Part shown: positions 1 through 64,000 of the stretch, piece by piece | Layout: every line of letters begins with the position of its first letter | How positions within the stretch are numbered: the stretch's first letter is position 1 | Assembly: GCA_900316795.1 (NCBI GenBank) | Contig: ONEF01000002.1 | Span: 62,001 to 126,000, forward strand | Direction of reading: 5' to 3' | Length of the DNA: 64,000 nucleotides | DNA from: an uncultured Bacteroidales bacterium | GTDB taxonomy: Bacteria > Bacteroidota > Bacteroidia > Bacteroidales > UBA932 | Made by a program: the position numbers and the translations under genes | The notes under the pieces: generated by a model | Databases searched by the model: none | Told to the model about the DNA's origin: nothing | What the model saw: the letters and a program-made list of their open reading frames with translations, nothing else

Positions 1-1133
1 AGGCAATCCTGCGTAACCAGGGCGTCAAGACTCCACTTGTCGCCGATGTGCATTTCAATTCCGAAGTTGCAATAGCCGCAGCCGCGGTTGCAGACAAGGT
101 AAGGATCAACCCGGGCAATTTTTCCCAGGTCCACAAAGATGCCCAAGCTCAGTTCTCACGATTCATAGAAGAGTGCCGGAAATACGGCACAGCCGTTCGT
201 ATAGGTCTCAATCACGGTTCATTGGGCGAGGATATAGTTAACCGCTGGGGAAACACCCCTGAAGGCATGATGAGAGCTGCGATGCAGTGGCTCCAGATGT
301 GCCGTCAGGAGAACTTTGAGAAGGTTGTAGTTTCTCTGAAAGCCAGCAACACAATCGTGATGAGCCAGGCTTATCTGCTGCTTTACAAGGCGATGGAAGA
401 AAGCGGCCTGGTATATCCTGTCCACCTGGGAGTGACAGAGGCAGGCAATTCAGACCAGGGCAGAATCAAGTCCGCCATAGGCATCGGCGCCCTCCTTTCA
501 AAAGGCATCGGAGACACAATCAGGGTTTCTCTCACGGAGAATCCTGTCAACGAGATTCCTGCCGGGCGTCAGATCGCCGAATTCTTCGAAAGCGGCCTTC
601 AGGCAAAGCTGAGGAAGTATATCGCTGAGCAGGATTCAAGGGCCCCGCAGATTCCGTTCTCTATGCTGGAATGTGACAAAGAAGACCGTAACCGCTTCAT
701 CATAAGGGCAGCATCCTTGTTCGGGGTAATGCTTCTGGAAAAGGAGATAGACGATTTCACAATCGCTGACAGTCCATACCCTCAAAAAGAAATGGAAAGC
801 CTTAAGCAGAACATCCAGCAAGGTGCAAGGAGAGTGTTCTATCACCCTGAATACATAGCCTGCCCGGGTTGCGGACGCACTCAGTACAACCTCGAGGAGA
901 CCTTCAACAAGGTAAAGGAAAAGACCTCCCACCTGAAAGGAGTCAGAATAGCAGTGATGGGCTGCATCGTCAATGGCCCCGGAGAAATGGCAGACGCTGA
1001 CTACGGCTATGTAGGCCAAGGCGGCGGCATGGTAACCATCTACAAGGGAAAAAATCCGGTCCTCAAATCAGTACCGGATTCTGAAGCCATTGACAAACTC
1101 CTGGAAATCATAGAAGCGGACAGGAAATCCTAA
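1..1133 (+). CDS. ispG: 4-hydroxy-3-methylbut-2-enyl diphosphate synthase, 5' end outside window
   Basis: Penultimate enzyme of the non-mevalonate isoprenoid pathway: a cytosolic [4Fe-4S] enzyme converting methylerythritol cyclodiphosphate to HMBPP. The reading frame is open from base 3 and the typical barrel motif VADVHF spans the first GTG, so that GTG is internal and the gene begins before the window. The barrel motifs RINPGN, RIGLNHGSLG and GRIKSAIGIGALL follow. The C-terminal iron-sulfur domain has CPGCGRT (near base 860) and GCIVNGPGE, which supply the three cluster cysteines and the glutamate ligand. Between barrel and cluster domain lie about 85 residues that E. coli IspG lacks, much shorter than the 200-plus-residue insert I expect in Bacteroidales and plant enzymes. 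Its stop codon overlaps the stop of the convergent neighbour. Confidence 0.95.
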   Translation, partial: AILRNQGVKTPLVADVHFNSEVAIAAAAVADKVRINPGNFSQVHKDAQAQFSRFIEECRKYGTAVRIGLNHGSLGEDIVNRWGNTPEGMMRAAMQWLQMCRQENFEKVVVSLKASNTIVMSQAYLLLYKAMEESGLVYPVHLGVTEAGNSDQGRIKSAIGIGALLSKGIGDTIRVSLTENPVNEIPAGRQIAEFFESGLQAKLRKYIAEQDSRAPQIPFSMLECDKEDRNRFIIRAASLFGVMLLEKEIDDFTIADSPYPQKEMESLKQNIQQGARRVFYHPEYIACPGCGRTQYNLEETFNKVKEKTSHLKGVRIAVMGCIVNGPGEMADADYGYVGQGGGMVTIYKGKNPVLKSVPDSEAIDKLLEIIEADRKS

Positions 1134-3016
1134 TCCTGCTTCTTGCGGAAAACTATCTTGGAGTCGCACATGCGGTTGAAACGGCGCACCGCTTCTGCAT
1201 ATTCCTTGTAACTGTCCTTCGGATATTTTCCGGCCTTGAAGGAGCAGCAAAGCACAACTTTCACTTCATTGTTAACCTGCTTGAAAGAAGAAGTGAAACT
1301 TGCAATCCGGCTATCTACATTGACACTTTTAGGAAGGCCCTCCAGCTCATAAGTCGGAGGAACAAGCACGCTTACAGAATCAATATAAGAACGGTTGGTT
1401 CTTATCCATACATCGTTTTTCCGTTCGCCTCTCTGCCAGGAGAATCCCCTTCTAAGGCAGGTTATCGGCACAAACAGCCTGCCGGAGGAAGCCTCTGCAT
1501 AGTTCCTGCATTTGAAAGAATATGAAATGCTCATTCCAGGAATATAATTGCGCCCATATTTTGGATAATCTTCAAAATTATCAGAAACGCCTTCTATTTT
1601 CAGCCCGTTTGCAGCCACAATCACATCTGCTGAAAGTTTGTCTGTCTGCTCCTTAAGGCTCAGCGACTTGAAGCTCAACCAACCCTCCGCGAAATCAAGA
1701 TACCTGTTATGCCTTACTGAAATGTCCGCCTCTCCTGTAGAACTCATAAGCACTCTTACATTGTTTACCATACGGGAAGCCGAGTCCGGATATATCGGGC
1801 AATGCACAACTTGGCCACCATCCTCCTTAATGAATACAACCTGATGGCCGGCAATGTCTTCATGCCTGTAGCCCAGCGGGAGAGCGGGATTTGTACATTC
1901 CACCCACAAAGTGTCTCCCTTGAGAATTCCACCATCACTCAGCGGAACAGCAAGCATAGCATGATTCATCTGTCCTACAGATGAGTAGTTTGGCATAAGT
2001 TCAGCCCTCCTGGTATTTGCTATATAGTAGAAACTCTCCACCCCGGCAACTTCAAGCATGGCCTTCAGATAATTTGAAAGTGCCTTGCAATCTCCGAAAC
2101 CGGTCCTTGAAACCGTTGAAGCAGGGAACGGCTTGTAGCCCCCTATCCCGAGCTGGATACTCACATAGCGCGTGGTCTGCCTCAGATAGTCATACAGCAC
2201 CTTCACTTTCTCAAAAGTGTTTTTGCATCCTGAGGTCATAGCCAGGACCTTGGCTTTGTCCTGATCAGAAAGATCCCAGGTGTCTTTCTGCAAATCATAC
2301 AGCCAGGAGCCAATGTCTTTCCAAGAGCCCTGCTGTCCGGCAACTTTAGAGAACATGAAGTTTTTAGGAGCAGCAAAAACATTTGGAACCAGCTCTATCT
2401 GAGACGGCATATAGTCCTCCCTTGTATAACCTCCGTATCCATCACATCTCCAGGTATATATGTCTGCATTCCCATCTTTTTTGATTTCAACCTCCAGGTT
2501 GGAACTATATTGGATGGGAGTTCCTGAAGGCACACTGACACTGTATTCTCCCTTGCTGACAATCACATCAGGGGCGTTAACCGGAATGAATGCAGGAAAA
2601 GACAGCACTCCTCTGCGATATGTAACCTCATACTCATATTCCAGGATAAACGGATAAGGAGCCTCAACCTGATAATAGTAAATATATGAATCGTCCGCAA
2701 GTTCTTGGGCCAAAGCCCTTTGTTCCAAATCCTGCTTTTTGAGTTTCTTGATTACCTTGCCGGAGGAATTGGTAACAGTACCGGAAAAAGAAGAAAGATA
2801 CCTGTCTCCGTCTGTGAAGATAGTAACAGCCCTTTCAAGATCTGCCGATTCCTTGATGACGAAAACCCTTTTATAAACGGAATAGGTTCCGGAAGAGACG
2901 CTCTTCATATCGAACTTCTCCTTGACTTCGAGAATCTGGGCGCTGTAAAGATGCACTTCCTGGGAATAGACTTTCAGGCCAAGGAAGAGAACGGCAAGAA
3001 GCAGGAACTTTTTCAT
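1130..3016 (-). CDS. DUF3857 / transglutaminase-like exported protein (catalytic Cys present)
   Basis: A 628-residue protein with an N-terminal signal peptide (about residues 1-18), a DUF3857 region (about 30-200) and a transglutaminase-like core (about 260-400). The core has GFGDCKALS with the presumed nucleophile Cys310, and NHAM with His352, as expected of an active papain-fold transglutaminase or peptidase. The C-terminal third is beta-rich and not recognised. The start overlaps the stop of the upstream DUF3857 gene by four bases (ATGA), so the pair is translationally coupled. The substrate is unknown. Such proteins are common, usually paired, in the Bacteroidota envelope. Confidence 0.8.
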   Translation of the reverse strand: MKKFLLLAVLFLGLKVYSQEVHLYSAQILEVKEKFDMKSVSSGTYSVYKRVFVIKESADLERAVTIFTDGDRYLSSFSGTVTNSSGKVIKKLKKQDLEQRALAQELADDSYIYYYQVEAPYPFILEYEYEVTYRRGVLSFPAFIPVNAPDVIVSKGEYSVSVPSGTPIQYSSNLEVEIKKDGNADIYTWRCDGYGGYTREDYMPSQIELVPNVFAAPKNFMFSKVAGQQGSWKDIGSWLYDLQKDTWDLSDQDKAKVLAMTSGCKNTFEKVKVLYDYLRQTTRYVSIQLGIGGYKPFPASTVSRTGFGDCKALSNYLKAMLEVAGVESFYYIANTRRAELMPNYSSVGQMNHAMLAVPLSDGGILKGDTLWVECTNPALPLGYRHEDIAGHQVVFIKEDGGQVVHCPIYPDSASRMVNNVRVLMSSTGEADISVRHNRYLDFAEGWLSFKSLSLKEQTDKLSADVIVAANGLKIEGVSDNFEDYPKYGRNYIPGMSISYSFKCRNYAEASSGRLFVPITCLRRGFSWQRGERKNDVWIRTNRSYIDSVSVLVPPTYELEGLPKSVNVDSRIASFTSSFKQVNNEVKVVLCCSFKAGKYPKDSYKEYAEAVRRFNRMCDSKIVFRKKQD

Positions 3017-5004
3017 TTCTTCTTAAGGACTATGGTTTCGTTCTCCAGCTTTGCAAGCTGCATCCAATATCTTCTGAAATCCTGATAGTCACGAGGATCA
3101 GCATACATATCGTTGAGTACATAAATATAGGACACCTCTATCTTGCGGCCATCTTCAGATTTCTTGTAAACAATATCCGCCTTGCTGTCCACCTTCGTGG
3201 AACCGGCTGAGGAATTGGATGGCATCTGCTCTATTTCATAGCCTTCAGGTATCTCCACAACCAGATTGTAAACGGTGGTTTCCCTGTAAGGAAAATCAAC
3301 CGGGACAGACCTGGTTTCAGACTTGTAACGGCCTTCTGAATGGAGGGTCTCAATGACAGGTTTAAGATATATCCTGTCTTCGGTGGTCTGCATCTGACTC
3401 TCTATTCCAACGGTCATGGAACAGTCCGGAGTATATTCATCCATATTCTGGACCGTCAGATCCACAATGGTGTAGGAGTTGTTCTTTTCCAGAGCGGCAT
3501 AGAATTTCTCCTTCTCGTCGTATGAGTTGTAGAACTCCTTGAGGTACATAGACTCTTCTCCTGTAGCTTCGATCTTCATCGTGCCGGAAAGAAGACCGTC
3601 TTCATCGAGTTTGGCATGCACATTATATGAGGTCTGGTTCTTTGTCAGTGATGTGAGGTCTATCCAAGGCCTGATGCTTTGGTCCTTGACAATCTGCCTG
3701 GCTTTAGGAACCAGATAAGGATACGGGAATATATTTACATACCCGGTAGGGAAAGCCGCATCCAGCATCAGGACTTCTCCCTTGTCTGAAGCAACCTTGA
3801 GGACAAATGTGTCAAAAGCATCCAGGGAGATATGGAAATCTTGAAGTTCACCGCTTGTACGGAGCTTTACGGCAACAGGTGTAACGGTAAATCCGGCATA
3901 TTTCAATGCGCTGCCAGTCAATGCATTAATATCTGCGTTGCTGCCTGAAGATTCTTTGAGGACAGAAGATGCTGACTTGGGGACCAGCCTTATGGTCTTG
4001 TTCCATTTTACTTTCCCGGCCACAAGATTACGTATGGCCACAACTTTCTCTTTGAAAGACTTGTCTGAATTCTTGATGGGATCCACCTCATCCTTGAACT
4101 TGCAGCTGGAATTGAGTTCACTGAAGATATCGCTCTCCATTATGCGCTTGTCCACATCGGACCACTGGTAAGCCACAGTCTTTGGAACCTGACCCGGCAG
4201 ACGCAGGGCGGCCAGCTCAAAAGAAACGGCGCTGTAGAACTGACTGATGCAGTACACGTTATCCTCAGCCTTCAGGGCAGGTAAATTAACAGCCCTGTAG
4301 TTAAATTGCAGCGAGTTGTAATCTGCATACTTTCCTGTTCCCAAGGTCAGCCTGTCTGTCTCATACGACTGATTTGAGGAATAGAGCTTGAGGCCTCTGC
4401 TCATTGCATTGAAAACCAGCCATTCCGGATATCTCACCTTGGCCTCTACACAATTTACCGGTATGCTGCCCTGGAAAGTGATGTCACCGATATCCCAATA
4501 ATGCTTGTTCAGTCTTTCGAATGTCACTTCTATCACTGACCCCACTTTCACGTTCTGTGCAGAAAAACTTATTCTCTTGGCATGGTCGGAATACTTCTGG
4601 TCAAATATGAACTCTTTTCCCATCTTGGTCTTTACAACCTTTCCGTTTTCCCAGTTGAATGTGGTCACCTTGATATCATGGATTTTCTCACTCATCTCAC
4701 CGTCAGTACGGTAAATGATTTCAAAGTCTCCGATATCCTTTGCTGATTCCTTAAGAACCTTGAAACGGTAACGGTTGATATTTTTCAGGTAAAACTCAAA
4801 GCCCGGGGAAACAAATACGGTCCTGGTAAGTTCCTTGTAGATGATGACTGCTGCGGCAGATGTATCGCGAGGATAAGATGTCATCTTCACCTCCTCTTCT
4901 GACACAGCTTCAAACTTTGGATTGAACTTGATATCCTGCCCCGCCACAGAAGAAAACGGCAAGACTGCAAGAAGCAGAATCACAGGTAAGCAAAAACGTT
5001 TCAT
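3013..5004 (-). CDS. DUF3857 protein with degenerate transglutaminase core
   Basis: A 663-residue protein with a signal peptide (about 1-22) and an N-terminal DUF3857 domain (about 55-220). In the transglutaminase-like segment the cysteine motif is replaced by GSNADIN at 354-360, so the nucleophile is absent while the surrounding helix (ALTGSALKYAGF) and strands are kept. This suggests a non-catalytic, binding or scaffold paralogue; Cys-less members are frequent in the family. It is the first gene of the pair with the catalytic-looking protein downstream (four-base overlap). It lies 38 bases after hutI on the same strand, so read-through from the hut operon is possible, but a functional link to histidine use is not evident. 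Confidence 0.78.
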   Translation of the reverse strand: MKRFCLPVILLLAVLPFSSVAGQDIKFNPKFEAVSEEEVKMTSYPRDTSAAAVIIYKELTRTVFVSPGFEFYLKNINRYRFKVLKESAKDIGDFEIIYRTDGEMSEKIHDIKVTTFNWENGKVVKTKMGKEFIFDQKYSDHAKRISFSAQNVKVGSVIEVTFERLNKHYWDIGDITFQGSIPVNCVEAKVRYPEWLVFNAMSRGLKLYSSNQSYETDRLTLGTGKYADYNSLQFNYRAVNLPALKAEDNVYCISQFYSAVSFELAALRLPGQVPKTVAYQWSDVDKRIMESDIFSELNSSCKFKDEVDPIKNSDKSFKEKVVAIRNLVAGKVKWNKTIRLVPKSASSVLKESSGSNADINALTGSALKYAGFTVTPVAVKLRTSGELQDFHISLDAFDTFVLKVASDKGEVLMLDAAFPTGYVNIFPYPYLVPKARQIVKDQSIRPWIDLTSLTKNQTSYNVHAKLDEDGLLSGTMKIEATGEESMYLKEFYNSYDEKEKFYAALEKNNSYTIVDLTVQNMDEYTPDCSMTVGIESQMQTTEDRIYLKPVIETLHSEGRYKSETRSVPVDFPYRETTVYNLVVEIPEGYEIEQMPSNSSAGSTKVDSKADIVYKKSEDGRKIEVSYIYVLNDMYADPRDYQDFRRYWMQLAKLENETIVLKKK

Positions 5005-5042
5005 ACTGGTTATAAATTAGTTATACAACAAATTGCAAACAA

Positions 5043-6302
5043 CTACGCAAATACTCGGTCTATGAACGGAGTGTGATGGAAGTAAGGGATGAAGCCAAGT
5101 TCCATCACTTTATTCGTCACGATGAAGGCCGCTTTCTTGCCTACAGTCACCGAGCCTGCCACATCCTCACATCCCATTGCGCACGCTGCGTTGATTGTGC
5201 AGGCGTTGAAGCTTTCTTCGGGTGTCAGTCTCATCTTGATGCACCCGAGGGCCATCACGAACCTCATGTCGCAAGACGGGGAAGAACCTGGATTGCAGTC
5301 AGAGGCCAAAGCCACAGGAAGACCTGCCCTGACATAATCCTTCGCCCTGCCGTAAGGCATTCCAAGGAAGAAGGACGCACCAGGAAGCATAAGCGGCATC
5401 GTGTCTGAATTGCGGAGAACTTCCATTTCCACATCCGTTGTCCTCTCCAGATGGTCCACGCTAACGGCGTTGTACTTGACTCCTACCTGAACACCCCCAC
5501 TTACGGCAAGCTCGTTGGCATGGATCTTAGGCCTCATGCCATACTTCATTCCAGCCTTCAAAATACGGTCTGTCTGCTCCACGGTAAAGAAACCCTCATC
5601 GCAGAAGACATCCACGAAATCCGCCAGGTTTCCGGAGGCTACAGCCGGTATCATTTCATTGCAGACAAGGTCAACATACTCATCCTGCCTTCCGGCATAC
5701 TCCCTGCCCACAGCGTGAGCCCCAAGGAAAGTGGACTTTATCGTCACTGGATATTTTTCCTTGAGCCGTCTTATAACACGGAGCATCTTCAGTTCGTCTT
5801 CGGTCCTGAGACCGTAGCCGCTCTTTATCTCCATAGTGAGAGTGCCTTGGGAAATCATCTCCTCCAGCCGCCCGGAAGCCTGACGGAACAGTTCGTCTTC
5901 GCTTGTCGAGTGGAGAAGGTCAGCGGAATTGAGAATACCGCCTCCTCTTTTTGCAATCTCCTCGTAACTCAGGCCGTTGATCTTGTCCACAAACTCCTGC
6001 TGGCGGTCTCCGGCATATACAATGTGGGTGTGGGCATCGCAGAAAGCAGGCAGGAGCATCTTTCCTGAAAGGTCCACAACCTGAATACTCTCAGCATCAT
6101 TCTTTTTAAGGAAAACGGCACGGCTGTTCTGTTCATCTACATCAGACATAGGCCCGAAAGAAGCAATCTTGCCCCTTTTGACAAGAAGGTATGCGTTGTC
6201 CAGGGTCTCCACCTTGCCCATATCTTTTCCGCACAGCTTCCTCACTCCCTGCGGCAGGATACCCACAATTCTTCCTATGTTTACAAACAGCGTGTCTTTC
6301 AT
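5043..6302 (-). CDS. hutI: Imidazolonepropionase
   Basis: Third step of histidine degradation: hydrolyses 4-imidazolone-5-propionate to N-formimino-L-glutamate in the cytosol. The 419-residue amidohydrolase has the metal-binding HTH at residues 91-93 within CDAHTHIVYAGDR, later histidines in FLGAHAVGREY and SVDHLE, and the metal aspartate in ALASDCNPGSSP. Full length for HutI (about 400-420). It follows hutH by 17 bases and is certainly cotranscribed with it. Confidence 0.96.
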   Translation of the reverse strand: MKDTLFVNIGRIVGILPQGVRKLCGKDMGKVETLDNAYLLVKRGKIASFGPMSDVDEQNSRAVFLKKNDAESIQVVDLSGKMLLPAFCDAHTHIVYAGDRQQEFVDKINGLSYEEIAKRGGGILNSADLLHSTSEDELFRQASGRLEEMISQGTLTMEIKSGYGLRTEDELKMLRVIRRLKEKYPVTIKSTFLGAHAVGREYAGRQDEYVDLVCNEMIPAVASGNLADFVDVFCDEGFFTVEQTDRILKAGMKYGMRPKIHANELAVSGGVQVGVKYNAVSVDHLERTTDVEMEVLRNSDTMPLMLPGASFFLGMPYGRAKDYVRAGLPVALASDCNPGSSPSCDMRFVMALGCIKMRLTPEESFNACTINAACAMGCEDVAGSVTVGKKAAFIVTNKVMELGFIPYFHHTPFIDRVFA

Positions 6303-6319
6303 AAATGCCTATAACTCAT

Positions 6320-7804
6320 TTACTTCCTTAAAAACTCAACAGATTTTTCCATCAGCGGGTGCATATAGGTATCTTTCTCAAGGAAAGGCACTTCCTTGCG
6401 GTAATCCGCCAAGATACCTTCAATAACAGGAGATGAAACCTCTCCTGAAATCTTGTGTCTAAGATCCAGTGCCTGTGCGGCGTTGAAAAGTTCTATGGCA
6501 AGCACCCTTTCGGTATTCTCCACAACCCTAACCAGTTTTGTTGCAGCATTGGCTCCCATGCTCACGTGGTCCTCCTGTCCCTGTGAAGACGGGATGGAAT
6601 CAGCGGAAGCAGGCCAGCAAAGCCCCTTGTTCTGGCTCACGATGGAAGCCGCGGTATATTGCGGAATCATGAATCCGCTGTTCAGTCCACTGCTTGGAGC
6701 CAGGAACTGAGGGAGGCCTCTCTGCCCAGAAATCAGTTTGTATATTCTTCTCTCAGAGATGTTTGCCAGCTCGCTCATCGCGATGGCAAGAGTATCCATC
6801 GGTATAGCGATTGGCTCTCCGTGAAAGTTTCCGGCAGAGATAATCATATCCTCATCCGGGAATACGTTAGGATTGTCGGTAGCACTGTTTATCTCATTGT
6901 CTATCACGCTTTCCACATAGCGGCAGTTATCCTTCACGGCTCCGTGCACCTGAGGGATGCAGCGGAATGAATATGGATCCTGCACGTGCTTTTTAGGCAT
7001 CGCGATAAGCTTGCTGCCCTCCAGAAGCCTCATAAACCTCTCTGCAGTATCTATCTGTCCCCTGTGCCTTCTCAGACGATGTGTAAGAGGATAGAACGGC
7101 TCTATCCTTCCGTCGTATGCCTCCAGGCTCATCGCCCCTATCCTGTCTGCCCACTCGCTGAGCCTATGGCACTGGATCAAAGACCATACGGCGTGAGCGC
7201 TCATGAACTGTGTGCCGTTCAGAAGGGCAAGACCCTCTTTGCTCTGAAGCCTGATCGGCTCCCATCCCATAAGAGACAGCACTTCCGAACTCGGCATCGT
7301 CTTTCCCTTGTAAACCACTTCTCCTAGTCCCAGCAGCGGAAGAGACAGATGCGCCAGCGGAGCCAGGTCTCCGGATGCTCCAAGAGAACCCTGCTGGTAT
7401 ACAACCGGCAGGATATCGTTATTGAACATGTCTATAAGCCTCTGAACTGTAACCAGCTGAGCTCCAGAATGTCCGTATGACAGGCACTGAACTTTCAGAA
7501 GCAGCATCAGCTTCACTATCTCAGGCCTTACCTTCTCTCCAAAGCCGCAGGCGTGGCTTACCACCAGATTGTACTGCAGCTGGCTGAGCTGGTCTTCAGG
7601 AATGGTCACGTTGCAGAGAGAACCGAAGCCGGTTGTAACTCCATACACCGGACGGCCGATGTCCTCCATCTTGCTGTCCAGATATTTGCGGCATTTGACA
7701 ATTGCCTGTTCAGCTTCCTCAGACAAGGAAAGCGTCATTTTTTTGTCTATTATTTCCTTCACTCTCTCCAGGGAGAGATGCTCAAATGATATCTTGTGTT
7801 CCAT
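6320..7804 (-). CDS. hutH: Histidine ammonia-lyase
   Basis: First step of histidine degradation: removes ammonia from L-histidine to give urocanate. With ATG at 7804 the protein has 494 residues. The MIO cofactor-forming triad Ala143-Ser144-Gly145 sits in GSLGASGDLAPL, the same residue number as in characterised bacterial enzymes. Other family blocks are YGVTTGFGSL near 55 and QDPYSFRCIPQVHG. An upstream in-frame start at 7825 is unlikely because it falls inside a TATATTTG promoter element (7823-7830). First gene of the hutHI transcript. Confidence 0.97.
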   Translation of the reverse strand: MEHKISFEHLSLERVKEIIDKKMTLSLSEEAEQAIVKCRKYLDSKMEDIGRPVYGVTTGFGSLCNVTIPEDQLSQLQYNLVVSHACGFGEKVRPEIVKLMLLLKVQCLSYGHSGAQLVTVQRLIDMFNNDILPVVYQQGSLGASGDLAPLAHLSLPLLGLGEVVYKGKTMPSSEVLSLMGWEPIRLQSKEGLALLNGTQFMSAHAVWSLIQCHRLSEWADRIGAMSLEAYDGRIEPFYPLTHRLRRHRGQIDTAERFMRLLEGSKLIAMPKKHVQDPYSFRCIPQVHGAVKDNCRYVESVIDNEINSATDNPNVFPDEDMIISAGNFHGEPIAIPMDTLAIAMSELANISERRIYKLISGQRGLPQFLAPSSGLNSGFMIPQYTAASIVSQNKGLCWPASADSIPSSQGQEDHVSMGANAATKLVRVVENTERVLAIELFNAAQALDLRHKISGEVSSPVIEGILADYRKEVPFLEKDTYMHPLMEKSVEFLRK

Positions 7805-7822
7805 AAAATCGGTATTTACACT

Positions 7823-7830
7823 CAAATATA
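7823..7830 (-). promoter_or_regulatory. -7 promoter element upstream of hutH
   Basis: The minus strand reads TATATTTG, an exact match to the Bacteroidota TAnnTTTG element, 18 bases before the hutH ATG at 7804. No convincing -33 TTG lies at the usual distance. It overlaps the alternative upstream start codon and therefore supports the shorter HutH. Confidence 0.55.
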
Positions 7831-7924
7831 CTCAATTTTTATCACAACCCATAGTTTGTAATTATTATAATCACAAATTCAACTTATTAGAGCAACCTTA
7901 ACTTTTTTTTTAGGAAATATATGT

Positions 7925-7932
7925 TATATTTG
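7925..7932 (+). promoter_or_regulatory. -7 promoter element for the Cys4 protein / barrel pair
   Basis: TATATTTG, an exact TAnnTTTG match, preceded at about 18 bases by a T-rich run standing in for the -33 TTTG. It would give a leader of roughly 70 bases before the ATG at 8008. The whole 7826-8007 intergenic region is strikingly AT-rich. Confidence 0.55.
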
Positions 7933-8007
7933 CAAAGTATGCGGGATATACTTCTGATTCTAATCCTAAGTTTTTAGAATTATTATAACACCTTTAATAA
8001 CTTTATT

Positions 8008-8277
8008 ATGAAAAAATCAACGATTATTCTAGCGCTTTTTTTCCTATTATTTGTATGCAGTAGCTTATTTGCCTCCTATTCCTCAGAATGCAATTGTAAA
8101 TTAATTTGTCCTAATTGTGGAAGCATTAACACGAATCACTTTCATCCAAATGGAGGCATAGCTGCTCAAGTTCGTTGCAGAGACTGCGATACTGAATGGA
8201 TTGATGAAAATCCAGAACAGTGGCCAGAACCCGAACCAGACACAACAAGCTTAATGATAATGGACTTGACACATTGA
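8008..8277 (+). CDS. Small exported protein with zinc-ribbon-like Cys4 motif
   Basis: An 89-residue protein. Residues 1-22 form a clear signal peptide (MKK start, hydrophobic core, SLFA end). The mature part has CNC at 28-30, CPNC at 34-37 and CRDC at 57-60 followed by DTEW. This C-x2-C-x19-C-x2-C spacing is that of a zinc ribbon, like those at the N-terminus of IS1 InsA or in small cytosolic ribbons. The last 25 residues are acidic and proline-rich (PEQWPEPEPD). A secreted zinc ribbon is unusual; the cysteines could instead form disulfides. It ends 13 bases before the outer membrane barrel gene, so the two are probably cotranscribed. No function is recognised. Confidence 0.65.
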   Translation: MKKSTIILALFFLLFVCSSLFASYSSECNCKLICPNCGSINTNHFHPNGGIAAQVRCRDCDTEWIDENPEQWPEPEPDTTSLMIMDLTH

Positions 8278-8290
8278 CAAATCAGAGGCA

Positions 8291-10540
8291 ATGAGAGAAG
8301 ATCTCCTATTCATTCTGATAATACTATGCAGCTTTGTTAACTCCCACGCTCAGGAGCTTTACAAGATTTCAGGAAGAGTTCTTGACAAAGACCAAAAGGC
8401 CTTGGAATTTGCTGCGGCTGTTTTGTCAGACAGCCAGACAAAGAAGCTCATAGGCACTACAACCTCCAAGGATGGTTCTTTTACTCTAAATGCAAAAGAG
8501 GGCATATATAGCTTCGAAGTATCCTTGATTGGTTATCAGAAATATACTACCAAACTGAAAGTGGATAAGGACATACATTTTGAAGTCATTGTCCTTGAAG
8601 AAGACATATCTCTCCTTAAAGAAATAAAGGTCACCGCCAACAGGGTAGAATACAACATGAGTGGATACGAATACCGTGTCGGCAATATAGAAGCACTTAA
8701 GAACAAGGACCTTGCAGAAGTTCTAAACACTGCCCCTGGAGTAATGGTCACAAACAAGGTGACCCTTTATGGAAGCCCCGTCATCAATATATATGTTGAC
8801 AGGCGCAAGATAAAGATGAATGAGGATGCTCTCTTGGCTTATCTGCAATCTTACAAGGGCGCAAACATTGAAAAAATTGAGGTCATTTCAAATCCTGACA
8901 TTTCAGCAAGGCATTCAGGGACAGCTCTGAAGATAACCACAAAAAAAGAAACTGGCGGTTTTATGTCAGCCTCTGCCAGAAATTCTTTCAATGCGAACAA
9001 TTTCGTATTCGGTTCATCTTTTAATATAGACTACAGAAGAGACAATATTGCCTTTTATGGCTCCGGTGGATATCAGTTCCAGAAAAGAGACCGAAAAGAT
9101 GTTACAAGTTATCAGTGGAAGTCCAGTAAAAGAAATGCAGAAGATATTATAAAGGAGAACATAAAGTTTCCACTTTCTGCCAATGGTACTTTCGGAATTG
9201 CCTATGACATTACAAAGAATGATTATCTGTCCGCAGAAGTATCTTTCAGAGAAATAGATAAAGATCTGAAAAGAAAAACCACTTCAGAAGAATCAGGAAT
9301 AGTCACTTCTGAGAAACAAATATTCTACAAGACTTCAGACAAAAAGCCGGCTTTTTCCTTGATGTACACGCACAAATTCAAAGATGCGTCTGAGATTACC
9401 GTGACAGGAGACTATGTGGGTTCATACAAAAACAATGACATTACAGACGATATTCTTGCCGCCAGTCACACAGAGAACAACTCCAGCACCTTTGCAGGCT
9501 ATTCCAACTATCAAAAAAGAATAAAAAGGAAACACACACTAAATGCCGGATTAAGGTATTCTTATATCAGGAATAATTCAATAAACAATGACTTGCGATT
9601 TGATTACGACGAGTCCCTGTTAAGACCTTTTTCCTCATATTCTGTTGATTTGAAGAAAGTAGGCTTTAGAATCGGACTGACAGCTGACTGGGCCAGTATC
9701 AATCATCACGATTACTTTGATTTATTGCCGAGCGTTTCGCTAAACTACTATATTGACAGAAAAAAAGGGAATATCCTAAGTGCAGGATATTCAATGGCAG
9801 TTCACAGGCCGAGCATATCCCAGCTTGATCCCAATGCAGTGCTTTCTGAGCGGGATATCATCATCAGGGAGGGAAATCCAAGCCTGAAATCTTATAACTC
9901 CCACGTTTTCAAATCTTCATTGAAACTGTTAAACAGCATCAATCTTTCTGCCACCTACAACAGGGCAGACAAAGCCATTTCAGCCTATCTTTACACAAAA
10001 GATGATGAAACAATATACCAGACTTATACCAACAACGCCTCTTTTCAGGAAATATCCGCAGGAGCAGGTTACTATAAATACCTCTTCAACAAGTTAAACC
10101 TTAACTTATCGGTTTCATACGCTTATTCTGAAAGTAAGATAGATGGTATAACAAAAAGGAACAACTCTCTCTCCTGCGCATTGGTTGCAGCCCTTTCCCT
10201 ACCTGCATCTTTCTCACTTACAGCCGAAGCTTACGCCGAGACAAAGAAGAGAGTCGGTTACAATGCCTACAAGAAAGAACCGTTCATACTCTATCTCAAG
10301 GTCGCCAAACGCATCAACAGATGGAACCTCAGCTTCACCGTATCAGATGTATTCAATTCCTATAAAAGGGGAGAGAATATGACTATTGACCTTGGACAAT
10401 ATACACGGAAAGTCATCAATAAGACAGAATCGCGGAGCTACAATTTCATGGCTACATATAACTTCAGCTGGGGCAGAAACGGAAGGGCGAAGAAAGCAAG
10501 AACCCAGAAGAATGAAATGAACGAAAGAATCGGCGATTAG
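8291..10540 (+). CDS. TonB-dependent receptor-like outer membrane barrel (OMP_b-brl_3 type)
   Basis: A 749-residue outer membrane protein. A signal peptide (about 1-20, ending NSHAQ) is followed by a carboxypeptidase-regulatory-like domain (about 22-105, ISGRVLDKDQKALEFAAAVL), a plug-like region (about 115-215, with VLNTAPGVMV and SPVINIYVDRRKI) and a long beta-barrel typical of PF14905. The barrel ends in an aromatic strand (YNFSWG) followed by an unusual basic tail of about 20 residues. No obvious TonB box is visible. The ligand is unknown. It is transcribed against the hut genes that flank it on both sides, and its stop overlaps the hutU stop. Confidence 0.82.
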   Translation: MREDLLFILIILCSFVNSHAQELYKISGRVLDKDQKALEFAAAVLSDSQTKKLIGTTTSKDGSFTLNAKEGIYSFEVSLIGYQKYTTKLKVDKDIHFEVIVLEEDISLLKEIKVTANRVEYNMSGYEYRVGNIEALKNKDLAEVLNTAPGVMVTNKVTLYGSPVINIYVDRRKIKMNEDALLAYLQSYKGANIEKIEVISNPDISARHSGTALKITTKKETGGFMSASARNSFNANNFVFGSSFNIDYRRDNIAFYGSGGYQFQKRDRKDVTSYQWKSSKRNAEDIIKENIKFPLSANGTFGIAYDITKNDYLSAEVSFREIDKDLKRKTTSEESGIVTSEKQIFYKTSDKKPAFSLMYTHKFKDASEITVTGDYVGSYKNNDITDDILAASHTENNSSTFAGYSNYQKRIKRKHTLNAGLRYSYIRNNSINNDLRFDYDESLLRPFSSYSVDLKKVGFRIGLTADWASINHHDYFDLLPSVSLNYYIDRKKGNILSAGYSMAVHRPSISQLDPNAVLSERDIIIREGNPSLKSYNSHVFKSSLKLLNSINLSATYNRADKAISAYLYTKDDETIYQTYTNNASFQEISAGAGYYKYLFNKLNLNLSVSYAYSESKIDGITKRNNSLSCALVAALSLPASFSLTAEAYAETKKRVGYNAYKKEPFILYLKVAKRINRWNLSFTVSDVFNSYKRGENMTIDLGQYTRKVINKTESRSYNFMATYNFSWGRNGRAKKARTQKNEMNERIGD

Positions 10541-12555
10541 AAAATCGCCGATTCTATAATGTCATCATCTACATGGTTAGGCATCGTAACCTTCAGGGAA
10601 GGAGTGCGCTGCATCTCTCTTCTGATAGCGTCTTCCGCGCCTTTGTTACGTGCCCAGCTGCGCCTTGCAATGCCGTTGTTCACATCCCAGTGAAGCATTT
10701 CCCTGATATGGCGGGCAGAGTCCTCGCTTCCGTCTATAACCATTCCGAAGCCGCCGTTTATGACTTCACCCCAGCCGACTCCGCCTCCGTTATGGATTGA
10801 CACCCAGGTAGCTCCGCGGAAGCCGTCACCTATTACATTCTGCACGGCCATATCGGCTGTGAACTGGCTGCCGTCGTAGATGTTGGAAGTCTCGCGGAAA
10901 GGAGAGTCTGTGCCTGAGACATCGTGATGGTCTCTTCCCAGGACTATCGGAGCCTTGATCTCGCCCTTTCGGATGGCATCGTTGAACTTGAGGGCAATGG
11001 TGGTCCTGCCGATTGCGTCAGCATAGAGGATACGGGCCTGGGAGCCAACGACAAGATGGTTCCTGCCAGCCTCTTCAATCCAATGGATGTTGTCCAGCAT
11101 CTGCATCTTTATGTCGTCCGTAGCGGTCTTGGATTCCTCCATAAGAGCCTCAACTGCAAGATCATCGCTCTTGGCAAGGTCCTCAGGGTCCTCACTCATG
11201 CAGACCCAGCGGAACGGGCCGAAACCGTAGTCAAAGTAGAGAGGGCCCATAATGTCCTGCACGTATGAAGGATAACGGAAGGTGCCGTCTGCCTTCATCA
11301 CGTCAGCACCGGCCCTTGAAGACTCCAGAAGGAAGGCGTTGCCATAGTCAAAGAAATACATTCCCCTGTCGCTGAGGCGGTTAATGGCAGCAATCTGCCT
11401 TCTCAGCGATGCCTGCACAGCATCCTTGAACCTCTCCGGCTCTTCAGCCATCATCTTCTGGCTTTCTTCCAGGGAATAGCCAACAGGATAGTACCCGCCT
11501 GCCCAAGGGTTGTGGAGTGAAGTCTGGTCTGAACCTATATCTACTTTGATGTCTTCGTCTGCAAGCCTTTCCCAAAGGTCCACCACATTGCCTACGTATG
11601 CAAGGGAAACTGTCTCCCTGCCGGTTGTGGCCTTCCTGATCCTCGAAATGAGTTCATCCAGGTTGTCGTGAAGTTCATCCACCCAGCCCTGCTCGTAGCG
11701 TTTTCTTGCGGCCTTGGGATTGATTTCAGCGGTAACGCTCACAACTCCGGCAATGTTGCCGGCCTTTGGCTGGGCTCCGCTCATTCCACCAAGACCTGCG
11801 GTAACGAAAAGCATTCCTGCCATATTATCCCGTGTTCCTTCTATCCCCCTCTTTTTAAGCTGCATACGGGCGGCATTCATTACGGTTATCGTGGTTCCGT
11901 GAACGATTCCCTGAGGGCCTATGTACATGTAGGAACCGGCCGTCATCTGCCCATACTGGCTTACGCCAAGGGCATTGAACCTCTCCCAGTCATCCGGCTT
12001 GGAATAGTTAGGGATTACCATTCCGTTGGTTACCACCACTCTCGGAGCGTCCTTGTGGCTAGGGAAAAGCCCCATAGGATGGCCGGAATACATGCTCAGG
12101 GTCTGCTCCTCGGTCATAGTTGCAAGATACTGCATCGTAAGCCTGTACTGTGCCCAGTTCTGGAAAATGGCACCGTTTCCTCCGTAAATGATGAGCTCGT
12201 GCGGATGCTGGGCAACCCTCTCGTCCAGGTTGTTCTGTATCATAGCCATGATGGCGGCAGCCTGGCGGCACTTGCAAGGATACTCGTCTATCGGCCTTGC
12301 ATATATCTTGTAGCTCGGACGGAAGCGGTACATATAGATTCTTCCGTAATCCTTTAGCTCCTTGGCAAACTCCGGTGCAAGCGTAGCGTGGAACTCTTTC
12401 GGGAAATACCTGAGAGCATTCCTGAGGGCAAGCTTCTTCTGCTGTGGCGTAAGTATATCTTTACGCTTGGGAGCGTGGTTAATGTTTTTGTCGTATGGCT
12501 TAGGCTGAGGAAGGACATTCCCTATTCCAGCCAGTATCTCATCCTTGAATGTCAT
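10537..12555 (-). CDS. hutU: Urocanate hydratase
   Basis: Second step of histidine degradation: NAD+-dependent hydration of urocanate to imidazolonepropionate. 672 residues from the ATG at 12555; a GTG two codons upstream (12561) is less likely. Family blocks include YGGNGAIFQNWAQYRL, FVTAGLGGMSGAQ with the dinucleotide-binding glycines, and SIHNGGGVGWGEVINGGFG near the C-terminus. This is the long urocanase form, more than 100 residues longer than the common form of about 555. It follows ftcD by about 50 bases on the same strand and is separated from hutH and hutI by the oppositely oriented barrel gene. Confidence 0.96.
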   Translation of the reverse strand: MTFKDEILAGIGNVLPQPKPYDKNINHAPKRKDILTPQQKKLALRNALRYFPKEFHATLAPEFAKELKDYGRIYMYRFRPSYKIYARPIDEYPCKCRQAAAIMAMIQNNLDERVAQHPHELIIYGGNGAIFQNWAQYRLTMQYLATMTEEQTLSMYSGHPMGLFPSHKDAPRVVVTNGMVIPNYSKPDDWERFNALGVSQYGQMTAGSYMYIGPQGIVHGTTITVMNAARMQLKKRGIEGTRDNMAGMLFVTAGLGGMSGAQPKAGNIAGVVSVTAEINPKAARKRYEQGWVDELHDNLDELISRIRKATTGRETVSLAYVGNVVDLWERLADEDIKVDIGSDQTSLHNPWAGGYYPVGYSLEESQKMMAEEPERFKDAVQASLRRQIAAINRLSDRGMYFFDYGNAFLLESSRAGADVMKADGTFRYPSYVQDIMGPLYFDYGFGPFRWVCMSEDPEDLAKSDDLAVEALMEESKTATDDIKMQMLDNIHWIEEAGRNHLVVGSQARILYADAIGRTTIALKFNDAIRKGEIKAPIVLGRDHHDVSGTDSPFRETSNIYDGSQFTADMAVQNVIGDGFRGATWVSIHNGGGVGWGEVINGGFGMVIDGSEDSARHIREMLHWDVNNGIARRSWARNKGAEDAIRREMQRTPSLKVTMPNHVDDDIIESAIF

Positions 12556-12605
12556 AATCACTTATTTTAATTCTATATATTTCTTCTGCAAATGCGCCGG
12601 GAGCA

Positions 12606-14339
12606 CTAAGCCTTGATTTTCTCCTCCACTACCTCCAGAATACGCTTTTCCTCTGCAGTGGCCGCTGCTGCAATCCTGTCCGCCTCGTTCATCAGCTCCT
12701 CAGCTTTCTTCCTGTCTTTCAAGCCCTCGGCGTTGATGTGTACGTTGAGCCTTGCACCCAATACAGCTCCTCTTGCTGCAATAGCTGCAACACCGGCGTC
12801 AGAAACGGAATTAGGGTTGCCCTCGGACGCCATCGCTGAGGCAACTTCAAACACCTTGAAGGCAGTATTGAGAGTCCTCAAAGGCACCTGGGTGGCGTAT
12901 AGAGTGGCCTCTTCCATAGCCTGGGCTCTTGCAGCCTTCTCTTCCTCTGTTCCCTTAGGCATAGAGAACACGTCCATTATCTTGTTGAAAGCGGCGGTGT
13001 CCTCATCTACAAGTGCAATCATCTCGTTCATAAGCGCATTGCCCTTTTCCGCCCAGTCGGAGAACTCCCTCCAGCGGTCGTCCCATCCCCTCTTGTGGGA
13101 AGACAGGTTGGCGACCATAGTGGAAAGGGCAGCTCCCAGAGCACCCATATAGGCGGAAATGCTTCCGCCGCCCGGAGCCGGAGACTCAGATGCCGTCTCT
13201 ATGGCAAAGCCTTTGCAAGTCATTCTTACAAGACGCTCTTTCTCAGCCATTTCCTTAGGATCTTCCATAAGGAACTCTATAACTTTCTCGTGAGGGTTGA
13301 ACGGTTTGAGATCGTCCAGGCTCATGCTCTTTACGGCAATCTTCAGTATCTCGTCCTCAGCGATTCCAAGAGACCTCTGCTGTTTTTCCAGATAGAACTT
13401 GCCGGCGTCTATGAGCACCCTCTTAGGCACCAGACCCACGATTTCTGTTCCCGTAACCTTGAGCCCCCTGGCGGATGCAGCTCTGCAAACCTCCTCGTAA
13501 GCTTTATGAAGCGGAGTAGCCTCAATGTCCGTAATGTTCATTGAAACCTGGGCAATGCCGTATTCATCTATGTACCAGCCGATAGCCTTGCATCCCTTGA
13601 GGGTTCCGGGCTGCCACATCTCCTTTCCGTCCGCATCGCGGAGGACCTTGCCGGTAAGGCTTCCTCCCTCTCTCATCTTCCTTCCCTTCTCCCTTACGTC
13701 AAACGCCACGGCCATAGCCCTGCGGGTAGAGGTTGTGTTCAGGTTGAAGTTCACGGCAACAAGGAAATTGCGTGCGCCTACATTGATGGCACCAGCCTTG
13801 GCCACAACATCAGTGTACTCGTCAGGGCCGAAATCCGGCTTTCTTTCAGGGTCCACAACCTTCTCAGGCAGAGCCTCGTACTCACCTGCACGGCATACGG
13901 CAAGGTTCTTCCTCTCTGGCTTGAAAGCCGCCGCCTCATAGCAGTAGCAAGGAATCTGCTGCTCGTCAAAGATCCTCTTTGCCAAGGCTCTTGCCAGCTC
14001 CGCGCACTCTTCCAGGGTAATGCCTGAGACAGGAATCAGAGGCAGCACGTCAGTTGCGCCCGACCTTGGGTGAGCACCCTTGTGCTTGCGCATGTCGATG
14101 AGCTCAGCGGCCTTCTTGACACCCTGGAAAGCAGCCTCTACCACAGCCTCAGGGCTTCCCACGAATGTAACCACGGTGCGGTTCGTGGCTTCACCAGGAT
14201 CCACGTCCAGAACCTTTACCCCCTCCTGCTTTCCATCCACATTAACCTTTACGGCAGCAATGGCTGCAACTATCTTGTCTATAACTTCACGGTTGCGCCC
14301 TTCTGAGAAATTGGGCACACATTCAATTATTCTTTTCAT
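12606..14339 (-). CDS. ftcD: Bifunctional glutamate formimidoyltransferase / formimido-THF cyclodeaminase
   Basis: Moves the formimino group of formiminoglutamate to tetrahydrofolate and then deaminates it to methenyl-THF, linking histidine breakdown to C1 metabolism. The 577-residue fusion has the transferase part first (residues 1 to about 330: MKRIIECVPNFSEGRN, and HKGAHPRSGATDVLPL with the active-site histidine), then a linker, then the helical cyclodeaminase part (about 370-577: SPAPGGGSISAYMGALGAAL). It resembles animal FTCD (541 residues), whereas many bacteria encode the halves separately. It heads the ftcD-hutU transcript. Confidence 0.95.
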   Translation of the reverse strand: MKRIIECVPNFSEGRNREVIDKIVAAIAAVKVNVDGKQEGVKVLDVDPGEATNRTVVTFVGSPEAVVEAAFQGVKKAAELIDMRKHKGAHPRSGATDVLPLIPVSGITLEECAELARALAKRIFDEQQIPCYCYEAAAFKPERKNLAVCRAGEYEALPEKVVDPERKPDFGPDEYTDVVAKAGAINVGARNFLVAVNFNLNTTSTRRAMAVAFDVREKGRKMREGGSLTGKVLRDADGKEMWQPGTLKGCKAIGWYIDEYGIAQVSMNITDIEATPLHKAYEEVCRAASARGLKVTGTEIVGLVPKRVLIDAGKFYLEKQQRSLGIAEDEILKIAVKSMSLDDLKPFNPHEKVIEFLMEDPKEMAEKERLVRMTCKGFAIETASESPAPGGGSISAYMGALGAALSTMVANLSSHKRGWDDRWREFSDWAEKGNALMNEMIALVDEDTAAFNKIMDVFSMPKGTEEEKAARAQAMEEATLYATQVPLRTLNTAFKVFEVASAMASEGNPNSVSDAGVAAIAARGAVLGARLNVHINAEGLKDRKKAEELMNEADRIAAAATAEEKRILEVVEEKIKA

Positions 14340-14404
14340 ATAATCTGATATTTTACATTATCTGTACAATCATTAAAAATTCCAAATAACTTTCAATTGG
14401 CAAA

Positions 14405-14438
14405 CAACAAAAAAGCGTCTAAAACCAATTAAACGCTT
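14405..14438 (-). terminator. Intrinsic terminator after the LysO-type gene
   Basis: On the minus strand AAGCGT pairs with ACGCTT (14413-14418 with 14433-14438) around a 14-base loop and is followed by a T-run with one interruption. It lies between the LysO-type gene and ftcD, so these are separate transcripts. The rest of 14340-14523 holds nothing recognisable. Confidence 0.5.
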
Positions 14439-14523
14439 AAAGATACAAATAATTTCAGACAAACAGCAAACTTTTAATAAGCAGGAAGCTTTTGGCGCCG
14501 GTTCATGACATCAAGCACTTAGA

Positions 14524-15489
14524 TTACATGATGAACAAAGTAAGCAGGAACGGCACGGCTATGTTTATCACGATACCATAATACAAGACAGCGGGCAGAA
14601 TATCACGGCCCTCAGCCTTGAGGATGATCGGGAGGCTGGTGTCGGTTACGGTTGCCCCACCCGAGGCAGTTGAAGCAAACCTGCCGAAAATACGGCCTAT
14701 AGGCTTGGCTGCCAAGATCGTGAACAGCTCCCTCATCAGGTTTGTCAGAAGGCAGATCGAGCCGATTGTAGCTCCCCAGGCCTTGGTTGTCAGAATAGAA
14801 GACAGGGAGTAGTAACCCATTGCGGTATTGATAGTTGCACTTTGCTGCAAAGACAGGTCATACCCCAGAGCCCTTATTGTCATGAATGCCGCTACAGAGC
14901 CTATCCAAGTCCCGGCGAGAGCAACCAACGGAAGCCACAATACTCTGCGGGGCAGTTTCTTTACCAGAGCAAGGATGCTGTCCCCCATTCCTATGCTTAT
15001 TCCTACAGACAACAGCATAGCATACAGCACCCAATCTGCATAAGACTCGAAATCAAGAGCGTAGAAAGTCTCCGGCAACACCCTTGTCAATGCCAGCACC
15101 AGCCCCAGCAAAAAGCATCCGAGTATGATTGCACTGTCCTTGAAACCGTTTGAGCTGCCTGACTGTTCAGAGTCAGAAGCTTTGCCGCATTTGTCTGAAC
15201 AAGCACTATCCGTGGAATTGCGGCCGTGCCGGTCGATCACATACTTGGTGAAAAGCCAGGTCAGGACAATGCAGACTCCGGTTCCAAAAACGAAAAGAAT
15301 CGCTGAGATTACTCCTGTTGACTTTATGGCACCTATGATTTCCTCGTTCAGCCCAACCCGTATGCCCATGACAAACAAAAGGATACATACAGTAGCCATT
15401 ACAACGGCAGAAACCAGTTTGCCGCTTTGCCCCCTGAGGAAGAGGCCAATGATGAAACCAAACGCAAGCAGTCCTAGAGTAATCCACAT
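14524..15489 (-). CDS. lysO: LysO-family (DUF340) amino acid exporter
   Basis: A 321-residue inner membrane protein with about eight hydrophobic segments and a charged cytoplasmic loop near residues 90-115. It matches the DUF340 / LysO family (E. coli YbjE exports L-lysine). The first half (three helices from MWITLGLLAFGFIIG) and second half (GMGDSILALVKKLP, TAMGYYSLSSI, FGRFASTASGGATVTDTSLP) are fused, as in E. coli, not split into two genes as in some Bacteroides. The polar FASTASGGATVTDTSLP stretch fits a substrate site. Lysine is the substrate by homology only; the gene lies beside hut genes, and this organism ferments lysine. Confidence 0.82.
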   Translation of the reverse strand: MWITLGLLAFGFIIGLFLRGQSGKLVSAVVMATVCILLFVMGIRVGLNEEIIGAIKSTGVISAILFVFGTGVCIVLTWLFTKYVIDRHGRNSTDSACSDKCGKASDSEQSGSSNGFKDSAIILGCFLLGLVLALTRVLPETFYALDFESYADWVLYAMLLSVGISIGMGDSILALVKKLPRRVLWLPLVALAGTWIGSVAAFMTIRALGYDLSLQQSATINTAMGYYSLSSILTTKAWGATIGSICLLTNLMRELFTILAAKPIGRIFGRFASTASGGATVTDTSLPIILKAEGRDILPAVLYYGIVINIAVPFLLTLFIM

Positions 15490-15496
15490 AACTCCG

Positions 15497-15526
15497 CAAA
15501 GATATTAAATAAGGAATATCATTCAA
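15497..15526 (-). promoter_or_regulatory. Bacteroidota promoter of the LysO-type gene
   Basis: The minus strand reads TTG (15524-15526), 19 bases, then TATCTTTG (15497-15504), close to consensus in both boxes and spacing. The start codon begins only seven bases after the -7 box, so the transcript should have almost no leader. Confidence 0.65.
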
Positions 15527-15589
15527 TGCCCATACCGCCCAATACAGTTATTTCCGGAAATATATTAACTTTACAAAAAATCAAATGCA

Positions 15590-16474
15590 ATGAAACGTTT
15601 GCTGTCATTTCTGTTTATTGCTGCGGTTTTGGTCTCCCTGTATTCCTGCCGCAAGGATATTCTTTTCACAGAAGGTTCTTCAGTGGTGGACTATGCCTGC
15701 CACGGCCCTTTTGAAGGCAAGAACATAAAGGTTTTCTACCATATTCCAAGCGGTAATATAGCCTCAATGCCGGTGCTTTTCGTCATGCACGGAATGGACC
15801 GCAACGGAGACGAATACCGCGACCAATGGAAAGACCAGGCAGACAAATACGGATTCATAGTCTTGGTGCCTACCTTTTCAGAAGACCAGTTTCCTGACGA
15901 TTTCTACCAGAGAGGCAACGTAACCTCGGAAGACGGAACCTACAATCCTGAGAACGAGAGAGTTTATACCCTTATAGATGAAGTGTTCGGATTTTTTAAA
16001 GCCCACAGCGCATCCAAAGCCGAGACTTTCAGCATCTACGGCCATTCAGCCGGAGGGCAGTTCGTGCACCGCTACCTTCTTTTCAGCCCTACCCCGCATC
16101 TGGACCGGGCCGTTGCCGCCAACGCCGGCTGGTACACCTATCCGTCCGACACGGTCTCATATCCTTATGGAGCGCAGGGCAGCGGGGCAGACATCAAGGC
16201 CTATTACGGCAAGAAGCTTATCATCCTTCTCGGCGATGCAGACACACTGAGGACATCATCGCTGAGGCAGACTCCGGAAACTGACGCCCAGGGCCTTACA
16301 AGGCTCGCCAGAGGCAACGCCTTCTTCAGCTTCTGCCACAAAGACGCCCAAGTGAAAGGCATTCCGTTCAACTGGAGGAAGGAATATGTAAAAGGAGTCG
16401 GCCACTCCAACACCAAGATGGCCCCGTCCGCCGCCACACTTTTGTTCAATGGTGCAACTTCTGATACTGAATAA
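15590..16474 (+). CDS. Alpha/beta hydrolase lipoprotein (esterase-like)
   Basis: A 294-residue protein with a lipoprotein signal ending VSLYSC (lipid-modified Cys20), so it is anchored in the envelope. The fold is an alpha/beta hydrolase: oxyanion-hole region VMHGMDRNG near residues 66-73 and nucleophile elbow GHSAGG with Ser153. A late acid is plausible in LLGDADTLR, and the catalytic histidine in GVGHSNT. It resembles feruloyl or poly(3-hydroxybutyrate) esterase-like proteins (DUF1425/esterase D type), but the substrate cannot be read from the sequence. It is monocistronic, on the strand of the downstream dipeptidases. Confidence 0.75.
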   Translation: MKRLLSFLFIAAVLVSLYSCRKDILFTEGSSVVDYACHGPFEGKNIKVFYHIPSGNIASMPVLFVMHGMDRNGDEYRDQWKDQADKYGFIVLVPTFSEDQFPDDFYQRGNVTSEDGTYNPENERVYTLIDEVFGFFKAHSASKAETFSIYGHSAGGQFVHRYLLFSPTPHLDRAVAANAGWYTYPSDTVSYPYGAQGSGADIKAYYGKKLIILLGDADTLRTSSLRQTPETDAQGLTRLARGNAFFSFCHKDAQVKGIPFNWRKEYVKGVGHSNTKMAPSAATLLFNGATSDTE

Positions 16475-16579
16475 CTTATAAAGCGATAAAGATATGTACG
16501 GTCTGCTGATAATGCTCTTTCCGATTCCTTTAACATCAGGCTTCCTGTCATATTCTTTACCATCAATTAATTGACTTAT

Positions 16580-18223
16580 ATGAAAAAAACTATTCTTTCT
16601 TCTGTTTATTCGGCGGTTGTTTCTGCCGTGGTGATGGGATTGAGCCTGACTTCCGCTCAGGCGCAGGTTATCCCTTATTTACCTGAGGATGAACCCATAA
16701 AGGAAAGCTGCACCTCTATTGTGGTGGGCAGGCTGGCCTCTGATGACGGGTCTGTGATGACAGCCCACACGTGTGATGCCAACTACAGGACCTGGGTGAC
16801 TATGGAGCCGAGGAAGGTTTTTGCAAACGGCCAGGACGAGATTCGCTGGGGCTTGCTGCACACCGAAGAGCCGTTTGACTTGAGGAATACGATTCTCAAA
16901 GGAAGCATTCCTGCACCTGAGGGAGAAACGTTCAAGTTTCTCAACGTGGCCTACCCTTGCATGAACGAGAAGCAGCTGGCTATGGGAGAGACAACCACGG
17001 ACGGAAAGCGTGAACTGGTAAACAAGGACGGATTGTTCCAGATTGAGGAACTTGAGAGAATAGCCCTTCAGAGGTGCTCCACTGCACGTCAGGCAATTGC
17101 CCTGATGGGAAGCCTGGCAGAGGAGTACGGCTACGGAGACTGGGGTGAGTGCCTTACCGTTATCGACACGAAAGAAGCCTGGCTGTTCGAGATTTATGGC
17201 AGCGGAAAGAGCGGCAAGAAGCCAGGAGCACTGTGGGCTGCCCAGAGAATCCCTGACGACCACGTATGCATCAGCGCCAACATACCAAGAATAGAGGTGA
17301 TTGACTTCAAGAATCCGGACAAGTTCATGTACGCTTCCGACCTGAAGGAAAGATGCAAGGAACTGGGGCTGTGGGACGGAAAGTCTCCTTTCAAATTCTG
17401 GCCGATGGTAAGTTCAGAAAAGAAGAACTTCAGTTACAGGGAGTTCTTTGTGCTGAGCACTCTGGCACCGGATCTGGGTCTCAAGTTCGAAGACGACGAG
17501 ATGCCTTTCTCCGTAAAGCCGAAGGAGAAAGTGTCTGCCCAGAAGATGTTCGAGCTGTATCGCCAGACATACGATGGAACTGACCTTGACCAGGTCAAGG
17601 ACCTTAAAGTAGAAGTTAAAAGAAGAGTCAGGGGAGAAGACGGGGGAATGAAGACTGTCACCGACACCACCGCCCCTATCAGCACGTTTATGACCAACGA
17701 CACAAGGGAACTGCTGAACATGCTAAAACCAGGCTGCGCACCTAGAAGAAGGACGATAGCCGTTATCCAGTGCTCATATTCAGAGATAGTTAAGCTGAGA
17801 GGATGGCTTCCTGACGAAATTGGCGGAGTAGCATATTTCGCCTTCGACAACCCGGCCCAGACCCCTCGCGTTCCTATTTACGCGGGTCAGACAAAACTGC
17901 CTGCCGGATTTGACGTATGCGGCCAGCACCGCTACCGCAAAGACGCCGCAATCTGGAAGTTCAGGGAGACAAACCGTGTGGCTACCATCGGATGGGACAG
18001 AACCAAAGACCGCGTCAGAAAAGCCCTCGCCGACTACGACCAGATGCTGTTTGAAGACACCAAGGCACTTGAAGAGAAAGCTGCAAAGCTTATCAAGGAA
18101 GGCAAGAAGGAAGAGGCTGTGGAGCTTCTGAACAGTTACTGCAGCCGCCTGAGCGCATCCCAGCAGAGAACCTGGGAAGAGATGAGAGAAGAATTCTGGA
18201 GCATCTTTGCACGAAGCATGTAA
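16580..18223 (+). CDS. C69-family dipeptidase, copy 1 (with propeptide)
   Basis: Exported Ntn-hydrolase of the PepD/C69 family, cleaving dipeptides for amino-acid fermentation. 547 residues from the ATG at 16580; a TTG three codons earlier is less likely. The signal peptide ends near LTSAQA, then about 15 residues (with PYLPEDEP) precede the catalytic cysteine in ESCTSIVVG, which must become N-terminal, so a propeptide is probably removed. Conserved C69 blocks follow: ASDDGSVMTAHTCDAN, YPCMNEKQLAMGETT, ECLTVIDTKEAWLFEIYG. The downstream paralogue begins immediately after its stop. Confidence 0.9.
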   Translation: MKKTILSSVYSAVVSAVVMGLSLTSAQAQVIPYLPEDEPIKESCTSIVVGRLASDDGSVMTAHTCDANYRTWVTMEPRKVFANGQDEIRWGLLHTEEPFDLRNTILKGSIPAPEGETFKFLNVAYPCMNEKQLAMGETTTDGKRELVNKDGLFQIEELERIALQRCSTARQAIALMGSLAEEYGYGDWGECLTVIDTKEAWLFEIYGSGKSGKKPGALWAAQRIPDDHVCISANIPRIEVIDFKNPDKFMYASDLKERCKELGLWDGKSPFKFWPMVSSEKKNFSYREFFVLSTLAPDLGLKFEDDEMPFSVKPKEKVSAQKMFELYRQTYDGTDLDQVKDLKVEVKRRVRGEDGGMKTVTDTTAPISTFMTNDTRELLNMLKPGCAPRRRTIAVIQCSYSEIVKLRGWLPDEIGGVAYFAFDNPAQTPRVPIYAGQTKLPAGFDVCGQHRYRKDAAIWKFRETNRVATIGWDRTKDRVRKALADYDQMLFEDTKALEEKAAKLIKEGKKEEAVELLNSYCSRLSASQQRTWEEMREEFWSIFARSM

Positions 18224-18229
18224 TTGGGA

Positions 18230-19828
18230 ATGAGGAAGTTTGTCATATCATTCGCGATGTTGGCCCTACTTGGCCTTATGCCAAGTCTGGCTTCAGCCCA
18301 ATGCACGTCTATTGTTGTCGGAAAGAAAGCCTCTGACGACGGATCGGTAATGACAGCCCATACCTGCGACTCCAACTTCAGGACCTGGCTCACGATGGAG
18401 CCCAGGAAGAAGTTTGTCCCGGGAAGCCGTGATGAAATACGCTGGGGGCTGATGCATACGGAAGAACCTTACGATACAAGAGATGTTGAAGTCAAGGGCA
18501 GCATCCCAGCCCCGGAGCAAGAAACTTTCCGTTACATGAATGTGGCTTACCCTTGCATGAACGAAAAGCAGCTTGCCATAGGAGAAACCACCACTGAAGG
18601 CCGGCAGGACCTTCGGCGGGGCGATGCCTTGTTCCTTATAGAAGAGCTTGAGAGAGTGGCTCTTCAGCGATGCTCTACAGCCAGAGACGCCATCCGCCTG
18701 ATGGGAAGTCTTGCAGAAGAATATGGTTTTGCTGACAATGGCGAATGTCTCACGGTGATAGACAAGAACGAAGCCTGGTTCTTTGAGATATACGGCAGCG
18801 GAAAAAGCGGCAAAAAGCCTGGAGCTCTTTGGGTTGCACAGAGAATTCCGGACGATCACGTGGGGATAAGCGCAAATGTTCCCAGAATTGGAATTGTTGA
18901 TTTCTCCGACCACGAAAACTTCATGTACGGTTCAGACCTGAGGGAAAGATGCAAGGAACTCGGCCTTTGGGACGGACAGTCTCCTTTCAAGTTCTACAAG
19001 ATGGTGTCTGAAGAGGGAGAAAACGGCAAGAACTTCTCCCATAGGGAAGTATATGTATTCAACCTTCTCTCCCCTGGTCTTGGTCTGAGCATGAAGGACG
19101 AGGAGATTCCTTTCACTGTCAAGCCGGAGAAGAAAGTAAGCGCAAGACAGATGTTCGAAATCTACCGCTCCACCTACGAAGGAAGCGAGTTTGACATGCT
19201 CAAGAACCTCAACACTGAGGTAAAGCGCTGGGTCAGGAACGAAAAGGGAGAACTGGTAACGGTCTCCGATACTACTTGCCCCGTAAGCCCGTACATGACA
19301 AACGCGATGCGCTCTCTTTTGAACACCCTTAAGCCCGGTACCGTTTCCTGGGCCTATACCATATCTGTCATCCAGTGTTCATATTCAGAAATAATCAAAC
19401 TCCGCAGCTGGCTGCCGGACGAGGTCGGAGGGGTGGCCTATTTTGCTTTCGATATCCCGGCACTTACTCCAAGAGTACCGATTTACGCCGGACAGACCAA
19501 GCTCCCGGCCGGATTTGGCGTATGCGGCCAGAAACGCTACCGCCAGGATGCCGCCATCTGGAAGTTCAGGGAAACCAACCGACTGGCCGCCTTCGGGTGG
19601 AACAGGACTGCCGGAAGGATCAGGCAGGCCCTGAGAGAATATGACGACATGATTTTTGACGATGCTCCAGCTCTGGAAGCAAAAGCGGCAAAACTCATAG
19701 AAGAAGGACGCAGAGATGAAGCCGTGGAACTTCTGGACAGCTACTGCAGCCGGCTGAGCGCCTCAGAGCAGAAAACCTGGGAAGAGCTCAAGGCGGAATT
19801 CTGGAGCCTCTTTGCCAGAAGCTTGTAA
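18230..19828 (+). CDS. C69-family dipeptidase, copy 2 (no propeptide)
   Basis: Second C69 dipeptidase, roughly two-thirds identical by eye to the preceding copy over its whole length. The ATG at 18230, six bases after the upstream stop, is preferred over the in-frame TTG that abuts that stop. The signal peptide runs directly into the nucleophile: ASAQ then CTSIVVG, so signal peptidase cleavage would leave the cysteine at or within one residue of the N-terminus, without the 15-residue propeptide of copy 1. It has the same blocks (SDDGSVMTAHTCDSN, YPCMNEKQLAIGETT). Probably cotranscribed with copy 1, together forming a peptide-to-amino-acid supply for the fermentation genes nearby. Confidence 0.9.
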   Translation: MRKFVISFAMLALLGLMPSLASAQCTSIVVGKKASDDGSVMTAHTCDSNFRTWLTMEPRKKFVPGSRDEIRWGLMHTEEPYDTRDVEVKGSIPAPEQETFRYMNVAYPCMNEKQLAIGETTTEGRQDLRRGDALFLIEELERVALQRCSTARDAIRLMGSLAEEYGFADNGECLTVIDKNEAWFFEIYGSGKSGKKPGALWVAQRIPDDHVGISANVPRIGIVDFSDHENFMYGSDLRERCKELGLWDGQSPFKFYKMVSEEGENGKNFSHREVYVFNLLSPGLGLSMKDEEIPFTVKPEKKVSARQMFEIYRSTYEGSEFDMLKNLNTEVKRWVRNEKGELVTVSDTTCPVSPYMTNAMRSLLNTLKPGTVSWAYTISVIQCSYSEIIKLRSWLPDEVGGVAYFAFDIPALTPRVPIYAGQTKLPAGFGVCGQKRYRQDAAIWKFRETNRLAAFGWNRTAGRIRQALREYDDMIFDDAPALEAKAAKLIEEGRRDEAVELLDSYCSRLSASEQKTWEELKAEFWSLFARSL

Positions 19829-19850
19829 CATCAAGCAGGAATCTGTTGAT
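19829..19850 (+). terminator. Possible hairpin after the dipeptidase pair
   Basis: ATCAAgCAG and CTGTTGAT pair around a GAAT loop with one bulged base, directly after the stop codon. No strong T-run follows, so the terminator role is uncertain. Confidence 0.3.
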
Positions 19851-19878
19851 ATTATTCTGAAAAATATTTCGTAACAGA

Positions 19879-19911
19879 TTGTAAGTATTTCGCAAGAAGT
19901 TTATACCTTTG
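19879..19911 (+). promoter_or_regulatory. Bacteroidota promoter of carAB
   Basis: TTG at 19879-19881, a 22-base spacer, then TACCTTTG at 19904-19911 (TAnnTTTG). The in-frame TTG at 19909 lies inside this element, which shows that CarA must start at the ATG pair 19933/19936. Confidence 0.62.
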
Positions 19912-19932
19912 AGTCCCGAGAAAAACCTCTTG

Positions 19933-21012
19933 ATGATGCAATCCGATAATAAAATAAAACTTGTTTTAGAGAATGGCCTTGAGTTTCAAGGCTATTCTTT
20001 TGGGTATCAGAAGAGTACAGACGGAGAAATTGTTTTCAACACCGCAATGGTCGGTTACCCGGAAAGCCTTACCGACCCTTCTTACTCCGGACAGATCCTG
20101 TGCATAACCTACCCTATCATAGGCAATTATGGAGTTCCGGAGGATCAGCTGGACTCCTACGGTATCTCCAAAGTCTTCGAGTCCGGAAAAATCCATGTGA
20201 GAGGGCTGGTCATTTCCTGCTATTCAAAAAACTACAGCCATTGGGATTCCGCCAAAAGTCTGGACAAATGGCTAAAAGAGAATAAGATACCTGGCATCTA
20301 CGGGGTAGATACGCGTCATCTCACCCAGGTCCTGAGAGAAAACGGTTCCATGCTGGGCAAGATTGTTCCCCTGTCAGGAGGCAACAAAGGCAAAATAGCC
20401 GATCCGAACCTCGAGAACCAGGTAGATATCGTCTCTTGCAAGAAACCATCTGTATATGGCAAAGGTTCCAAAAGAGTTGTCCTGGTAGATTGCGGAGTAA
20501 AGAACAATATCCTCAGATGCCTGATAAACAGGAATGTTGAGGTTGTAAGAGTTCCGTGGAACTACGATTTCAACAAGATTGCCTGGGACGGACTTTTCAT
20601 ATCCAACGGCCCTGGAAATCCGCAGTTGTGCACGGAAGCAGTCGAAAACCTGAAGGTTGCAATGAAAGGCGACAAGCCTATCTTCGGGATTTGCATGGGA
20701 AACCAGCTGATGGCAAGAGCGGCAGGAGCAAAGACTTACAAACTGAAATACGGACACCGCAGCCATAACCAGCCTGTCAGGCTTTCAGGTACAGACAAAT
20801 GTTTCATAACAAGCCAGAATCACGGTTTCGCCGTTGACGACTCAACATTAGGCAAGGATTGGGAACCTTTGTTCGTCAATATGAATGACGGCACCAACGA
20901 AGGCATCAGGCACAAGAAGAAACCGTTTTTCTCCGCCCAGTTCCACCCGGAGGCCACAAGTGGCCCTACCGATACCGAGTTTTTGTTTGACCAGTTTATA
21001 AATCTCTTATAG
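19933..21012 (+). CDS. carA: Carbamoyl-phosphate synthase small (glutaminase) subunit
   Basis: Hydrolyses glutamine and channels ammonia to CarB for carbamoyl phosphate, used for arginine and pyrimidines. About 359 residues from ATG 19933 (19936 is equally possible). The N-terminal CarA domain contains GYPESLTDPSY and the signature YGVDTRHLT. The C-terminal class I glutamine amidotransferase domain has the nucleophile Cys in GICMGNQ, the stretch YGHRSHNQPV, SQNHGFAVD, and the His/Glu of QFHPEA. The stop abuts the carB start codon. Confidence 0.97.
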   Translation: MMQSDNKIKLVLENGLEFQGYSFGYQKSTDGEIVFNTAMVGYPESLTDPSYSGQILCITYPIIGNYGVPEDQLDSYGISKVFESGKIHVRGLVISCYSKNYSHWDSAKSLDKWLKENKIPGIYGVDTRHLTQVLRENGSMLGKIVPLSGGNKGKIADPNLENQVDIVSCKKPSVYGKGSKRVVLVDCGVKNNILRCLINRNVEVVRVPWNYDFNKIAWDGLFISNGPGNPQLCTEAVENLKVAMKGDKPIFGICMGNQLMARAAGAKTYKLKYGHRSHNQPVRLSGTDKCFITSQNHGFAVDDSTLGKDWEPLFVNMNDGTNEGIRHKKKPFFSAQFHPEATSGPTDTEFLFDQFINLL

Positions 21013-24000
21013 ATGAAGCATCTCAAATCCATCAAGAAAGTCCTCATCCTTGGCTCCGGAGCCTTGAAAATCGGTGAGGCGGGAGAATTCGACTATTCTG
21101 GTTCCCAGGCACTCAAAGCAATGAAGGAAGAGCACATCAAGACTGTGCTGATTAATCCGAACATTGCCACAGTCCAGACATCTGAAGGCATCGCCGACAA
21201 GATTTATTTCCTTCCTGTAACCCCATATTTCGTTGAAAGGGTAATTGAAAAAGAAAAACCGCAAGGCATCTTGCTTTCCTTTGGAGGGCAGACCGCCCTC
21301 AACTGCGGAGTTGAGCTCTACAGGAGCGGAGTTCTGGAAAAGTACAAGGTCCAGGTACTGGGCACCCCAGTCCAGGCAATAATGGACACCGAAGACAGGG
21401 AACTGTTTGTCAGGAAACTGGACGAAATCAATGTCAAAACCATAAAGAGCCATGCCGTAGAAAGCATAGAAGACGCTCTCAAGGCCGCCAAAGAACTGGG
21501 CTACCCCGTGATAGTCCGTGCCGCCTACGCACTTGGAGGGCTCGGAAGCGGATTCTGCAACAACGACTCCGAGCTGAAGAAACTTACCGCCAAAGCTTTC
21601 ACGTTCTCGCCCCAGGTACTGGTGGAGAAATCTCTGAAAGGATGGAAAGAAATTGAATATGAAGTAGTTCGGGACAGATTTGACAACTGCATCACCGTGT
21701 GCAACATGGAAAACTTCGACCCGCTTGGAATACATACCGGTGAAAGCATTGTGGTAGCCCCTTCACAGACTCTGACAAACCGCGAGTATTTCCTCCTCAG
21801 GGAACTTTCCATAAAGATAGTCAGACATATAGGAATAGTTGGAGAATGCAATGTCCAGTACGCCTTCGACCCGTCCAGTGAAGATTACAGGGTCATAGAG
21901 GTAAACGCAAGGCTAAGCCGTTCTTCAGCCCTGGCTTCCAAGGCAACAGGATACCCGCTGGCCTTCGTGGCCGCAAAACTGGGGCTTGGATACGGTTTGT
22001 TTGACTTAAGCAACTCTGTGACAAAAAACACGCCGGCTTTCTTTGAGCCTGCCCTGGATTACATTGTCTGCAAGATCCCTCGCTGGGACCTTTCCAAATT
22101 CTATGGCGTCAGTCACCTGATAGGCAGCAGCATGAAGAGCGTGGGAGAAGTCATGGCCATAGGCAGAAGCTTTGAAGAGGTAATCCAGAAAGGTCTCAGG
22201 ATGATCGGAAGAGGAGCGCACGGCTTCGTGGGCAACAGGGAGATGAAGGTGGAGGATATAGAAAAAGAGCTCAAGGAACCTACAGACAGCCGCATCTTTG
22301 TAATAGCCAAGGCTTTTGAGCAAGGCTACACGGTGGACAAGGTCCACGAGGCCACAAAGATCGACAAATGGTTCCTGGAGAAACTCTACAACATCTACGT
22401 TACCGGGAAGGAGCTTTTAAAGTTCAAGGATCTCAGGGAGATTGACCGAGACACGATGCTCATGGCCAAGCAGAACGGTTTTTCCGATTTCCAGATCGGC
22501 AGACTCGTCTTCAAGAAGAAAAAGGATCCGGACACCTTTGCCGTAAGCGTAAGAGAATACAGGAAATCACTGGGAGTCCTTCCGGTTGTAAAGCAGATAG
22601 ACACTCTCGCAGCGGAGTTCCCTGCCAAAACCAACTATCTCTATCTGACATATCACGGGACATCCCACGACATATCCTACGAGAAAGACCACAAGTCAAT
22701 CATAGTAATGGGAAGCGGCGCTTACCGCATAGGAAGCTCCGTGGAATTTGACTGGTGCAGCGTCAACTGCCTCAACACCATCAGGAAATCAGGATGGAGG
22801 GGCGTGATGATAAACTACAATCCGGAGACTGTTTCCACTGACTACGACATGTGCGACCGCCTCTATTTTGACGAGCTCACCTATGAGAGAGTGATGGACA
22901 TCTATGACCTTGAGTCTCCTCACGGAGTTGTCGTAAGTGTTGGGGGCCAGATCCCTAACAACCTGGCTATGAGGCTCAACGATGCTAACGTACGTATTCT
23001 TGGCACATCTGCACAATCTATAGACAACGCTGAAGATAGGCACAAGTTCTCAGCGATGCTGGACCGTCTTGGAATCAACCAGCCGCGCTGGAGCGAACTT
23101 ACCACCCTTGATGACATACACAGCTTTGTTGAAAAGGTCGGTTTCCCGGTTCTGGTCAGACCATCATACGTTCTCAGCGGAGCTGCAATGAATGTCTGCT
23201 CCAACAACCATGAACTCAAACAGTTCCTGCGCCTGGCCGCCGAGGTTTCCAAAAAGCATCCTGTAGTGGTCAGCGAATTCATCCAGCATGCCAAGGAAAT
23301 CGAGTTTGACGCCGTGGCAAAGGACGGGGAGATAGTAGCTTACGCCATCAGCGAGCATATCGAGTTCGCCGGTGTCCACTCCGGAGACGCCACCATCCAG
23401 TTCCCTCCTCAGAAGCTCTATGTAGAAACTGTCCGCAGGCTAAAGAAAATTTCCAGGAAGATAGCAAAGGAACTCAACATAAGCGGCCCTTTCAACATAC
23501 AGTTTATGGCAAAGAACAATGACATTCTGGTCATAGAATGTAACCTCAGGGCATCAAGAAGTTTTCCTTTTGTATCTAAAGTACTGAAGATAAACCTTAT
23601 AGAGCTGGCTACAAAAATAATCACCGGAGAAAAGTTCAAGGTTCCTGACAAAAGCGCCTTCGATCTGGACTATGTCGGAATCAAAGCCTCGCAGTTCTCA
23701 TTCTCCAGACTGCTCAAAGCTGATCCTGTCCTGGGAGTGGACATGTCATCTACCGGAGAAGTCGGCTGCATCGGTGACGACACTTCGGAGGCTGTCCTGA
23801 AATCAATGCTTTCTGTAGGCTACACGATTCCGGAAAAAGGAATACTTCTTTCTACCGGAGACGGAAAACAGAAGGCTGAAATGCTGGAGGCCTGCCAGAC
23901 GCTTCATCGCAGAGGATACAAGCTTTACGCCACGGGAGGAACTTATAGATACCTGAAAGACAATAAGATTCAAGTTACTGAAGTATTCTGGCCAAGTGAA

Positions 24001-24237
24001 AAAGGAAAGACTCCCCAAGCCATAGACCTTATCCAGAACAAGACCGTAGATATGGTAGTGAACATACCAAAGAACCTGTCCAAGACAGAACTTGACAACG
24101 GATACAAGATAAGGCGGGCCGCTGTGGACTTCAACATCCCGCTTCTGACCAACACCCGTCTTGCCAGCGCTTTCATCAGCGCATTCTGTACAATTGACCC
24201 TGACGATATACAAATCAAAAGCTGGGATGAATACTAA
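21013..24237 (+). CDS. carB: Carbamoyl-phosphate synthase large subunit
   Basis: Makes carbamoyl phosphate from bicarbonate, two ATP and CarA-derived ammonia. 1074 residues, the standard length, with two homologous ATP-grasp halves. The first starts VLILGSGALKIGEAGEFDYSG and contains VIVRAAYALGGLGSG; the second has VMGSGAYRIGSSVEFDW and VLVRPSYVLSGAAMNV. The C-terminal regulatory MGS-like domain (about 935-1074) includes YKLYATGGTYRYL. The ATG follows the carA stop with no gap, indicating translational coupling. The ALKIGEAGEFDYSG and AYRIGSSVEFDW blocks are well kept; no truncation is visible. Confidence 0.97.
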   Translation: MKHLKSIKKVLILGSGALKIGEAGEFDYSGSQALKAMKEEHIKTVLINPNIATVQTSEGIADKIYFLPVTPYFVERVIEKEKPQGILLSFGGQTALNCGVELYRSGVLEKYKVQVLGTPVQAIMDTEDRELFVRKLDEINVKTIKSHAVESIEDALKAAKELGYPVIVRAAYALGGLGSGFCNNDSELKKLTAKAFTFSPQVLVEKSLKGWKEIEYEVVRDRFDNCITVCNMENFDPLGIHTGESIVVAPSQTLTNREYFLLRELSIKIVRHIGIVGECNVQYAFDPSSEDYRVIEVNARLSRSSALASKATGYPLAFVAAKLGLGYGLFDLSNSVTKNTPAFFEPALDYIVCKIPRWDLSKFYGVSHLIGSSMKSVGEVMAIGRSFEEVIQKGLRMIGRGAHGFVGNREMKVEDIEKELKEPTDSRIFVIAKAFEQGYTVDKVHEATKIDKWFLEKLYNIYVTGKELLKFKDLREIDRDTMLMAKQNGFSDFQIGRLVFKKKKDPDTFAVSVREYRKSLGVLPVVKQIDTLAAEFPAKTNYLYLTYHGTSHDISYEKDHKSIIVMGSGAYRIGSSVEFDWCSVNCLNTIRKSGWRGVMINYNPETVSTDYDMCDRLYFDELTYERVMDIYDLESPHGVVVSVGGQIPNNLAMRLNDANVRILGTSAQSIDNAEDRHKFSAMLDRLGINQPRWSELTTLDDIHSFVEKVGFPVLVRPSYVLSGAAMNVCSNNHELKQFLRLAAEVSKKHPVVVSEFIQHAKEIEFDAVAKDGEIVAYAISEHIEFAGVHSGDATIQFPPQKLYVETVRRLKKISRKIAKELNISGPFNIQFMAKNNDILVIECNLRASRSFPFVSKVLKINLIELATKIITGEKFKVPDKSAFDLDYVGIKASQFSFSRLLKADPVLGVDMSSTGEVGCIGDDTSEAVLKSMLSVGYTIPEKGILLSTGDGKQKAEMLEACQTLHRRGYKLYATGGTYRYLKDNKIQVTEVFWPSEKGKTPQAIDLIQNKTVDMVVNIPKNLSKTELDNGYKIRRAAVDFNIPLLTNTRLASAFISAFCTIDPDDIQIKSWDEY

Positions 24238-24251
24238 ACCAGAGTATTTGC

Positions 24252-24259
24252 TAAATTTG
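24252..24259 (+). promoter_or_regulatory. -7 element upstream of the antiporter gene
   Basis: TAAATTTG fits TAnnTTTG, 21 bases before the ATG at 24281. No clear -33 box lies at the expected distance, so partial read-through from carAB is also possible. Confidence 0.4.
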
Positions 24260-24280
24260 GAGTCTTAAAACAAAAGTATT

Positions 24281-25276
24281 ATGACTGTTCCGATTCTCCT
24301 TATCATAGCTGCCCTCATACTTGTTGCAGGAGGAGCACATTTTCTTGTTGAAGGTTCTTCAAGGATAGCCTCCAAGTTCGGCATTTCCGACATGGTCATC
24401 GGCATGACCATCGTTGCCATAGGAACATCCATGCCAGAACTTGTCACCAGCATCCTAGGTGCTTTGAAAGGGAGTGCCGGTATTGCTGTAGGAAACGTGG
24501 TCGGTTCCAATATCTGCAACATTCTCCTGATTGTGGGATTAAGCGCCCTGATCTATCCGCTGTCAGTATCAAAGGAGAACATAAACAGAGATATGCAGTT
24601 TGTGCTCCTTTCCACTATAGTGTTGTTGGTAATAGCTTTCGACTCACAGATAGACAGCCTTACCATTGACGACAACATGGCATCAAACTTCATATCCAGG
24701 AGCGACGGAATCATACTGATACTTTTCTTCATAATCTTCATGTTCTACTCAGTCATAAGTGCCAAGAGAAAAGAAGGGAACGAAAACCGGGCAAATACTG
24801 AAAGTTCAGAAGAACCGAAGAAGAAAGTCAACATCCCCCTTGCCCTTCTTATGGTAGCAGGAGGTCTTGGAGCTCTGATCTGGGGAGGTCAGCTGCTGGT
24901 TGACAACGCCATAATAGTTGCAAAGCACTATGGGGTAAGTGATGTTGTCATAGGTTCAACGATAGTGGCAATCGGAACCAGCCTCCCTGAACTGGCAGCC
25001 AGTGTTGTCGCTGCCATCAGAAAGAAAGTTGGAATGGCGTTGGGCAATATTGTCGGAAGCAACATCTTCAACGTTTTCCTAATACTTGGAGGCAGTGCGG
25101 TGATAACTCCTCTCCAACTCGAGAGTATAAACCATATCCATTTCGTATTCCTTCTCCTTGCTACCCTGCTGCTGCTTCTGGCTGCCAGAACCAGCATGAA
25201 GATCCGCAGGATAGAAGGATTCCTCCTGCTTGCTTTCTACGCTCTCTACATCACTGTAAACCTTTCTGTGAAATAG
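24281..25276 (+). CDS. Calcium/sodium antiporter, CaCA family (YrbG-like)
   Basis: A 331-residue inner membrane exchanger with ten or so hydrophobic helices in two inverted repeats. Each repeat has the two alpha motifs: AIGTSMPELVTS with GNVVGSNICNILLI in the first half, and AIGTSLPELAAS with GNIVGSNIFNVFLI in the second. The central charged loop (about 160-180, with EEPKKKVN) is short. The glutamates in both PEL motifs expected for Ca2+ binding are present. It probably exports Ca2+ in exchange for Na+. Confidence 0.92.
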   Translation: MTVPILLIIAALILVAGGAHFLVEGSSRIASKFGISDMVIGMTIVAIGTSMPELVTSILGALKGSAGIAVGNVVGSNICNILLIVGLSALIYPLSVSKENINRDMQFVLLSTIVLLVIAFDSQIDSLTIDDNMASNFISRSDGIILILFFIIFMFYSVISAKRKEGNENRANTESSEEPKKKVNIPLALLMVAGGLGALIWGGQLLVDNAIIVAKHYGVSDVVIGSTIVAIGTSLPELAASVVAAIRKKVGMALGNIVGSNIFNVFLILGGSAVITPLQLESINHIHFVFLLLATLLLLLAARTSMKIRRIEGFLLLAFYALYITVNLSVK

Positions 25277-25300
25277 TTTCCTGAGTTAGGTTTTAAATGT

Positions 25301-25308
25301 TATATTTG
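25301..25308 (+). promoter_or_regulatory. -7 promoter element of the marR-hdr-cysteate synthase operon
   Basis: TATATTTG, an exact TAnnTTTG match, with TTTC at 25277-25280 twenty bases upstream as a weak -33. The in-frame ATG at 25297 lies just before it, so translation of the regulator should begin at the later ATG at 25357. Confidence 0.58.
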
Positions 25309-25356
25309 CAATCGTTTTATGAAAGTAAATCGTTTTACTATAATACGGGATATTAT

Positions 25357-25833
25357 ATGATAATCAACAAACAGGTAGGAATGTTCCTGAACCTTGTCCA
25401 CAACCGGTTCAAGCAATATGTCACTGCCATTTTCGAAGAACAGGGCTTCAATATAACCCCTGAGCAGTTCCTTGTCATGGACGCTTTGTGGGACGAGGGA
25501 GTGCTGACGCAACAGCAGATAGCCAATTACATGCTCAAAGACAAGAACTCGGTCGTCAAACTTGTTGACGGGCTGGAAGAGAGGAAACTGGTCAAGCGGG
25601 CGAGCAATCCAAAGGACAGGCGGCAGAATCTGATCGAGGTGACAGAATATGCCATTGCCGTCAAAGACAAGATAACGGAACTGGCCATGGAAGCCGTTGA
25701 CCACATCATCAGCGGTATATCCAAAAGAGATCTACAGACTTTCATCAACGTGCTCAGCAAGATGGCAGAGAACATGAACAACGACATTGACCTGCTGGCG
25801 CTTGCGGCCAAATACCCCACAAAGAAACAATAG
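25357..25833 (+). CDS. MarR-family transcriptional regulator
   Basis: A 158-residue winged-helix regulator from ATG 25357; an upstream ATG at 25297 precedes the promoter box. The helix-turn-helix and wing are readable: EEGVLTQQQ-type recognition region (LTQQQIANYMLKDKNSVVKL) followed by RRASNPKDRR-like wing residues (RASNPKDRRQN). N- and C-terminal helices form the usual dimer interface. It is the first gene of the operon and ends two bases before hdrC1, so it most likely controls its own operon. The ligand is unknown; some MarR proteins sense thiols or oxidants, but no conserved sensing cysteine is visible here. Confidence 0.88.
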   Translation: MIINKQVGMFLNLVHNRFKQYVTAIFEEQGFNITPEQFLVMDALWDEGVLTQQQIANYMLKDKNSVVKLVDGLEERKLVKRASNPKDRRQNLIEVTEYAIAVKDKITELAMEAVDHIISGISKRDLQTFINVLSKMAENMNNDIDLLALAAKYPTKKQ

Positions 25834-25835
25834 CT

Positions 25836-26531
25836 ATGGGAAAACTGTATGACAGGCTGATGCAGGACTACAGGCTTAAGGAAGGTCTCAACGCCTGCAT
25901 AAACTGCGGCACTTGCACGGCGATCTGCCCTGCCGCGGAGTTCTACCGCTACGATCCCAGAAGGATCGTGGACATAGTCCAGCATCAGGATGACTCCCAG
26001 ATAGAAGAACTCCTCAAAAGCGATACCATTTGGTACTGCGGAGAATGTCTCAGTTGCGTGACCAGATGCCCCCGCAACAACAAGGCCGGCCTTATTATAA
26101 TGGCGCTCAGAAGTTTGTCCATCCAGACAGGCTTCTTCATGGAATCTGAAAAAGGCAGACAGATGTACCTCTTGTGCAAAGACCTCAACAGCAACATTCT
26201 CAACTATGGTTATTGTGTTTATCCAAGGACATTCAAATATGACGGGCACATGGAGGCCGGACTTGTCTGGGAATGGGTGGAGAAAAACATGGACGACGTT
26301 TATGACAGACTTGGTGCCAATCTCGACAAAGAAGGCCCGGGGGCAGTCAGAAAGATTCCGCAAAAAGACCTGGATGAACTTAAAAGGATCTACGATGTGA
26401 CCGGAGCTACAGAAATGCTTGAAAATGTCAAGAGAGCCGGACTGGAAAAAGCCAGGGAACTTGGACTTACCGAAGAGGAGTACTGCCAGAAGTTGTATTC
26501 TGAGTGCAGCCCCAAACATTTCAACCATTAG
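25836..26531 (+). CDS. HdrC-like iron-sulfur subunit (C1)
   Basis: A 231-residue soluble protein with two [4Fe-4S] motifs near the N-terminus: CINCGTCTAICP and, about 45 residues later, CGECLSCVTRCP. This is the heterodisulfide reductase subunit C arrangement. The C-terminal 130 residues are helical and extend beyond short HdrC proteins. It is the first structural gene of the operon, three bases before the HdrB-like gene, and would carry electrons between the flavin subunit and the HdrB-like subunit. Confidence 0.85.
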   Translation: MGKLYDRLMQDYRLKEGLNACINCGTCTAICPAAEFYRYDPRRIVDIVQHQDDSQIEELLKSDTIWYCGECLSCVTRCPRNNKAGLIIMALRSLSIQTGFFMESEKGRQMYLLCKDLNSNILNYGYCVYPRTFKYDGHMEAGLVWEWVEKNMDDVYDRLGANLDKEGPGAVRKIPQKDLDELKRIYDVTGATEMLENVKRAGLEKARELGLTEEEYCQKLYSECSPKHFNH

Positions 26532-26534
26532 GAT

Positions 26535-27599
26535 ATGATTTACGAAGGAAAAAAGAAAATCTGGGCAGATTACCAGAAAGAAATACCGGAAGACCACTAC
26601 TTCTATGTAAGAAGCTGCATCAGGCAGTCTTTCTTCCCTGCTTCCGAAGCCACCTTCCTGGATATAACAAGGAATAAACTTGGCAAGGATATCTTTGAAA
26701 CTGAGCATCATACTACTTGCGGAGGTATAGCCTACCATTCAGACACCATACCTCAGGAAACCGTTATGACCATCATAGCCAGGCAGTTTGCCCTTATGAA
26801 GAAATACGGGTACGAGAATTATGTCTGCTCCTGCATCACATCATTCGGCCTGTATTGCGAGACTCTGGAGACCTGGAGGGAATATCCTGAGCTCCAGCAG
26901 AAAATCGCCGAGAATCTCTGGAAAAGCTGCAAACTGGAATTTGCCAAGCCTAAATTCCTGGTACACGCCAGCGACCTCATCTTCAAATACAGGATGCAGA
27001 TAGCATCCAAGAGCAAGTTCAAGCTTGTCAACAAGAATACCGGAGAACCTCTGAGGGTGGTTGAACACATTGGCTGCCATTATTCAAAGATGTTCCCTTC
27101 CAAGGGAGTCGGAGGAGCCGAGTATCCTTATGTGCTTGTAGGTATGGTCGAAGCCTGGGGGGGCCAGATCATTGACTATCCGGAAAGAAGGCATTGCTGC
27201 GGATTCGGGTTCCGCCAATATCTCATCAAGGGTAACAGAGGATATTCAGTCTCCAACACCCACAAGAAGTTCGAAAGCATGGAACCTTTCAAACCCGACA
27301 TGATAATCACCAACTGCCCGGGTTGCCCGTACTTCCTCGACAGGTGGCAGTATGTCATCGCTGAGACTCAAGGGAAGACATACGGTGAAAACGGTCATGG
27401 GATTCCTGTGTTCACATACGAGGAAGTGGCTGGTCTGGTGATGGGATATGACCCTTGGGACCTTGGACTACAGACGCATCAAGTTAGCGTTGAGCCGCTG
27501 CTGGACAAAATCGGAATACCTTATGACCCGGCAAAGAAATATCTGGGAAGGAATGGCAAATATCTTGGGGAGCCCCAAAAACCTCATTGTCTAAAATAA
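26535..27599 (+). CDS. HdrB-like CCG-domain subunit (B1), N-terminal CCG degenerate
   Basis: A 354-residue protein of the heterodisulfide reductase subunit B / CCG family. The C-terminal CCG domain is complete: GCHYSK (about residue 180), RRHCCGFGF (about 220) and NCPGCPYF (about 258), the cysteine set that binds a noncubane [4Fe-4S] cluster. The N-terminal domain is altered: TTCGG replaces CCG and CSC replaces CxxC. Thus it probably carries one catalytic-type cluster, unlike methanogen HdrB, which has two. It sits between HdrC-like and HdrA-like genes. The thiol or disulfide substrate is unknown. Confidence 0.85.
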   Translation: MIYEGKKKIWADYQKEIPEDHYFYVRSCIRQSFFPASEATFLDITRNKLGKDIFETEHHTTCGGIAYHSDTIPQETVMTIIARQFALMKKYGYENYVCSCITSFGLYCETLETWREYPELQQKIAENLWKSCKLEFAKPKFLVHASDLIFKYRMQIASKSKFKLVNKNTGEPLRVVEHIGCHYSKMFPSKGVGGAEYPYVLVGMVEAWGGQIIDYPERRHCCGFGFRQYLIKGNRGYSVSNTHKKFESMEPFKPDMIITNCPGCPYFLDRWQYVIAETQGKTYGENGHGIPVFTYEEVAGLVMGYDPWDLGLQTHQVSVEPLLDKIGIPYDPAKKYLGRNGKYLGEPQKPHCLK

Positions 27600-27604
27600 G
27601 CCTT

Positions 27605-28624
27605 ATGAAGAAAAATATACTGATAATCGGAGGCGGGCCGGCCGGTATGGAGGCAGCAGCCAATCTGGACAGACTTGGTTACAATGTAATCCTCATAGAA
27701 AAAGACAAACAGTTGGGAGGTCACCTGGCCAAGTGGGACAGACTGTTCCCGGACGGAGTTTCCGCAAAAAAAACTTTGGACGCCCTCACTGCAGAGCTTT
27801 CCGGCGTCAAATGTTTTACTGAGACCAATATCCAGTCTATCAATGTGCTGGACAAGTCTTACAACGCTATCCTTTCCAACGGGATAACCGTATTGGCTGA
27901 CGCGGTCCTGATGGCCTCTGGATTTGACCTTTTCAAAGCCGAAAAGAAAGAAGAATACGGATACGGAATATATGATGGGGTAATGACAAATGCAGACCTT
28001 GAAAAAGCCTTCCGTGAAAAGACTCTCCCATCCAAGGCACCAAAGGCCATAGGGTTTGTCCATTGCGTTGGCTCCCGTGACGAGAAGGCCGGAAATCCTG
28101 CATGTTCCAAAGTCTGCTGCGCCACAGCTGTAAAACAAGCATGTGAAATCAAGGAGGTTTATCCAGATGCGGATGTTTACTGTTTCTATATGGACCTCAG
28201 GATGTTCGGACGCCACTATGAAGACCTGTATCTGAAAGCCCAGAAAGAATATGGAATCAGGTTCATTCGCGGAAGGGTTTCCGAAGTAGCTGAAACTATG
28301 GACAACAGGCTTTTGGTCAAGGCAGAAGATACATTGTCCAGCAAGCCGCTGAAAGTAACCTTGGATATGCTGGTGCTGATGGCAGGAATGAGACCGTCAG
28401 AAGCCGGAAGAAGTGTAGGCCGCCAGCTTAACCTCACAACAGAGGATGACGGATTCTTCTCATCCTCCGACAATATGCTGGCAATACAGAAGAGCAAGCT
28501 TCCAGGGTTCTTCTACGCAGGAGCCTGCACCGGAGCCAAAACCCTTCCGGATACGCTGCACGAAGCCCGCAGCGCAGCCCTGGAAATTGACAGGTACGTC
28601 AAAGATAATTTCAAGGAGCAATGA
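27605..28624 (+). CDS. Short HdrA-like FAD/iron-sulfur subunit
   Basis: A 339-residue flavoprotein from ATG 27605; an in-frame TTG at 27587 would overlap the upstream gene. The N-terminus is a Rossmann FAD site (IGGGPAGMEAA). The HdrA cluster motif is seen in HCVGSRDEKAG and PACSKVCC, then the family block RMFGRHYEDLY. The C-terminus has a second flavin-contact stretch (FFYAGACTGAKTLPDTLHEA). It lacks the extra ferredoxin and insert domains of methanogen HdrA and is in the size range of the short HdrA found in sHdr and Qmo-type systems. It overlaps the next gene by four bases (ATGA). Confidence 0.87.
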   Translation: MKKNILIIGGGPAGMEAAANLDRLGYNVILIEKDKQLGGHLAKWDRLFPDGVSAKKTLDALTAELSGVKCFTETNIQSINVLDKSYNAILSNGITVLADAVLMASGFDLFKAEKKEEYGYGIYDGVMTNADLEKAFREKTLPSKAPKAIGFVHCVGSRDEKAGNPACSKVCCATAVKQACEIKEVYPDADVYCFYMDLRMFGRHYEDLYLKAQKEYGIRFIRGRVSEVAETMDNRLLVKAEDTLSSKPLKVTLDMLVLMAGMRPSEAGRSVGRQLNLTTEDDGFFSSSDNMLAIQKSKLPGFFYAGACTGAKTLPDTLHEARSAALEIDRYVKDNFKEQ

Positions 28625-28947
28625 TAGATTTCGGTTTTACAGTAAGTCCAAGTTCCAGAATAAATCTGGACGAAGTTGACAAGAAATCTTTCGTAGCCTT
28701 GTCAAAGATTGAGCCTGACGTTGTCAAATGCATGGCTTGCGGAAGCTGCTCCGCCAGTTGCACTGTATCACAGTTCCAGCCGACCAGTGTCAGGAAAGCC
28801 ATACTTTCCCTTCAGAACGGGCAAATCAGCCAGGCTATGGATTTTCTCAAACACTGCATGTTGTGCGGCAAATGCACAATGGTCTGCCCAAGAGGCATTA
28901 ACACAAGGCACCTTATCATCTCAATCCAAAAAATCTACGGAAAATGA
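28621..28947 (+). CDS. Small HdrC-like ferredoxin (C2)
   Basis: A 108-residue protein with CMACGSCSASC and CMLCGKCTMVCP, two [4Fe-4S] motifs of HdrC type, and little else. The first motif ends SASCTVSQ, lacking the proline after the last cysteine. It overlaps both neighbours by four bases (ATGA), so HdrA, this subunit and the membrane subunit are expected in a fixed ratio. As a second HdrC-like protein it probably connects the flavin subunit to the membrane-bound subunit. Confidence 0.85.
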   Translation: MIDFGFTVSPSSRINLDEVDKKSFVALSKIEPDVVKCMACGSCSASCTVSQFQPTSVRKAILSLQNGQISQAMDFLKHCMLCGKCTMVCPRGINTRHLIISIQKIYGK

Positions 28948-30857
28948 CCAACATTCTGTCCGTCACACTGCAAGCAGTAACACCTGAAGGTATAATAGAC
29001 AGGTATCCAAATAGTTACAATCATTTCGTATTGCCGTTTGTCATTGGTATATCCTTTATACTGGTGTACTTGCTGATTGGTCTGGTCCGGGTACTCTATC
29101 ACCTGAGCGGTGAAGACAGGATCAAACTCCTGAAGTCTCTCTTCAACCCGAAGACAGCTCTGAAAAACCTCAAGGACATTTTCTGCGACTGCCTCCTTCA
29201 CACAAAGATATGGAAGAGAAAACCACTTTTGGGCTATATGCACTCGGCGATTGCTTTCGGATGGTTCATGCTGATAGTGCTAGGTCATCTGGAAGTTTAC
29301 ATCTTTGCTCCAAGACACCTTGAAGGAATATCTGAAGGCTCCCTTTACTACCCTATTTTCTACAGGTTCTTTATCTGGATAAACCCGGCACACGAAACCT
29401 TGAGAGGAACGGTGTTCTTCTTCCTGATGGACTTCTTTCTTCTGTATGTGCTGAGCGGCATAGCTCTGGCCATGTTCAAGAGAGTAAGGTCCATAGCCCT
29501 GGGAATGAGGCATACAACCAAACCGTCACTGGCAGACAGGGTTGCCCTTTACTCTCTTTGGGCAATTTTTCCTCTGAGGCTTTTAGCAGAAGGCTTTACA
29601 GCAGACCTCAGCGGAGGAAGTTTTCTGACCAAGCCTGTAAACTGGTTGTTCAAGGCATTCTTCGGCAATGAACTTAATTTCATGCCTACATGGTGGGCCT
29701 ATTCCATTTGCCTTGGCTTGTTCTTCCTTGCCATGCCTTTTTCCAGGTATATGCACATACTTACTGAACCGGTCCTGATATTGTTCCGCAACGCCGGCCT
29801 CAAAGTCAGAAAACCCCGCAAAGGTTTTGCGGAAGCTGAAATATACGCCTGCTCCAGTTGCGGCCTGTGCATAGACGCTTGTCCGATGAACACCCAAAAG
29901 AAGAACCTCAAATACTCTTCTGTCTATTTCATAAGATTTCTGAGAAGGCACAACAACAAGAAAATCAATGAAATCGCTGAGAAATGCCTGATGTGCGGCA
30001 AATGCGCGGCCTTATGCCCTGTCGGCGTTAATTCCCCGGACATAAGGAGAGTCCAGAGAGAAACCATCAACAATTCCGTAGGTTACGATTACTCTTACTT
30101 GAAAGATTACTCTGACAAAGCCGCTGCCGAGCTTTCAGACAAGCCTCGTAAATCAGGGAAGGTCCTTTATTTTGCCGGCTGCATGACTCATCTTACCCCA
30201 ATGATAATCAAGTCTGTGGAGAAAGTGCTGAAGGCTGCCGATGTGGAGTTCGAGTTCATGGACAAAGACAGCGGGATATGCTGCGGCCGCCCTCTGATGC
30301 TGGCCGGAAAGACAGAAGCCGCAAGGAAAACCATCGAGGCAAACAAGAAGATCATTGAACAGTCCGGGTGCAGCATCCTTCTGCTCTCCTGCCCTATCTG
30401 CCTGAAAGTTTTCAAAGAGGAATACAACCTAGAAAATATCGAGATACTGCATTATACACAATATATAGACAGGCTCGCCAAAGAAGGGAAACTCATTCTG
30501 GAAAAGAAAGAGGGCTCTTTGGTCTATCACGATCCTTGTGAACTCGGAAGAGGTTGCGGAATCTATGATGAACCAAGAAATGTACTCTCCGGCATCGGAG
30601 AACTTAAAAAGGCACAAAAGGAAAGAGATGAGAGCATCTGCTGCGGATACAGCCTTGGCAGTCTGACCCTGGATGAAAAGGACCGCTCCAAGATTGCAGA
30701 AAGCTCTGTGGCCAACCTCATGGCAAACGCACCTGACAAGATAATTACCGCGTGCCCGATGTGCTACAAGGCAATAAGAAGCAAGGCCGATGTGCCTGTC
30801 CTGGATTTCGCCGAGATAATATCTTCCAGCATATCCGGACTCAAGCAGAATTCTTGA
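28944..30857 (+). CDS. Membrane HdrE-HdrD fusion (cytochrome b-like plus CCG domains)
   Basis: A 637-residue fusion. The N-terminal half has about five hydrophobic helices (near residues 30-50, 95-115, 150-170, 200-220 and 250-270) of NarI/HdrE type with histidines suited to heme or quinone. Then come two [4Fe-4S] motifs (CSSCGLCIDACP about 305, CLMCGKCAALCPVG about 350) and two complete CCG domains (GCMTH, GICCGRP, SCPIC; then DPCELGRGC, ICCGYS, ACPMC). It should anchor the Hdr-like complex to the inner membrane and exchange electrons with menaquinone. Similar designs occur in HdrDE and DsrMK. Direction of electron flow is not evident. Confidence 0.86.
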   Translation: MTNILSVTLQAVTPEGIIDRYPNSYNHFVLPFVIGISFILVYLLIGLVRVLYHLSGEDRIKLLKSLFNPKTALKNLKDIFCDCLLHTKIWKRKPLLGYMHSAIAFGWFMLIVLGHLEVYIFAPRHLEGISEGSLYYPIFYRFFIWINPAHETLRGTVFFFLMDFFLLYVLSGIALAMFKRVRSIALGMRHTTKPSLADRVALYSLWAIFPLRLLAEGFTADLSGGSFLTKPVNWLFKAFFGNELNFMPTWWAYSICLGLFFLAMPFSRYMHILTEPVLILFRNAGLKVRKPRKGFAEAEIYACSSCGLCIDACPMNTQKKNLKYSSVYFIRFLRRHNNKKINEIAEKCLMCGKCAALCPVGVNSPDIRRVQRETINNSVGYDYSYLKDYSDKAAAELSDKPRKSGKVLYFAGCMTHLTPMIIKSVEKVLKAADVEFEFMDKDSGICCGRPLMLAGKTEAARKTIEANKKIIEQSGCSILLLSCPICLKVFKEEYNLENIEILHYTQYIDRLAKEGKLILEKKEGSLVYHDPCELGRGCGIYDEPRNVLSGIGELKKAQKERDESICCGYSLGSLTLDEKDRSKIAESSVANLMANAPDKIITACPMCYKAIRSKADVPVLDFAEIISSSISGLKQNS

Positions 30858-30861
30858 ATTG

Positions 30862-32172
30862 ATGACAATGAATAAAAACTATAAGAAAATGGAAATCCAA
30901 CCGACAAGCTACCATTTGCAAAGCTGCCTGAGCAAAAGGCAATTTGAGGACACAGGATGGCTTATGGCTGATCCTGAGGACAAAGCACCTTCCCTCATAA
31001 GGGCTGTCTATGAAAAGAAACAGATTGAATTCAAAGACAAGTCATACGGAATCTACCGGTTTGCAGACTGGCTTCCAATAAGCCGAATGCTGAAAGGTTC
31101 TTCAGCTCCCGTCACCTACAAGAGCAAAGCGCTGGCTGAGAAACTCGGACTGAGCAATCTCTATATAACATACAGTGGCTACTGGCCGGAGAAAGGTGTG
31201 ACGATGAACACATGCTCATTCAAGGAAACGGAAGCCTATTCAGTGTGCGGAAGACTTAAAGACACGGGCAGGATTCTTGTTGTAGCATCTGCCGGAAACA
31301 CTGCAAGGGCTTTTGCCAGAGTTTGTTCAGACAACAACATCCCGTTGGTGATCGCCATACCTGAAGACAATCTGAACGCATTGTGGTTCAAGGAGAAACT
31401 CAACAGCTGCGTTAAAGTTCTTTGTTCTCCTAAAGGAAGCGACTACTTTGACGCCATTGCCCTTGCTGCCAAACTCAACGCCTCGCCATTGTTCCTTGAA
31501 GAAGGCGGTGCCAAGAATGTAGCCAGAAGAGACGGCATGGGAACTACCGTCCTTTCCGCTGCTGAAGCAATAGGCAGAATTCCTGACGCATATTTCCAGG
31601 CTGTAGGAAGCGGCACAGGCACAATTGCGGCTTACGAGGCAAACCTGAGGCTTATTGAAGACGGAAGGTTCGGAAACAACATCATGAAACTGATTCCTTC
31701 ACAGAACGTACCTTTCACCCCGATGTATGATGCATGGAAGGCAGACAGCCGCAGCCTTCTTCCAATGGACGAAAACGAGGGCAGAATCAAGGCTCTGCAA
31801 ATAAAAGCCCCTGTACTCAGTAACCGCAAGCCGCCTTATTCCATAGCCGGCGGCCTGTATGATGTGCTCAAGGCATCAAACGGCAGTTTCCAGAAAGTGA
31901 CAAACGGAGAACTTACAGAAGCTTGTGACATGTTTGAGGAACTCGAGGGAGCGGATATTTACTCCGCAGCAGGAGTGGCACTTGTCAGCCTCATCAAAGC
32001 CCTCAAGGAAGGCCACGTTGCACCCGACGATACCATAATGCTGAACATCACCGGAGGCGGTGAAAAACGATTCAAGAAAGAGTTTGACTATATAAACGCC
32101 AAGGCAGACCTTGTCATGAGCCCGGAATGCAGCCCTATGGAATTGATAGAAAAGGTTACTGCCTTGTTCTAG
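30862..32172 (+). CDS. Probable cysteate synthase (PLP, threonine synthase-like)
   Basis: A 437-residue fold type II PLP enzyme starting at ATG 30862 (ATG 30868 is possible), four bases after the membrane subunit. From memory it matches methanogen cysteate synthase closely: FADWLPI, VTYKSKALAEKLGLSNLYI, YSGYWPEKG, TCSFKETEA (PLP lysine), VVASAGNTARAFA, AVGSGTGTIAAYEA (phosphate loop) and NITGGGEKRFK. Cysteate synthase makes L-cysteate from O-phospho-L-serine and sulfite; the product feeds coenzyme M in some archaea and sulfonolipids in some Bacteroidota. The archaeal N-terminal Cys pairs are not kept. Threonine synthase or diaminopropionate lyase are less likely alternatives. It is last in the Hdr-like operon. 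Confidence 0.83.
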   Translation: MTMNKNYKKMEIQPTSYHLQSCLSKRQFEDTGWLMADPEDKAPSLIRAVYEKKQIEFKDKSYGIYRFADWLPISRMLKGSSAPVTYKSKALAEKLGLSNLYITYSGYWPEKGVTMNTCSFKETEAYSVCGRLKDTGRILVVASAGNTARAFARVCSDNNIPLVIAIPEDNLNALWFKEKLNSCVKVLCSPKGSDYFDAIALAAKLNASPLFLEEGGAKNVARRDGMGTTVLSAAEAIGRIPDAYFQAVGSGTGTIAAYEANLRLIEDGRFGNNIMKLIPSQNVPFTPMYDAWKADSRSLLPMDENEGRIKALQIKAPVLSNRKPPYSIAGGLYDVLKASNGSFQKVTNGELTEACDMFEELEGADIYSAAGVALVSLIKALKEGHVAPDDTIMLNITGGGEKRFKKEFDYINAKADLVMSPECSPMELIEKVTALF

Positions 32173-32198
32173 ACCTTTGACTGATGTGATGACAAACA

Positions 32199-32233
32199 GA
32201 AAACTCCCGTCCAAGGCGGGAGTTTTCGTTTTT
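32199..32233 (+). terminator. Bidirectional intrinsic terminator after the Hdr/cysteate synthase operon
   Basis: AAAACTCCCG pairs perfectly with CGGGAGTTTT around a seven-base loop and is followed by GTTTTT on the plus strand; the minus strand also ends in T-rich sequence. It closes the plus-strand operon and the convergent minus-strand small gene at 32250. Confidence 0.85.
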
Positions 32234-32249
32234 CATTTCATACAAAACC

Positions 32250-32513
32250 TTATTTCTTGTTGGTTGTGGAATTGCTGGATTTCTTCTCCATTGTCTTGGA
32301 AGAAGCCTTGCCTTTGTCATTCTTGCTCTCAGTCTTCTTGTCTGACTTCTTGTCGGATTTTTTGTTTGATTTGTCCATTTCCTTCTTGGAATCTTTTCCA
32401 GACTTGGTCTTTTCTTGCTTCTGAGGCTCAGATACTGAAGATGTTGAAGCAAGTGCATAAGTTCCGCTCATAAGGAAAGCGCATACGCAAAAAATTGCAA
32501 TAAACTTTTTCAT
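32250..32513 (-). CDS. Small secreted Lys/Ser-rich low-complexity protein
   Basis: An 87-residue protein. Residues 1-23 are a signal peptide (MKKFIAIFCVCAFLMSG, cleavage near ALA). The rest is almost only K, S, D, E, T and N with repeated KKSDKK units, so it is highly basic and probably disordered. No family is recognised. It could bind polyanions such as LPS, teichoic-like polymers or DNA. It is transcribed separately from the Ala/Glu-rich lipoprotein upstream, after a terminator. Confidence 0.62.
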   Translation of the reverse strand: MKKFIAIFCVCAFLMSGTYALASTSSVSEPQKQEKTKSGKDSKKEMDKSNKKSDKKSDKKTESKNDKGKASSKTMEKKSSNSTTNKK

Positions 32514-32605
32514 AATTTGAATTGATTTAAGTTAGTAATTAAGCTTAACGAATGTAAATATAGCAATAATTGCACCAAGTCCACAAAATCATTCCAACAA
32601 TTCAC

Positions 32606-32645
32606 AAAAAAAAAAGGAGCAGAACTAAAATCTGCCCCTTTCAGA
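32606..32645 (-). terminator. Intrinsic terminator after the Ala/Glu-rich lipoprotein gene
   Basis: On the minus strand GGGGCAGA and TCTGCTCC pair around TTTTAGT and a run of nine T follows. It sits 17 bases or so after the stop codon of the 32663 gene and separates it from the Lys-rich gene. Confidence 0.78.
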
Positions 32646-32662
32646 GTTTTGCCCAACAGCAA

Positions 32663-32983
32663 TTATTTCTTAACTGCGTCAGCTGCACCCTTAACTGCAT
32701 CTGCTGCATTCTTTACAGCCTCAGCAGTTCCCTTAGCCTCGTTAGCTGCGTTCTCAACCTTCTCAGCAGCCTTCTCAACCTCGTTCTTTGCTTCCTCAGT
32801 TGCCTCAGCAGCAGCCTCAGTAGCCTCTCCAGTTGCCTCAACAGCAGCCTCAGCGTTAGCGTTAACTTCCTCTACAACCTCAGTAGCGGCCTCAGTAGCC
32901 TCAGCGGCTGCCTCATTGGTCTTGTTGTTGTTGCAAGCTACAAATGCAAGAGCTGCAACTGCGATGAAAAATACTTTCTTCAT
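32663..32983 (-). CDS. Ala/Glu-rich helical lipoprotein
   Basis: A 106-residue protein with a lipoprotein signal ending LAFVAC (Cys17). The mature chain is nearly all A, E, K, V, T and N with phased repeats (EATEAA, EKAAEKVENAANEA, VKNAADAVKGAADAVKK) that predict a long amphipathic helix, similar in feel to LEA-like or apolipoprotein-like sequences and to Lpp-type envelope helices. No named family is certain. It is monocistronic, with its own promoter and terminator, as expected for an abundant small envelope protein. Confidence 0.68.
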   Translation of the reverse strand: MKKVFFIAVAALAFVACNNNKTNEAAAEATEAATEVVEEVNANAEAAVEATGEATEAAAEATEEAKNEVEKAAEKVENAANEAKGTAEAVKNAADAVKGAADAVKK

Positions 32984-33049
32984 GATCGTAAAATCTTAAT
33001 ATTAATAATAAAATGCTTTATTTTCTACAATTTTTGCCTTTCGGCAGTA

Positions 33050-33057
33050 CAAAAGTA
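33050..33057 (-). promoter_or_regulatory. -7 element upstream of the Ala/Glu-rich lipoprotein
   Basis: The minus strand reads TACTTTTG, fitting TAnnTTTG; a TTG at 33082-33084 is 24 bases away, slightly farther than usual. It implies a leader of about 60 bases. Confidence 0.45.
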
Positions 33058-33143
33058 AAACGATAATCGGACCTGTGTATCCAATCACGGTCCGATTATA
33101 AACTTTGTAACAAAAATTTAGCAGGATCAGGCTCAGCTGCAGC

Positions 33144-34931
33144 TCATTTGCTCTCAGCCTTTCCAAAGGCATCCTTGATCTTGCCTTTGACCTTCTGCTT
33201 CTTTTCCTTGAGCTTCTCCTTTCCTTCCGCGATTTTCTCCCGCTCCCGGTTTTTAATAACCTCTTTCTCATCCTTTACCATTTCCTTCACACCGAATTTC
33301 TGGCCAGCCTGCGCCGCTTTGATTTTGTGGTATGCCACATCGCCGAGAACAGTCTGCATCATTCCGTCCAGAAGTGCAGACACCATATAACCGCCAAAAT
33401 TCTTCATAGGGTTCCTGACAACAATGACATTACATGAGAACGGATCCTTCTGGTTCTTGCGCGGATTGCTCTTATGAGTTGCCAGTGAAGAGAATGTGTT
33501 AACCAAAGAGGCTTTGTCAGCGAGTTTCTGCTGAGGCACCTTGGATTTGTCCAGATGGACCTCAAGACCGGTGTATTGCATGCAGAAAGGTCCGCTGATA
33601 GAATGACGGTCACCCCTGACATCAGCATGCAGACTCGTTATATCGGCCTCTACAGATGCTCCGAAGAGAGGATTGAGAAGGCTTTCAAAATCATGCCCTT
33701 TGAGATTTGAAATTTTAGCCTCAGCTCTGAAAGAACACTTGGAGTCGTTTACCAGGGTCATCTTTATGAATCCCCGCCCCCTGCCTAAAGAAGGCCAAAG
33801 GCGAGCTGTAACAGCACTACCTTCCTCATTTGAAATGTTCTCCGCCTCAACTTTGATGTTCCTTAAAGGAAGAACCCCTATTCCCCCTTCTTTCAGGAGC
33901 ACCTCCATATCCAGCACCGGTAAAGTCATGGCAAGATAACCTATGTGAAAAGGAGATTTGGCAGACATAAGCCCCTCCTGAGGCATCTTGAAAGGTTTTT
34001 TCGGCAGATACCTGTTGTCGCGGAAAAGCTTCAGCCGCTCCCCTTCTACAAAAACACTGTCTATTTCTATCTTCTTGGACAAAGCAAGGCGGAACAGGTT
34101 GACTGAAGAGGTATGAAGTTCCTTAAACTTGATATCAGACCAGCTTGAAGGTACCTTGCCTTTTCTTGAAGCAAGGTGTTTTTTCCCTACAGTATTACGG
34201 CTGTGAAAATTCTTTATGAAAACACCGCCTGAATTTTCAGAAGCAAGACTGTCCACAGACAAAGCGTACAGACCGCTTGCGGAAGTAAATTCTATATCAG
34301 CCAGACGGATCGAGTATAAGGAATCGCTATAGGAAAAACTCCCGTTTTCAGTATTGTAACCGAGAGCAAAGGCACAAAGCTCTGTCACCATGAGCTTGGC
34401 TCTCAAACTGTCACCCGGCCTGCGGAAAGAGAAACCGCCTCCGTCCAGAACTACTTTTTTTACCCCTATTGAGTCCAGATACTTTTTTATTCCAGTTTTT
34501 TTGCTTACTCCAATAGACTCATTACCAGAAGAAACAGTATCTTTTGGAGCTTTCTTTGAAGCTGTTGCAGAAAGTGACACATCCTTGAGGATTATGTAAT
34601 CCAGCAGGAGCTGCCTGCTCTTCCACACCTGACGAGGTTTGATATTGCCCACCTCAATCCTTCTGGCTGTAGCTTTCAGGCTGTCCTTTGAGAAAACAAC
34701 TCCACTGAGGCTTATAGTACCCTTGGCAAGGTTCAGGTCAAGACTTGAATATCTAAGGTCAAAAGAATCAGAACGGCTCACAAACTCCTTGAGCTTGCTG
34801 TCTGCTATCCGGGTCAGGATCCTGTCAGCATGGCCCCACAAGTAAACCAGGGACAGAACTGATCCTGCTGCTACAAAAGCCAGAACTTTAAGGAATCTGC
34901 GCAAAAAACGGCTTCTTTTTTTCATCGGCAT
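33144..34931 (-). CDS. AsmA/DUF748-like membrane-anchored envelope protein
   Basis: A 595-residue protein with a basic N-terminus (MPMKKRSRFLRRF), one transmembrane helix (about 14-34) and a long periplasmic part rich in short beta strands. Segments such as LRYSSLDLNLAKGTISLSGVVF and ALLDGMMQTVLGDVAYH are like DUF748/AsmA-type proteins that bridge inner and outer membranes in lipid transfer. The C-terminal 50 residues are strongly charged (KDEKEVIKNREREKI, KLKEKKQKVKGK) and coiled-coil-like, which is odd for the family. No operon partner; function inferred from family resemblance only. Confidence 0.6.
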   Translation of the reverse strand: MPMKKRSRFLRRFLKVLAFVAAGSVLSLVYLWGHADRILTRIADSKLKEFVSRSDSFDLRYSSLDLNLAKGTISLSGVVFSKDSLKATARRIEVGNIKPRQVWKSRQLLLDYIILKDVSLSATASKKAPKDTVSSGNESIGVSKKTGIKKYLDSIGVKKVVLDGGGFSFRRPGDSLRAKLMVTELCAFALGYNTENGSFSYSDSLYSIRLADIEFTSASGLYALSVDSLASENSGGVFIKNFHSRNTVGKKHLASRKGKVPSSWSDIKFKELHTSSVNLFRLALSKKIEIDSVFVEGERLKLFRDNRYLPKKPFKMPQEGLMSAKSPFHIGYLAMTLPVLDMEVLLKEGGIGVLPLRNIKVEAENISNEEGSAVTARLWPSLGRGRGFIKMTLVNDSKCSFRAEAKISNLKGHDFESLLNPLFGASVEADITSLHADVRGDRHSISGPFCMQYTGLEVHLDKSKVPQQKLADKASLVNTFSSLATHKSNPRKNQKDPFSCNVIVVRNPMKNFGGYMVSALLDGMMQTVLGDVAYHKIKAAQAGQKFGVKEMVKDEKEVIKNREREKIAEGKEKLKEKKQKVKGKIKDAFGKAESK

Positions 34932-34998
34932 ATCGGTTCTTGTTTCAAATATACAACTAAAAAAACAAAACGCCCAAACAACTTGCTTTTTATGTATA

Positions 34999-35030
34999 TT
35001 GTAATCATATCAATAATTTACGTACATTTG
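34999..35030 (+). promoter_or_regulatory. Bacteroidota promoter of the L,D-transpeptidase-like gene
   Basis: TTG at 34999-35001, 21-base spacer, TACATTTG at 35023-35030. The ATG at 35035 begins only five positions after the box, so the mRNA would be leaderless or nearly so. Confidence 0.62.
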
Positions 35031-35034
35031 AAGC

Positions 35035-35652
35035 ATGAGACTCATTATAGCTGTTATTTGCTTTATATCGATGTTATCTGGAAGAGACAATCAACGCGTG
35101 AAGGATTTGAATACCCTTCCGAAAGAAGTTAAACAGGTAATCCTTGTACAGGACCACAGGTTGAGCCTGTGGAACAGGACTGCTGAAAGCTGGGACATGG
35201 CCTTTGAGGTGCCTTGCCATTACGGCAAGAACGGACTCAACGCAGACCGCCACGATGGAGACGGAACCACCCCTATCGGGCTTTTCAAGGTTACCCTTGT
35301 TTTTGGAAACGCACCGGACCCTGGCTCAGCGATGCCTTACAGGCGGATAACCCCTACTTCCTGGTGGTCAGGAGAAAAGGAAGACTACAACACCTGGGTT
35401 GAAGTGGAGCCCGGTACTCGCGATATGAGCAGGAGCGAACATCTCTACCGCTTCAAGATTTCCTACAAATATGCGATGGCCATAGACTTCAACACCAATC
35501 CTCAAGTCTGGGGCAAAGGTTTTGCAATCTTCATCCACTGCGATTACCTTGACGATGTTACCACCGCGGGATGCGTAGCCCTGGAGGAGCAGTACATGCT
35601 CCGCCTTGTCAAAGAGTGCAAGGAAGGAACTTATCTATGGGTCAGAGAATAA
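35035..35652 (+). CDS. L,D-transpeptidase-like (YkuD-family) exported protein
   Basis: A 205-residue protein with a short hydrophobic N-terminus (MRLIIAVICFISML) that may be a signal peptide or anchor. The YkuD-type catalytic motif is present: FIHCDYLDD with His168 and TTAGC with Cys180, plus the family block GDGTTPIGLFKV near residue 75. It probably cross-links or edits peptidoglycan stem peptides, or attaches proteins, in the periplasm. If translation began at the internal ATG at 35071 the export signal would be lost, so the first ATG is preferred although it sits very close to the promoter. Confidence 0.82.
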   Translation: MRLIIAVICFISMLSGRDNQRVKDLNTLPKEVKQVILVQDHRLSLWNRTAESWDMAFEVPCHYGKNGLNADRHDGDGTTPIGLFKVTLVFGNAPDPGSAMPYRRITPTSWWSGEKEDYNTWVEVEPGTRDMSRSEHLYRFKISYKYAMAIDFNTNPQVWGKGFAIFIHCDYLDDVTTAGCVALEEQYMLRLVKECKEGTYLWVRE

Positions 35653-35675
35653 GCTAACGGATGATGTTTGTTGCC

Positions 35676-35703
35676 GGCTCTGCAGGAGCAAACAACCAGA
35701 GCC
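35676..35703. other. Inverted repeat between convergent genes
   Basis: GGCTCTG (35676-35682) and CAGAGCC (35697-35703) form a perfect seven-base stem with a 14-base loop between the L,D-transpeptidase-like gene and luxS. No T-run follows, so it may be a weak terminator or have no role. Confidence 0.3.
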
Positions 35704-35760
35704 AGGACCAGGGCCGACAAGTGCGTTTTAAGGACACACACTGACATAACCGGCTATTAT

Positions 35761-36255
35761 CTATGCGTCGGCAAATATCTTTCCGTCGTCCAGGGTTATC
35801 TTAAGCTTGGCATACTCGCTGTGGAAATCATTCTGCAGGCGGTCCAGGTACCTGGCACTCTCCCACTTGCACATTGGAAGGTCGTGAAGCAGATAGTTGC
35901 CGCAGGCCTCAGGGCGCGTAGCCGGAACTTCGGTCTGGGTCAGGATCCACTTCAGGCACTCAATGGTAAGGCTGCGCATGTCCTCAACGGTGTATGAACC
36001 TGTCATTATGATATACATCCCGGTAAGACATCCCATAGGACCAACGTAAACCACATCATCCTTGGCCCTGCTGTTGCGGAACCAGGTAGCCATCAGATGC
36101 TCCAGACTGTGCATGGCGGCAGGAGCCACTGCAGGTTCCTTGTTAGGTTCGGTAATCCGCAGGTCAAAAGTCGTAAAACCTTTATCCTCACGTGAAACAT
36201 AGATGCCCGGCTTAAGACGGGTATGATCAATGGTGAAACTCTGTATGACTTCCAT
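35761..36255 (-). CDS. luxS: S-ribosylhomocysteine lyase
   Basis: Splits S-ribosylhomocysteine into homocysteine and DPD, the precursor of AI-2, in the activated methyl cycle. The ATG at 36255 gives 164 residues, near the usual length; the ORF is open to 36282 but that start lies inside the promoter. Metal ligands are His49 and His53 in HSLEH and Cys118 in EACGNY; Cys76 in GPMGCLTG is the expected active-site cysteine. The neighbouring genes are unrelated; no pfs or metE is seen in the window. Confidence 0.97.
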   Translation of the reverse strand: MEVIQSFTIDHTRLKPGIYVSREDKGFTTFDLRITEPNKEPAVAPAAMHSLEHLMATWFRNSRAKDDVVYVGPMGCLTGMYIIMTGSYTVEDMRSLTIECLKWILTQTEVPATRPEACGNYLLHDLPMCKWESARYLDRLQNDFHSEYAKLKITLDDGKIFADA

Positions 36256-36279
36256 ATCGTGAATAATTTGAAACTCCAA

Positions 36280-36310
36280 CAAAGTTACTCATTTTCTGAA
36301 CTCTTTCAAA
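36280..36310 (-). promoter_or_regulatory. Bacteroidota promoter of luxS
   Basis: The minus strand reads TTTG (36307-36310), 19 bases, TAACTTTG (36280-36287): near-perfect boxes and spacing. It gives a leader of about 20 bases before ATG 36255. Confidence 0.72.
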
Positions 36311-36345
36311 AGTGCTGTTAAAGGCTACGGATGTGCACCTAAAAT

Positions 36346-36376
36346 AAAATGAGCCCGCCGTTCAGGCAGGCCCATT
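36346..36376 (-). terminator. Intrinsic terminator of the lysine-fermentation operon
   Basis: On the minus strand an 11-base stem (with two G-T pairs) forms from GGGCCTGCC and GGCGGGCTC around TGAAC, followed by a TTTTATTTT run. It lies about 30 bases after the etfA stop and upstream of luxS, so the two are insulated. Confidence 0.75.
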
Positions 36377-36406
36377 CTTGATATCTGGCTTTAGTCCAGA
36401 AGTACC

Positions 36407-37414
36407 TTACTTCTTGGTAACCATCTTGGAGAGCTTTTCGGTGAGCATAGGGATAATCTTGTGAACGTCCCCTACTATACCTACATCAGCGACACCGAAG
36501 ATAGGAGCGAACTTGTCCTTGTTGATGGCGATGATGAAATCACTCTCTTCCATACCTGCAAGGTGCTGGATGGCACCGCTGATACCGCAAGCCATATAGA
36601 GGGCAGGACGGACTGTCTTACCTGTCTGGCCAACCTGAACCTCGTGAGGCATTACGCCGGCGTCAACCATAGCTCTTGAAGAGGAAACCTGGGCGCCGAT
36701 AACGTCAGCCAGAGCCTGAAGCTTGGCAAATCCCTCAGGATTACCTACTCCACGACCTCCTGAAACCAGGATCTTGGCCTCGGTAATATCTACCTTGCCC
36801 TTGTTTTCCTTAACGCACTCAACAAGCTTTACCTTGAACTTGGAAGCGTCGAACTGAGGAGCGAACACCTCAACTTCACCCTTGCGGTTCTCATCGCGGG
36901 TACCTTTCTGCATAACGCCAGGACGTACGGTTGACATCTGTGGCCTGTGCTCGGTACACATGATGGTTGCCATAAGGTTACCTCCGAATGCAGGACGGGT
37001 CATAAGGAGCTCTCTGTCTTCAGAAATGTCCAGAGCGGTGCAGTCTGCAGTCAGACCGGTTGCCAATCTGGAAGCCAGCCTTGGACCGAGGTCTCTTCCG
37101 ATAGTGGTTGCACCAAGGAGAACGATGCTTGGTTTGTATTTGTCAATGGCCTGGCTCATTGCCTGTGAGTACTGCTCGGTAAGATAGTGCTCGAGTTCAG
37201 GAGCATCCATCACGATAACCCTGTCGGCACCCCATGCTATGAGTTCCTTGGCATTTTCGGTATTCTTGTATCCAGGATAGAAAGCTACCACTTCCTCTCC
37301 CAGCTTGTCTGCAAGCACTCTTGCCTTTCCTAAAAGTTCGAGGGCTACAGACTGGATTTTTCCGTCTCTTTGCTCGGCGAATACATATACGCCTTTAAAG
37401 TCTGATTTGTTCAT
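36407..37414 (-). CDS. etfA: Electron transfer flavoprotein alpha subunit
   Basis: FAD-binding half of the flavoprotein that serves the butyryl-CoA dehydrogenase. 335 residues, with an N-terminal adenine-nucleotide-like domain and the C-terminal FAD domain blocks GGRGVG, SSRAMVDAG, QVGQTGKTVRPALYMACG and SGAIQHLAGM. It is the last gene of the lysine operon, 19 bases after etfB. With etfB and bcd it could form a bifurcating complex that reduces ferredoxin while forming butyryl-CoA, as known for clostridial Bcd/Etf; bifurcation cannot be proven from the sequence. Confidence 0.95.
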   Translation of the reverse strand: MNKSDFKGVYVFAEQRDGKIQSVALELLGKARVLADKLGEEVVAFYPGYKNTENAKELIAWGADRVIVMDAPELEHYLTEQYSQAMSQAIDKYKPSIVLLGATTIGRDLGPRLASRLATGLTADCTALDISEDRELLMTRPAFGGNLMATIMCTEHRPQMSTVRPGVMQKGTRDENRKGEVEVFAPQFDASKFKVKLVECVKENKGKVDITEAKILVSGGRGVGNPEGFAKLQALADVIGAQVSSSRAMVDAGVMPHEVQVGQTGKTVRPALYMACGISGAIQHLAGMEESDFIIAINKDKFAPIFGVADVGIVGDVHKIIPMLTEKLSKMVTKK

Positions 37415-37433
37415 TTCTTTCAGTATTAGGCAA

Positions 37434-38216
37434 TTAGATAATAAATTTCTCTTTCATCTTGGCGATGATAACATCAACAGCCTGCTCCGGTTCCAGCTCG
37501 TAAACCTGGCCTGCAGCCTTGGTCTGCTTAGGGAATGCCTGCTTAACCTTGGTTGGAGAACCTTTGAGCCCGAGTTTGGAAGGATCAAGATCCAGATTGG
37601 CCTCTGTCCAGATTTCTACCTGGCGATCGAAAGCGTCAACGATACCGCCTACGTTCATGTAACGGGCCTTGTAGCCGGAAGCAAGAACGGTGAATACTGC
37701 AGGACCTTCAACATCCAGAATCTCGTAACCGTCTTCGGTTTCCTTCTTTACCCTGAAGTTGTTTTCTCCCTTATACTCGCAGTCAACAACATAAGACACC
37801 TGTGGAAGGTGGAGATGTTCTGCCATCTCAGGACCTACCTGGGCGGTATCTCCATCAATAGCCTGACGGCCGGTTATGATGAGGTCGTAAGGGATAGCCC
37901 TCAGAGCACCTGCCAAAGCGTTGGAAGTTGCAAGGGTGTCAGCACCTGCGAAAGCACGGCTGGTCAGGAGGATAGCCCTGTCCGCTCCCATAGCGAAAGC
38001 TTCTCTCAGAACCAGGTCGGCCTGTGGAGGACCCATCGTGATGACCGTTACGTTTGCACCGCATTTCTCTTTAAGCTGGAGAGCCAGCTCAAGACCACCC
38101 TTGTCGTCTGGGTTCATGATGGAAGGAACACCTTCTCTTATCAGCGTGTTCTTTACCGGATCAATTTTTACAACGGTTGTATCCGGAACTTGTTTTACAC
38201 AAACTACTATATTCAT
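37434..38216 (-). CDS. etfB: Electron transfer flavoprotein beta subunit
   Basis: 260-residue partner of EtfA, with typical blocks MNIVVCVKQVPDT, MNPDDKGGLELALQLKE, ADLVLREAFAMGADRAILL and GRQAIDGDTAQVGPE. The last block (DGDTAQVGPE) is the one that in bifurcating EtfB proteins contacts the second FAD. Located between bcd and etfA, 12 and 19 bases apart, in the order bcd-etfB-etfA seen in butyrate producers. Confidence 0.95.
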   Translation of the reverse strand: MNIVVCVKQVPDTTVVKIDPVKNTLIREGVPSIMNPDDKGGLELALQLKEKCGANVTVITMGPPQADLVLREAFAMGADRAILLTSRAFAGADTLATSNALAGALRAIPYDLIITGRQAIDGDTAQVGPEMAEHLHLPQVSYVVDCEYKGENNFRVKKETEDGYEILDVEGPAVFTVLASGYKARYMNVGGIVDAFDRQVEIWTEANLDLDPSKLGLKGSPTKVKQAFPKQTKAAGQVYELEPEQAVDVIIAKMKEKFII

Positions 38217-38228
38217 AATCTGACTTTT

Positions 38229-39371
38229 TTACTTCTTGAACAATTTTCCGGCAATAACCATTCTCTGAACTTCTGAGGTACCCTCGTAGATTTCAGTAAT
38301 CTTGGCGTCTCTCATCATTCTCTCGACAGGATATTCCCTTGTGTAACCATAACCTCCATGGAACTGTACAGCCTTGGTTGTCATCTCCATTGCTGTTTCT
38401 GCAGCAAAGAGTTTTGCCATGGCTGCGTCTGCGCTGAACGGCATTCCATGGTCTTTCTTCCAGGCAGCTGCCCTTACCAGGTATCTTGCGGCCTCGATCT
38501 TGGTCTGAAGGTCTGCGAGCTGGAACTGGGTGTTCTGGAACTGGGAGAGGCTCTTGCCGAACTGCTTTCTTTCCTTGCAGTACTTGACGGTCTCGTCCAT
38601 GGCGCCCTGAGCGATACCCAGAGCCTGTGCGGCGATACCTATACGGCCACCGTCCAGAGTCTTCATCGCAACTGCAAAGCCACCACCGAGTTTGCCGAGC
38701 ATATTAGCTTTTGGAACGCGGCAGTTTTCGAATATGAGCTCGCAGGTAGCACTTCCCCTGATACCCATCTTGTGCTCCTTCTTCCCGATTGAGAAACCAG
38801 GGGTGGAAGCTTCAACGATGAAGGTGGTGATGCCCTTGTTACCCTTTGACTTGTCTGTCATTGTGGCAATAACGTAAACATCAGCCTCACCTGCGTTGGT
38901 GATGAATATCTTGGTTCCGTTGAGGATGTAGTCGTCTCCGTCCTCAACTGCCATTGTCTGCTGTGCGGAAGCGTCTGTTCCGGCGTTAGGCTCGGTAAGA
39001 CCGAAAGCGCCAATCCACTCGCCGCTGGCAAGTTTAGGCAGATACTTCTGCTTCTGCTCTTCAGTTCCGTTGTCAAGGATAGCATCCTCGCAAAGTGAAG
39101 TGTGGGCTGAAACAATAACGCCAGTAGTAGCACAAACTCTTGAAAGCTCCTCTATGGCAACGGTGTACATAACGTGGTCTCCGCCGGCTCCACCGTAAAC
39201 CTTTGGTGTAGGGATACCCATTACACCAAGTTTTCCGAGCTTCTTTACGTTCTCAGTAGGAAATTTTTCCTCCTCATCAACTTCTGCAGCAATAGGTTTC
39301 ACCTCTTTTTCGGCGAACTCCCTTATCATCTGCTGAAACAGTTTCTGGGATTTAGTAAGTTCGAAATCCAT
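38229..39371 (-). CDS. bcd: Butyryl-CoA dehydrogenase (acyl-CoA dehydrogenase)
   Basis: FAD enzyme reducing crotonyl-CoA to butyryl-CoA with EtfAB, the electron sink of the pathway. 380 residues, full length. Blocks: GLTEPNAGTDAS, IFITNAGEADVYV, GIRGSATCEL, the C-terminal GGYGYTREYPVERMMRDAK and the catalytic glutamate region EIYEGTSEVQ. Twelve bases separate it from both atoA and etfB. Confidence 0.94.
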   Translation of the reverse strand: MDFELTKSQKLFQQMIREFAEKEVKPIAAEVDEEEKFPTENVKKLGKLGVMGIPTPKVYGGAGGDHVMYTVAIEELSRVCATTGVIVSAHTSLCEDAILDNGTEEQKQKYLPKLASGEWIGAFGLTEPNAGTDASAQQTMAVEDGDDYILNGTKIFITNAGEADVYVIATMTDKSKGNKGITTFIVEASTPGFSIGKKEHKMGIRGSATCELIFENCRVPKANMLGKLGGGFAVAMKTLDGGRIGIAAQALGIAQGAMDETVKYCKERKQFGKSLSQFQNTQFQLADLQTKIEAARYLVRAAAWKKDHGMPFSADAAMAKLFAAETAMEMTTKAVQFHGGYGYTREYPVERMMRDAKITEIYEGTSEVQRMVIAGKLFKK

Positions 39372-39383
39372 ATCTTAAAAATT

Positions 39384-40049
39384 CTAAAGTTCTATCTTTT
39401 TCAAATCAGGGGCAATAATAAGTGTAGCCTCAGTGGCTGCCTGAACCTGCTCAACAGTGAACTCAGGGTTGATTTCGCTGAGAACGATTCCTTCAGGGGT
39501 AATGTTCATAACACCCATTTCGGTGATGATCATGTTCACCTGACCAGCTGCTGTAAGAGGCAAGCGGCACTTCTTCAGGATCTTAGGGTTGCCCTTTGCG
39601 GTGTGCTCCATAGTGAGGATAACCTTGTTGGCTCCCACCAGAAGGTCCATTGCGCCACCCATTCCAGGAGCTTTCTTTCCAGGGATGATCCAGTTTGCAA
39701 GGTCTCCCTTCTCGTCAACTTCAAGAGCGCCGAGGAAAGTAACATTGACATGACCGCCACGAACCATAGCGAAGCTGGTAGCAGAGTCAAAAGAAGCGGC
39801 ACCGGGCTCGTGTGAGATGTATCCGCCGCCGGCATCAATCCAGTGAGGATCCCTCTGGCCCCCGGAAAGTGCAGGATCTGCAGCCATTCCAAGGCAACCG
39901 TTCTCTGACTGGATAGTAACAGTCACTCCCTCAGGTAGATAGTTAGGAATAAGGGTTGGAAGTCCGATACCCAGATTCACAACGTCGCCGTCCTTTACCT
40001 CAAGGGCAGCACGCTTTGCAATAAACTCTCTAATTTGCTGTTTATCCAT
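39384..40049 (-). CDS. atoA: Butyryl-CoA:acetoacetate CoA-transferase beta subunit
   Basis: Catalytic subunit of a class I CoA transferase, 221 residues, with the SENG motif holding the CoA-accepting glutamate near residue 49, then GGGYISHEPGAASFDS and KAPGMGGAMDLL. In this pathway it returns CoA from butyryl-CoA to acetoacetate, releasing butyrate. Its partner, the alpha subunit, is nine genes upstream at 48604 (first gene of the operon), an unusual separation of subunits. Confidence 0.92.
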   Translation of the reverse strand: MDKQQIREFIAKRAALEVKDGDVVNLGIGLPTLIPNYLPEGVTVTIQSENGCLGMAADPALSGGQRDPHWIDAGGGYISHEPGAASFDSATSFAMVRGGHVNVTFLGALEVDEKGDLANWIIPGKKAPGMGGAMDLLVGANKVILTMEHTAKGNPKILKKCRLPLTAAGQVNMIITEMGVMNITPEGIVLSEINPEFTVEQVQAATEATLIIAPDLKKIEL

Positions 40050-40079
40050 AATAGTGATATTTAATGATTGATATTGTGT

Positions 40080-40868
40080 TTACTTGTTGTGTCTCTTTAC
40101 AAATTCCTCAGCGATGAAGCTTGCCACATCATCCGCATAGGTGTTGGTGCCGAAGCCGGCATCATAACCAAGCTCCTTGGCAAGCTCGTGGCTTATACGG
40201 GCCCCTCCGCACACGACAATCATCTTGTCTCTAAGACCTTCAGCATCCATAAGCTCTATGAGATTGGTAAGGTTCTGGATATGAACATCTTTCTGAGTAA
40301 CCGTCTGGCTCACCAGCAGAGCGTCTGCCTTGAGCTCGATAGCCTTTGCAAGGAATTCTTCGTTAGGCACCTGGCTGCCGAGGTTATAAGCCTCGATCAT
40401 CCTGTACCTCTCCAGACCGTAGTGTCCGGCATAACCTTTCATGTTCATTATGGCATCGATTCCCACGGTATGGGCATCGGTTCCGGTGCTGGCGCCTACA
40501 ACTACAAGAGGACGGCCTATCTTTTCCTGGATGAAGTCGTCACAAGCCTCCATGCTCATTGTCTTGGATTCAACCTTAGGAACATAGATGTCGGCATAAT
40601 TCACTGTCATTGTGCTGCTTCCATAGCAATTGAAGAAAGTGAACCCAGGAGTGAGTTCCTGCGAGAACACTACCAGAGGATTCTCAAAACCCATCTTCTT
40701 GAGAAGCTGCTTTGCTGCTTCTATAGCTTCCGGACCGGCAGGGACAGGGAGCGTGAAGCTGAGCTGCACCTTTCCGTCATTCATCGTGTCGCCGTAAGGC
40801 TTTACTTTTTTCAGGTCAAGAGTCTTGTCGTAATTCTTGGCCTCCATTGAATACAGACCTTCACTCAT
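40080..40868 (-). CDS. kamE: Lysine 5,6-aminomutase beta subunit (B12-binding)
   Basis: Adenosylcobalamin- and PLP-binding subunit that, with KamD, shifts the terminal amino group of beta-lysine to give 3,5-diaminohexanoate. 262 residues. The B12 motif DxHxxG is at D131-H133-G136 (TGTDAHTVGIDAI) and Lys144 in MNMKG matches the PLP-binding lysine known in the clostridial enzyme. It lies two bases after kamD. Confidence 0.96.
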   Translation of the reverse strand: MSEGLYSMEAKNYDKTLDLKKVKPYGDTMNDGKVQLSFTLPVPAGPEAIEAAKQLLKKMGFENPLVVFSQELTPGFTFFNCYGSSTMTVNYADIYVPKVESKTMSMEACDDFIQEKIGRPLVVVGASTGTDAHTVGIDAIMNMKGYAGHYGLERYRMIEAYNLGSQVPNEEFLAKAIELKADALLVSQTVTQKDVHIQNLTNLIELMDAEGLRDKMIVVCGGARISHELAKELGYDAGFGTNTYADDVASFIAEEFVKRHNK

Positions 40869-40870
40869 CT

Positions 40871-42430
40871 TTATTTCCTCCCTTTCATAAGTTCAATAAA
40901 CGGATTCATGTAATTGGCACCCTTTTCGGTTACGCCGTCAAGTCCCTTGCCACCGTTCTTAGGCCTCTTTACATCGCCGAACTTACCCTGTTCCAGCGTG
41001 TTGAAAAGACCTTCGGAAGTCATTTCCTGCAGCAGGTTGATGGCATTGTCAAGAACTTCCTTGGCCCTTGAGCGGATTATGCCGCCTTCCTTGAATTCAA
41101 CTTCCTCTCCGATGTCGTGAAGATTGTTGAATATGTAGTTGGCGTTCTCAATTGAAAGGAAACGGTCGCTCATGAACGGGGTGTGGATTGCCTCGGTAGG
41201 CATACCCAGAAGCTGAAGGCCCTGGTGTGTCCAGATACCCACTATGTTGAACAGAGCATCCTGGATGTGGCCTCTGAATATATTTCCTGTCATGAATTTT
41301 GTAGGTGGCATATACTTAAGCGGAGCGTTAGGGAAAATCTCCCTTGTCATCTGTGCCTGGGCCAGTTCAAGCAGGAATCCGTTCTTGTGCATAGGATCCA
41401 TCTCAAAAGCGTGGCCCAGACCCATCTGCTCTTCAGGAAGACCGGCGAAAAGAGCCAGCTGCTCATTGATAAGGTCTGAAGCCAGAACAGTGTGGGCAGC
41501 CTCAATCGCGTCTGCCGTTGTAAGGTAGTTGTCCTCTCCTGTATTGATAATTACGCCTGCAAAGCCGTTGATTATCCTTGAGAAGTACTGGTCAATGAGC
41601 GTGCGCTGCATGTTGATGTCGCGGAAGAGGATTCCGTAAAGGGCATCGTTGAGCATTACATCCAGTCCTTCCAATGCACCCATAATTGCAATTTCAGGCA
41701 TGCAAAGTCCTGAGCAATAATTGCAAAGACGGATGTAGCGGTGGAGTTCCTCCCCTACCTCGTCAAGAGCCTTCCTCATTATGCGGAAGTTCTCCTGAGT
41801 GGCGAATGTACCTCCGAATCCTTCTGTGGTGGCCCCGTAAGGAACATAGTCCAGAAGGCTCTGGCCGGTCGTACGGATCACGGCTATGATGTCTGCCCCT
41901 TGCCTTGCTGCAGCCTGGGCCTGGACTACATCTTCATATATGTTTCCGGTAGCCACAATCACGTAAATGTAAGGACGGGCACGGTCCTCGCCGTACTCAG
42001 CCACGTATTTCTCTCTGCGAAGCCTGTGATTGCGGATCCTTTCTATGGTAGCGTCTATAACCGGCTGAACAGCGGCCTGGAGCTTTACAGGGTCCGTAAC
42101 TTTGGCTTCCTTTGTGATGTCAAAACCCTCGTTTGCAATTTTTTCAGCAATCTGCTGCGGAGAAAGACCTGTGCTTATCATCGCGTTTGCAATGTAGAAC
42201 ATCACACCCTGTGAAAGCACTCCTTTCTCCTTGAGCGAATCTACCAGCACGTTAGGAAGCGGGACATTGCTTTCGTCCACGCCGTCAATACCCAATGCAC
42301 GGGCTATAGTCCTTTCCGTGGCAACGGTAGTATAGCGCTCCACAAAAGCCTGCACCTCTATCGCAACCTTCTCTGCCAAGGATTTCGCGAGGCGGACTTT
42401 TTCAAAATCTAAACCTACTTTACTCTGCAT
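40871..42430 (-). CDS. kamD: Lysine 5,6-aminomutase alpha subunit
   Basis: 519-residue TIM-barrel subunit of the B12-dependent aminomutase, full length. Typical stretches include RTTGQSLLDYVPYGATTEGFGG, RLCNYCSGLCMPEIA and GLGHAFEMDP. It directly precedes kamE, with only two bases between them, so the subunits are coupled. Together they act on beta-lysine made by KamA. Confidence 0.96.
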   Translation of the reverse strand: MQSKVGLDFEKVRLAKSLAEKVAIEVQAFVERYTTVATERTIARALGIDGVDESNVPLPNVLVDSLKEKGVLSQGVMFYIANAMISTGLSPQQIAEKIANEGFDITKEAKVTDPVKLQAAVQPVIDATIERIRNHRLRREKYVAEYGEDRARPYIYVIVATGNIYEDVVQAQAAARQGADIIAVIRTTGQSLLDYVPYGATTEGFGGTFATQENFRIMRKALDEVGEELHRYIRLCNYCSGLCMPEIAIMGALEGLDVMLNDALYGILFRDINMQRTLIDQYFSRIINGFAGVIINTGEDNYLTTADAIEAAHTVLASDLINEQLALFAGLPEEQMGLGHAFEMDPMHKNGFLLELAQAQMTREIFPNAPLKYMPPTKFMTGNIFRGHIQDALFNIVGIWTHQGLQLLGMPTEAIHTPFMSDRFLSIENANYIFNNLHDIGEEVEFKEGGIIRSRAKEVLDNAINLLQEMTSEGLFNTLEQGKFGDVKRPKNGGKGLDGVTEKGANYMNPFIELMKGRK

Positions 42431-42468
42431 ATCAGTTAGTTTGTTGTGAAGTACTTATTATTGTTATA

Positions 42469-43875
42469 TTATCTGTTGTCTTCTTCTGACAGGATCTTCT
42501 CCGCCTCATCGAGCCACACCGGATCAATGTCCAGGCTCCGGGCAACATTTATGGCCTCGTGAGGAATCTCACCTTCAACCGTCTCAATTAGAGAATAATC
42601 CATCTTTCCTGCTGAAAGCCCCTTCACTTTCAATCTCCTGAAGAAATCTCCGGGAACATTGTAGTGGGTAGTCATCAGCACCGATATCTTCTTGTCTTTC
42701 AGTATGTCAAGCAAAGCCCTCACCAGAGCCGTCCCTTCAATCGGGTTGGTCGTCCTGGCAGGCTCATCTATCAGGGCGAGCATCCTTGAGCCTGTGCGCA
42801 TCCCCTTCAGCACATTGTCAATGGCCTTGACCTCACCGGCAAAAGAACTCAAGCCTGAAGACAGGTCCTGGTCATCGCCGATGCATACTCTTATGTCTTC
42901 CTTGATGTCTATCTTGGCAGACTCCGCAGCCACACCGAAACCGAACTGGAAAAGCAGCTGGTTGAGTGCGGCCATCTTCAGCACCACGCTCTTTCCGCCC
43001 ATGTTGGCTCCGATTATGGTAACGCTTTCCAGGGAGAAACTAAGGTCCACCGGCTGGAACTGTTTTTTCTTTCCACCCATAGAAGCTTGGCTCTCATATA
43101 GATGCACAACATACGGATGGAACATACCCTTGTACACCGTCCGGGAGTCATCAGAAACCTCAGGGATGCAAAGCCCCATCACCTTCATCTGAAGGCACTT
43201 GGCAAGGAGAATGTCAAGATCTCCCATTGCATCTATGGCCTGCCTTATCTCAGCGATATGGTTTTTCAGCAGGTGTGAAAGATTCTCCCTGATATCCCTT
43301 TCAAGAAGTCTTTCTTTCTCTATCAGTTCAAGGAGCCGGTCGGAAGTCACAGACAAGTCAGGAGACAGCCCCTGGAGTTTCTTTATGTCTGCCCTGATCC
43401 TTCCAAGTTCCTTGGAGTAAATGTCATACACATAAAAGCTCTCGATTCTCATCCCCTCCGGATCCAGTATGGAAACAACCTTTTCCATATCCGGTATCTC
43501 AACGCCTTCCAGGGAGAGAGCCTTAACCCCTTCTCTGACATGGCCGGCAAGCAGCCCCACGTACTTTATCTCAAACAGGTCCACGTCATCAAGCACCACA
43601 TCCCGCTGAAGCCTGTCAAGCGTCCCTGTTATGTCTCTAAGGCACATAAGCCTGTGCTTGAGAGCGGCAAGAGACGACGAAACCTGCGGAGAAGGATTGA
43701 AGTAGAGAATCCTGAAGCATCTTTCCAGGGTCTTGTAGGTCTTTTCTACTTCTTCCCTTGTCTGCAACATAGGAGTATTCAGCAGACGGCTCCTGCCGCA
43801 GGCAGACTGCAGCTGAAGTTCATCAAACATGAACCTAATTCCGCACGGTATGTCCAGACACTCTCTAAATAACAT
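42469..43875 (-). CDS. kamC: Lysine 5,6-aminomutase reactivase ATPase, MutS-like (KamC)
   Basis: A 468-residue protein with a MutS-type ATPase domain at its C-terminal half: P-loop GANMGGKSVVLK, Walker B region LALIDEPARTTNP and MTTHY. It lacks the MutS mismatch-recognition and clamp domains. In lysine-fermentation clusters this MutS-like protein is KamC, proposed to act with KamB in reactivating the B12-inactivated aminomutase, so I do not call it DNA repair. It lies between kamB (two-base gap) and kamD (38 bases). Confidence 0.88.
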   Translation of the reverse strand: MLFRECLDIPCGIRFMFDELQLQSACGRSRLLNTPMLQTREEVEKTYKTLERCFRILYFNPSPQVSSSLAALKHRLMCLRDITGTLDRLQRDVVLDDVDLFEIKYVGLLAGHVREGVKALSLEGVEIPDMEKVVSILDPEGMRIESFYVYDIYSKELGRIRADIKKLQGLSPDLSVTSDRLLELIEKERLLERDIRENLSHLLKNHIAEIRQAIDAMGDLDILLAKCLQMKVMGLCIPEVSDDSRTVYKGMFHPYVVHLYESQASMGGKKKQFQPVDLSFSLESVTIIGANMGGKSVVLKMAALNQLLFQFGFGVAAESAKIDIKEDIRVCIGDDQDLSSGLSSFAGEVKAIDNVLKGMRTGSRMLALIDEPARTTNPIEGTALVRALLDILKDKKISVLMTTHYNVPGDFFRRLKVKGLSAGKMDYSLIETVEGEIPHEAINVARSLDIDPVWLDEAEKILSEEDNR

Positions 43876-43877
43876 GA

Positions 43878-44894
43878 TCAGATAGTTTCTCTGTTTTTTA
43901 CTATATCATATACAGGCACTCCTACGGCCTCCTGCATTTTCCTGCAAAGCAAATCCGAATCAAGCACAAAGCCCCTCGGACTTGTAGGGTTTACGCAAAC
44001 CGCTATGAGCTTGCTCTTTCTGAGGACCTTCAGACGGCCTCCCTTCTTAAGGAAAACCCTGTAAGATTGCTCAGAGACGAATATCTTGGTGAAATCTGCC
44101 ACCACAAGGTCTATATCCTTCACTCTCTTGGAATCAGATATCAACCCCAGGAACCTGTCCGTCAAAGCTCCTGAAACAAAAACCGCCACGCTCCTTCCCG
44201 TCACATCGTCTTTTATCTTGTCTATCGCCAGGGAAGACTCCACGTGGAAATCAATGAGATTGCCTTCAGAATCAATCCCCCACAGACCTTTTTCCAGCCC
44301 GTCGAATTTTCGGCAAACCGCTTCGTCAGCCCTTTCCAACCGCACCAGTTCCACTATGAACTTTGTCCTTCTGACCAGTGTAGCCAGATCCACTGAATAG
44401 GCTGCACCGGTAGTAAGTACCAGGCTCTCACTGATTACCGGAGATGCGCTGCTGAGCCTGGAAAGCGCACCGTCCACTATTGTCAGGTACGGTGTGAACT
44501 TTTCCACTCCTGAGGCCCACCTGGCCAGGGCCTGCGCGGAAGAAGGTCCGCTGAGAAGCACCTTCCCGCTTCTGAGAACACGGGCAGTGACAATCCTGCC
44601 CAATGAACTCCTCTCGGAAGTTATCTCCAGAAGTTCGCTCAGAACACGTCTGCGGGCGTAGAAAACTTCTGAAGTCGAGAAAATGGTACCTTCCTTGAGT
44701 ATTATCTCAGGCTTGGCCGTTCCGGTCACCTGATCCTTGCTCTCCCCGTCTATCCCGATCGAGGTTACCGCCACACGGCAAGTGGACGGTAACCTGTCCA
44801 GGATAAAATTCAGGCACACGGTCTTTCCAGTGTTTTTCTCCAGCCCTACTATCGAGAGGCTCTTGAATTTGAGTATATCACTGATGAAAGACAT
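43878..44894 (-). CDS. kamB: Lysine 5,6-aminomutase reactivase subunit KamB
   Basis: A 338-residue protein with an N-terminal P-loop GLEKNTGKT (residues 17-25). The rest is specific to KamB proteins of lysine-fermenting bacteria. It is thought to form the reactivating factor with KamC, replacing damaged cobalamin or restoring activity. Located between kamA (9-base gap) and kamC (two bases), as in Fusobacterium and clostridial clusters. Biochemical evidence for the family is thin, so the role rests mainly on context. Confidence 0.85.
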   Translation of the reverse strand: MSFISDILKFKSLSIVGLEKNTGKTVCLNFILDRLPSTCRVAVTSIGIDGESKDQVTGTAKPEIILKEGTIFSTSEVFYARRRVLSELLEITSERSSLGRIVTARVLRSGKVLLSGPSSAQALARWASGVEKFTPYLTIVDGALSRLSSASPVISESLVLTTGAAYSVDLATLVRRTKFIVELVRLERADEAVCRKFDGLEKGLWGIDSEGNLIDFHVESSLAIDKIKDDVTGRSVAVFVSGALTDRFLGLISDSKRVKDIDLVVADFTKIFVSEQSYRVFLKKGGRLKVLRKSKLIAVCVNPTSPRGFVLDSDLLCRKMQEAVGVPVYDIVKNRETI

Positions 44895-44903
44895 TGTGCA
44901 GCG

Positions 44904-46250
44904 CTACTTCTTATTTGCAACCTTCTTTGCTGCAGGCTTTACGGCCTTCTTGGCAGCAGGCTTGGCATCGGCCTTCTTGGCTTTTGCAGCCATCTTGGCA
45001 CGATACTTCACAGCCCTGTCTTCCCTTGCAAGATGATCAGGCTGGATTGTCATCTGCTTGCCTTCCAGAAGAGAAAGTACACCTTCGCACTCCTTGTTCT
45101 CCTGGCAGTACTTGCAGTTGCACTTGTCTGCCTTATAGTCAGTTGGTTCTGTGTAAGTTGTAATTACACCCTCATAGTTTCTGAGGACAACCTTTCCAGG
45201 AGCCTGGGATATCACGTAGTTAGGCATTACAGGAGTCTTTCCGCCACCGCCTGGAGCGTCCACAACGAAGGTAGGAACGGCGTAGCCGCTGGTGTGGCCC
45301 CTGAGGCCCTCGATAATCTCGATACCCTTGGATACCGGAGTACGGAAGTGCTCGATACCCATTGAAAGGTCGCACTGATAGATGTAGTAAGGCCTTACCC
45401 TCATCTTCACCAGCTCGTGAACAAGTTTCTTCATAATGTTCACGCAGTCGTTTACTCCGCGAAGCAGAACGCTCTGGTTTCCAAGAGGAACACCGGCGTC
45501 AGCAAGCCTTGCGCAGGCTGCTGCACTCTCTTCGGTAACTTCCTGCGGATGGTTGAAATGAGTGTTGAGCCAGATCGGATGGTACTTCTTGAGCATGTTG
45601 CAAAGCTCAGGAGTGATTCTCTGAGGGCATACAACAGGAGTACGGGTACCGATTCTGATTATCTCCACATGCTTGATTGTACGGAGCTTCTTGATTATGT
45701 ACTCCAGTCTGTCGTCCGGAACCATAAGAGCATCACCGCCGGAAAGCAGCACGTCTCTTACCTGAGGAGTGTTCTTGATGTACTCAATTGCCTTCTCGAC
45801 ATTGTCCATTGAAGTTGCAGCATCCTTCTGACCCGCGAATCTTCTTCTGGTGCAATGACGGCAATACATTGAGCACATGTCTGTTATAAGCAGAAGGACT
45901 CTGTCCGGATAACGGTGGGTAAGCCCAGGTACCGGAGAGTCTGTATCCTCATGCAGAGGGTCCAGCAGGTCTGCATCCGCACGATGGGTCTCGTTGATTG
46001 TAGGGATGCACTGCTTTCTTACCGGATCCTCAGGATTGTTCGGATCTATAAGGCTAAGATAGTATGGAGTGATGGCCATCCTGATAGTCTTGAGTGACTC
46101 GCGGATACCTTCTTCCTCTTCTTTGGAGAGCTTTATGTATTTTTTAAGCTTCTCCAGAGTCTCAATCCTGTTTCTTACCTGCCATTTCCAGTCGTTCCAC
46201 TGGGCATCGGTAACCTCAGGAAAAAGTTCTTTTCTTCTTGAAACTGCCAT
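44904..46250 (-). CDS. kamA: Lysine 2,3-aminomutase with histone-like C-terminal tail
   Basis: First step of lysine fermentation: radical SAM, PLP enzyme converting L-lysine to L-beta-lysine. 448 residues from ATG 46250, ten bases after the kdd stop; an upstream TTG at 46280 would overlap kdd. The [4Fe-4S] cysteines are 126, 130 and 133 in [15 protein letters not shown], and the PLP lysine is in [11 protein letters not shown]. After the normal end of the family, roughly 25 residues made only of A, K, P, V, D and N follow (repeats such as PAAKKA), giving a strongly basic tail that I have not seen in clostridial KamA. Confidence 0.96.
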
Positions 46251-46260
46251 AATATCAGTT

Positions 46261-47334
46261 TTATGCGTAAAGTTCTTCAAATATCTTTCTCAGTTTAGGG
46301 CACTCGCGGAGTTCCTGAAGGGTGATCTCAGCGTGACCCTTTGTGTAACCGTTGCCGATGATCATGTTGACATCTGCTCCGATTCCCTCAGCTCCCAGAG
46401 CTGCCTTTGTGAAGCTGGTAGCCATTGAGAAGAAGTAAACGATACCGTCGTCCTTTGTGCAGAGAATAGCTGTCATTTCCTGGTCCGGAACATTGACGCA
46501 GTTGATTGTAACATCTGCCATCTTGCCGCCTGTCAGCTTGCTTACAAGCTCGTTAACCTGAACAGGAGTCATTCCCTTGACGCTCTCAACAACATCGCAG
46601 AAGCCAAGATCCTTGATTCTGTTGGTTGACTTAGGGCTGTTTGCAAGACCGATAACCTTACCGGTAACGCCTACCCTCTTCTTGGCCTCATAGCAGCAGA
46701 GCATTCCGCTCTTTCCACCAGCTCCCAGGATAACAACGGTCTGACCGCTCTGGCAGAGCTTTGCAGTCTGTGCAGGTGCGCCGGCAACATCCAATGCGCT
46801 CAAAGCAAGCTTCTCAGGCATATCATCAGGAATCTTTGCGTAGATGCCGCTTTCGAACAGAATTGCCTTTCCCTTTATGTCAACCTGGTCAACATCAGCC
46901 TTGATCTTGATGATTTCATCAATTCTAAGAGGAGTCAGTGACAGGGATACCAGGGTAGCGATGCGGTCGCCTTCCTTGAGGTCAATCTTGCCCTTGAGAG
47001 CGTCACCGATCTTCTCAACTGTTCCAAGAAGCATACCTCCGGAACCTGTACGACGGTTGCGGTGCTTTCCCTGAAGTTCAACGTTCAGGAACATCTCCTT
47101 CTTGATTTCCTCCATTACCTCGGCCTCGTCGTCAGGATTCTTGGCCTGGGACTTGGCGTAGTTGTGTATATCGGTGAAAGAAGCTGAGTCTATGTTGAGT
47201 GTCTGGACATCGATGAGGATCTCGTTGTCGTAGATCTCGTCCATATTGTTGTCCAACTTGTTGGCTGGCTGCGGCAGTACGCCTACAGGCTCAATTACAC
47301 GGTGTGTACCGTAGCGATTTCCATGTTTCTGCAT
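46261..47334 (-). CDS. kdd: L-erythro-3,5-diaminohexanoate dehydrogenase
   Basis: Oxidative deamination of 3,5-diaminohexanoate to 5-amino-3-oxohexanoate with NAD+. 357 residues; begins with the family-specific [21 protein letters not shown] and has a Rossmann stretch [21 protein letters not shown]-terminal [16 protein letters not shown] is also Kdd-like. It is the fourth gene of the operon, 40 bases after kce. Confidence 0.95.
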
Positions 47335-47374
47335 AAAAATATTGTTTTTATAAATTAATATTCAACGATTCTGT

Positions 47375-48208
47375 TTATTTACGTGGAGCAAGTCCGAGTA
47401 TCTGACGTGCCTCTTCACTGTTTGCCACAGGTCTTCCAAGTTCATTTGCAAGGCGTACGACCTTCTCTACCAGAGCGCCGTTTGACGGTGCAAGGACGCC
47501 TCTTGACAGATAGAGGTTGTCTTCAAATCCTACGCGTACGTTACCGCCCATGGCAATGGCTGCGGCAGCCATAGGGAATGCTGAGCGGCCTACTCCGGTT
47601 ACTGTCCAGGTACTTCCGGCAGGAATGCCGTTGACAAGCCAGCAGAGGTTGGCAACGGTAGCGGGAGTACATCCCGGAACCCCGAGGACGAAATTGAACT
47701 GCATCGGAGCACCTGGAGCCTGACCCTTGCGGGCCATGTTGAGGATGGTGTCCAGATGGCCCATCTCGAAGCACTCATATTCAGGCTTGATGCCACGCTC
47801 CATCATACGTGCTCCAAAAGCCCGCATCGTAGGCATGGTGTTGTCAAAGATCTCATCTCCGAAGTTGCAGGTTCCGCAATCCAGCGTGGCCATCTCAGGC
47901 AGCGGGTCGGTATCTGTGGACTGGAGCCTCTCGTCAGGAGTCATACCTACGGCACCGCCGGTGGAAGGTATGAGGATGACGTCAGGACAAACCTTGAGGA
48001 TAGCCTCCTCACATTCCTGGAAACGGTCTCTGGACTGTGTAGGAGTACCGTCGTCCCAGCGTACGTGGAGATGGACGATGGCTGCACCGGCGTCAACTGC
48101 GCTCTTGGCCTCGCGTACAATCTCCTCTACGGTGTAAGGAACAGCAGGATTCTGCTCCTTGGTCACCTCTGCGCCGCAAATGGCGGCAGTGATTATCAGT
48201 TTCTCCAT
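47375..48208 (-). CDS. kce: 3-keto-5-aminohexanoate cleavage enzyme
   Basis: Zn2+ enzyme of the BKACE (DUF849) family. It condenses 5-amino-3-oxohexanoate with acetyl-CoA to give 3-aminobutyryl-CoA and acetoacetate. 277 residues. Expected blocks: ICGAEVTKEQNPAVPYT (with the substrate-binding region), GAAIVHLHVRWDDGTPTQ (metal histidines HLH), and EYECFEMGHLDT. It starts four bases after the kal stop. Confidence 0.95.
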   Translation of the reverse strand: MEKLIITAAICGAEVTKEQNPAVPYTVEEIVREAKSAVDAGAAIVHLHVRWDDGTPTQSRDRFQECEEAILKVCPDVILIPSTGGAVGMTPDERLQSTDTDPLPEMATLDCGTCNFGDEIFDNTMPTMRAFGARMMERGIKPEYECFEMGHLDTILNMARKGQAPGAPMQFNFVLGVPGCTPATVANLCWLVNGIPAGSTWTVTGVGRSAFPMAAAAIAMGGNVRVGFEDNLYLSRGVLAPSNGALVEKVVRLANELGRPVANSEEARQILGLAPRK

Positions 48209-48212
48209 AACA

Positions 48213-48602
48213 CTATTTCTTTCTCTGGCATTTTGCAGGAACCACGCAAGTTCCGCTTGCCCTGCATACTACAATAGGTTCTGCGAGCACGTCTGCCGCT
48301 GAGTCAGATACATCCGGACGCGGAACAATCACCTTGCGGGCCTCAAAGACCATCTTGCGTGAAGTGTTGCCCACGTGGGTTATCTCACCGGTAGCCTCAA
48401 TGTAGTCTCCTGCATATACAGGAGCTATGAATTCGACATTGTCATAAGCCTTGAAAAGCCCCTCGTCACCATCGTTGATGATAAGGAGTTCAGTTGCAAC
48501 ATCGCCGAAAAGCTTCAGCATGTGAGCTCCGTCAACAAGGCCTCCGCCGTAATGGGCATCTTCACCGCCCATTCTTACTCTGATCAAAGATTTTGCTGCC
48601 AT
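48213..48602 (-). CDS. kal: 3-aminobutyryl-CoA ammonia-lyase
   Basis: Removes ammonia from L-3-aminobutyryl-CoA to give crotonyl-CoA. About 129 residues from ATG 48602, a single hotdog-fold domain starting [25 protein letters not shown]-like (motif DAHYGGGLV at about 15-23). The ORF is open to 48662, but the longer start would overlap atoD. It begins one base after the atoD stop. Confidence 0.93.
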
Positions 48603-48603
48603 A

Positions 48604-49278
48604 TTATTCTCTAACTTTCTGCAAATTATTGGTTGACTGATAAATGTAGGAAACAAAAACATGAGGGGTGATTACAGCCTCCGGCTTGATTTCACCGGCA
48701 GGAACTATCTTCTCCGCCTCAACGATGACAACATCAGCTGCGGTTGCCATAAGAGGGTTGAAGTTCTGTGAAGTTCCTACATAGATGCAGTTTCCTCTCT
48801 CGTCTGCAACGGTTGCTCCGATAAGGGCGATGTCTGCGTGAAGAGGCTTCTCAAGAAGGTAAGTCTTTCCGTCAACCTCTACTGTAGGCTTTCCCTCAGC
48901 GATTACGGTACCCATACCGGTGGTAGTGAGCACTCCGCCAAGGCCGGCTCCGCCGCAACGGATTCTCTCGGCAAGAGTTCCCTGAGGGCAGAATTCGATT
49001 TCAAGCTCGCCTGCGTTCATCTGGGCGGCTGTATCAGGATTTGTTCCGATATGAGAAACATAAAGTTTCTTGATCTTATGGGCACCGATCAGGTTACCTA
49101 CTCCTATTCCCTGATATGCAGTGTCATTGGAAATAAGAGTGAGATCCTTCACATCACTCTTTGCAAGAGCGTCGAGGATATCCAGAGGAGAACCGGCTGA
49201 AAGAAAACCTCCAACCATAATTGTCATACCGTCCTTAATCATAGAAACGGCTTCCTGTAATGAAATTCTTTTATCCAT
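48604..49278 (-). CDS. atoD: Butyryl-CoA:acetoacetate CoA-transferase alpha subunit
   Basis: Non-catalytic alpha subunit of the class I CoA transferase, 224 residues, with [15 protein letters not shown], the CoA-binding-type stretch [19 protein letters not shown] and [17 protein letters not shown]. It is the first gene of the operon and its beta partner is at 39384, ten genes away. The start is at the ATG 108 bases downstream of a TATATTTG promoter element. Confidence 0.92.
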
Positions 49279-49346
49279 AAGAAAACGATTTGAATATTAT
49301 TTGTATTTACCTATAAATATGCGTATTACAATATTGTCTATTTTGC

Positions 49347-49367
49347 AGTGGCCCTAAAATCGCCACT
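49347..49367. promoter_or_regulatory. Perfect inverted repeat in the lysine operon leader
   Basis: AGTGGC (49347-49352) and GCCACT (49362-49367) are exact inverted repeats around a nine-base spacer, between the putative operon promoter and the atoD start. This is a candidate regulator site or RNA hairpin. No cobalamin-riboswitch sequence is recognised here. Confidence 0.35.
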
Positions 49368-49385
49368 ATCTTTAAATAATTCAAG

Positions 49386-49393
49386 CAAATATA
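49386..49393 (-). promoter_or_regulatory. -7 promoter element of the lysine-fermentation operon
   Basis: The minus strand reads TATATTTG, an exact TAnnTTTG match; TTTG at 49419-49422 is 25 bases further, a few bases more than ideal. It gives a leader of about 100 bases before atoD. Confidence 0.55.
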
Positions 49394-49510
49394 ATGAAAA
49401 AAGTCTGAAAAAAAATAACAAACTTGTTATATTTTATATTATGGATATTTTTACTAACTTCGCAAGATGTAGGCAGAACATGTCTGCAACAAACTTTAAT
49501 TATTCAGATT

Positions 49511-50290
49511 ATGGAATTCAAAAACCTTATCATCCAGAAAGAAGATAACATCTGCATTGTAAGGATAAACAATCCGCAGAGCATGAACGCCCTCAACTCA
49601 GATGTTCTATCGGAGCTTGATGCAGCTTTTTCATCAATAGATCAAGATGCTGATATAGATGCAGTTATACTTACAGGTGAAGGACGCGCCTTTGTAGCGG
49701 GAGCAGATATTTCCCAGATGAGCACCATGAACGCCTCCCAGGGAAAAGAATTCGGAGTCCAGGGTTCCAAGGTATTCCGCAAGATTGAATTGCTGGGCAA
49801 GCCTGTCATAGCCGCCATCAACGGTTTCGCCCTTGGCGGAGGATGCGAACTTGCTCTTTCCTGCGATATACGCATAGCTTCATCAAAGGCCAAGATCGGC
49901 CAGCCTGAGGTGGGACTGGGTATAACGCCCGGATTCTCAGGCACACAGAGACTGCCAAGAATTGTAGGTGAAGGAAGGGCCAAGGAACTGATTTATACGG
50001 CAAAGGCAATCAACGCGGAAGAAGCCTTCAGGATTGGTCTGGTCAACAAGGTTGTGGAGCCGGAAGAACTTATGGACGCTGCCATGGCTATGGCAAAGAC
50101 AATCGCCAAGAACGCTCCTGTGGCCGTAAGGCTCAGCAAGGAAGCCATAAACCGCGGGATGCAGACAGACATGGACACGGCCATCGCCATAGAAAACAGC
50201 CTGTTCGGGCTTTGTTTCTCAACTGAAGACCAAAAGGAAGGAATGAAAGCCTTCTTTGAGAAGAGGCCGGCCGAATGGAAAAAAAGATAG
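49511..50290 (+). CDS. crt: Enoyl-CoA hydratase (crotonase)
   Basis: Hydrates crotonyl-CoA to 3-hydroxybutyryl-CoA. About 259 residues from ATG 49511; the ORF is open to 49424, but that N-terminus is not family-like. Crotonase blocks: [21 protein letters not shown], the oxyanion region [20 protein letters not shown], catalytic glutamates in [12 protein letters not shown] and LPRIVG. It is divergent from the lysine operon, so both diverge from a shared 232-base region, and is followed by hbd. It links crotonyl-CoA to acetoacetyl-CoA. Confidence 0.93.
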
Positions 50291-50351
50291 TATAGGAAAA
50301 GATATTCAGGACATACACAAACAAAACCATAAACATTTAAAATTCAATAAC

Positions 50352-51197
50352 ATGAAAGTTGCAGTTGTTGGTAACGGAACAATGGGCCACGGCATAGCTC
50401 AGGCATTTGCTACTGCCGGCCACGACGTACTCCTTAAAGGACGTAGCGAAGCTTCTCTTGGAAGAGCCCACAAGGCTATCGAGAAATTCCTCACAAAAAG
50501 TGTAGAGAAAGGCAAGATGGAAGCTCAGAAAAAGGATGAGATTCTTGGCAGGATCAAAGACACCCTTAACTATGATGACCTCAAGGATGCCGATCTGGTA
50601 ATAGAGGTTGTCGCTGAAGACATGGCTGTAAAGAAGGAAATCTGGGAGACCTTGGATAAGGTCTGCAAGCCGGAGGCTATTCTTGCATCCAATACTTCAT
50701 CTCTGAGCATCACTGCCATAGCAGCATTCACTTCACGTCCTCAGAATGTGATCGGTATGCACTTCTTCAACCCGGTTCCTCTGATGAAGCTGGTTGAGGT
50801 AATCAAAGGACAGCTCACTTCTGAAGAGACTCACGACAAGGTAGTGGAGATTGCAAAGGCAATCGGAAAATGCCCTGTATCCGTAAACGAGGCTCCTGGC
50901 TTTGTTGTTAACAGAATCCTCATTCCTCTTGTAAACGAGGGAGTCGGAATCCTGGCAGACGGAATCGCAACCAAGGAGGAAATAGATGCAGCCATGCAGA
51001 TGGGCGCCAACCATCCTATGGGTCCTCTGGCTCTTGGAGACCTCATCGGCCTGGATGTTTGCCTTGCCATAATGGAAGTTCTCTACAACGAGTTCGGAGA
51101 CAGCAAGTACCGTCCACATCCGCTTCTGAGGAAGATGGTACGCGCAGGCCTTCTGGGAAGAAAGACCGGAAAGGGCTTCTACGATTACACAAAGTAG
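50352..51197 (+). CDS. hbd: 3-hydroxybutyryl-CoA dehydrogenase
   Basis: NAD(P)-dependent oxidation of 3-hydroxybutyryl-CoA to acetoacetyl-CoA. About 281 residues from ATG 50352; upstream residues of the ORF (from 50256) are not family-like. Rossmann motif [13 protein letters not shown], catalytic histidine in [16 protein letters not shown], and [10 protein letters not shown]. The C-terminal dimer domain has [18 protein letters not shown] and ends [13 protein letters not shown]. It is on one transcript with crt (about 60-base gap) and ends in a strong terminator. Confidence 0.95.
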
Positions 51198-51235
51198 CCC
51201 TGTCGCTTAGTTGTTTAACTATCAACTCATTACAC

Positions 51236-51270
51236 AAAATACCCCAAGCGAATCGGCTTGGGGTATTTTT
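51236..51270 (+). terminator. Strong bidirectional terminator after hbd
   Basis: AAAATACCCCAAGC pairs with GCTTGGGGTATTTT around GAATCG, followed by a T-run on the plus strand; the minus strand ends TTTTG. It separates hbd from the convergent lipoprotein gene. Confidence 0.9.
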
Positions 51271-51307
51271 ATTGATGCACTATTATTCAGGAGATTAAGC
51301 GGCAGAA

Positions 51308-52141
51308 CTATTCCTGAGGAGCGGATGACTCAAACCAGTAGCCGTTCCACTTCCAGTAGAGGTCAGGATCAGCCCCGTCTTTGAAGTCAATGTTGTCATT
51401 GTCCGGGTAGAAAACAACATAGCCTCTCTGCGGAGTGTAGGAAGGCAGGAAACGCTCTTCTGTATCTACAGGCCTGAGGATATGCTCCTCTAAGGAATCG
51501 TATGTCCAGAACATCAGATTCTGGTAAAGCCCTATACCGTCATCCCCGTCCCAGAGCCTGTTGTAAACCAGCCCCACAATCCACTTGCCGTCTTCCATCA
51601 GAGGCCAGGCCTTCAGATAGAAATTGTTGCTGAATTCCGGGTCAGGCCATTCTCCGGAAATGAAATGGTTCTTTTCCTGGCAGACGAACTTGGATTTTGA
51701 AGAGACTGCAGTATTGTCGTCTATGGCATACCAGGCTTCCAAAAGCTGAGGAGCAGGATAAACTTCAACTATCGCGGTAAAAATGTCGAGAATATCCAAT
51801 TCATTTCCAGACTGCTTTACGAATATGCTAAGTTTCGGCCAGGCTTTGACAACTTCGTGCTCAAGAGCATCTCCACTGATACCGTCAGAAGGATAAGGCA
51901 GCACTCCCTGAGGTTTGACTATAATATTCTCTACCGTCGCATAAAGGTTCATCACATCCAGGGAATCAGTCATGTTGGAAGGAGCAGGGTCTCCACCGAG
52001 ATTCTCGACTTCAGCCGCAGCCGCTATAGCCGCTTCTGTATCCGGATCCGTTTCTTCTGTCTTAGGAGCGTTGTTCTTGCAGAACGTGAACAGCATTGCG
52101 GCGCATCCCGCAAAGGCGATTAAACACAGGAGTTTCTTCAT
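51308..52141 (-). CDS. Lipoprotein of unknown function
   Basis: About 277 residues from ATG 52141. The signal peptide is hydrophobic (KKLLCLIAFAGCAAMLFTFC) with the lipobox cysteine at FTFC, so it is anchored in a membrane. The mature chain is acidic and Trp/Tyr-rich, with a conserved-looking C-terminal part (LVYNRLWDGDDGIGLYQN, DADPDLYWKWNGYWF-like). No family is recognised. It is the last gene of the dcuB-GDPD/PIG-L-creD-lipoprotein operon, 21 bases after the creD-like gene. Confidence 0.6.
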   Translation of the reverse strand: MKKLLCLIAFAGCAAMLFTFCKNNAPKTEETDPDTEAAIAAAAEVENLGGDPAPSNMTDSLDVMNLYATVENIIVKPQGVLPYPSDGISGDALEHEVVKAWPKLSIFVKQSGNELDILDIFTAIVEVYPAPQLLEAWYAIDDNTAVSSKSKFVCQEKNHFISGEWPDPEFSNNFYLKAWPLMEDGKWIVGLVYNRLWDGDDGIGLYQNLMFWTYDSLEEHILRPVDTEERFLPSYTPQRGYVVFYPDNDNIDFKDGADPDLYWKWNGYWFESSAPQE

Positions 52142-52162
52142 AATCAACTATTTAAATTAACA

Positions 52163-53494
52163 CTAATTAACATCCAAATCCTTTACTGGAGACATGTTCC
52201 TTGTCAGGTACATTATCACGCACAGAATTACAAACAGAAGCAGAGAGCCTGTCAGAAGGGAATATACCTGCATCTGCATCATTACGAAGCTGAACATCAG
52301 GAAAACAAAAACCAAAGCTCCAAGCAGATAAGCAGATTTATGCTTCAGAATACCCTTAAAGTACAGTGTAAGGGCAAGCGCGGTCATAACTGACGCTATG
52401 AGGTAGGACAAGCCGAAAGAGAGGAAATCAGAGAACGATAGCAGGAGCAGGTAGAACAGCACCAGGGACAGACCGATAACGGCATATTGCAGGATATTGA
52501 TTCTTTTCTTTGTAAAAAACTCAACTACGATGGCTGCCAGGAAAACAAGCAGTATAACCAGTATTCCGTATTTTATGCTCCGCGATGTCTTCTGATATTG
52601 GGTAACAGGCTGGATCAAATCTACTCCGAAAGACACTCCGTAAGGACTCTTCCTGTTGATTTTTAACACTTTCCATTGGGCTGAAAAGCCTTTTTCATCA
52701 ACATTCCTTTCTATAGGTAGAAAATCTCCCTTAAAGCTCGGATTGTTATATGAAGACTTAACCTCCACGGTTGTAGCATCTCCCACCGGATAAAAACTCA
52801 GCGAGTTAGATCCCTTTACTGCAAGAAGCGCACTGAAAGGGACTTCAAGCATTCCCTTCTTTAAGGTAATCGGAGAATCCAGAACCTCTGTCCTGGTTTC
52901 TACTTCATTAATCACCATCTCCACCACATCATCGGAAGAAGATTCCTTAACACTCGATGAGGGTGATTTCGGGTTGGGATTCAGCTGATATCGTACAGTA
53001 TCCAGAGTTACATATAACTGTTCATAAATACCCTTCAGGTCAGAGACGGACATTTTTACGCGGAAATTCCTTGTCTGCTGGCCCAATACTTCCTCAGGTA
53101 TCCTGAAGTAGCCGGAAAACATGGCTTTCGTGCTATAGACGCTAACGTCATAGATGGCGCGGTGAAGGTTTTTGCTGTCCACATCACATTTGACATCCAT
53201 CACCTCCGGATAGATTTCATTTGTAGTTTCTCTCTTTCTCACCACCAGCGAGTCCTTGCCTTTTGAGGACTTCAGTGCAAGGGTATCATAGGTAGTCCTG
53301 TCATATACGATAACCGGGCCGGCCAAGCGCTGGTCCAAGGACCATGTACTTCCAACCTCGTCTATGGTTTTCCGCATGTAATTCTCACGGTCATCAACCT
53401 GCACATTTACAATCTGAAGACAGGCCCACAACAATCCCACCAGCACAACAACTATGAGATACTTCATGAATGAATAGTCTTCCTTTGTTTCCAT
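52163..53494 (-). CDS. CreD-like inner membrane protein
   Basis: 443 residues with one N-terminal helix (about 10-30), a periplasmic domain (about 35-300) and four or five C-terminal helices (about 310-440). The periplasmic domain begins DEVGSTWSLDQRLAGPVIVY, the CreD (PF06123) signature. In E. coli, CreD belongs to the CreABCD response and affects colicin E2 tolerance; its biochemical role is unknown. No creBC two-component genes are nearby. Third gene of the operon, 25 bases after the GDPD/PIG-L fusion. Confidence 0.8.
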   Translation of the reverse strand: METKEDYSFMKYLIVVVLVGLLWACLQIVNVQVDDRENYMRKTIDEVGSTWSLDQRLAGPVIVYDRTTYDTLALKSSKGKDSLVVRKRETTNEIYPEVMDVKCDVDSKNLHRAIYDVSVYSTKAMFSGYFRIPEEVLGQQTRNFRVKMSVSDLKGIYEQLYVTLDTVRYQLNPNPKSPSSSVKESSSDDVVEMVINEVETRTEVLDSPITLKKGMLEVPFSALLAVKGSNSLSFYPVGDATTVEVKSSYNNPSFKGDFLPIERNVDEKGFSAQWKVLKINRKSPYGVSFGVDLIQPVTQYQKTSRSIKYGILVILLVFLAAIVVEFFTKKRINILQYAVIGLSLVLFYLLLLSFSDFLSFGLSYLIASVMTALALTLYFKGILKHKSAYLLGALVFVFLMFSFVMMQMQVYSLLTGSLLLFVILCVIMYLTRNMSPVKDLDVN

Positions 53495-53519
53495 AACTGT
53501 TTTCTATTTGTTTTTTGTT

Positions 53520-54977
53520 TTAAGGTTTAGCCGGCTCAAAAATCCGGTTTCCGTCTGTCTGGCGAATGAAAGCTTCTGCCACCTTGCATCGGTTCTCTAT
53601 TCCCCGGAAGACTTCCATCGGAGTATGCCAGCCTTCAAAAACAGGCTCGAGATTCTGGCTCTTGTGGCAATAGCAGGCTTTGTACTTTTCTTCCAGTACG
53701 GATGTTATATCCACATAGTCTGTAGGATGGAAGTTTTGTGTCTGGACACCTGTCATGACCTCGAAGTAGTAGAGGTCAAAGCTTTTTCCGGTTCTTCTCC
53801 AGCTGTCATAGACCAGGATTGAGCAGATCCGGTGGTCCCTGTGGCCGTCTATAGGCCAGTGTGTGAAGACTATATCTGGATCTTCATCCTGGATTAGCTT
53901 CAGCATCTCGTCGTAACGGGCCTTGTTGATTTCCGTCTGGCCGTCAATCTGGGTGAGGAAAACGTGGTCCGCACCGGTAATTGCGCAAGCGTTCTTGACC
54001 TCCTCGCTTCTGATCCTGGCTGCTTCATCGCCCTGTACACCCTCTATACCGGCTTCTCCTCTTGTAAGATAGACGCACTTGACATCATAGCCGGCTCGTT
54101 TCATGAGGATCATTGTTCCGCCGCAACCGGTTTCGGGATCATCAGGATGCGCCCCTATTATCAAAACTTTCTTAGGAAGGGTTCCGTCTATTATCTGCTG
54201 GGCAAGAACCGGATAGTTTGTGGTTATCTGGTCCACACCCAAAGCAGCCATGCGCTTGATATCTCTCCTTTTGTCAACAGTCCACACATTTACCTCCATC
54301 CCCAGGTCGTGAGCAGCCTCAACCCATTCAGGATGTTTGTCAAAGACTGAGTAGTGATAATCAAGTCCATTGATTCCCAAAGCCTTGAGTTCTTGAGGAG
54401 ATTTTTCCCCACCAAGGTACTGGACCATAGTCTTGGGGTATCTCCTGGCAGCCTCCTTGCAAACATCCAGGCTGAAAGATATGATGGTAAGTTTACCCAT
54501 ATCTATCTTGTGCTTTTTCAGAGCCTTGGCTATTGCTTCAAGAGCGGGCAGACTCCCTTCTTTATCGCGATAATCAGGCTTGATTTCCAGAACCGGACGA
54601 ATCTTGCACTTCTTTATCAGGGACAGGAATTCGTCGAGAGAAGGAACCGCCTCTCCATTGGAAAGATGTTCATTTCTGACGGTCAGGAAGGCCTCTTTCT
54701 GCACATCTTCTATTGAAACTATCTTAGGGCCGTGGCACACAACAAGACCGCCGTCTGATGTGAGGTTGACATCAAACTCAGACCCGTAAAATCCTGACCT
54801 GTCAGCCTCGGCATAAGAAGCCAAGGAGTTCTGGGGAGTGGAGGCATTGCCGTTCCATTTTCCGTTTACATTCCAGTATCCCCTGTGAGCAACCACCTTA
54901 GGTTGGGCCAAAAGAACGGAACTTGTTGCAAAAAGCCCCAGGACAAGGGCAAAAACAATGAATATACCTTTCTTCAT
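53520..54977 (-). CDS. Exported GDPD / PIG-L (LmbE) deacetylase fusion
   Basis: 485 residues from ATG 54977. Signal peptide (1-25). The glycerophosphodiester phosphodiesterase domain (about 27-260) has AHRG at 30-33, the metal residues Glu67 and Asp69 in SEFDV, His82 in VCHG and LEIKP at 130-134. The LmbE/PIG-L domain (about 268-480) has AHPDD at 276-280, TRGEAG and the HRDH zinc motif. The two activities are normally on separate proteins; together they suggest processing of a glycerophospho-linked N-acetyl sugar in the periplasm. In operon with dcuB-like upstream (41 bases). Confidence 0.86.
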   Translation of the reverse strand: MKKGIFIVFALVLGLFATSSVLLAQPKVVAHRGYWNVNGKWNGNASTPQNSLASYAEADRSGFYGSEFDVNLTSDGGLVVCHGPKIVSIEDVQKEAFLTVRNEHLSNGEAVPSLDEFLSLIKKCKIRPVLEIKPDYRDKEGSLPALEAIAKALKKHKIDMGKLTIISFSLDVCKEAARRYPKTMVQYLGGEKSPQELKALGINGLDYHYSVFDKHPEWVEAAHDLGMEVNVWTVDKRRDIKRMAALGVDQITTNYPVLAQQIIDGTLPKKVLIIGAHPDDPETGCGGTMILMKRAGYDVKCVYLTRGEAGIEGVQGDEAARIRSEEVKNACAITGADHVFLTQIDGQTEINKARYDEMLKLIQDEDPDIVFTHWPIDGHRDHRICSILVYDSWRRTGKSFDLYYFEVMTGVQTQNFHPTDYVDITSVLEEKYKACYCHKSQNLEPVFEGWHTPMEVFRGIENRCKVAEAFIRQTDGNRIFEPAKP

Positions 54978-55018
54978 AATCAATTCAAATTCAAATAATC
55001 TCAAAATCAGTAAGAACA

Positions 55019-56404
55019 CTATTGTACAAAGGCCTGGAAGTATCCGTGGAATACCGTAGAAGTCAAAAGATAACCTATTATGGTTGAAACGGTTACGGAA
55101 ATCAGGCCCGGAATCATGAAACTGTGGTTCAGAAGGTATTTCCCGATAACGGTAGTGCCGGAACGGTCAAAGTTTACAGTCGCGATGTCCGAAGGATAGT
55201 TCGGGATGAAGAAATACCCGTAAACGCTTGGCAGTATCCCAAGCAGCACCGGCCCTGCAATTCCCAGTTCGTATGCCAGCGGAAGCATGGCTACCACGAC
55301 AGCACCCTGAGAATTTATGAGCACGGACACAATGAAGAACACAAAGGCTATAGCCCAAGGATAGCTTTCAACAAGGCTTGCCAGCATAACCTTCATCTGG
55401 TCCAGATAATTGCTGAAGTAAGTATCTGCCAGCCAAGCGATTCCGTAGATAGCTACGACAGCCACCATTCCGCTCTGCCAGACAGCCCCTCCTACTGCTT
55501 TCTTCGGCTCGGCCTTGCAGAACATTATGTTGCAGGCAGCCGCCGTCAGCATAATGATCTGTATGATGATGTTCATCTTCGGTATTCCCATGTGCTGGGC
55601 CAGAGTGATGCTATCCCCGTTCTTGTCCACGTGAATCATCTGGCAGAAAGCAAAGAACACTATTACGAGAAGTGCCCCCAGGAACACGTAAACTGAAGTC
55701 TTGGCACTCTTGCTTATCTTCTTGTCCAATGTTGTGGCGCTGCTGCCGTACATGTACTTGTTGGTTTCCGGATCAGACTTCCTCTTAAGGAAATCAGGAT
55801 CCTTGTCAAGGTCTTTTCCTCTGCGATATGAATAAAGAGAAGCGCAGACAAGCCCGCAAAGGCAGGAAGGAATTGTAATCATCAGCACCTGAGGAATGGA
55901 AACCATAAAGCCGTTGGCGTTGGAGATTGTCACGAAAGCCACTACTGCAGCTGCTATCGGAGAGCAGGTGATTCCAACCTGAGAAGCGATGGAAGCAACT
56001 GCACACGGCCTTTCAGGGCGTATGTTTTTCTTGAGTGCTATATCGCAGATGATAGGCATAAGGGTATATACCACATGTCCGGTGCCAACAAGAACCGTAA
56101 GGAAGAAAGTGGTTATAGGGGCAAGGAAAGTGATGTTTCCGGGATGCTTTCTGAGCATTTTCTCGGCTATCTGGATCATCCAGTCCATACCGCCGGAGGC
56201 CTGGAGAGTTCCGGCACAGGTAACGGCCGCGATGATGATATAGATGACATCTGTCGGAGGAGTGCCAGGCTTCATCCCGAAGCCGAAAACCAGAATGGCT
56301 AGCCCTATGCCAGATATGGCACCCAGTGCAAGACTGCCGTAACGGGAACCCACATAAAGCGCTGCAAGCACTATAAGGAGTTCTATAACCATAAGTGTAC
56401 TCAT
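55019..56404 (-). CDS. dcuB: Anaerobic C4-dicarboxylate transporter, Dcu family
   Basis: About 461 residues from ATG 56404; the ORF is open to 56458 but the upstream part reaches the promoter region. Roughly 10-12 transmembrane helices. Dcu signatures include LVGTGHVVYTLMPIICDIA, ERPCAVASIASQVGITCSPIAAAVV and FIPNYPSDIATVNFDRSGTT. It exchanges fumarate, malate or aspartate with succinate in anaerobes. The gene symbol dcuA would fit equally well. First gene of a four-gene operon. Confidence 0.88.
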   Translation of the reverse strand: MSTLMVIELLIVLAALYVGSRYGSLALGAISGIGLAILVFGFGMKPGTPPTDVIYIIIAAVTCAGTLQASGGMDWMIQIAEKMLRKHPGNITFLAPITTFFLTVLVGTGHVVYTLMPIICDIALKKNIRPERPCAVASIASQVGITCSPIAAAVVAFVTISNANGFMVSIPQVLMITIPSCLCGLVCASLYSYRRGKDLDKDPDFLKRKSDPETNKYMYGSSATTLDKKISKSAKTSVYVFLGALLVIVFFAFCQMIHVDKNGDSITLAQHMGIPKMNIIIQIIMLTAAACNIMFCKAEPKKAVGGAVWQSGMVAVVAIYGIAWLADTYFSNYLDQMKVMLASLVESYPWAIAFVFFIVSVLINSQGAVVVAMLPLAYELGIAGPVLLGILPSVYGYFFIPNYPSDIATVNFDRSGTTVIGKYLLNHSFMIPGLISVTVSTIIGYLLTSTVFHGYFQAFVQ

Positions 56405-56425
56405 ATAGTCAAGTTTTTGATATTC

Positions 56426-56433
56426 CAAAGATA
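56426..56433 (-). promoter_or_regulatory. -7 promoter element of the dcuB operon
   Basis: The minus strand reads TATCTTTG (TAnnTTTG), about 22 bases before ATG 56404. A CAAA (TTTG on the minus strand) lies 24 bases further upstream. It supports the shorter Dcu start. Confidence 0.5.
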
Positions 56434-56473
56434 ACCATTTTGCTTTTTTTACAGCCACAAATAACCGTTAAAA

Positions 56474-56503
56474 TTGCATTTTGGTACCGATTCATTAAAT
56501 TTG
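56474..56503 (+). promoter_or_regulatory. Bacteroidota promoter of pfkA
   Basis: TTG at 56474-56476, a 19-base spacer, TAAATTTG at 56496-56503. It gives a leader of about 45 bases to ATG 56557. It diverges from the dcuB promoter in the same region. Confidence 0.68.
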
Positions 56504-56556
56504 CACACGCTTTGAAGGCAGTTGTTTTTGTTTTCATCGCGACAATACAATAGTCT

Positions 56557-57546
56557 ATGGATAACAACAAGATAAAGAAAGTCGGTGTCTTGACCTCTGG
56601 AGGAGACGCTCCGGGAATGAACGCTGCAATACGTTCTGTAGTAAGAAGTTGCATATACAACAACATAATACCCGTAGGCATATACAGGGGGTACAAGGGG
56701 CTGGTCAGGAAGAACTTCGAGACGATGGAGAGCCACTCCGTCTCCAAAATCATCCAGCTGGGAGGCACTATCCTAAAATCCAGCAGGCTGCCAGAATTCG
56801 CAACGGACAAGCTCTTGAGGAAGATGGCCATTGACAACCTCAGGGAAGACATGATAGATGCTCTCGTGGTCATCGGAGGAGACGGCTCGTTCAGAGGCGC
56901 TGACCTGCTGGTGAAGGAATTCGGTTTTCCTGTTGTCGGAATACCGTGTACCATTGACAACGATATCTACGGAACTGATTTGACCATAGGTTTCGACACC
57001 GCTATAAATACGGCGATGGAAGCCATAGACAAGATCAGAGATACGGCAGATTCACACAACCACCTGTTCTTTGTGGAGGTGATGGGGCGAGACGCAGGTT
57101 TTATTGCAACCCACACCGCTATTGCTACCGGGGCGGAGGCTACAATCATCCCTGAAGTTCCCACAAGCATTGAAAACATCTGTTCTTACATGAAGACAGA
57201 AAGAAGGAAGAACAAGACAAGCGGAATTGTCATCGTTTCTGAAGGCTCGGAGCTTGGCAGCGCTGTAGAAATAGCCTCAAGGGCCAGCCAGCTGCTGCCG
57301 GAGTACAAGATAAGGGTGGTCACCCTGGGTCACATCCAAAGAGGCGGCTCACCTTCCACAAGAGACAGGGTGCTGGCCAGTATGCTGGGAAACCACGCCG
57401 TAGATGCCCTGATAGAAGGAAAAAGTGGAATCATGGTGGGCCTGAAAGGCGGACAAATATCTTACATCCCATTCAAAGAAGCATGTTCAAGGCACAACCC
57501 CATTGATCCTGATATGCTAAGAATAGCAAAAATCCTCTCGATCTGA
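56557..57546 (+). CDS. pfkA: 6-phosphofructokinase
   Basis: Glycolytic enzyme phosphorylating fructose 6-phosphate. 329 residues, usual length for a bacterial PfkA. Motifs: TSGGDAPGMNAAIR (ATP site), IGGDGSFRGA, PCTIDNDIYGTDLTIGFDTA (catalytic Asp in TIDND), VEVMGRDAGFIA, and GHIQRGGSPSTRDRV. The GGDGS glycine pattern of ATP-dependent enzymes is kept. It is a single-gene transcript, and its last codons lie within the terminator hairpin. Confidence 0.96.
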   Translation: MDNNKIKKVGVLTSGGDAPGMNAAIRSVVRSCIYNNIIPVGIYRGYKGLVRKNFETMESHSVSKIIQLGGTILKSSRLPEFATDKLLRKMAIDNLREDMIDALVVIGGDGSFRGADLLVKEFGFPVVGIPCTIDNDIYGTDLTIGFDTAINTAMEAIDKIRDTADSHNHLFFVEVMGRDAGFIATHTAIATGAEATIIPEVPTSIENICSYMKTERRKNKTSGIVIVSEGSELGSAVEIASRASQLLPEYKIRVVTLGHIQRGGSPSTRDRVLASMLGNHAVDALIEGKSGIMVGLKGGQISYIPFKEACSRHNPIDPDMLRIAKILSI

Positions 57547-57556
57547 GAGGATTTTT
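57530..57556 (+). terminator. Terminator overlapping the end of pfkA
   Basis: AAAATCCTCTC pairs with GAGAGGATTTT around GATCT and is followed by T residues. The pfkA stop codon (57544-57546) lies in the loop and stem, so the coding sequence itself forms the hairpin. Confidence 0.82.
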
Positions 57557-57600
57557 GTTATACGACGGCTCCGGCTTCATCAAGCCTGCACTTGTTTCCG

Positions 57601-58935
57601 TCAGAAAGTTATGTCAACTCCAACTCCGAACACGTTGTTGGTGCGGCTGTAAGTGGAATACCCGACTGTCTGCGGCTTGGTATGGTCCTGGTAGAAAGAA
57701 GTGAAGTACGAGGCGTTTAGCGTAAGGTTTTCTGTCACCTTATAACCAATTCCCAATCCAAGGGAAGTGCAGTCAAGGTTGAAGTTCATGTCTGAATAGT
57801 TGGCTTCCTTCTGGCTGTAAAAAGTATGCTGGAGACCGGCACTTACCTCAAACTTCTTGGTAACATCGAATTCCACACCGAACGTGATCTCGTCGGTATC
57901 CTTCAGCAAATCTGTGTTCCACTGTTTGGTGTCAAGGTCGAAGTAATGGTTATATCCGGCATCTATCCTCAGATAAGGAAGAGGACTGACCTCGACTCCG
58001 AATGCCAGCATTGACGGCATATCTGCATTGTGCTTGGCCTTGTCAAGATACTTGGCGAAGGCTGGCTGGCCTGCAGCCAGAGCATTGAAAGCGTCATTGT
58101 TCTTTGCCTTGCTTTCAACTTCCAGGTGGGTCCTGAACTCGTACCTCAGCGCAAGGTTCAGGTATTGGTTCGGACGGTAATCCAGACCAATGATAGGAGA
58201 AATGCCGAACCCGTTCTGCTTGCAGTCCAGAAGATAGTTGCTGCCTGCAGGTATGATGTCACCTCCTGTGGTGCGGAAGTTGATGTCATCAACTCCACCC
58301 TTGAAGTGGTTGGAAGCAATGATTCCTCTAAGTCCCAGGCTGAGGCTCAACTTGTCACCTATCCTGCGCGCAGCCGCCATCGTGACACCATAATAGAAAG
58401 ACTTGCCTTCCACATGCTGATTGAGGCTGTAACCTCCGAAAAGAGCACCCATCTTAGCCATTCCCATCTGGCCGACAAGAGCCTCGAAAGCCCCTATTCC
58501 CTGCTTGAATTTGCATTCTCCGCCTCCGCCAAGGATTCCGAACCCGAACTGGAAAGACCAGTTGCCTGTGTTGTAAACGGCAAAAAGCGAAGGCTGCATC
58601 AGAACATCAACCTTGCCGTTAAACTTGCGGCTGAAAGACCCGTCGGCCTCAGCGATGCCTGGATTCAGGTAATTTGCTCCGAAAAGCGGACCATAGTTGG
58701 AATATACGTTTCTTTTCTGGTGCGGACTCTGCCAGTTGAACTGAAAATGCCATCCGTCTTTCAAGAAGGCCACTCCGGCAGGATTATAGTAAACTCCGTC
58801 GATACCGATGGCGCCTACCCTTGAAGGGTTTCTCAGGAATCTAATACTCTGGTTTGTATTTGTCAGATAATCACCAGCATAGGATGTAACGGCAAAAGCG
58901 GTAGCCGCTACTGCCAGCAAAAGTAGTTTTTTCAT
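57601..58935 (-). CDS. FadL/OmpP1-type outer membrane transport protein
   Basis: A 444-residue outer membrane protein with signal peptide (1-20, ending SYA) and a barrel in the long-chain fatty acid transporter family. The N-terminal hatch region includes NPSRVGAIGIDGVYYNPAG, where NPAG is the conserved FadL-type motif. Later strands such as LGLRGIIASNHFK and FGVEFDVTKKFEVSAGLQ match OmpP1/FadL. It carries hydrophobic compounds across the outer membrane; the substrate is unknown. It is 41 bases downstream of the FlgT-C-like gene and probably cotranscribed. Confidence 0.85.
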   Translation of the reverse strand: MKKLLLLAVAATAFAVTSYAGDYLTNTNQSIRFLRNPSRVGAIGIDGVYYNPAGVAFLKDGWHFQFNWQSPHQKRNVYSNYGPLFGANYLNPGIAEADGSFSRKFNGKVDVLMQPSLFAVYNTGNWSFQFGFGILGGGGECKFKQGIGAFEALVGQMGMAKMGALFGGYSLNQHVEGKSFYYGVTMAAARRIGDKLSLSLGLRGIIASNHFKGGVDDINFRTTGGDIIPAGSNYLLDCKQNGFGISPIIGLDYRPNQYLNLALRYEFRTHLEVESKAKNNDAFNALAAGQPAFAKYLDKAKHNADMPSMLAFGVEVSPLPYLRIDAGYNHYFDLDTKQWNTDLLKDTDEITFGVEFDVTKKFEVSAGLQHTFYSQKEANYSDMNFNLDCTSLGLGIGYKVTENLTLNASYFTSFYQDHTKPQTVGYSTYSRTNNVFGVGVDITF

Positions 58936-58976
58936 TCGTGATTTAAAATTTCAGATAAACAATTCTATGAAACAGA

Positions 58977-59897
58977 TCAGTGTCTGGATATAATCAAAAG
59001 CGGAACATCATTGTCCAGGCATTTTTTGATGTCCTTTCCTCCGCTTACAACCTTGCAGTAACTGACGTCAGGCCCCTGTATCTCCTTTACCCTGATTCTG
59101 CCAAGATAATGCTTGGAAACTCGACCGTTAATCTCTGTAAGCTGGTAAACACCAAATGTAAGGTCAACATAGACACCGTGTGCTGAACCAAGGTCGATAT
59201 ACACTTCTTTCTGCTTGTTGTTTCTGTCAGCCCCGGTCTCTATGATGTCTGCCGTCAGAGGATAAACTTCATCATAATATCTGGCTACATAGCCTGGAAC
59301 ATAGGAAAGAACCTTCTCCAAAGCAGACTGCCTTGTGGAAAACCATGAAGAAGAGGAATACTCGTTGCTCTCAACGCTGAACGTGTTGGAATTGATGATG
59401 GTTCCGTTCAAGTCCTTAAGGGTGAGGGTAAACAATATGACGGCCCTGTAATTCTCCCGGGTTGTCTTTGTAACCTTCCCGTTCTTGTCCTTGTGCTCTT
59501 GAGTGAAGACCTTGGCGGTTGTGGTTATGGCAGCTATGTTACCGTCAATGGCCAGCGCATAGTCAGGGCTGTCAGTATTGGAATCAAAATACCTGTCACG
59601 TACTTTGAACCTGAAAGCGTTGCTCAAGCCCCTGACGATTCCGGAACGGACAGCATCCGCGTAACCGTCGTGGTTCTGCTGGAACTCGCCTGTAATTACA
59701 GAAGCTATGACATCCAGCACCTTGGAACCGCTTTTTGCATCTTGCGCCTTTGGGGTGTAAGTAATGTCATCTACATAGAGGTCAAAGCAGCGGTTGCGGT
59801 CAAATCCCTCATCGGCCTGTGCCGAAGAAACCGCCGGAAAGAGTATCGCTGAGACAAAAACTGCAGCAAACAGGTTTCTGATACTTGTTTTCTTCAT
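58977..59897 (-). CDS. Exported protein with FlgT-C-like domain
   Basis: About 307 residues from ATG 59897; the ORF is open to 60071 but only the later start gives a signal peptide (KKTSIRNLFAAVFVSAILF, cleavage near SSA). The C-terminal segment VYIDLGSAHGVYVDLTFGVYQL followed by LGRIRVKEIQ resembles the FlgT C-terminal / SH3-like fold; the central part (VRSGIVRGLSNAFRFKVRDRYF) resembles CsgG/LpoB-type proteins. Placement is therefore tentative. No flagellar genes are present, so the domain serves another envelope role. It precedes the FadL-like gene. Confidence 0.6.
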   Translation of the reverse strand: MKKTSIRNLFAAVFVSAILFPAVSSAQADEGFDRNRCFDLYVDDITYTPKAQDAKSGSKVLDVIASVITGEFQQNHDGYADAVRSGIVRGLSNAFRFKVRDRYFDSNTDSPDYALAIDGNIAAITTTAKVFTQEHKDKNGKVTKTTRENYRAVILFTLTLKDLNGTIINSNTFSVESNEYSSSSWFSTRQSALEKVLSYVPGYVARYYDEVYPLTADIIETGADRNNKQKEVYIDLGSAHGVYVDLTFGVYQLTEINGRVSKHYLGRIRVKEIQGPDVSYCKVVSGGKDIKKCLDNDVPLLIISRH

Positions 59898-59922
59898 AAT
59901 CCATGCTTGAAAATTCAGTGTA

Positions 59923-59930
59923 CAAATATA
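59923..59930 (-). promoter_or_regulatory. -7 promoter element of the FlgT-C-like / FadL-like operon
   Basis: The minus strand reads TATATTTG (exact), 26 bases before ATG 59897; CAAA at 59947-59950 is closer than usual to be the -33 box. Confidence 0.52.
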
Positions 59931-59961
59931 ACTTAAATTTTCCCGACAAAAGATAAAATTG

Positions 59962-59969
59962 TATTTTTG
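59962..59969 (+). promoter_or_regulatory. -7 promoter element of the lipoprotein / DUF5723-like pair
   Basis: TATTTTTG matches TAnnTTTG, 38 bases before the ATG at 60007; a T-run at 59938-59941 stands in for the -33. It is 31 bases from the divergent element at 59930. Confidence 0.5.
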
Positions 59970-60006
59970 AGACGTAAACAGCCTCCCGGGCACAAACTCA
60001 ACAGAA

Positions 60007-60687
60007 ATGAAAAGAACACTGATTTTGCTCCTTATGGTTCCGCTGTTCCTTGGCAGTTGCCACATAGACAAGGATTATGACCTGAAAAGCAAGAACATTG
60101 ACTACGAAATCAACGCCGGCCAGCAGATCGTGGTCCCAATCGGCAGTTTCCCTACTATCAAAATCAAAGACCTCCTTTCGAAACCGGCCGAAGAATACTT
60201 TGATTTCTCCGATGAGGAATATTGCACCTTTGTCCCTGACGGGGAAGCTCTTACAGACTTTTATTTCGGGCAGATCGAGATAGCCGGACTTGCTTTCATC
60301 CATCTGGAAAAGGCCCATATCCCAAACATAAGATTCTTTATGGATGTAAAAAGCACCCTGCCATTTGAGTTTGATGTGACCTGCAATGTGATAGACACTC
60401 TCGGAATGCCGGTTGAAGGAGTAAGCCCTATAATAGAAGCACACGTTTACGGTGGAAGCGAGGAAAACCCATCTTATTCTTCTGCAACTCTGAACATTTT
60501 ATCTTCCAAAGAGCTGAGGGGAGTGGCTTTCGACGGTATCAGATTTGACCTTACAGTCAAGAAGATGCCTTCTGAGACAGTTTCCGTGAAAAGAGGCTGT
60601 GGCCTTGCAATCAAAAACGTGCGGCTTCAGCTGCCGGACGGCATTAACTTCAAAATAAAGAAAAACAAGACCAGCAATGAAGAATAA
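60007..60687 (+). CDS. Lipoprotein of unknown function
   Basis: 226 residues with signal peptide and lipobox LGSC (Cys18). The mature domain is beta-rich and acidic in the middle (DFSDEEYCTF), ending with a basic stretch (INFKIKKNKTSNEE). No family is recognised. It is cotranscribed with the DUF5723-like barrel gene downstream, so it may be an accessory subunit of that outer membrane protein. Confidence 0.6.
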   Translation: MKRTLILLLMVPLFLGSCHIDKDYDLKSKNIDYEINAGQQIVVPIGSFPTIKIKDLLSKPAEEYFDFSDEEYCTFVPDGEALTDFYFGQIEIAGLAFIHLEKAHIPNIRFFMDVKSTLPFEFDVTCNVIDTLGMPVEGVSPIIEAHVYGGSEENPSYSSATLNILSSKELRGVAFDGIRFDLTVKKMPSETVSVKRGCGLAIKNVRLQLPDGINFKIKKNKTSNEE

Positions 60688-60697
60688 TTTTCTCAAA

Positions 60698-62128
60698 ATG
60701 AAAAAAACGGCTTTACACCGCTTGTCTTTTGCAGCGGCAACTTTGATCTGGCTCTGCTTTTCTTCATCTGAAGTTTCCTGCCAAGACCTCAACAGTGCTT
60801 ACTTCATAGACAACTATACATATTCATACCGCCTCAATCCTGCCTTCACTACCAAAAAGAATTTTGTGGGAGGGCTTTTGAGCAATGTCAACGCAGGCAC
60901 TTACAGCAACATAGGCATCTCCACCCTGTTCTACCCTTATGAAGGACAGCTGGCAACTTTCATGCACAAGTCTGTAGATAAGGAAGAATTCCTGGGCAAG
61001 CTGAAAGACAAAAACAGGATCAATGTAAATGCAAGCTACAACATAGCGTCCACAGGCTTCTGGACCAAATTCAAAGGCAAGAAGATTTTCCAGACTTTTG
61101 AGCTCAACCTCAGAAGCAACTCCGCCGCAAAGATTCCTTACAACCTTTTCAAATTCCTCAAAGGCGGAAGTGAAGACGATTTCTTCTATGACCTGTCACA
61201 TGTTTCCGCCTACACCCAGACATATCTGGAAGCTGCTGCAGGAACATCCACCAGATTCGGAAACCTGGAAGTTGGAGCCAGAGCAAAGTTTCTTGTCGGA
61301 ACCAACAAGATGTATATGAACATCAAGCAGATGTATGCCAGCCTGGATGGCTTTGACTGGTCTTTCCACTCAAAGGCAGTCATGACCGGAGCCGGAGGAG
61401 GAATCAAGAGAAGGATGAAAGAAGGCTCTATGGGAGGGTACGAAGCTGTTGATTTCAACGGAATCAAATACAGGCCGCTCGGGCTCGGAGGCCTTGGCGG
61501 AGCCATTGACATCGGGGCAAGATATCAGGTAAATGAATACATAAACGTGTCCGCTTCCATCAATGACCTGGGAGTGATATTCTGGAGAAACAGGGTTGTC
61601 GGATACAATGACGGAAGTACTTGGATAGTTTCTGTGGATGACATCGCATTGGACGATGTCGGCGGACTTGGAGATGTGATTGAGGGGATAATAGACAAAG
61701 TGGAGAGCGTATATGAGTTCCTGCCGGACAAGAAGAACTTCACAACCCAGAGCCTTCCGATAAACTTCAACGCCGGAGCGGAATTCAAGATGCCTTTCTA
61801 CAAGAAAATGTCAATAGGACTTCTCGGCAGTTTCCGCTCAAGCCACTTGACCCGTTACAATGAGTTCAGAATATCTTTGAATGCAACACCGCTCAAGTGG
61901 TTAAGCCTTTCACTCAATACGGCATACACCACTTTCGGCTGGCAGCTTGGAGGAATGGTCAACGTATATGCCAAAAAGTTCAGTGCATTCTTGGGGACGG
62001 ACAGCCATTACTACCACATGACCCCCCAGCTGCTTCCGGTAAACGAATTCAACACTCACGTTGTGTTTGGAGTCAACTATCTGCTGACAAGGAATCCTTG
62101 GATAAAGAAAAGCCGTCAGAACCGGTAG
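60698..62128 (+). CDS. Outer membrane barrel, DUF5723-like
   Basis: About 476 residues from ATG 60698, which gives a normal signal peptide (MKKTALHRLSFAAATLIWL, cleavage near SSEVSC/QD); the ORF is open to 60677 overlapping the lipoprotein gene. After the signal, aromatic alternating strands run to the end (GTDSHYYHMTPQLLPVNEF, FGVNYLLTRNPWIKK), with a DUF5723-like plan. The C-terminus is basic and does not end in the usual aromatic residue. It overlaps the convergent DUF4421 gene by 13 bases. Confidence 0.7.
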   Translation: MKKTALHRLSFAAATLIWLCFSSSEVSCQDLNSAYFIDNYTYSYRLNPAFTTKKNFVGGLLSNVNAGTYSNIGISTLFYPYEGQLATFMHKSVDKEEFLGKLKDKNRINVNASYNIASTGFWTKFKGKKIFQTFELNLRSNSAAKIPYNLFKFLKGGSEDDFFYDLSHVSAYTQTYLEAAAGTSTRFGNLEVGARAKFLVGTNKMYMNIKQMYASLDGFDWSFHSKAVMTGAGGGIKRRMKEGSMGGYEAVDFNGIKYRPLGLGGLGGAIDIGARYQVNEYINVSASINDLGVIFWRNRVVGYNDGSTWIVSVDDIALDDVGGLGDVIEGIIDKVESVYEFLPDKKNFTTQSLPINFNAGAEFKMPFYKKMSIGLLGSFRSSHLTRYNEFRISLNATPLKWLSLSLNTAYTTFGWQLGGMVNVYAKKFSAFLGTDSHYYHMTPQLLPVNEFNTHVVFGVNYLLTRNPWIKKSRQNR

Positions 62129-63234
62129 GCAAAGAAAAACCTCAGGCTCCAGTCTCTTGACAGAGCGTAATAGTCCGAGTGTTTTCCTACTTTGAAATAA
62201 TTGTAGAAGACAGATGCACCGAAAGTGTATCTGTCTTTTGCTGAATAGCTTACCGAGTGACGGAACATGTGGGCAAAAGAGAGTTTCATCTTGGCACCGA
62301 ACAAATCTTTCTGCCCGGGCTCCTGCATAGTGTCCCATCCATCGCTGTCTGGAGCTGCTTTCATTTCAGTATTGGACTTGGTGGTTACCAACAGCATAGG
62401 AATGGCAGACAGATGTACGGTCAGACCTTTCATTGGAACCCAGTTGTATCCGTAACCGGCTCCAAGGGCAAACTGCTGGATATTGAGACGGTTAACTCTT
62501 CCAAGAGCATATCCGAGCCATGGATCGTAGGCTCTCAGGCGCGTTCTGTTGAGAGTGAGGCCGGCAAGAAAACTGCCAGCGCTCCTTTTCTGAATCTTGG
62601 AGTAGTTCATAGCGGGTGAATAAGAGAACTTCCGCGGGCTGAACACATAGTATGCATTCAGTATGAAATTCTCCATCTTGGCAGTTCCGGTGGTCAGATC
62701 CAATTTTACATCAGCCCCTTTGAACTCGATGTCACCCTTGATTTTCTTTGTGGAATGATATCTGAACTCCCCTCCTACCGGAGAAGAATATATGGCAAAA
62801 GACCAGTCTTTATTGTATCCCTTTCCAAGGTTGAAGGAATAACTCAGACCATAACCCCTGTAATACAAACCCAGAGAAATCTGTTTGTTGGCTTTGGAAT
62901 GCATGTTGATGACAGACTGCGTTATCAGCTTACCTGTTTTATCGCCGAAATCATCTCCTTCTGCAAGGCGGCTGCTCAGATTGAAGTCCATCCTGGACAG
63001 ATATGTGTTCAAAAACACGGACCACTTTCTTTTCGGAACCCCAATATAGTTGGTATCTACACCGGAGAGTTCTCTGGATTCCAAATAATTGTCCAACCTT
63101 TTCAGTAAAGGGTACCTGAAGGCTTTTTCTTCTATGCCCTTGGATAATTCCGTCTGTGCTGATGCAAAAGTGGAGACCAGAAGAAACAGGCCGAAAAACA
63201 TACTGAAGAAGCGTTTTTTGCCAAACCGTATCAT
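62116..63234 (-). CDS. DUF4421 outer membrane protein, copy 1
   Basis: A 372-residue barrel protein with signal peptide (1-27, ending FASAQ). DUF4421-like features: NYIGVPKRKWSVFLNTYLS, ISLGLYYRGYGLSYSFNLGKG, SYSKIQKRSAGSFLAGLTLNRT and GAGYGYNWVPMKGLTVHLSA. It ends LRFFFAYRF, the aromatic C-terminus needed for outer membrane assembly. Its neighbour at 63252 is a paralogue, so this is a tandem duplication. Confidence 0.75.
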   Translation of the reverse strand: MIRFGKKRFFSMFFGLFLLVSTFASAQTELSKGIEEKAFRYPLLKRLDNYLESRELSGVDTNYIGVPKRKWSVFLNTYLSRMDFNLSSRLAEGDDFGDKTGKLITQSVINMHSKANKQISLGLYYRGYGLSYSFNLGKGYNKDWSFAIYSSPVGGEFRYHSTKKIKGDIEFKGADVKLDLTTGTAKMENFILNAYYVFSPRKFSYSPAMNYSKIQKRSAGSFLAGLTLNRTRLRAYDPWLGYALGRVNRLNIQQFALGAGYGYNWVPMKGLTVHLSAIPMLLVTTKSNTEMKAAPDSDGWDTMQEPGQKDLFGAKMKLSFAHMFRHSVSYSAKDRYTFGASVFYNYFKVGKHSDYYALSRDWSLRFFFAYRF

Positions 63235-63251
63235 AACGTATATCTTAATTA

Positions 63252-64000
63252 TCAGAATCTGACTGCAAAGAAAAACCGAGCGCTCCAGTCTTCCATACTG
63301 GCAAAATAAGAAGAATGACGGCCCACGCGGAAATAATTGTAGTATCCGGACACTCCGGCCTGAAACCTGTCATTCCACCCGTAGCTTACGGATGTGCGGA
63401 ACATGTGGCTGAAGGAAATATGGGTCTTGTTCCCGAAGAGTTTCTTCTGCTGGTCTTTTTCAGTGTCAGTCCAGTCTCCTGAAGCCTTGGTGGCAGATTT
63501 TGTTGTGATGAGAACCATAGGTATCTCGGAAAGATGAACAGTCAGCCCCTTTACAGGAACCCAATTGTATCCGTAACCGGCTCCAACGGAAATCTGCTGG
63601 ATATTTATCTTGTTCACTCCACCCATAAGAGATGCCAGCACCATGTCATAAGCGGTCAGGCGTGTACGGTTCATAGTCAGGCCTGCCAGAACACTGCCGG
63701 CACTCTTCTTCTGTATTTTAGAATAGCTCATTGCGGCCCCGTATGAGAATCTCTTGGGATTGAAAACATAATAAGCGTTAAGTATGAAATTCTCCATTTT
63801 GGCGTCCTGTTCCCCTATATCAAGTTCAACCCCCATTCCCTTAACTGCAATTTTGCCGCTGATCCTGTTGGTTGAGTGGAACCTGATTTCTCCTCCCACA
63901 GGTGAAGAATACATTGTAAGGGACAGGTCTTTGTTGAAGCCCTTTCCAAGATTAAAGGAATACCCCAGACCATAGCCCATCCAGTACAACCCGACAGAAA
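63252..64000 (-). CDS. DUF4421 outer membrane protein, copy 2, start outside window
   Basis: The 3' 249 codons of a paralogue of the preceding gene, open to the window end (the TTG at 63989 is internal). The sequence parallels copy 1 strand by strand: GLYWMGYGLGYSFNLGKG, SYSKIQKKSAGSVLAGLTMNRT, GAGYGYNWVPVKGLTVHLSE, and an aromatic end SARFFFAVRF. The 17-base gap to copy 1 indicates one transcript. Function unknown. Confidence 0.75.
   Translation of the reverse strand, partial: SVGLYWMGYGLGYSFNLGKGFNKDLSLTMYSSPVGGEIRFHSTNRISGKIAVKGMGVELDIGEQDAKMENFILNAYYVFNPKRFSYGAAMSYSKIQKKSAGSVLAGLTMNRTRLTAYDMVLASLMGGVNKINIQQISVGAGYGYNWVPVKGLTVHLSEIPMVLITTKSATKASGDWTDTEKDQQKKLFGNKTHISFSHMFRTSVSYGWNDRFQAGVSGYYNYFRVGRHSSYFASMEDWSARFFFAVRF

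Follow-up and report, generated by a model that had tools for sequence, protein, structure and literature searches.

A heterodisulfide reductase-like gene cluster next to cysteate synthase in a Bacteroidales genome, a candidate source of sulfite for sulfonolipids

The DNA stretch analysed, referred to as the window, spans 64,000 nucleotides of contig ONEF01000002.1 (assembly GCA_900316795.1) from an uncultured bacterium, a rumen-type Bacteroidales. Seven genes of interest are found on its + strand at 25357-32172, followed by a hairpin:

25357-25833, + strand, MarR-family regulator (Pfam MarR, 43.9 bits)
25836-26531, + strand, HdrC1, subunit with two ferredoxin-type [4Fe-4S] (HdrC models, below cut-offs)
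26535-27599, + strand, HdrB1, proposed catalytic subunit (HdrB model, 133 bits, below cut-off; PDB HdrB 9sfi and 5odc)
27605-28624, + strand, short HdrA, flavoprotein (end-to-end match to PDB 6tjr, 192.8 bits)
28621-28947, + strand, HdrC2, small subunit with two [4Fe-4S] (Fer4_8, 39.9 bits)
28944-30857, + strand, HdrED, an HdrE-HdrD fusion with a NarI-like cytochrome b part, two [4Fe-4S] and two complete CCG domains
30862-32172, + strand, predicted cysteate synthase, making cysteate from phosphoserine and sulfite (TIGR03844, 461.8 bits; PDB 9k3c, 558 bits)
32199-32227, + strand, terminator-like hairpin, 13 pairs then GTTTTT (a consensus match only)

The genes from MarR to HdrA are separated by 2, 3 and 5 bp. 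HdrA and HdrC2, as well as HdrC2 and HdrED, overlap by 4 bp, and 4 bp separate HdrED from the synthase gene. Gene order, spacing of a few bases and single terminator all agree with a preliminary description of the region, and the genes from MarR to the synthase plausibly form one tight, co-transcribed operon. An alternative open ATG for MarR is present at 25297. MarR matches are located at most 300 bp from HdrC1 in 42 of 83 related loci.

By sequence comparison the last gene of the operon is a true cysteate synthase, as had been proposed. The NCBIfam model cysteate_syn (TIGR03844, cut-off 324.9) exceeds the best threonine synthase model by far (461.8 versus 60 bits), and the best PDB match, 9k3c, is denominated 'Cysteate synthase' (558 bits, versus 55 for threonine synthase). 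Threonine synthase is thus discarded on both counts.

The identities earlier assigned to the Hdr subunits and the membrane part are likewise matched by profile and PDB comparisons. Eight cluster-type cysteines are invariant in HdrC1 (158 sequences aligned) and eight cysteines in HdrC2 (146 sequences). In HdrA, C154, C167, C171 and C172 are invariant (160 sequences), and correspond to one [4Fe-4S]-type cysteine set. Invariant residues of HdrB1 are C28, C62, C100, C181, C221, C222, C261 and C264 (163 sequences); its C-terminal CCG site is intact, and the N-terminal site is down to three cysteines. HdrA has no ferredoxin domains, and its alignment to 6tjr, presumably sHdrA, spans 3-327. HdrED has the same overall fold as EtfD (PDB 9ojn) over 565 residues, at 21% identity, and, like proteins of the EtfD/EMO type (ETF:menaquinone oxidoreductase), joins a NarI-like cytochrome b to Fe-S and CCG domains in a single chain.

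Several known systems resemble the operon in part. Genes for sHdr are arranged in the order C1-B1-A-C2-B2, as also stated in the preliminary description. The window has this same order, its C2 being followed by a second subunit of HdrB/D type, so that all the kinds of subunits of that system (sHdrA, sHdrC1, sHdrB1, C2, and B2 or fused B3) are present; the end-to-end match of the short HdrA to 6tjr is a further likeness. This part of the sHdr parallel holds, but the part concerning LbpA does not. In the passages of PMC6067878 and PMC11582611 considered, sHdr-LbpA of Hyphomicrobium denitrificans is a system for sulfane-sulfur oxidation, and the LbpA gene is, in the words of the former, 'inevitably' associated with sHdr. 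No LbpA was found in the genome hosting the window, nor any lipoate-binding gene among those of the operon. A single GcvH was found, not taken as LbpA because GcvP is also encoded. The operon is therefore not a textbook sHdr-LbpA system, from which it differs also in the fusion of the second B subunit to a cytochrome-b-like membrane part, and in the association of the Hdr genes with lipid-sulfonate synthesis. A plasmid cluster of the cyanobacterium Picosynechococcus, ordered C1-B1-A-C2-B2 and followed by a weakly SQR-like gene, encodes HdrC1, HdrB1 and HdrA 41-48% identical to those of the window, HdrC1 being at 48%. Near Bacteroidales Hdr modules, the loci examined yielded nothing that matches the SQR-like protein of the plasmid.

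Similarities to the other systems are looser. EtfD shares the overall fold of HdrED; unlike EtfD, HdrED is encoded inside an HdrABC-type operon and not with etfAB. HdrB1, the HdrA core and the CCG domains are homologous to those of methanogen HdrABC (5odc) and HdrDE, but the full-length HdrA of HdrABC has ferredoxin domains, and HdrB1 of the window has only part of the N-terminal CCG site. CoM/CoB are not known from bacteria of this kind. QmoABC is an Hdr-derived, quinone-linked complex. HdrC1 and HdrC2 both resemble QmoC weakly, but the subunit make-up differs, and AprA, the partner of Qmo, present in 19 of 295 genomes of the order, was not found at E<=1e-40 in the genome hosting the window. 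An AprAB/Qmo partnership is accordingly discarded for this genome.

Cysteate synthase, CFAT/SulA/CapB and KCR/CapC make up the sulfonolipid (capnine/sulfobacin) pathway outlined in passages of PMC9304779 and PMC11211663, which contain no treatment of the sulfite source for cysteate. All three activities have candidate genes in the genome hosting the window, with the difference that the synthase belongs to the Hdr operon. The cysteate fatty acyltransferase (L166) is encoded on contig C5, away from the operon, and scores 569 bits to 7u7h, 525 bits to 28eh ('Cysteate-C-fatty acyltransferase') and 213 to serine palmitoyltransferase. An SDR (short-chain) reductase gene adjoins it. The presence of the acyltransferase is in line with the use in sulfonolipid synthesis initially proposed; synthase, acyltransferase and SDR constitute a sulfonolipid gene set, of which a sulfonolipid is the likely end product. 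Neither APS/PAPS reductase (E<=1e-12) nor PF01077 sulfite reductase was found in this genome (G000), which is 92.75% complete; absences throughout are those of draft genomes.

HdrB1 is found in 92 of the 295 genomes of the order, mostly at sites not adjoining a synthase. Contexts were read for all but four of the HdrB1 matches (that of G071, plus fragments in G063, G012 and G064); in G001, G120 and G218 HdrB1 and HdrA alone were found within the stretch. In a tree of 84 loci, 73 of which were judged and 11 left unjudged, the synthase directly follows HdrED in 27, window included, and in the 26 other loci of this kind it lies within about 100 bp. The adjacency is therefore not due to chance. 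The hdr cluster has no neighbouring cysteate synthase in the remaining 46 judged loci, a situation named in the preliminary description as counting against its proposal, which it partly does. Yet 40 of 44 tested relatives encode the synthase somewhere, next door in at least 5 of the 44, and 3 of the 44 have APS/PAPS reductase. Genome-wide, canonical synthases (those over the cut-off, 80 genomes; fragments below it in G110 and G282 were put in neither synthase class) occur in 33 of the 92 HdrB1 genomes versus 47 of the 203 others, a weak association (p 0.03, 295 genomes). HdrB1 being common and usually not beside the synthase, strict coupling fails. No recognised synthase of either type is found in 44 of the 92 HdrB1 genomes, 40 of which have the acyltransferase.

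The Hdr module is located near the acyltransferase in four other families, in three along with a synthase-like gene. The latter, called PALP2, denotes sub-cut-off synthase matches of 84-144 bits found in 55 genomes, a grouping and a lower limit set by the authors; its sequence is closer to threonine synthase. The order acyltransferase-PALP2-HdrC1-B1-A-C2-ED is found in G108 and G041, with an SDR gene next in G041. The same genes are rearranged in G081/G185, and HdrED and acyltransferase are neighbours in G141. In other families, PALP2 and the acyltransferase are found beside a reductase gene of CysH or APS reductase type; in four genomes CysD-CysN-DASS-CysQ joins this locus. Among 36 PALP2 loci read, 10 feature the reductase, 4 Hdr, none both and 22 neither; in 20 PALP2 loci picked regardless of context, CysH is found in 1 and Hdr in 0.

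Co-occurrence was monitored in the 295 genomes, with limits of E<=1e-20 for HdrB1, E<=1e-110 for the acyltransferase and E<=1e-12 (TIGR02055) for the reductase. That the reductase would turn up in sulfonolipid genomes lacking Hdr had been predicted beforehand. Reductase or HdrB1 occurs in 192 of 208 acyltransferase genomes versus 24 of 87 others; eight genomes that combine acyltransferase with synthase lack both. In the full set of 295 there is no relation between Hdr and reductase (p 0.52), and the reductase is present also in 60 of the 92 HdrB1 genomes; nor is there a relation in acyltransferase genomes without recognised synthase (p 0.77). The split by reductase status was made after this test and not beforehand. 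In the 111 genomes without APS/PAPS reductase, the acyltransferase is found in 30 of 32 HdrB1 carriers versus 16 of 79 others (p 3e-13); in the 184 with reductase, acyltransferase is present/absent in 55/5 HdrB1 carriers versus 107/17 others (p 0.34). G282, which has acyltransferase and neither reductase nor HdrB1, would add one case against. When one genome per family is drawn (59 families, codes of about 35 genomes being inferred from list numbering), the association in genomes without reductase has a median p of 2e-5; a variant limited to genomes with HdrA seen or unchecked (minus G012, G054, G063, G090 and G242) gives the same picture. A one-per-family test leaving out G001, G120 and G218 has a median p of 0.005, and one with canonical synthase alone is non-significant (median p 0.10). 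The genome comparison suggests that the Hdr complex supplies the sulfite in genomes lacking the usual route from sulfate.

Gene neighbourhoods, reductase-dependent co-occurrence and resemblance to sHdr and EtfD tie the Hdr module to sulfonolipid making. Chances look about even that the products of the five Hdr genes form an sHdr-like complex, anchored in the membrane and without LbpA, that turns reduced sulfur into sulfite with menaquinone for sulfonolipid biosynthesis. Sulfide, or a protein or thiol persulfide, would be oxidised to sulfite at the noncubane cluster of HdrB1, and electrons would flow through HdrC1, the flavoprotein HdrA, HdrC2 and HdrED to menaquinone; sulfur donor, direction of electron flow and acceptor are all putative. 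The synthase, probably made from the same transcript, would join sulfite to phosphoserine, and the acyltransferase and short-chain reductase coded elsewhere would convert cysteate into a capnine-type sulfonolipid. The complex would hence stand in for the sulfate activation and APS/PAPS reductase of other Bacteroidales. The broader proposal, that in anaerobic gut Bacteroidales an LbpA-independent, menaquinone-linked Hdr with an EtfD-type anchor brings sulfide-level sulfur to sulfite for sulfonolipids, replacing sulfate activation and PAPS reductase in several lineages, is tentative, and falls somewhat short of an even chance.

HdrED could equally serve ETF, and EtfAB-like genes are found in the window 4 kb from it. 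The Hdr proteins might thus be a general redox complex, linking flavoprotein or thiol electrons to menaquinone through an HdrED acting as ETF:menaquinone oxidoreductase, with the synthase as a passenger. This is unlikely. EtfAB-like genes of the window type lie inside the stretch in just 2 of 180 loci, both from near relatives. Nor would this reading explain why the module sits with the acyltransferase in four further families, or why the link between Hdr and acyltransferase hinges on APS/PAPS reductase being missing. Neutral capture, in which similarly regulated genes were joined and co-occurrence stems from the joint loss of many genes in some lineages, is more improbable still. In its favour, synthase adjacency requires 8 changes on the tree, within-family reductase/Hdr contrasts are balanced (f18, f48, f72 and f115 for sulfite supply by Hdr, f4, f20, f58 and f116 against it), and genomes with neither acyltransferase nor reductase may belong to host-associated lineages that underwent reduction; one-genome-per-family resampling remains nevertheless significant, and acyltransferase neighbourhoods recur in four families. 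Least probable is a complex run in the reductive direction, in which menaquinol or ferredoxin would drive the reduction of a disulfide, a persulfide or sulfite itself, and so keep sulfite near the synthase balanced or detoxified. Homology to heterodisulfide reductases and the two complete CCG sites of HdrED would fit this role, but it agrees poorly with an HdrA devoid of the ferredoxin domains of full-length HdrA and with a genome in which neither of the two kinds of sulfite-forming enzyme searched (APS/PAPS reductase, AprA) was found, which would leave perhaps little sulfite for removal.

Sulfonolipids of gut Bacteroidales are under study for effects on host inflammation. If Hdr supplies sulfite, a respiratory-type enzyme turns reduced sulfur of the gut into membrane lipid, sHdr-like chemistry extends beyond sulfur-respiring organisms and can do without LbpA, and a large set of Bacteroidales 'heterodisulfide reductase' genes gains a testable role.

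As to the other genes found repeatedly near the module, methylene-THF reductase was discarded as an identity within the recurrent pair k1-k0, since single representatives of the two turned out to be a NarXL-like sensor and regulator. The other recurrent neighbours annotated are of housekeeping type (FtsH, adenylosuccinate lyase, MsbA-like ABC protein) or belong to a class featuring HdrC1-B1 only.

Seven genes are arranged head to tail on the forward strand of the window, spaced by 2 to 5 bp or overlapping by 4 bp, in the order MarR regulator, HdrC1, HdrB1, short HdrA, HdrC2, HdrE-HdrD fusion (HdrED) and cysteate synthase. The hdr and cysteate synthase gene cluster reported in the preliminary description is confirmed, terminator-like hairpin included. 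The main features of the region are:

24281-25276, calcium/sodium antiporter gene, just 5' of the hdr cluster
25357-32172, + strand, seven-gene run
32199-32227, terminator-like hairpin, 3' of the run
36407-48208, - strand, lysine-fermentation cluster: lysine 5,6-aminomutase alpha/beta, KamB, KDD and KCE genes; a lysine 2,3-aminomutase-type radical SAM protein and a CoA-transferase subunit; EtfA-, EtfB- and acyl-CoA dehydrogenase-like genes, all below NCBIfam cut-offs; a MutS-like gene inside the cluster

The last gene of the operon is, by sequence, a real cysteate synthase, as had been called, and not a threonine synthase. It scores 461.8 bits against TIGR03844 (cut-off 324.9) and 60 bits against the best threonine synthase model, and matches PDB 9k3c, an entry named cysteate synthase, at 558 bits. 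A protein encoded on another contig (C5) of the source genome matches 7u7h, which we take to be SulA of Alistipes finegoldii, at 569 bits, 28eh, 'Cysteate-C-fatty acyltransferase', at 525 bits, and serine palmitoyltransferase at only 213 bits. The SDR reductase gene found 3' of it encodes a product 38% identical to the SDR adjoining hdr genes in another family. With synthase, acyltransferase and SDR, the source genome holds, on annotation, a sulfonolipid gene set.

Cysteate synthase requires sulfite. APS/PAPS reductase (TIGR02055), the sulfite reductase domain PF01077 and AprA were not found in the source genome, a draft of 2.32 Mb in 27 contigs with a completeness of 92.75%. This genome is assigned to the Bacteroidales because assemblies labelled 'Bacteroidales' or 'Bacteroidia', from rumen and gut, make up most of its closest named relatives. 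The sulfite source for sulfonolipid is not treated in the available text of PMC9304779, where a word search for 'sulfite' gave nothing, in section 7 and other passages of PMC11211663, from which the word is similarly absent, or in the available parts of PMC12927429. No title or abstract opening in a search mostly outside the subscription literature links Hdr to sulfonolipid, cysteate or Bacteroidales.

According to passages of PMC11582611, sHdr systems feature sHdrA, sHdrC1, sHdrB1 (proposed to be catalytic), and C2 plus B2 or a fused B3; in the available text of PMC6067878 they are 'inevitably' associated with LbpA. The subunit set is common to these systems and to the window module, but the LbpA association is missing here, and the module has therefore not been filed as an sHdr-LbpA system. 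There is no sign of LbpA in the source genome because the single GcvH comes with GcvP. The sHdr parallel drawn earlier holds for the subunits and not for LbpA; the module may work like an sHdr system.

If the Hdr module provides sulfite in Bacteroidales lacking APS/PAPS reductase, sulfonolipid genomes without Hdr should carry the reductase. This prediction, written down before testing, was checked in 295 genomes of the order. HdrB1, the marker of the module, is found in 92 of these, the acyltransferase in 208 and the reductase in 184. The acyltransferase is present in 85/92 HdrB1 genomes versus 123/203 genomes without HdrB1 (p 4e-9). In a split by reductase status that came after the prediction, it is found, among the 111 reductase-less genomes, in 30/32 HdrB1 carriers versus 16/79 others (p 3e-13; median p 2e-5 with one genome per family); among the 184 reductase-bearing genomes there is no association (55/60 versus 107/124, p 0.34). 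Reductase or HdrB1 is present in 192/208 acyltransferase genomes versus 24/87 others. In the 123 genomes with acyltransferase and either type of synthase (canonical or PALP2, see below), the reductase is missing in 24/45 HdrB1 carriers versus 8/78 others (p 3e-7); draws of one genome per family, the only way in which shared ancestry is addressed in a co-occurrence test run without an unrelated control gene, put the median p between 0.0015 and 0.005 for 58-59 families. When only the canonical synthase is counted, the reductase is missing in 15/31 HdrB1 carriers versus 6/45 others (p 0.0014; median p 0.10 with one genome per family). Hdr and reductase are unrelated over all 295 genomes (p 0.52) and in acyltransferase genomes without a recognised synthase, 40 of which carry HdrB1. 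Contrasts within families split evenly, with four in favour and four opposed, and eight genomes (nine counting G282) have acyltransferase and synthase with neither source. On the whole, the earlier reading of a complex making sulfite, or balancing its redox state, for cysteate and possibly sulfonolipid synthesis is supported in part, and comes out stronger. As a rival possibility, HdrED could have the EtfAB-like pair of the lysine-fermentation cluster as its partner.

The pyridoxal-phosphate enzyme PALP2 scores under the cysteate synthase cut-off and is closer in sequence to threonine synthase; gene context alone suggests that it is perhaps a second, unannotated kind of cysteate synthase. The order acyltransferase, PALP2, HdrC1, B1, A, C2, ED is found in genomes G108 and G041, followed in the latter by SDR. 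In G081 and G185, of one genus, acyltransferase, PALP2 and SDR precede hdr genes in a different order, and in G141 the acyltransferase follows HdrED. Such Hdr-acyltransferase neighbourhoods occur in 5 of the 85 genomes with HdrB1 as well as acyltransferase, in four other families, with G012, G063 and G071 not read in context. One acyltransferase-PALP2-hdr cluster is also adjoined by a calcium/sodium antiporter gene (L075:13148-14074).

In further families PALP2 accompanies reductases. PALP2, CysH-type PAPS reductase and acyltransferase adjoin in G145, G240 and G069, and are together, with two genes intervening, in G085; in G056 PALP2, a DASS-like transporter, an APS reductase-type gene and acyltransferase are found together. 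In G062, G104, G167 and G288, an APS reductase-type gene is followed by CysD, CysN, a DASS-like transporter, CysQ and finally PALP2, the acyltransferase lying at the opposite end of the run (Cys genes were named by profile in G167, by similarity in the remaining genomes). Of the 55 PALP2 loci, 36 were read: a reductase of this kind is present in 10, Hdr in 4, both in 0 and neither in 22; 16 of the 36 had been picked for listed co-presence of PALP2 with acyltransferase, reductase or Hdr, and the other 20, some of them on short contigs, include one with reductase and none with Hdr. The PALP2 N-terminal stretch is Cys-rich (L305-L316, L318-L337, L074-L077), and part of these loci feature CysH, CysDN, CysQ, a DASS-like transporter and cysteate acyltransferase. 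A divergent CysH-type PAPS reductase, 32-35% identical to the common type, lies beside or between PALP2 and acyltransferase in L312, L313, L314 and L315, as if reserved for sulfonolipid synthesis.

Of 100 stretches taken, 99 have an HdrB1 match; the remaining one, L079, had a synthase as its anchor. All five module genes are found in 79 of the 99; six have partial modules, three of them HdrB1 and HdrA alone. Among loci of closest relatives (80 fetched, 77 in the tree, 68 judged), the synthase directly follows HdrED in 24/68, and overall in 27/73 judged loci, with 8 changes on the tree of the module; in the 26 adjacent cases besides the window, the two genes lie no more than about 100 bp apart. 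A synthase over cut-off is present somewhere in 40 of 44 tested genomes of relatives, and an APS/PAPS reductase match in 3, one over cut-off. In a reduced relative of the same family (G126, 1.5 Mb), none of HdrB1, cysteate synthase, acyltransferase and APS/PAPS reductase was matched at the thresholds applied.

HdrA is missing from 14 of the 99 stretches, mostly HdrC1-B1 pairs clustered with MrpORP-like genes (L081, L082, L230, L231, L237, L238, L244, L247, L251, L253, L254, L256, L264, L270). Many of these feature MrpORP-like ATPases and radical SAM genes, as well as NifX-like, CGGC-domain and PLP sulfur-amino-acid lyase genes, the latter three recognised by eye. In ten loci (L078, L202, L203, L240, L261, L267, L272, L276, L279, L280) no MarR match was seen, and a two-component pair, called NarXL-like from one annotated representative of each gene, adjoins HdrC1 or lies at most two genes off. 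Outside the order, on a plasmid of Picosynechococcus PCC 7003 (L303, NZ_CP016476.1), an HdrC1-B1-A-C2-B2 cluster precedes a gene for a weakly SQR-like oxidoreductase.

What the first reader, a model, noticed from the sequence alone, without database searches (positions are those of the whole stretch)
25357..32172. Hdr-like membrane complex coupled to a cysteate synthase: candidate sulfite-producing and sulfonate-making operon
The seven-gene operon has the order MarR, HdrC, HdrB, HdrA (short), HdrC, HdrE-HdrD fusion, cysteate synthase, with overlaps or gaps of a few bases and one terminator. The C1-B1-A-C2-B2 order is that of the sHdr systems that oxidise sulfane sulfur to sulfite; here the last subunit is fused to a cytochrome-b-like membrane part. 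Cysteate synthase needs sulfite plus O-phosphoserine. I infer a complex that makes sulfite or balances its redox state, with quinone as partner, for cysteate and possibly sulfonolipid synthesis. No LbpA lipoate-binding protein, aprAB or dsrAB is visible in the window, which weakens the sHdr parallel. Qmo-like or disulfide-linked roles remain open.
Basis: partly seen in the sequence, partly recalled or inferred. Interest (0 to 1): 0.85.

Follow-up and report, generated by a model that had tools for sequence, protein, structure and literature searches.

The report
Hdr-like complex feeding sulfonolipid synthesis
Gut and rumen Bacteroidales carry a membrane-bound iron-sulfur complex that, judged by the genes it travels with and the gene it stands in for, probably makes the sulfite from which these anaerobes build their sulfonolipids.

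Summary
The operon is real: MarR, HdrC, HdrB, short HdrA, HdrC, a 637-aa membrane FeS protein with an EtfD-like predicted fold, and a true cysteate synthase, then a terminator. The genome also has SulA (with its diagnostic lysine) beside an SDR gene, and no CysH or CysD match. Among 247 genomes of the order, the hdr set is in 76, of which 71 have SulA, against 104 of 171 without hdr. Five other loci have sulA beside hdr, two as one run sulA-PALP-hdr, while three read sulA-cysH-PALP: hdr takes the slot of PAPS reductase. Of 175 SulA genomes 161 have CysH or hdr, against 20 of 72 without SulA. Among cysteate-synthase genomes hdr is in 20 of 29 lacking CysH, 20 of 84 with it; one genome per family agrees. 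No sulfite reductase showed in 32 of 32 genomes. Best reading: an anaerobic, ATP-free sulfite source for sulfonolipids that passes electrons to menaquinone. Sulfite as product and its oxidative origin are inferred; reductive release stays open. Not an sHdr member: LbpA and sHdrH were not found. cysS adjacency is patchy: 40 of 80 relatives lack it.

The parts
25357..25833 (+). MarR-type regulator (an upstream start at 25297 is also open)
   Evidence: ORF; PF01047 43.9 bits
25836..26531 (+). hdrC1: 231 aa, two CxxCxxCxxxCP cluster motifs
26535..27599 (+). hdrB1: 354 aa; C-terminal non-cubane motif complete (C181, C221, C222, C261, C264), N-terminal motif reduced to three conserved Cys
27608..28624 (+). 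hdrA, short: 338 aa, FAD domain and one four-cysteine motif; no N-terminal and no ferredoxin domain
28621..28947 (+). hdrC2: 108 aa, two [4Fe-4S] motifs
28944..30857 (+). membrane subunit: cytochrome-b-like helices, 2x[4Fe-4S], two complete CCG motifs; EtfD/EMO-type fold
30859..32172 (+). cysteate synthase (PLP enzyme)
   Evidence: TIGR03844 461.8 bits over cut-off 324.9; PDB 9k3c 558 bits
32199..32227 (+). terminator-like hairpin, 13 pairs, followed by a T run

Best explanation
The operon encodes a membrane-anchored, sHdr-like complex (HdrC1-HdrB1-HdrA-HdrC2 plus an EtfD/EMO-type quinone subunit) that supplies sulfite to cysteate synthase. Cysteate then goes through SulA and a ketoreductase to capnine-type sulfonolipids. 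It does the job that PAPS reductase (CysH) does in related sulfonolipid makers, without sulfate activation. Shown: gene content, the recurring gene set, co-location with sulfonolipid genes, and the exchange with cysH. Inferred: that sulfite is the product; that it arises by oxidation of bound sulfane sulfur at the HdrB1/EtfD-type non-cubane clusters; that electrons leave through HdrA FAD, HdrC2 and the cytochrome-b-like part to menaquinone.
For: Own genome: true cysteate synthase in the operon; SulA with the lysine that marks cysteate transferases, 569.5 bits to PDB 7u7h, next to an SDR; no CysH, no PF01507 match, no sulfite reductase. Other genomes: sulA within 7.1 kb and on the same strand as hdrB in 5 of 10 same-contig pairs (0.34 expected); contiguous sulA-PALP-hdr in L208 and L209, hdr-sulA in L207, sulA-PALP-SDR followed by hdr in L205 and L206; sulA-cysH-PALP in L274, L275, L276, so hdr and cysH occupy the same slot. 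Counts: 71 of 76 hdr genomes have SulA vs 104 of 171 without hdr (p 2.7e-8); 161 of 175 SulA genomes have CysH or hdr vs 20 of 72 without SulA; hdr in 20 of 29 cysteate-synthase genomes lacking CysH vs 20 of 84 with it (p 2.7e-5). One genome per family: 35 of 36 vs 53 of 83 (p 6e-5); 11 of 16 vs 8 of 40 (p 0.001). Single loci: TauE/SafE sulfite exporter beside hdrC1 in L217, SulP permease after cysS in L065. HdrA matches the 349-aa chain 6tjr end to end, recalled as Hyphomicrobium sHdrA.
Against: No LbpA-like protein found near hdr, though sHdr is reported always to have one (passages). 48 of 175 SulA genomes have both CysH and hdr, 14 have neither. In genomes without either cysteate synthase the trend is opposite: HdrB in 33 of 72 with CysH, 5 of 62 without. 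Five hdr genomes lack SulA. For TIGR03844 genomes alone the one-per-family contrast is not significant, 6 of 10 vs 6 of 22 (p 0.12), and for SulA genomes of the second draw p 0.15. cysS is not next door in 40 of 80 relatives and adjacent in only three genomes of the order sample. No species-tree correction was made. No biochemistry.
Confidence: 0.58

Rival explanations
1. The complex also supplies sulfite, but reductively: menaquinol-driven cleavage of the S-S bond in thiosulfate or S-sulfocysteine releases sulfite plus sulfide or a thiol, in line with the disulfide chemistry of HdrB.
For: Same gene linkages and exchange with CysH as above. The non-cubane motifs of HdrB and of the EtfD-type subunit belong to enzymes that cleave S-S bonds in methanogens (general knowledge). 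No LbpA was found, so the oxidative sHdr route is incomplete.
Against: Thiosulfate reduction to sulfite and sulfide has a very low potential and would need to be driven (general knowledge). No rhodanese or thiosulfate importer recurs in the neighbour clusters (not a targeted search).
Confidence: 0.17
2. The complex does not make sulfite but serves another redox step or redox balance in cells that make sulfonolipids (for example a disulfide or electron-sink reaction); the link is regulatory or physiological.
For: 48 of 175 SulA genomes have both CysH and hdr; hdr stands alone in most loci of the order; in three loci it follows Pst-type transport genes (PstA, PstB, PstC scored in L071 only).
Against: Exchange with cysH inside sulA operons and across genomes; absence of any other known sulfite route in many hdr genomes.
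Confidence: 0.14
3. The 637-aa protein is an ordinary EtfD/EMO that takes electrons from EtfAB of acyl-CoA dehydrogenases, and the hdr genes belong to that pathway; the sulfonolipid link is chance.
For: The membrane subunit has the EtfD fold.
Against: No etfAB or acyl-CoA dehydrogenase was recognised among the recurrent neighbour clusters (etfAB was not searched by family); separate linkages to cysS, sulA and PALP; SulA association one per family p 6e-5.
Confidence: 0.06
4. Qmo-like: the complex passes quinol electrons to an APS reductase that makes sulfite from sulfate.
For: Qmo also has HdrA-like and HdrC/cytochrome-b parts (general knowledge); NCBIfam QmoC gives 46 bits to hdrC1, cut-off 300.
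Against: No AprB match in 38 of 38 genomes (the control rang in none, so weak); no PF01507 match, thus no CysD, in G000, G008, G224 and 20 others of 38. Sat was not searched.
Confidence: 0.03

Closest known systems
[quoted passage not shown]
   Same: C1-B1-A-C2 gene order and a short HdrA of about 340 aa that matches chain 6tjr end to end (that 6tjr is the Hyphomicrobium sHdrA is recalled)
   Different: No sHdrH and no LbpA found; the last subunit is an EtfD-type membrane protein; linked to sulfonolipid genes, not to sulfur respiration
EtfD / EMO, membrane ETF:menaquinone oxidoreductase
   Same: Whole-length predicted fold of the 637-aa subunit (M. smegmatis EtfD 9ojn, TM 0.71 by query length)
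   Different: Encoded within an hdr operon; no etfAB recognised next to it
CysH, PAPS reductase
   Same: Sits between sulA and a PLP enzyme in L274-L276, as hdr sits beside them in L208 and L209; distribution exchanges with hdr
   Different: Unrelated protein; needs activated sulfate
HdrABC of methanogens
   Same: HdrB and HdrC homology; C-terminal HdrB cluster motif
   Different: HdrA lacks its N-terminal and ferredoxin domains; N-terminal HdrB motif degenerate
Capnine/sulfonolipid pathway (cysteate synthase, SulA, ketoreductase)
   Same: Archaeal-type cysteate synthase is stated for Alistipes and Odoribacter (PMC10191378, passages); SulA of A. finegoldii (PMC9304779, passages)
   Different: No Hdr-type complex is named in the passages I saw

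Membership tests
sHdr type I | shdrC1B1AHC2B2 in one syntenic cluster (PMC11582611, passages) | tested here: not met
   C1-B1-A-C2 present, no sHdrH gene between, B2 replaced by an EtfD-type membrane protein
sHdr type I | LbpA genes associated with the cluster (PMC6067878, passages: in all cases) | tested here: not met
   One over-cut-off GcvH on another contig plus a short second match; tblastn with that GcvH found none in the hdr loci scanned at 45 bits or more. A very divergent LbpA could be missed
sHdr type I | Short HdrA with FAD and one [4Fe-4S] motif | tested here: met
   338 aa; 6tjr matched 2-331 to 1-335; C153, C166, C170, C171 invariant in 11 rows
sHdr type I | Oxidation of sulfane sulfur to sulfite | not testable with these tools
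   Needs biochemistry
sHdr type II | shdrC1B1AHB3 (fused C2-B2) with etfAB in one cluster (PMC11582611, passages) | tested here: not met
   C2 is a separate gene; no etfAB among the operon genes
EtfD/EMO | Cytochrome-b part, 2x[4Fe-4S], two CCG domains, EtfD fold | tested here: met
   (model pLDDT 77)
EtfD/EMO | Works with EtfAB | not tested
   etfAB was not searched by family
Methanogen HdrABC | Full-length HdrA with ferredoxin domains and two complete HdrB cluster motifs | tested here: not met
QmoABC | Two HdrA-like flavoproteins plus QmoC, with AprAB in the cell | tested here: not met
   One short HdrA; QmoC model 46 bits to hdrC1 vs cut-off 300; AprB 0 of 38 without a working control
Cysteate synthase TIGR03844 | Score over the curated equivalog cut-off | tested here: met
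   461.8 vs 324.9 bits; 9k3c 558 bits
SulA (elsewhere in the genome) | Lysine at position 281 where Spt has alanine (PMC9304779, passages) | tested here: met
   Query YAKSLPMP aligned with YAKSLPMP of 7u7h and FSASMTP of Spt 3a2b

The most novel reading that the evidence does not exclude
A dedicated biosynthetic, lipoate-free, membrane-bound sulfite synthase: an Hdr-type complex that oxidizes cysteine-derived sulfane sulfur to sulfite without oxygen, ATP or sulfate, passes the electrons to menaquinone, and so lets anaerobic gut Bacteroidales make sulfonolipids in place of PAPS reductase.
Probability: 0.4. Interest if true: 0.9.

Novelty: new variant of a known kind. Interest (0 to 1): 0.8.

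Why it matters
Sulfonolipids of Alistipes, Odoribacter and relatives are studied as gut lipids with effects on the host, yet the source of their sulfite in anaerobes without sulfate reduction is not named in the papers I saw. If the reading is right, it gives Hdr-type chemistry a biosynthetic role, explains an unassigned iron-sulfur complex present in 76 of 247 sampled genomes of the order, and offers one gene set whose removal should abolish sulfonolipids. It also makes the role of lipoate in sHdr testable in a system in which no LbpA was found.

Tried and rejected
Threonine synthase for the last gene: rejected. HdrE-HdrD fusion: replaced by EtfD/EMO type. sHdr membership: fails on LbpA and sHdrH. 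Qmo-like: unlikely. 'hdr always with cysS': rejected; in the order sample only G000, G008 and G224 have the two adjacent, and on the HdrB tree (FastTree, 165 rows) the linkage needs 12 changes, at least 8 on well-supported branches. HdrC-HdrB pairs without HdrA (for example L066, L069, L075) are a separate paralogue; G054, G090 and G242 show only these and were dropped from the hdr set, leaving 76 of 79. Outside the order: HdrB at E up to 1e-40 in 3 of 316 genomes of the phylum sample, own included, the other two weak, so no independent test there. Paper searches on the link: sulfonolipid + heterodisulfide 0 papers; capnine + sulfite + cysteate 0; cysteate synthase + heterodisulfide reductase 6, by title archaea; heterodisulfide reductase + Bacteroidales + sulfite 7, passages of one read, where Hdr is that of methanogens; sulfonolipid + sulfite 8, listing only except passages of one on a plant lipid. 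The first ORF-based count of cysS neighbours gave 30 of 99 loci but missed L116 and L125, which tblastn shows; I use the latter.

Limits of the counts: presence lists were copied by hand from the tables. CysH+ means E below 1e-20 (20 weaker matches dropped). SulA+ means E below 1e-90 (41 weaker matches dropped). The hdr set includes genomes where only a fragment (G012, G063) or only the B1-A part (G001, G120, G218) was seen. For SulA-HdrB distances I used the 150 SulA places that the tool listed, and for SulA-CysH 40 of the listed CysH places, so adjacency counts are lower bounds. The expectation assumes a mean genome of 3.2 Mb. The one-per-family sample takes handles G000-G119 without G008, by the family codes in the tables.
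Full report
What is there. Seven genes lie head to tail on the + strand from 25357 to 32172 with gaps of -4 to 8 bases and a strong terminator-like hairpin at 32199. They are MarR, hdrC1, hdrB1, hdrA, hdrC2, a 637-aa membrane FeS protein and cysteate synthase. The last gene is a cysteate synthase by curated cut-off and by solved structures.

The complex. HdrA is the short kind: 338 aa, FAD domain and one four-cysteine motif, matching the 349-aa chain 6tjr end to end (that 6tjr is sHdrA of Hyphomicrobium is recalled). HdrB1 keeps the five C-terminal cysteines in all 11 aligned rows but only three in its N-terminal half. The 637-aa protein has two ferredoxin-type and two complete CCG motifs; its predicted structure (pLDDT 77, 11-row alignment) matches M. 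smegmatis EtfD over its length, TM 0.71 by query length, rmsd 6.9. So the anatomy suggests an sHdr-like C1-B1-A-C2 unit whose second catalytic arm is an EtfD-type quinone oxidoreductase. In the own genome the three PF02754 matches all fall in this cluster.

Distribution. In 247 genomes of the order, HdrB matches in 79; 76 remain after removing three with only an HdrC-HdrB paralogue. Cysteate synthase is in 67. The two are adjacent only in G000, G008 and G224, one family. Among 80 named relatives 30 have cysS directly after the membrane gene, 40 do not although at least 2 kb downstream is held, and 10 cannot be judged. After cysS comes a SulP-like gene in 9 loci (5 in the same direction) or an MscS-like gene in 8 (one member of each scored).

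Link to sulfonolipids. The own genome encodes SulA with the diagnostic lysine next to an SDR gene; G008 and G224 have the same pair. In five other genomes, none with a TIGR03844 match, sulA lies near hdr: L207 hdr-sulA; L208 and L209 sulA-PALP-hdr in one run; L205 and L206 sulA-PALP-SDR, then hdr within about 2 kb. The PALP enzyme is threonine-synthase-like, occurs in 46 of 247 genomes and in none of the 67 with TIGR03844, 12.5 expected, which marks it as a likely second cysteate synthase; this is inference. In L274, L275 and L276 the run is sulA-cysH-PALP. hdr and cysH thus appear in the same slot. L217 has a TauE/SafE sulfite-exporter-family gene just before hdrC1, and L223 a cysteine-dioxygenase-like cupin (29.7 bits, cut-off 23) between hdrB1 and hdrA.

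Counts. 71 of 76 hdr genomes have SulA against 104 of 171 others (p 2.7e-8). 161 of 175 SulA genomes have CysH or hdr against 20 of 72 without SulA. Among 113 genomes with either cysteate synthase, hdr is in 20 of 29 lacking CysH and in 20 of 84 with CysH (p 2.7e-5). With one genome per family (119): SulA in 35 of 36 with hdr against 53 of 83 without (p 6e-5); hdr in 11 of 16 against 8 of 40 (p 0.001); for TIGR03844 alone 6 of 10 against 6 of 22 (p 0.12); for PALP alone 5 of 6 against 2 of 18 (p 0.003). In genomes without either cysteate synthase the direction is opposite: HdrB in 33 of 72 with CysH and 5 of 62 without. 48 SulA genomes have both sources and 14 neither; five hdr genomes lack SulA. 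These are co-occurrence tests without a species tree.

Where the sulfite goes. PF01077 sulfite reductase is missing in 32 of 32 genomes examined, including five with CysH, with the control positive in 11 of 14. PF01507 (CysD, CysH) has no match in 23 of 38 genomes, among them G000, G008, G224, G001, G041, G081, G115, G120, G185 and G218; six hdr genomes (G018, G034, G113, G213, G108, G071) have only weak matches (E 1e-13 or worse) in frames of 390-522 aa, and G156 a strong CysD-length one. Three genomes with neither CysH nor hdr (G020, G076, G215) have a strong CysD-length match and may have lost CysH to assembly gaps. In these bacteria sulfite looks like a branch to sulfonates, not a step to cysteine.

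Mechanism. Most likely the complex oxidizes bound sulfane sulfur to sulfite and reduces menaquinone. Product, donor and direction are inferred. The low sulfite level kept by cysteate synthase would help the thermodynamics (general knowledge). Against a close copy of sHdr stands the lack of LbpA: the genome has one over-cut-off GcvH on another contig and a short second match, and none was found in the hdr loci, whereas PMC6067878 (passages) reports LbpA with hdr-like genes in all cases. A reductive release of sulfite from thiosulfate or S-sulfocysteine fits the gene evidence nearly as well.

Known or new. PMC10191378 (passages) states that Alistipes and Odoribacter use an archaeal-type cysteate synthase for sulfonolipids; that part is known. 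In the held library I found no paper that joins an Hdr-type complex to sulfonolipids or names the sulfite source (listings; passages read). I file it as a new variant of a known kind.

Noticed in passing
32 genomes, among them the CysH-bearing G085, G145, G240, G069, G056: PF01077 sulfite reductase gives no match in 32 of 32 although five have CysH and CysD-length PF01507 matches occur: sulfate reduction there seems to stop at sulfite, perhaps for sulfonates.
   Followed up: partly
L208:8415-9641 and relatives in 46 of 247 genomes: A threonine-synthase-like PALP enzyme in sulA operons that never co-occurs with TIGR03844 cysteate synthase; probable second cysteate synthase.
   Followed up: partly
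L066, L069, L075, L246, L249, L250, L251, L254, L256, L261: An HdrC-HdrB pair without HdrA and the EtfD-like gene, a separate paralogue of unknown role; in L069 and L075 beside NifH/Mrp-like ATPase genes (by eye).
   Followed up: no
L072, L216, L217, L219, L248, L259, L262, L264, L267: A membrane-sensor-like and a response-regulator-like gene recur near hdr in nine loci of the order sample (named by eye, not scored), just upstream in those I printed.
   Followed up: no
L223:2735-3289; L217:6574-7359: A cysteine-dioxygenase-like cupin inside one hdr operon, and a TauE/SafE-family gene before hdrC1 in another.
   Followed up: partly
L071, L076, L077: Phosphate-type ABC transport genes (PstC, PstA, PstB scored in L071) adjoin the hdr operon in three loci.
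   Followed up: no
window 21013-25276: A carB-like gene and a Na/Ca-exchanger gene precede the operon and recur upstream of hdr in several relatives.
   Followed up: no
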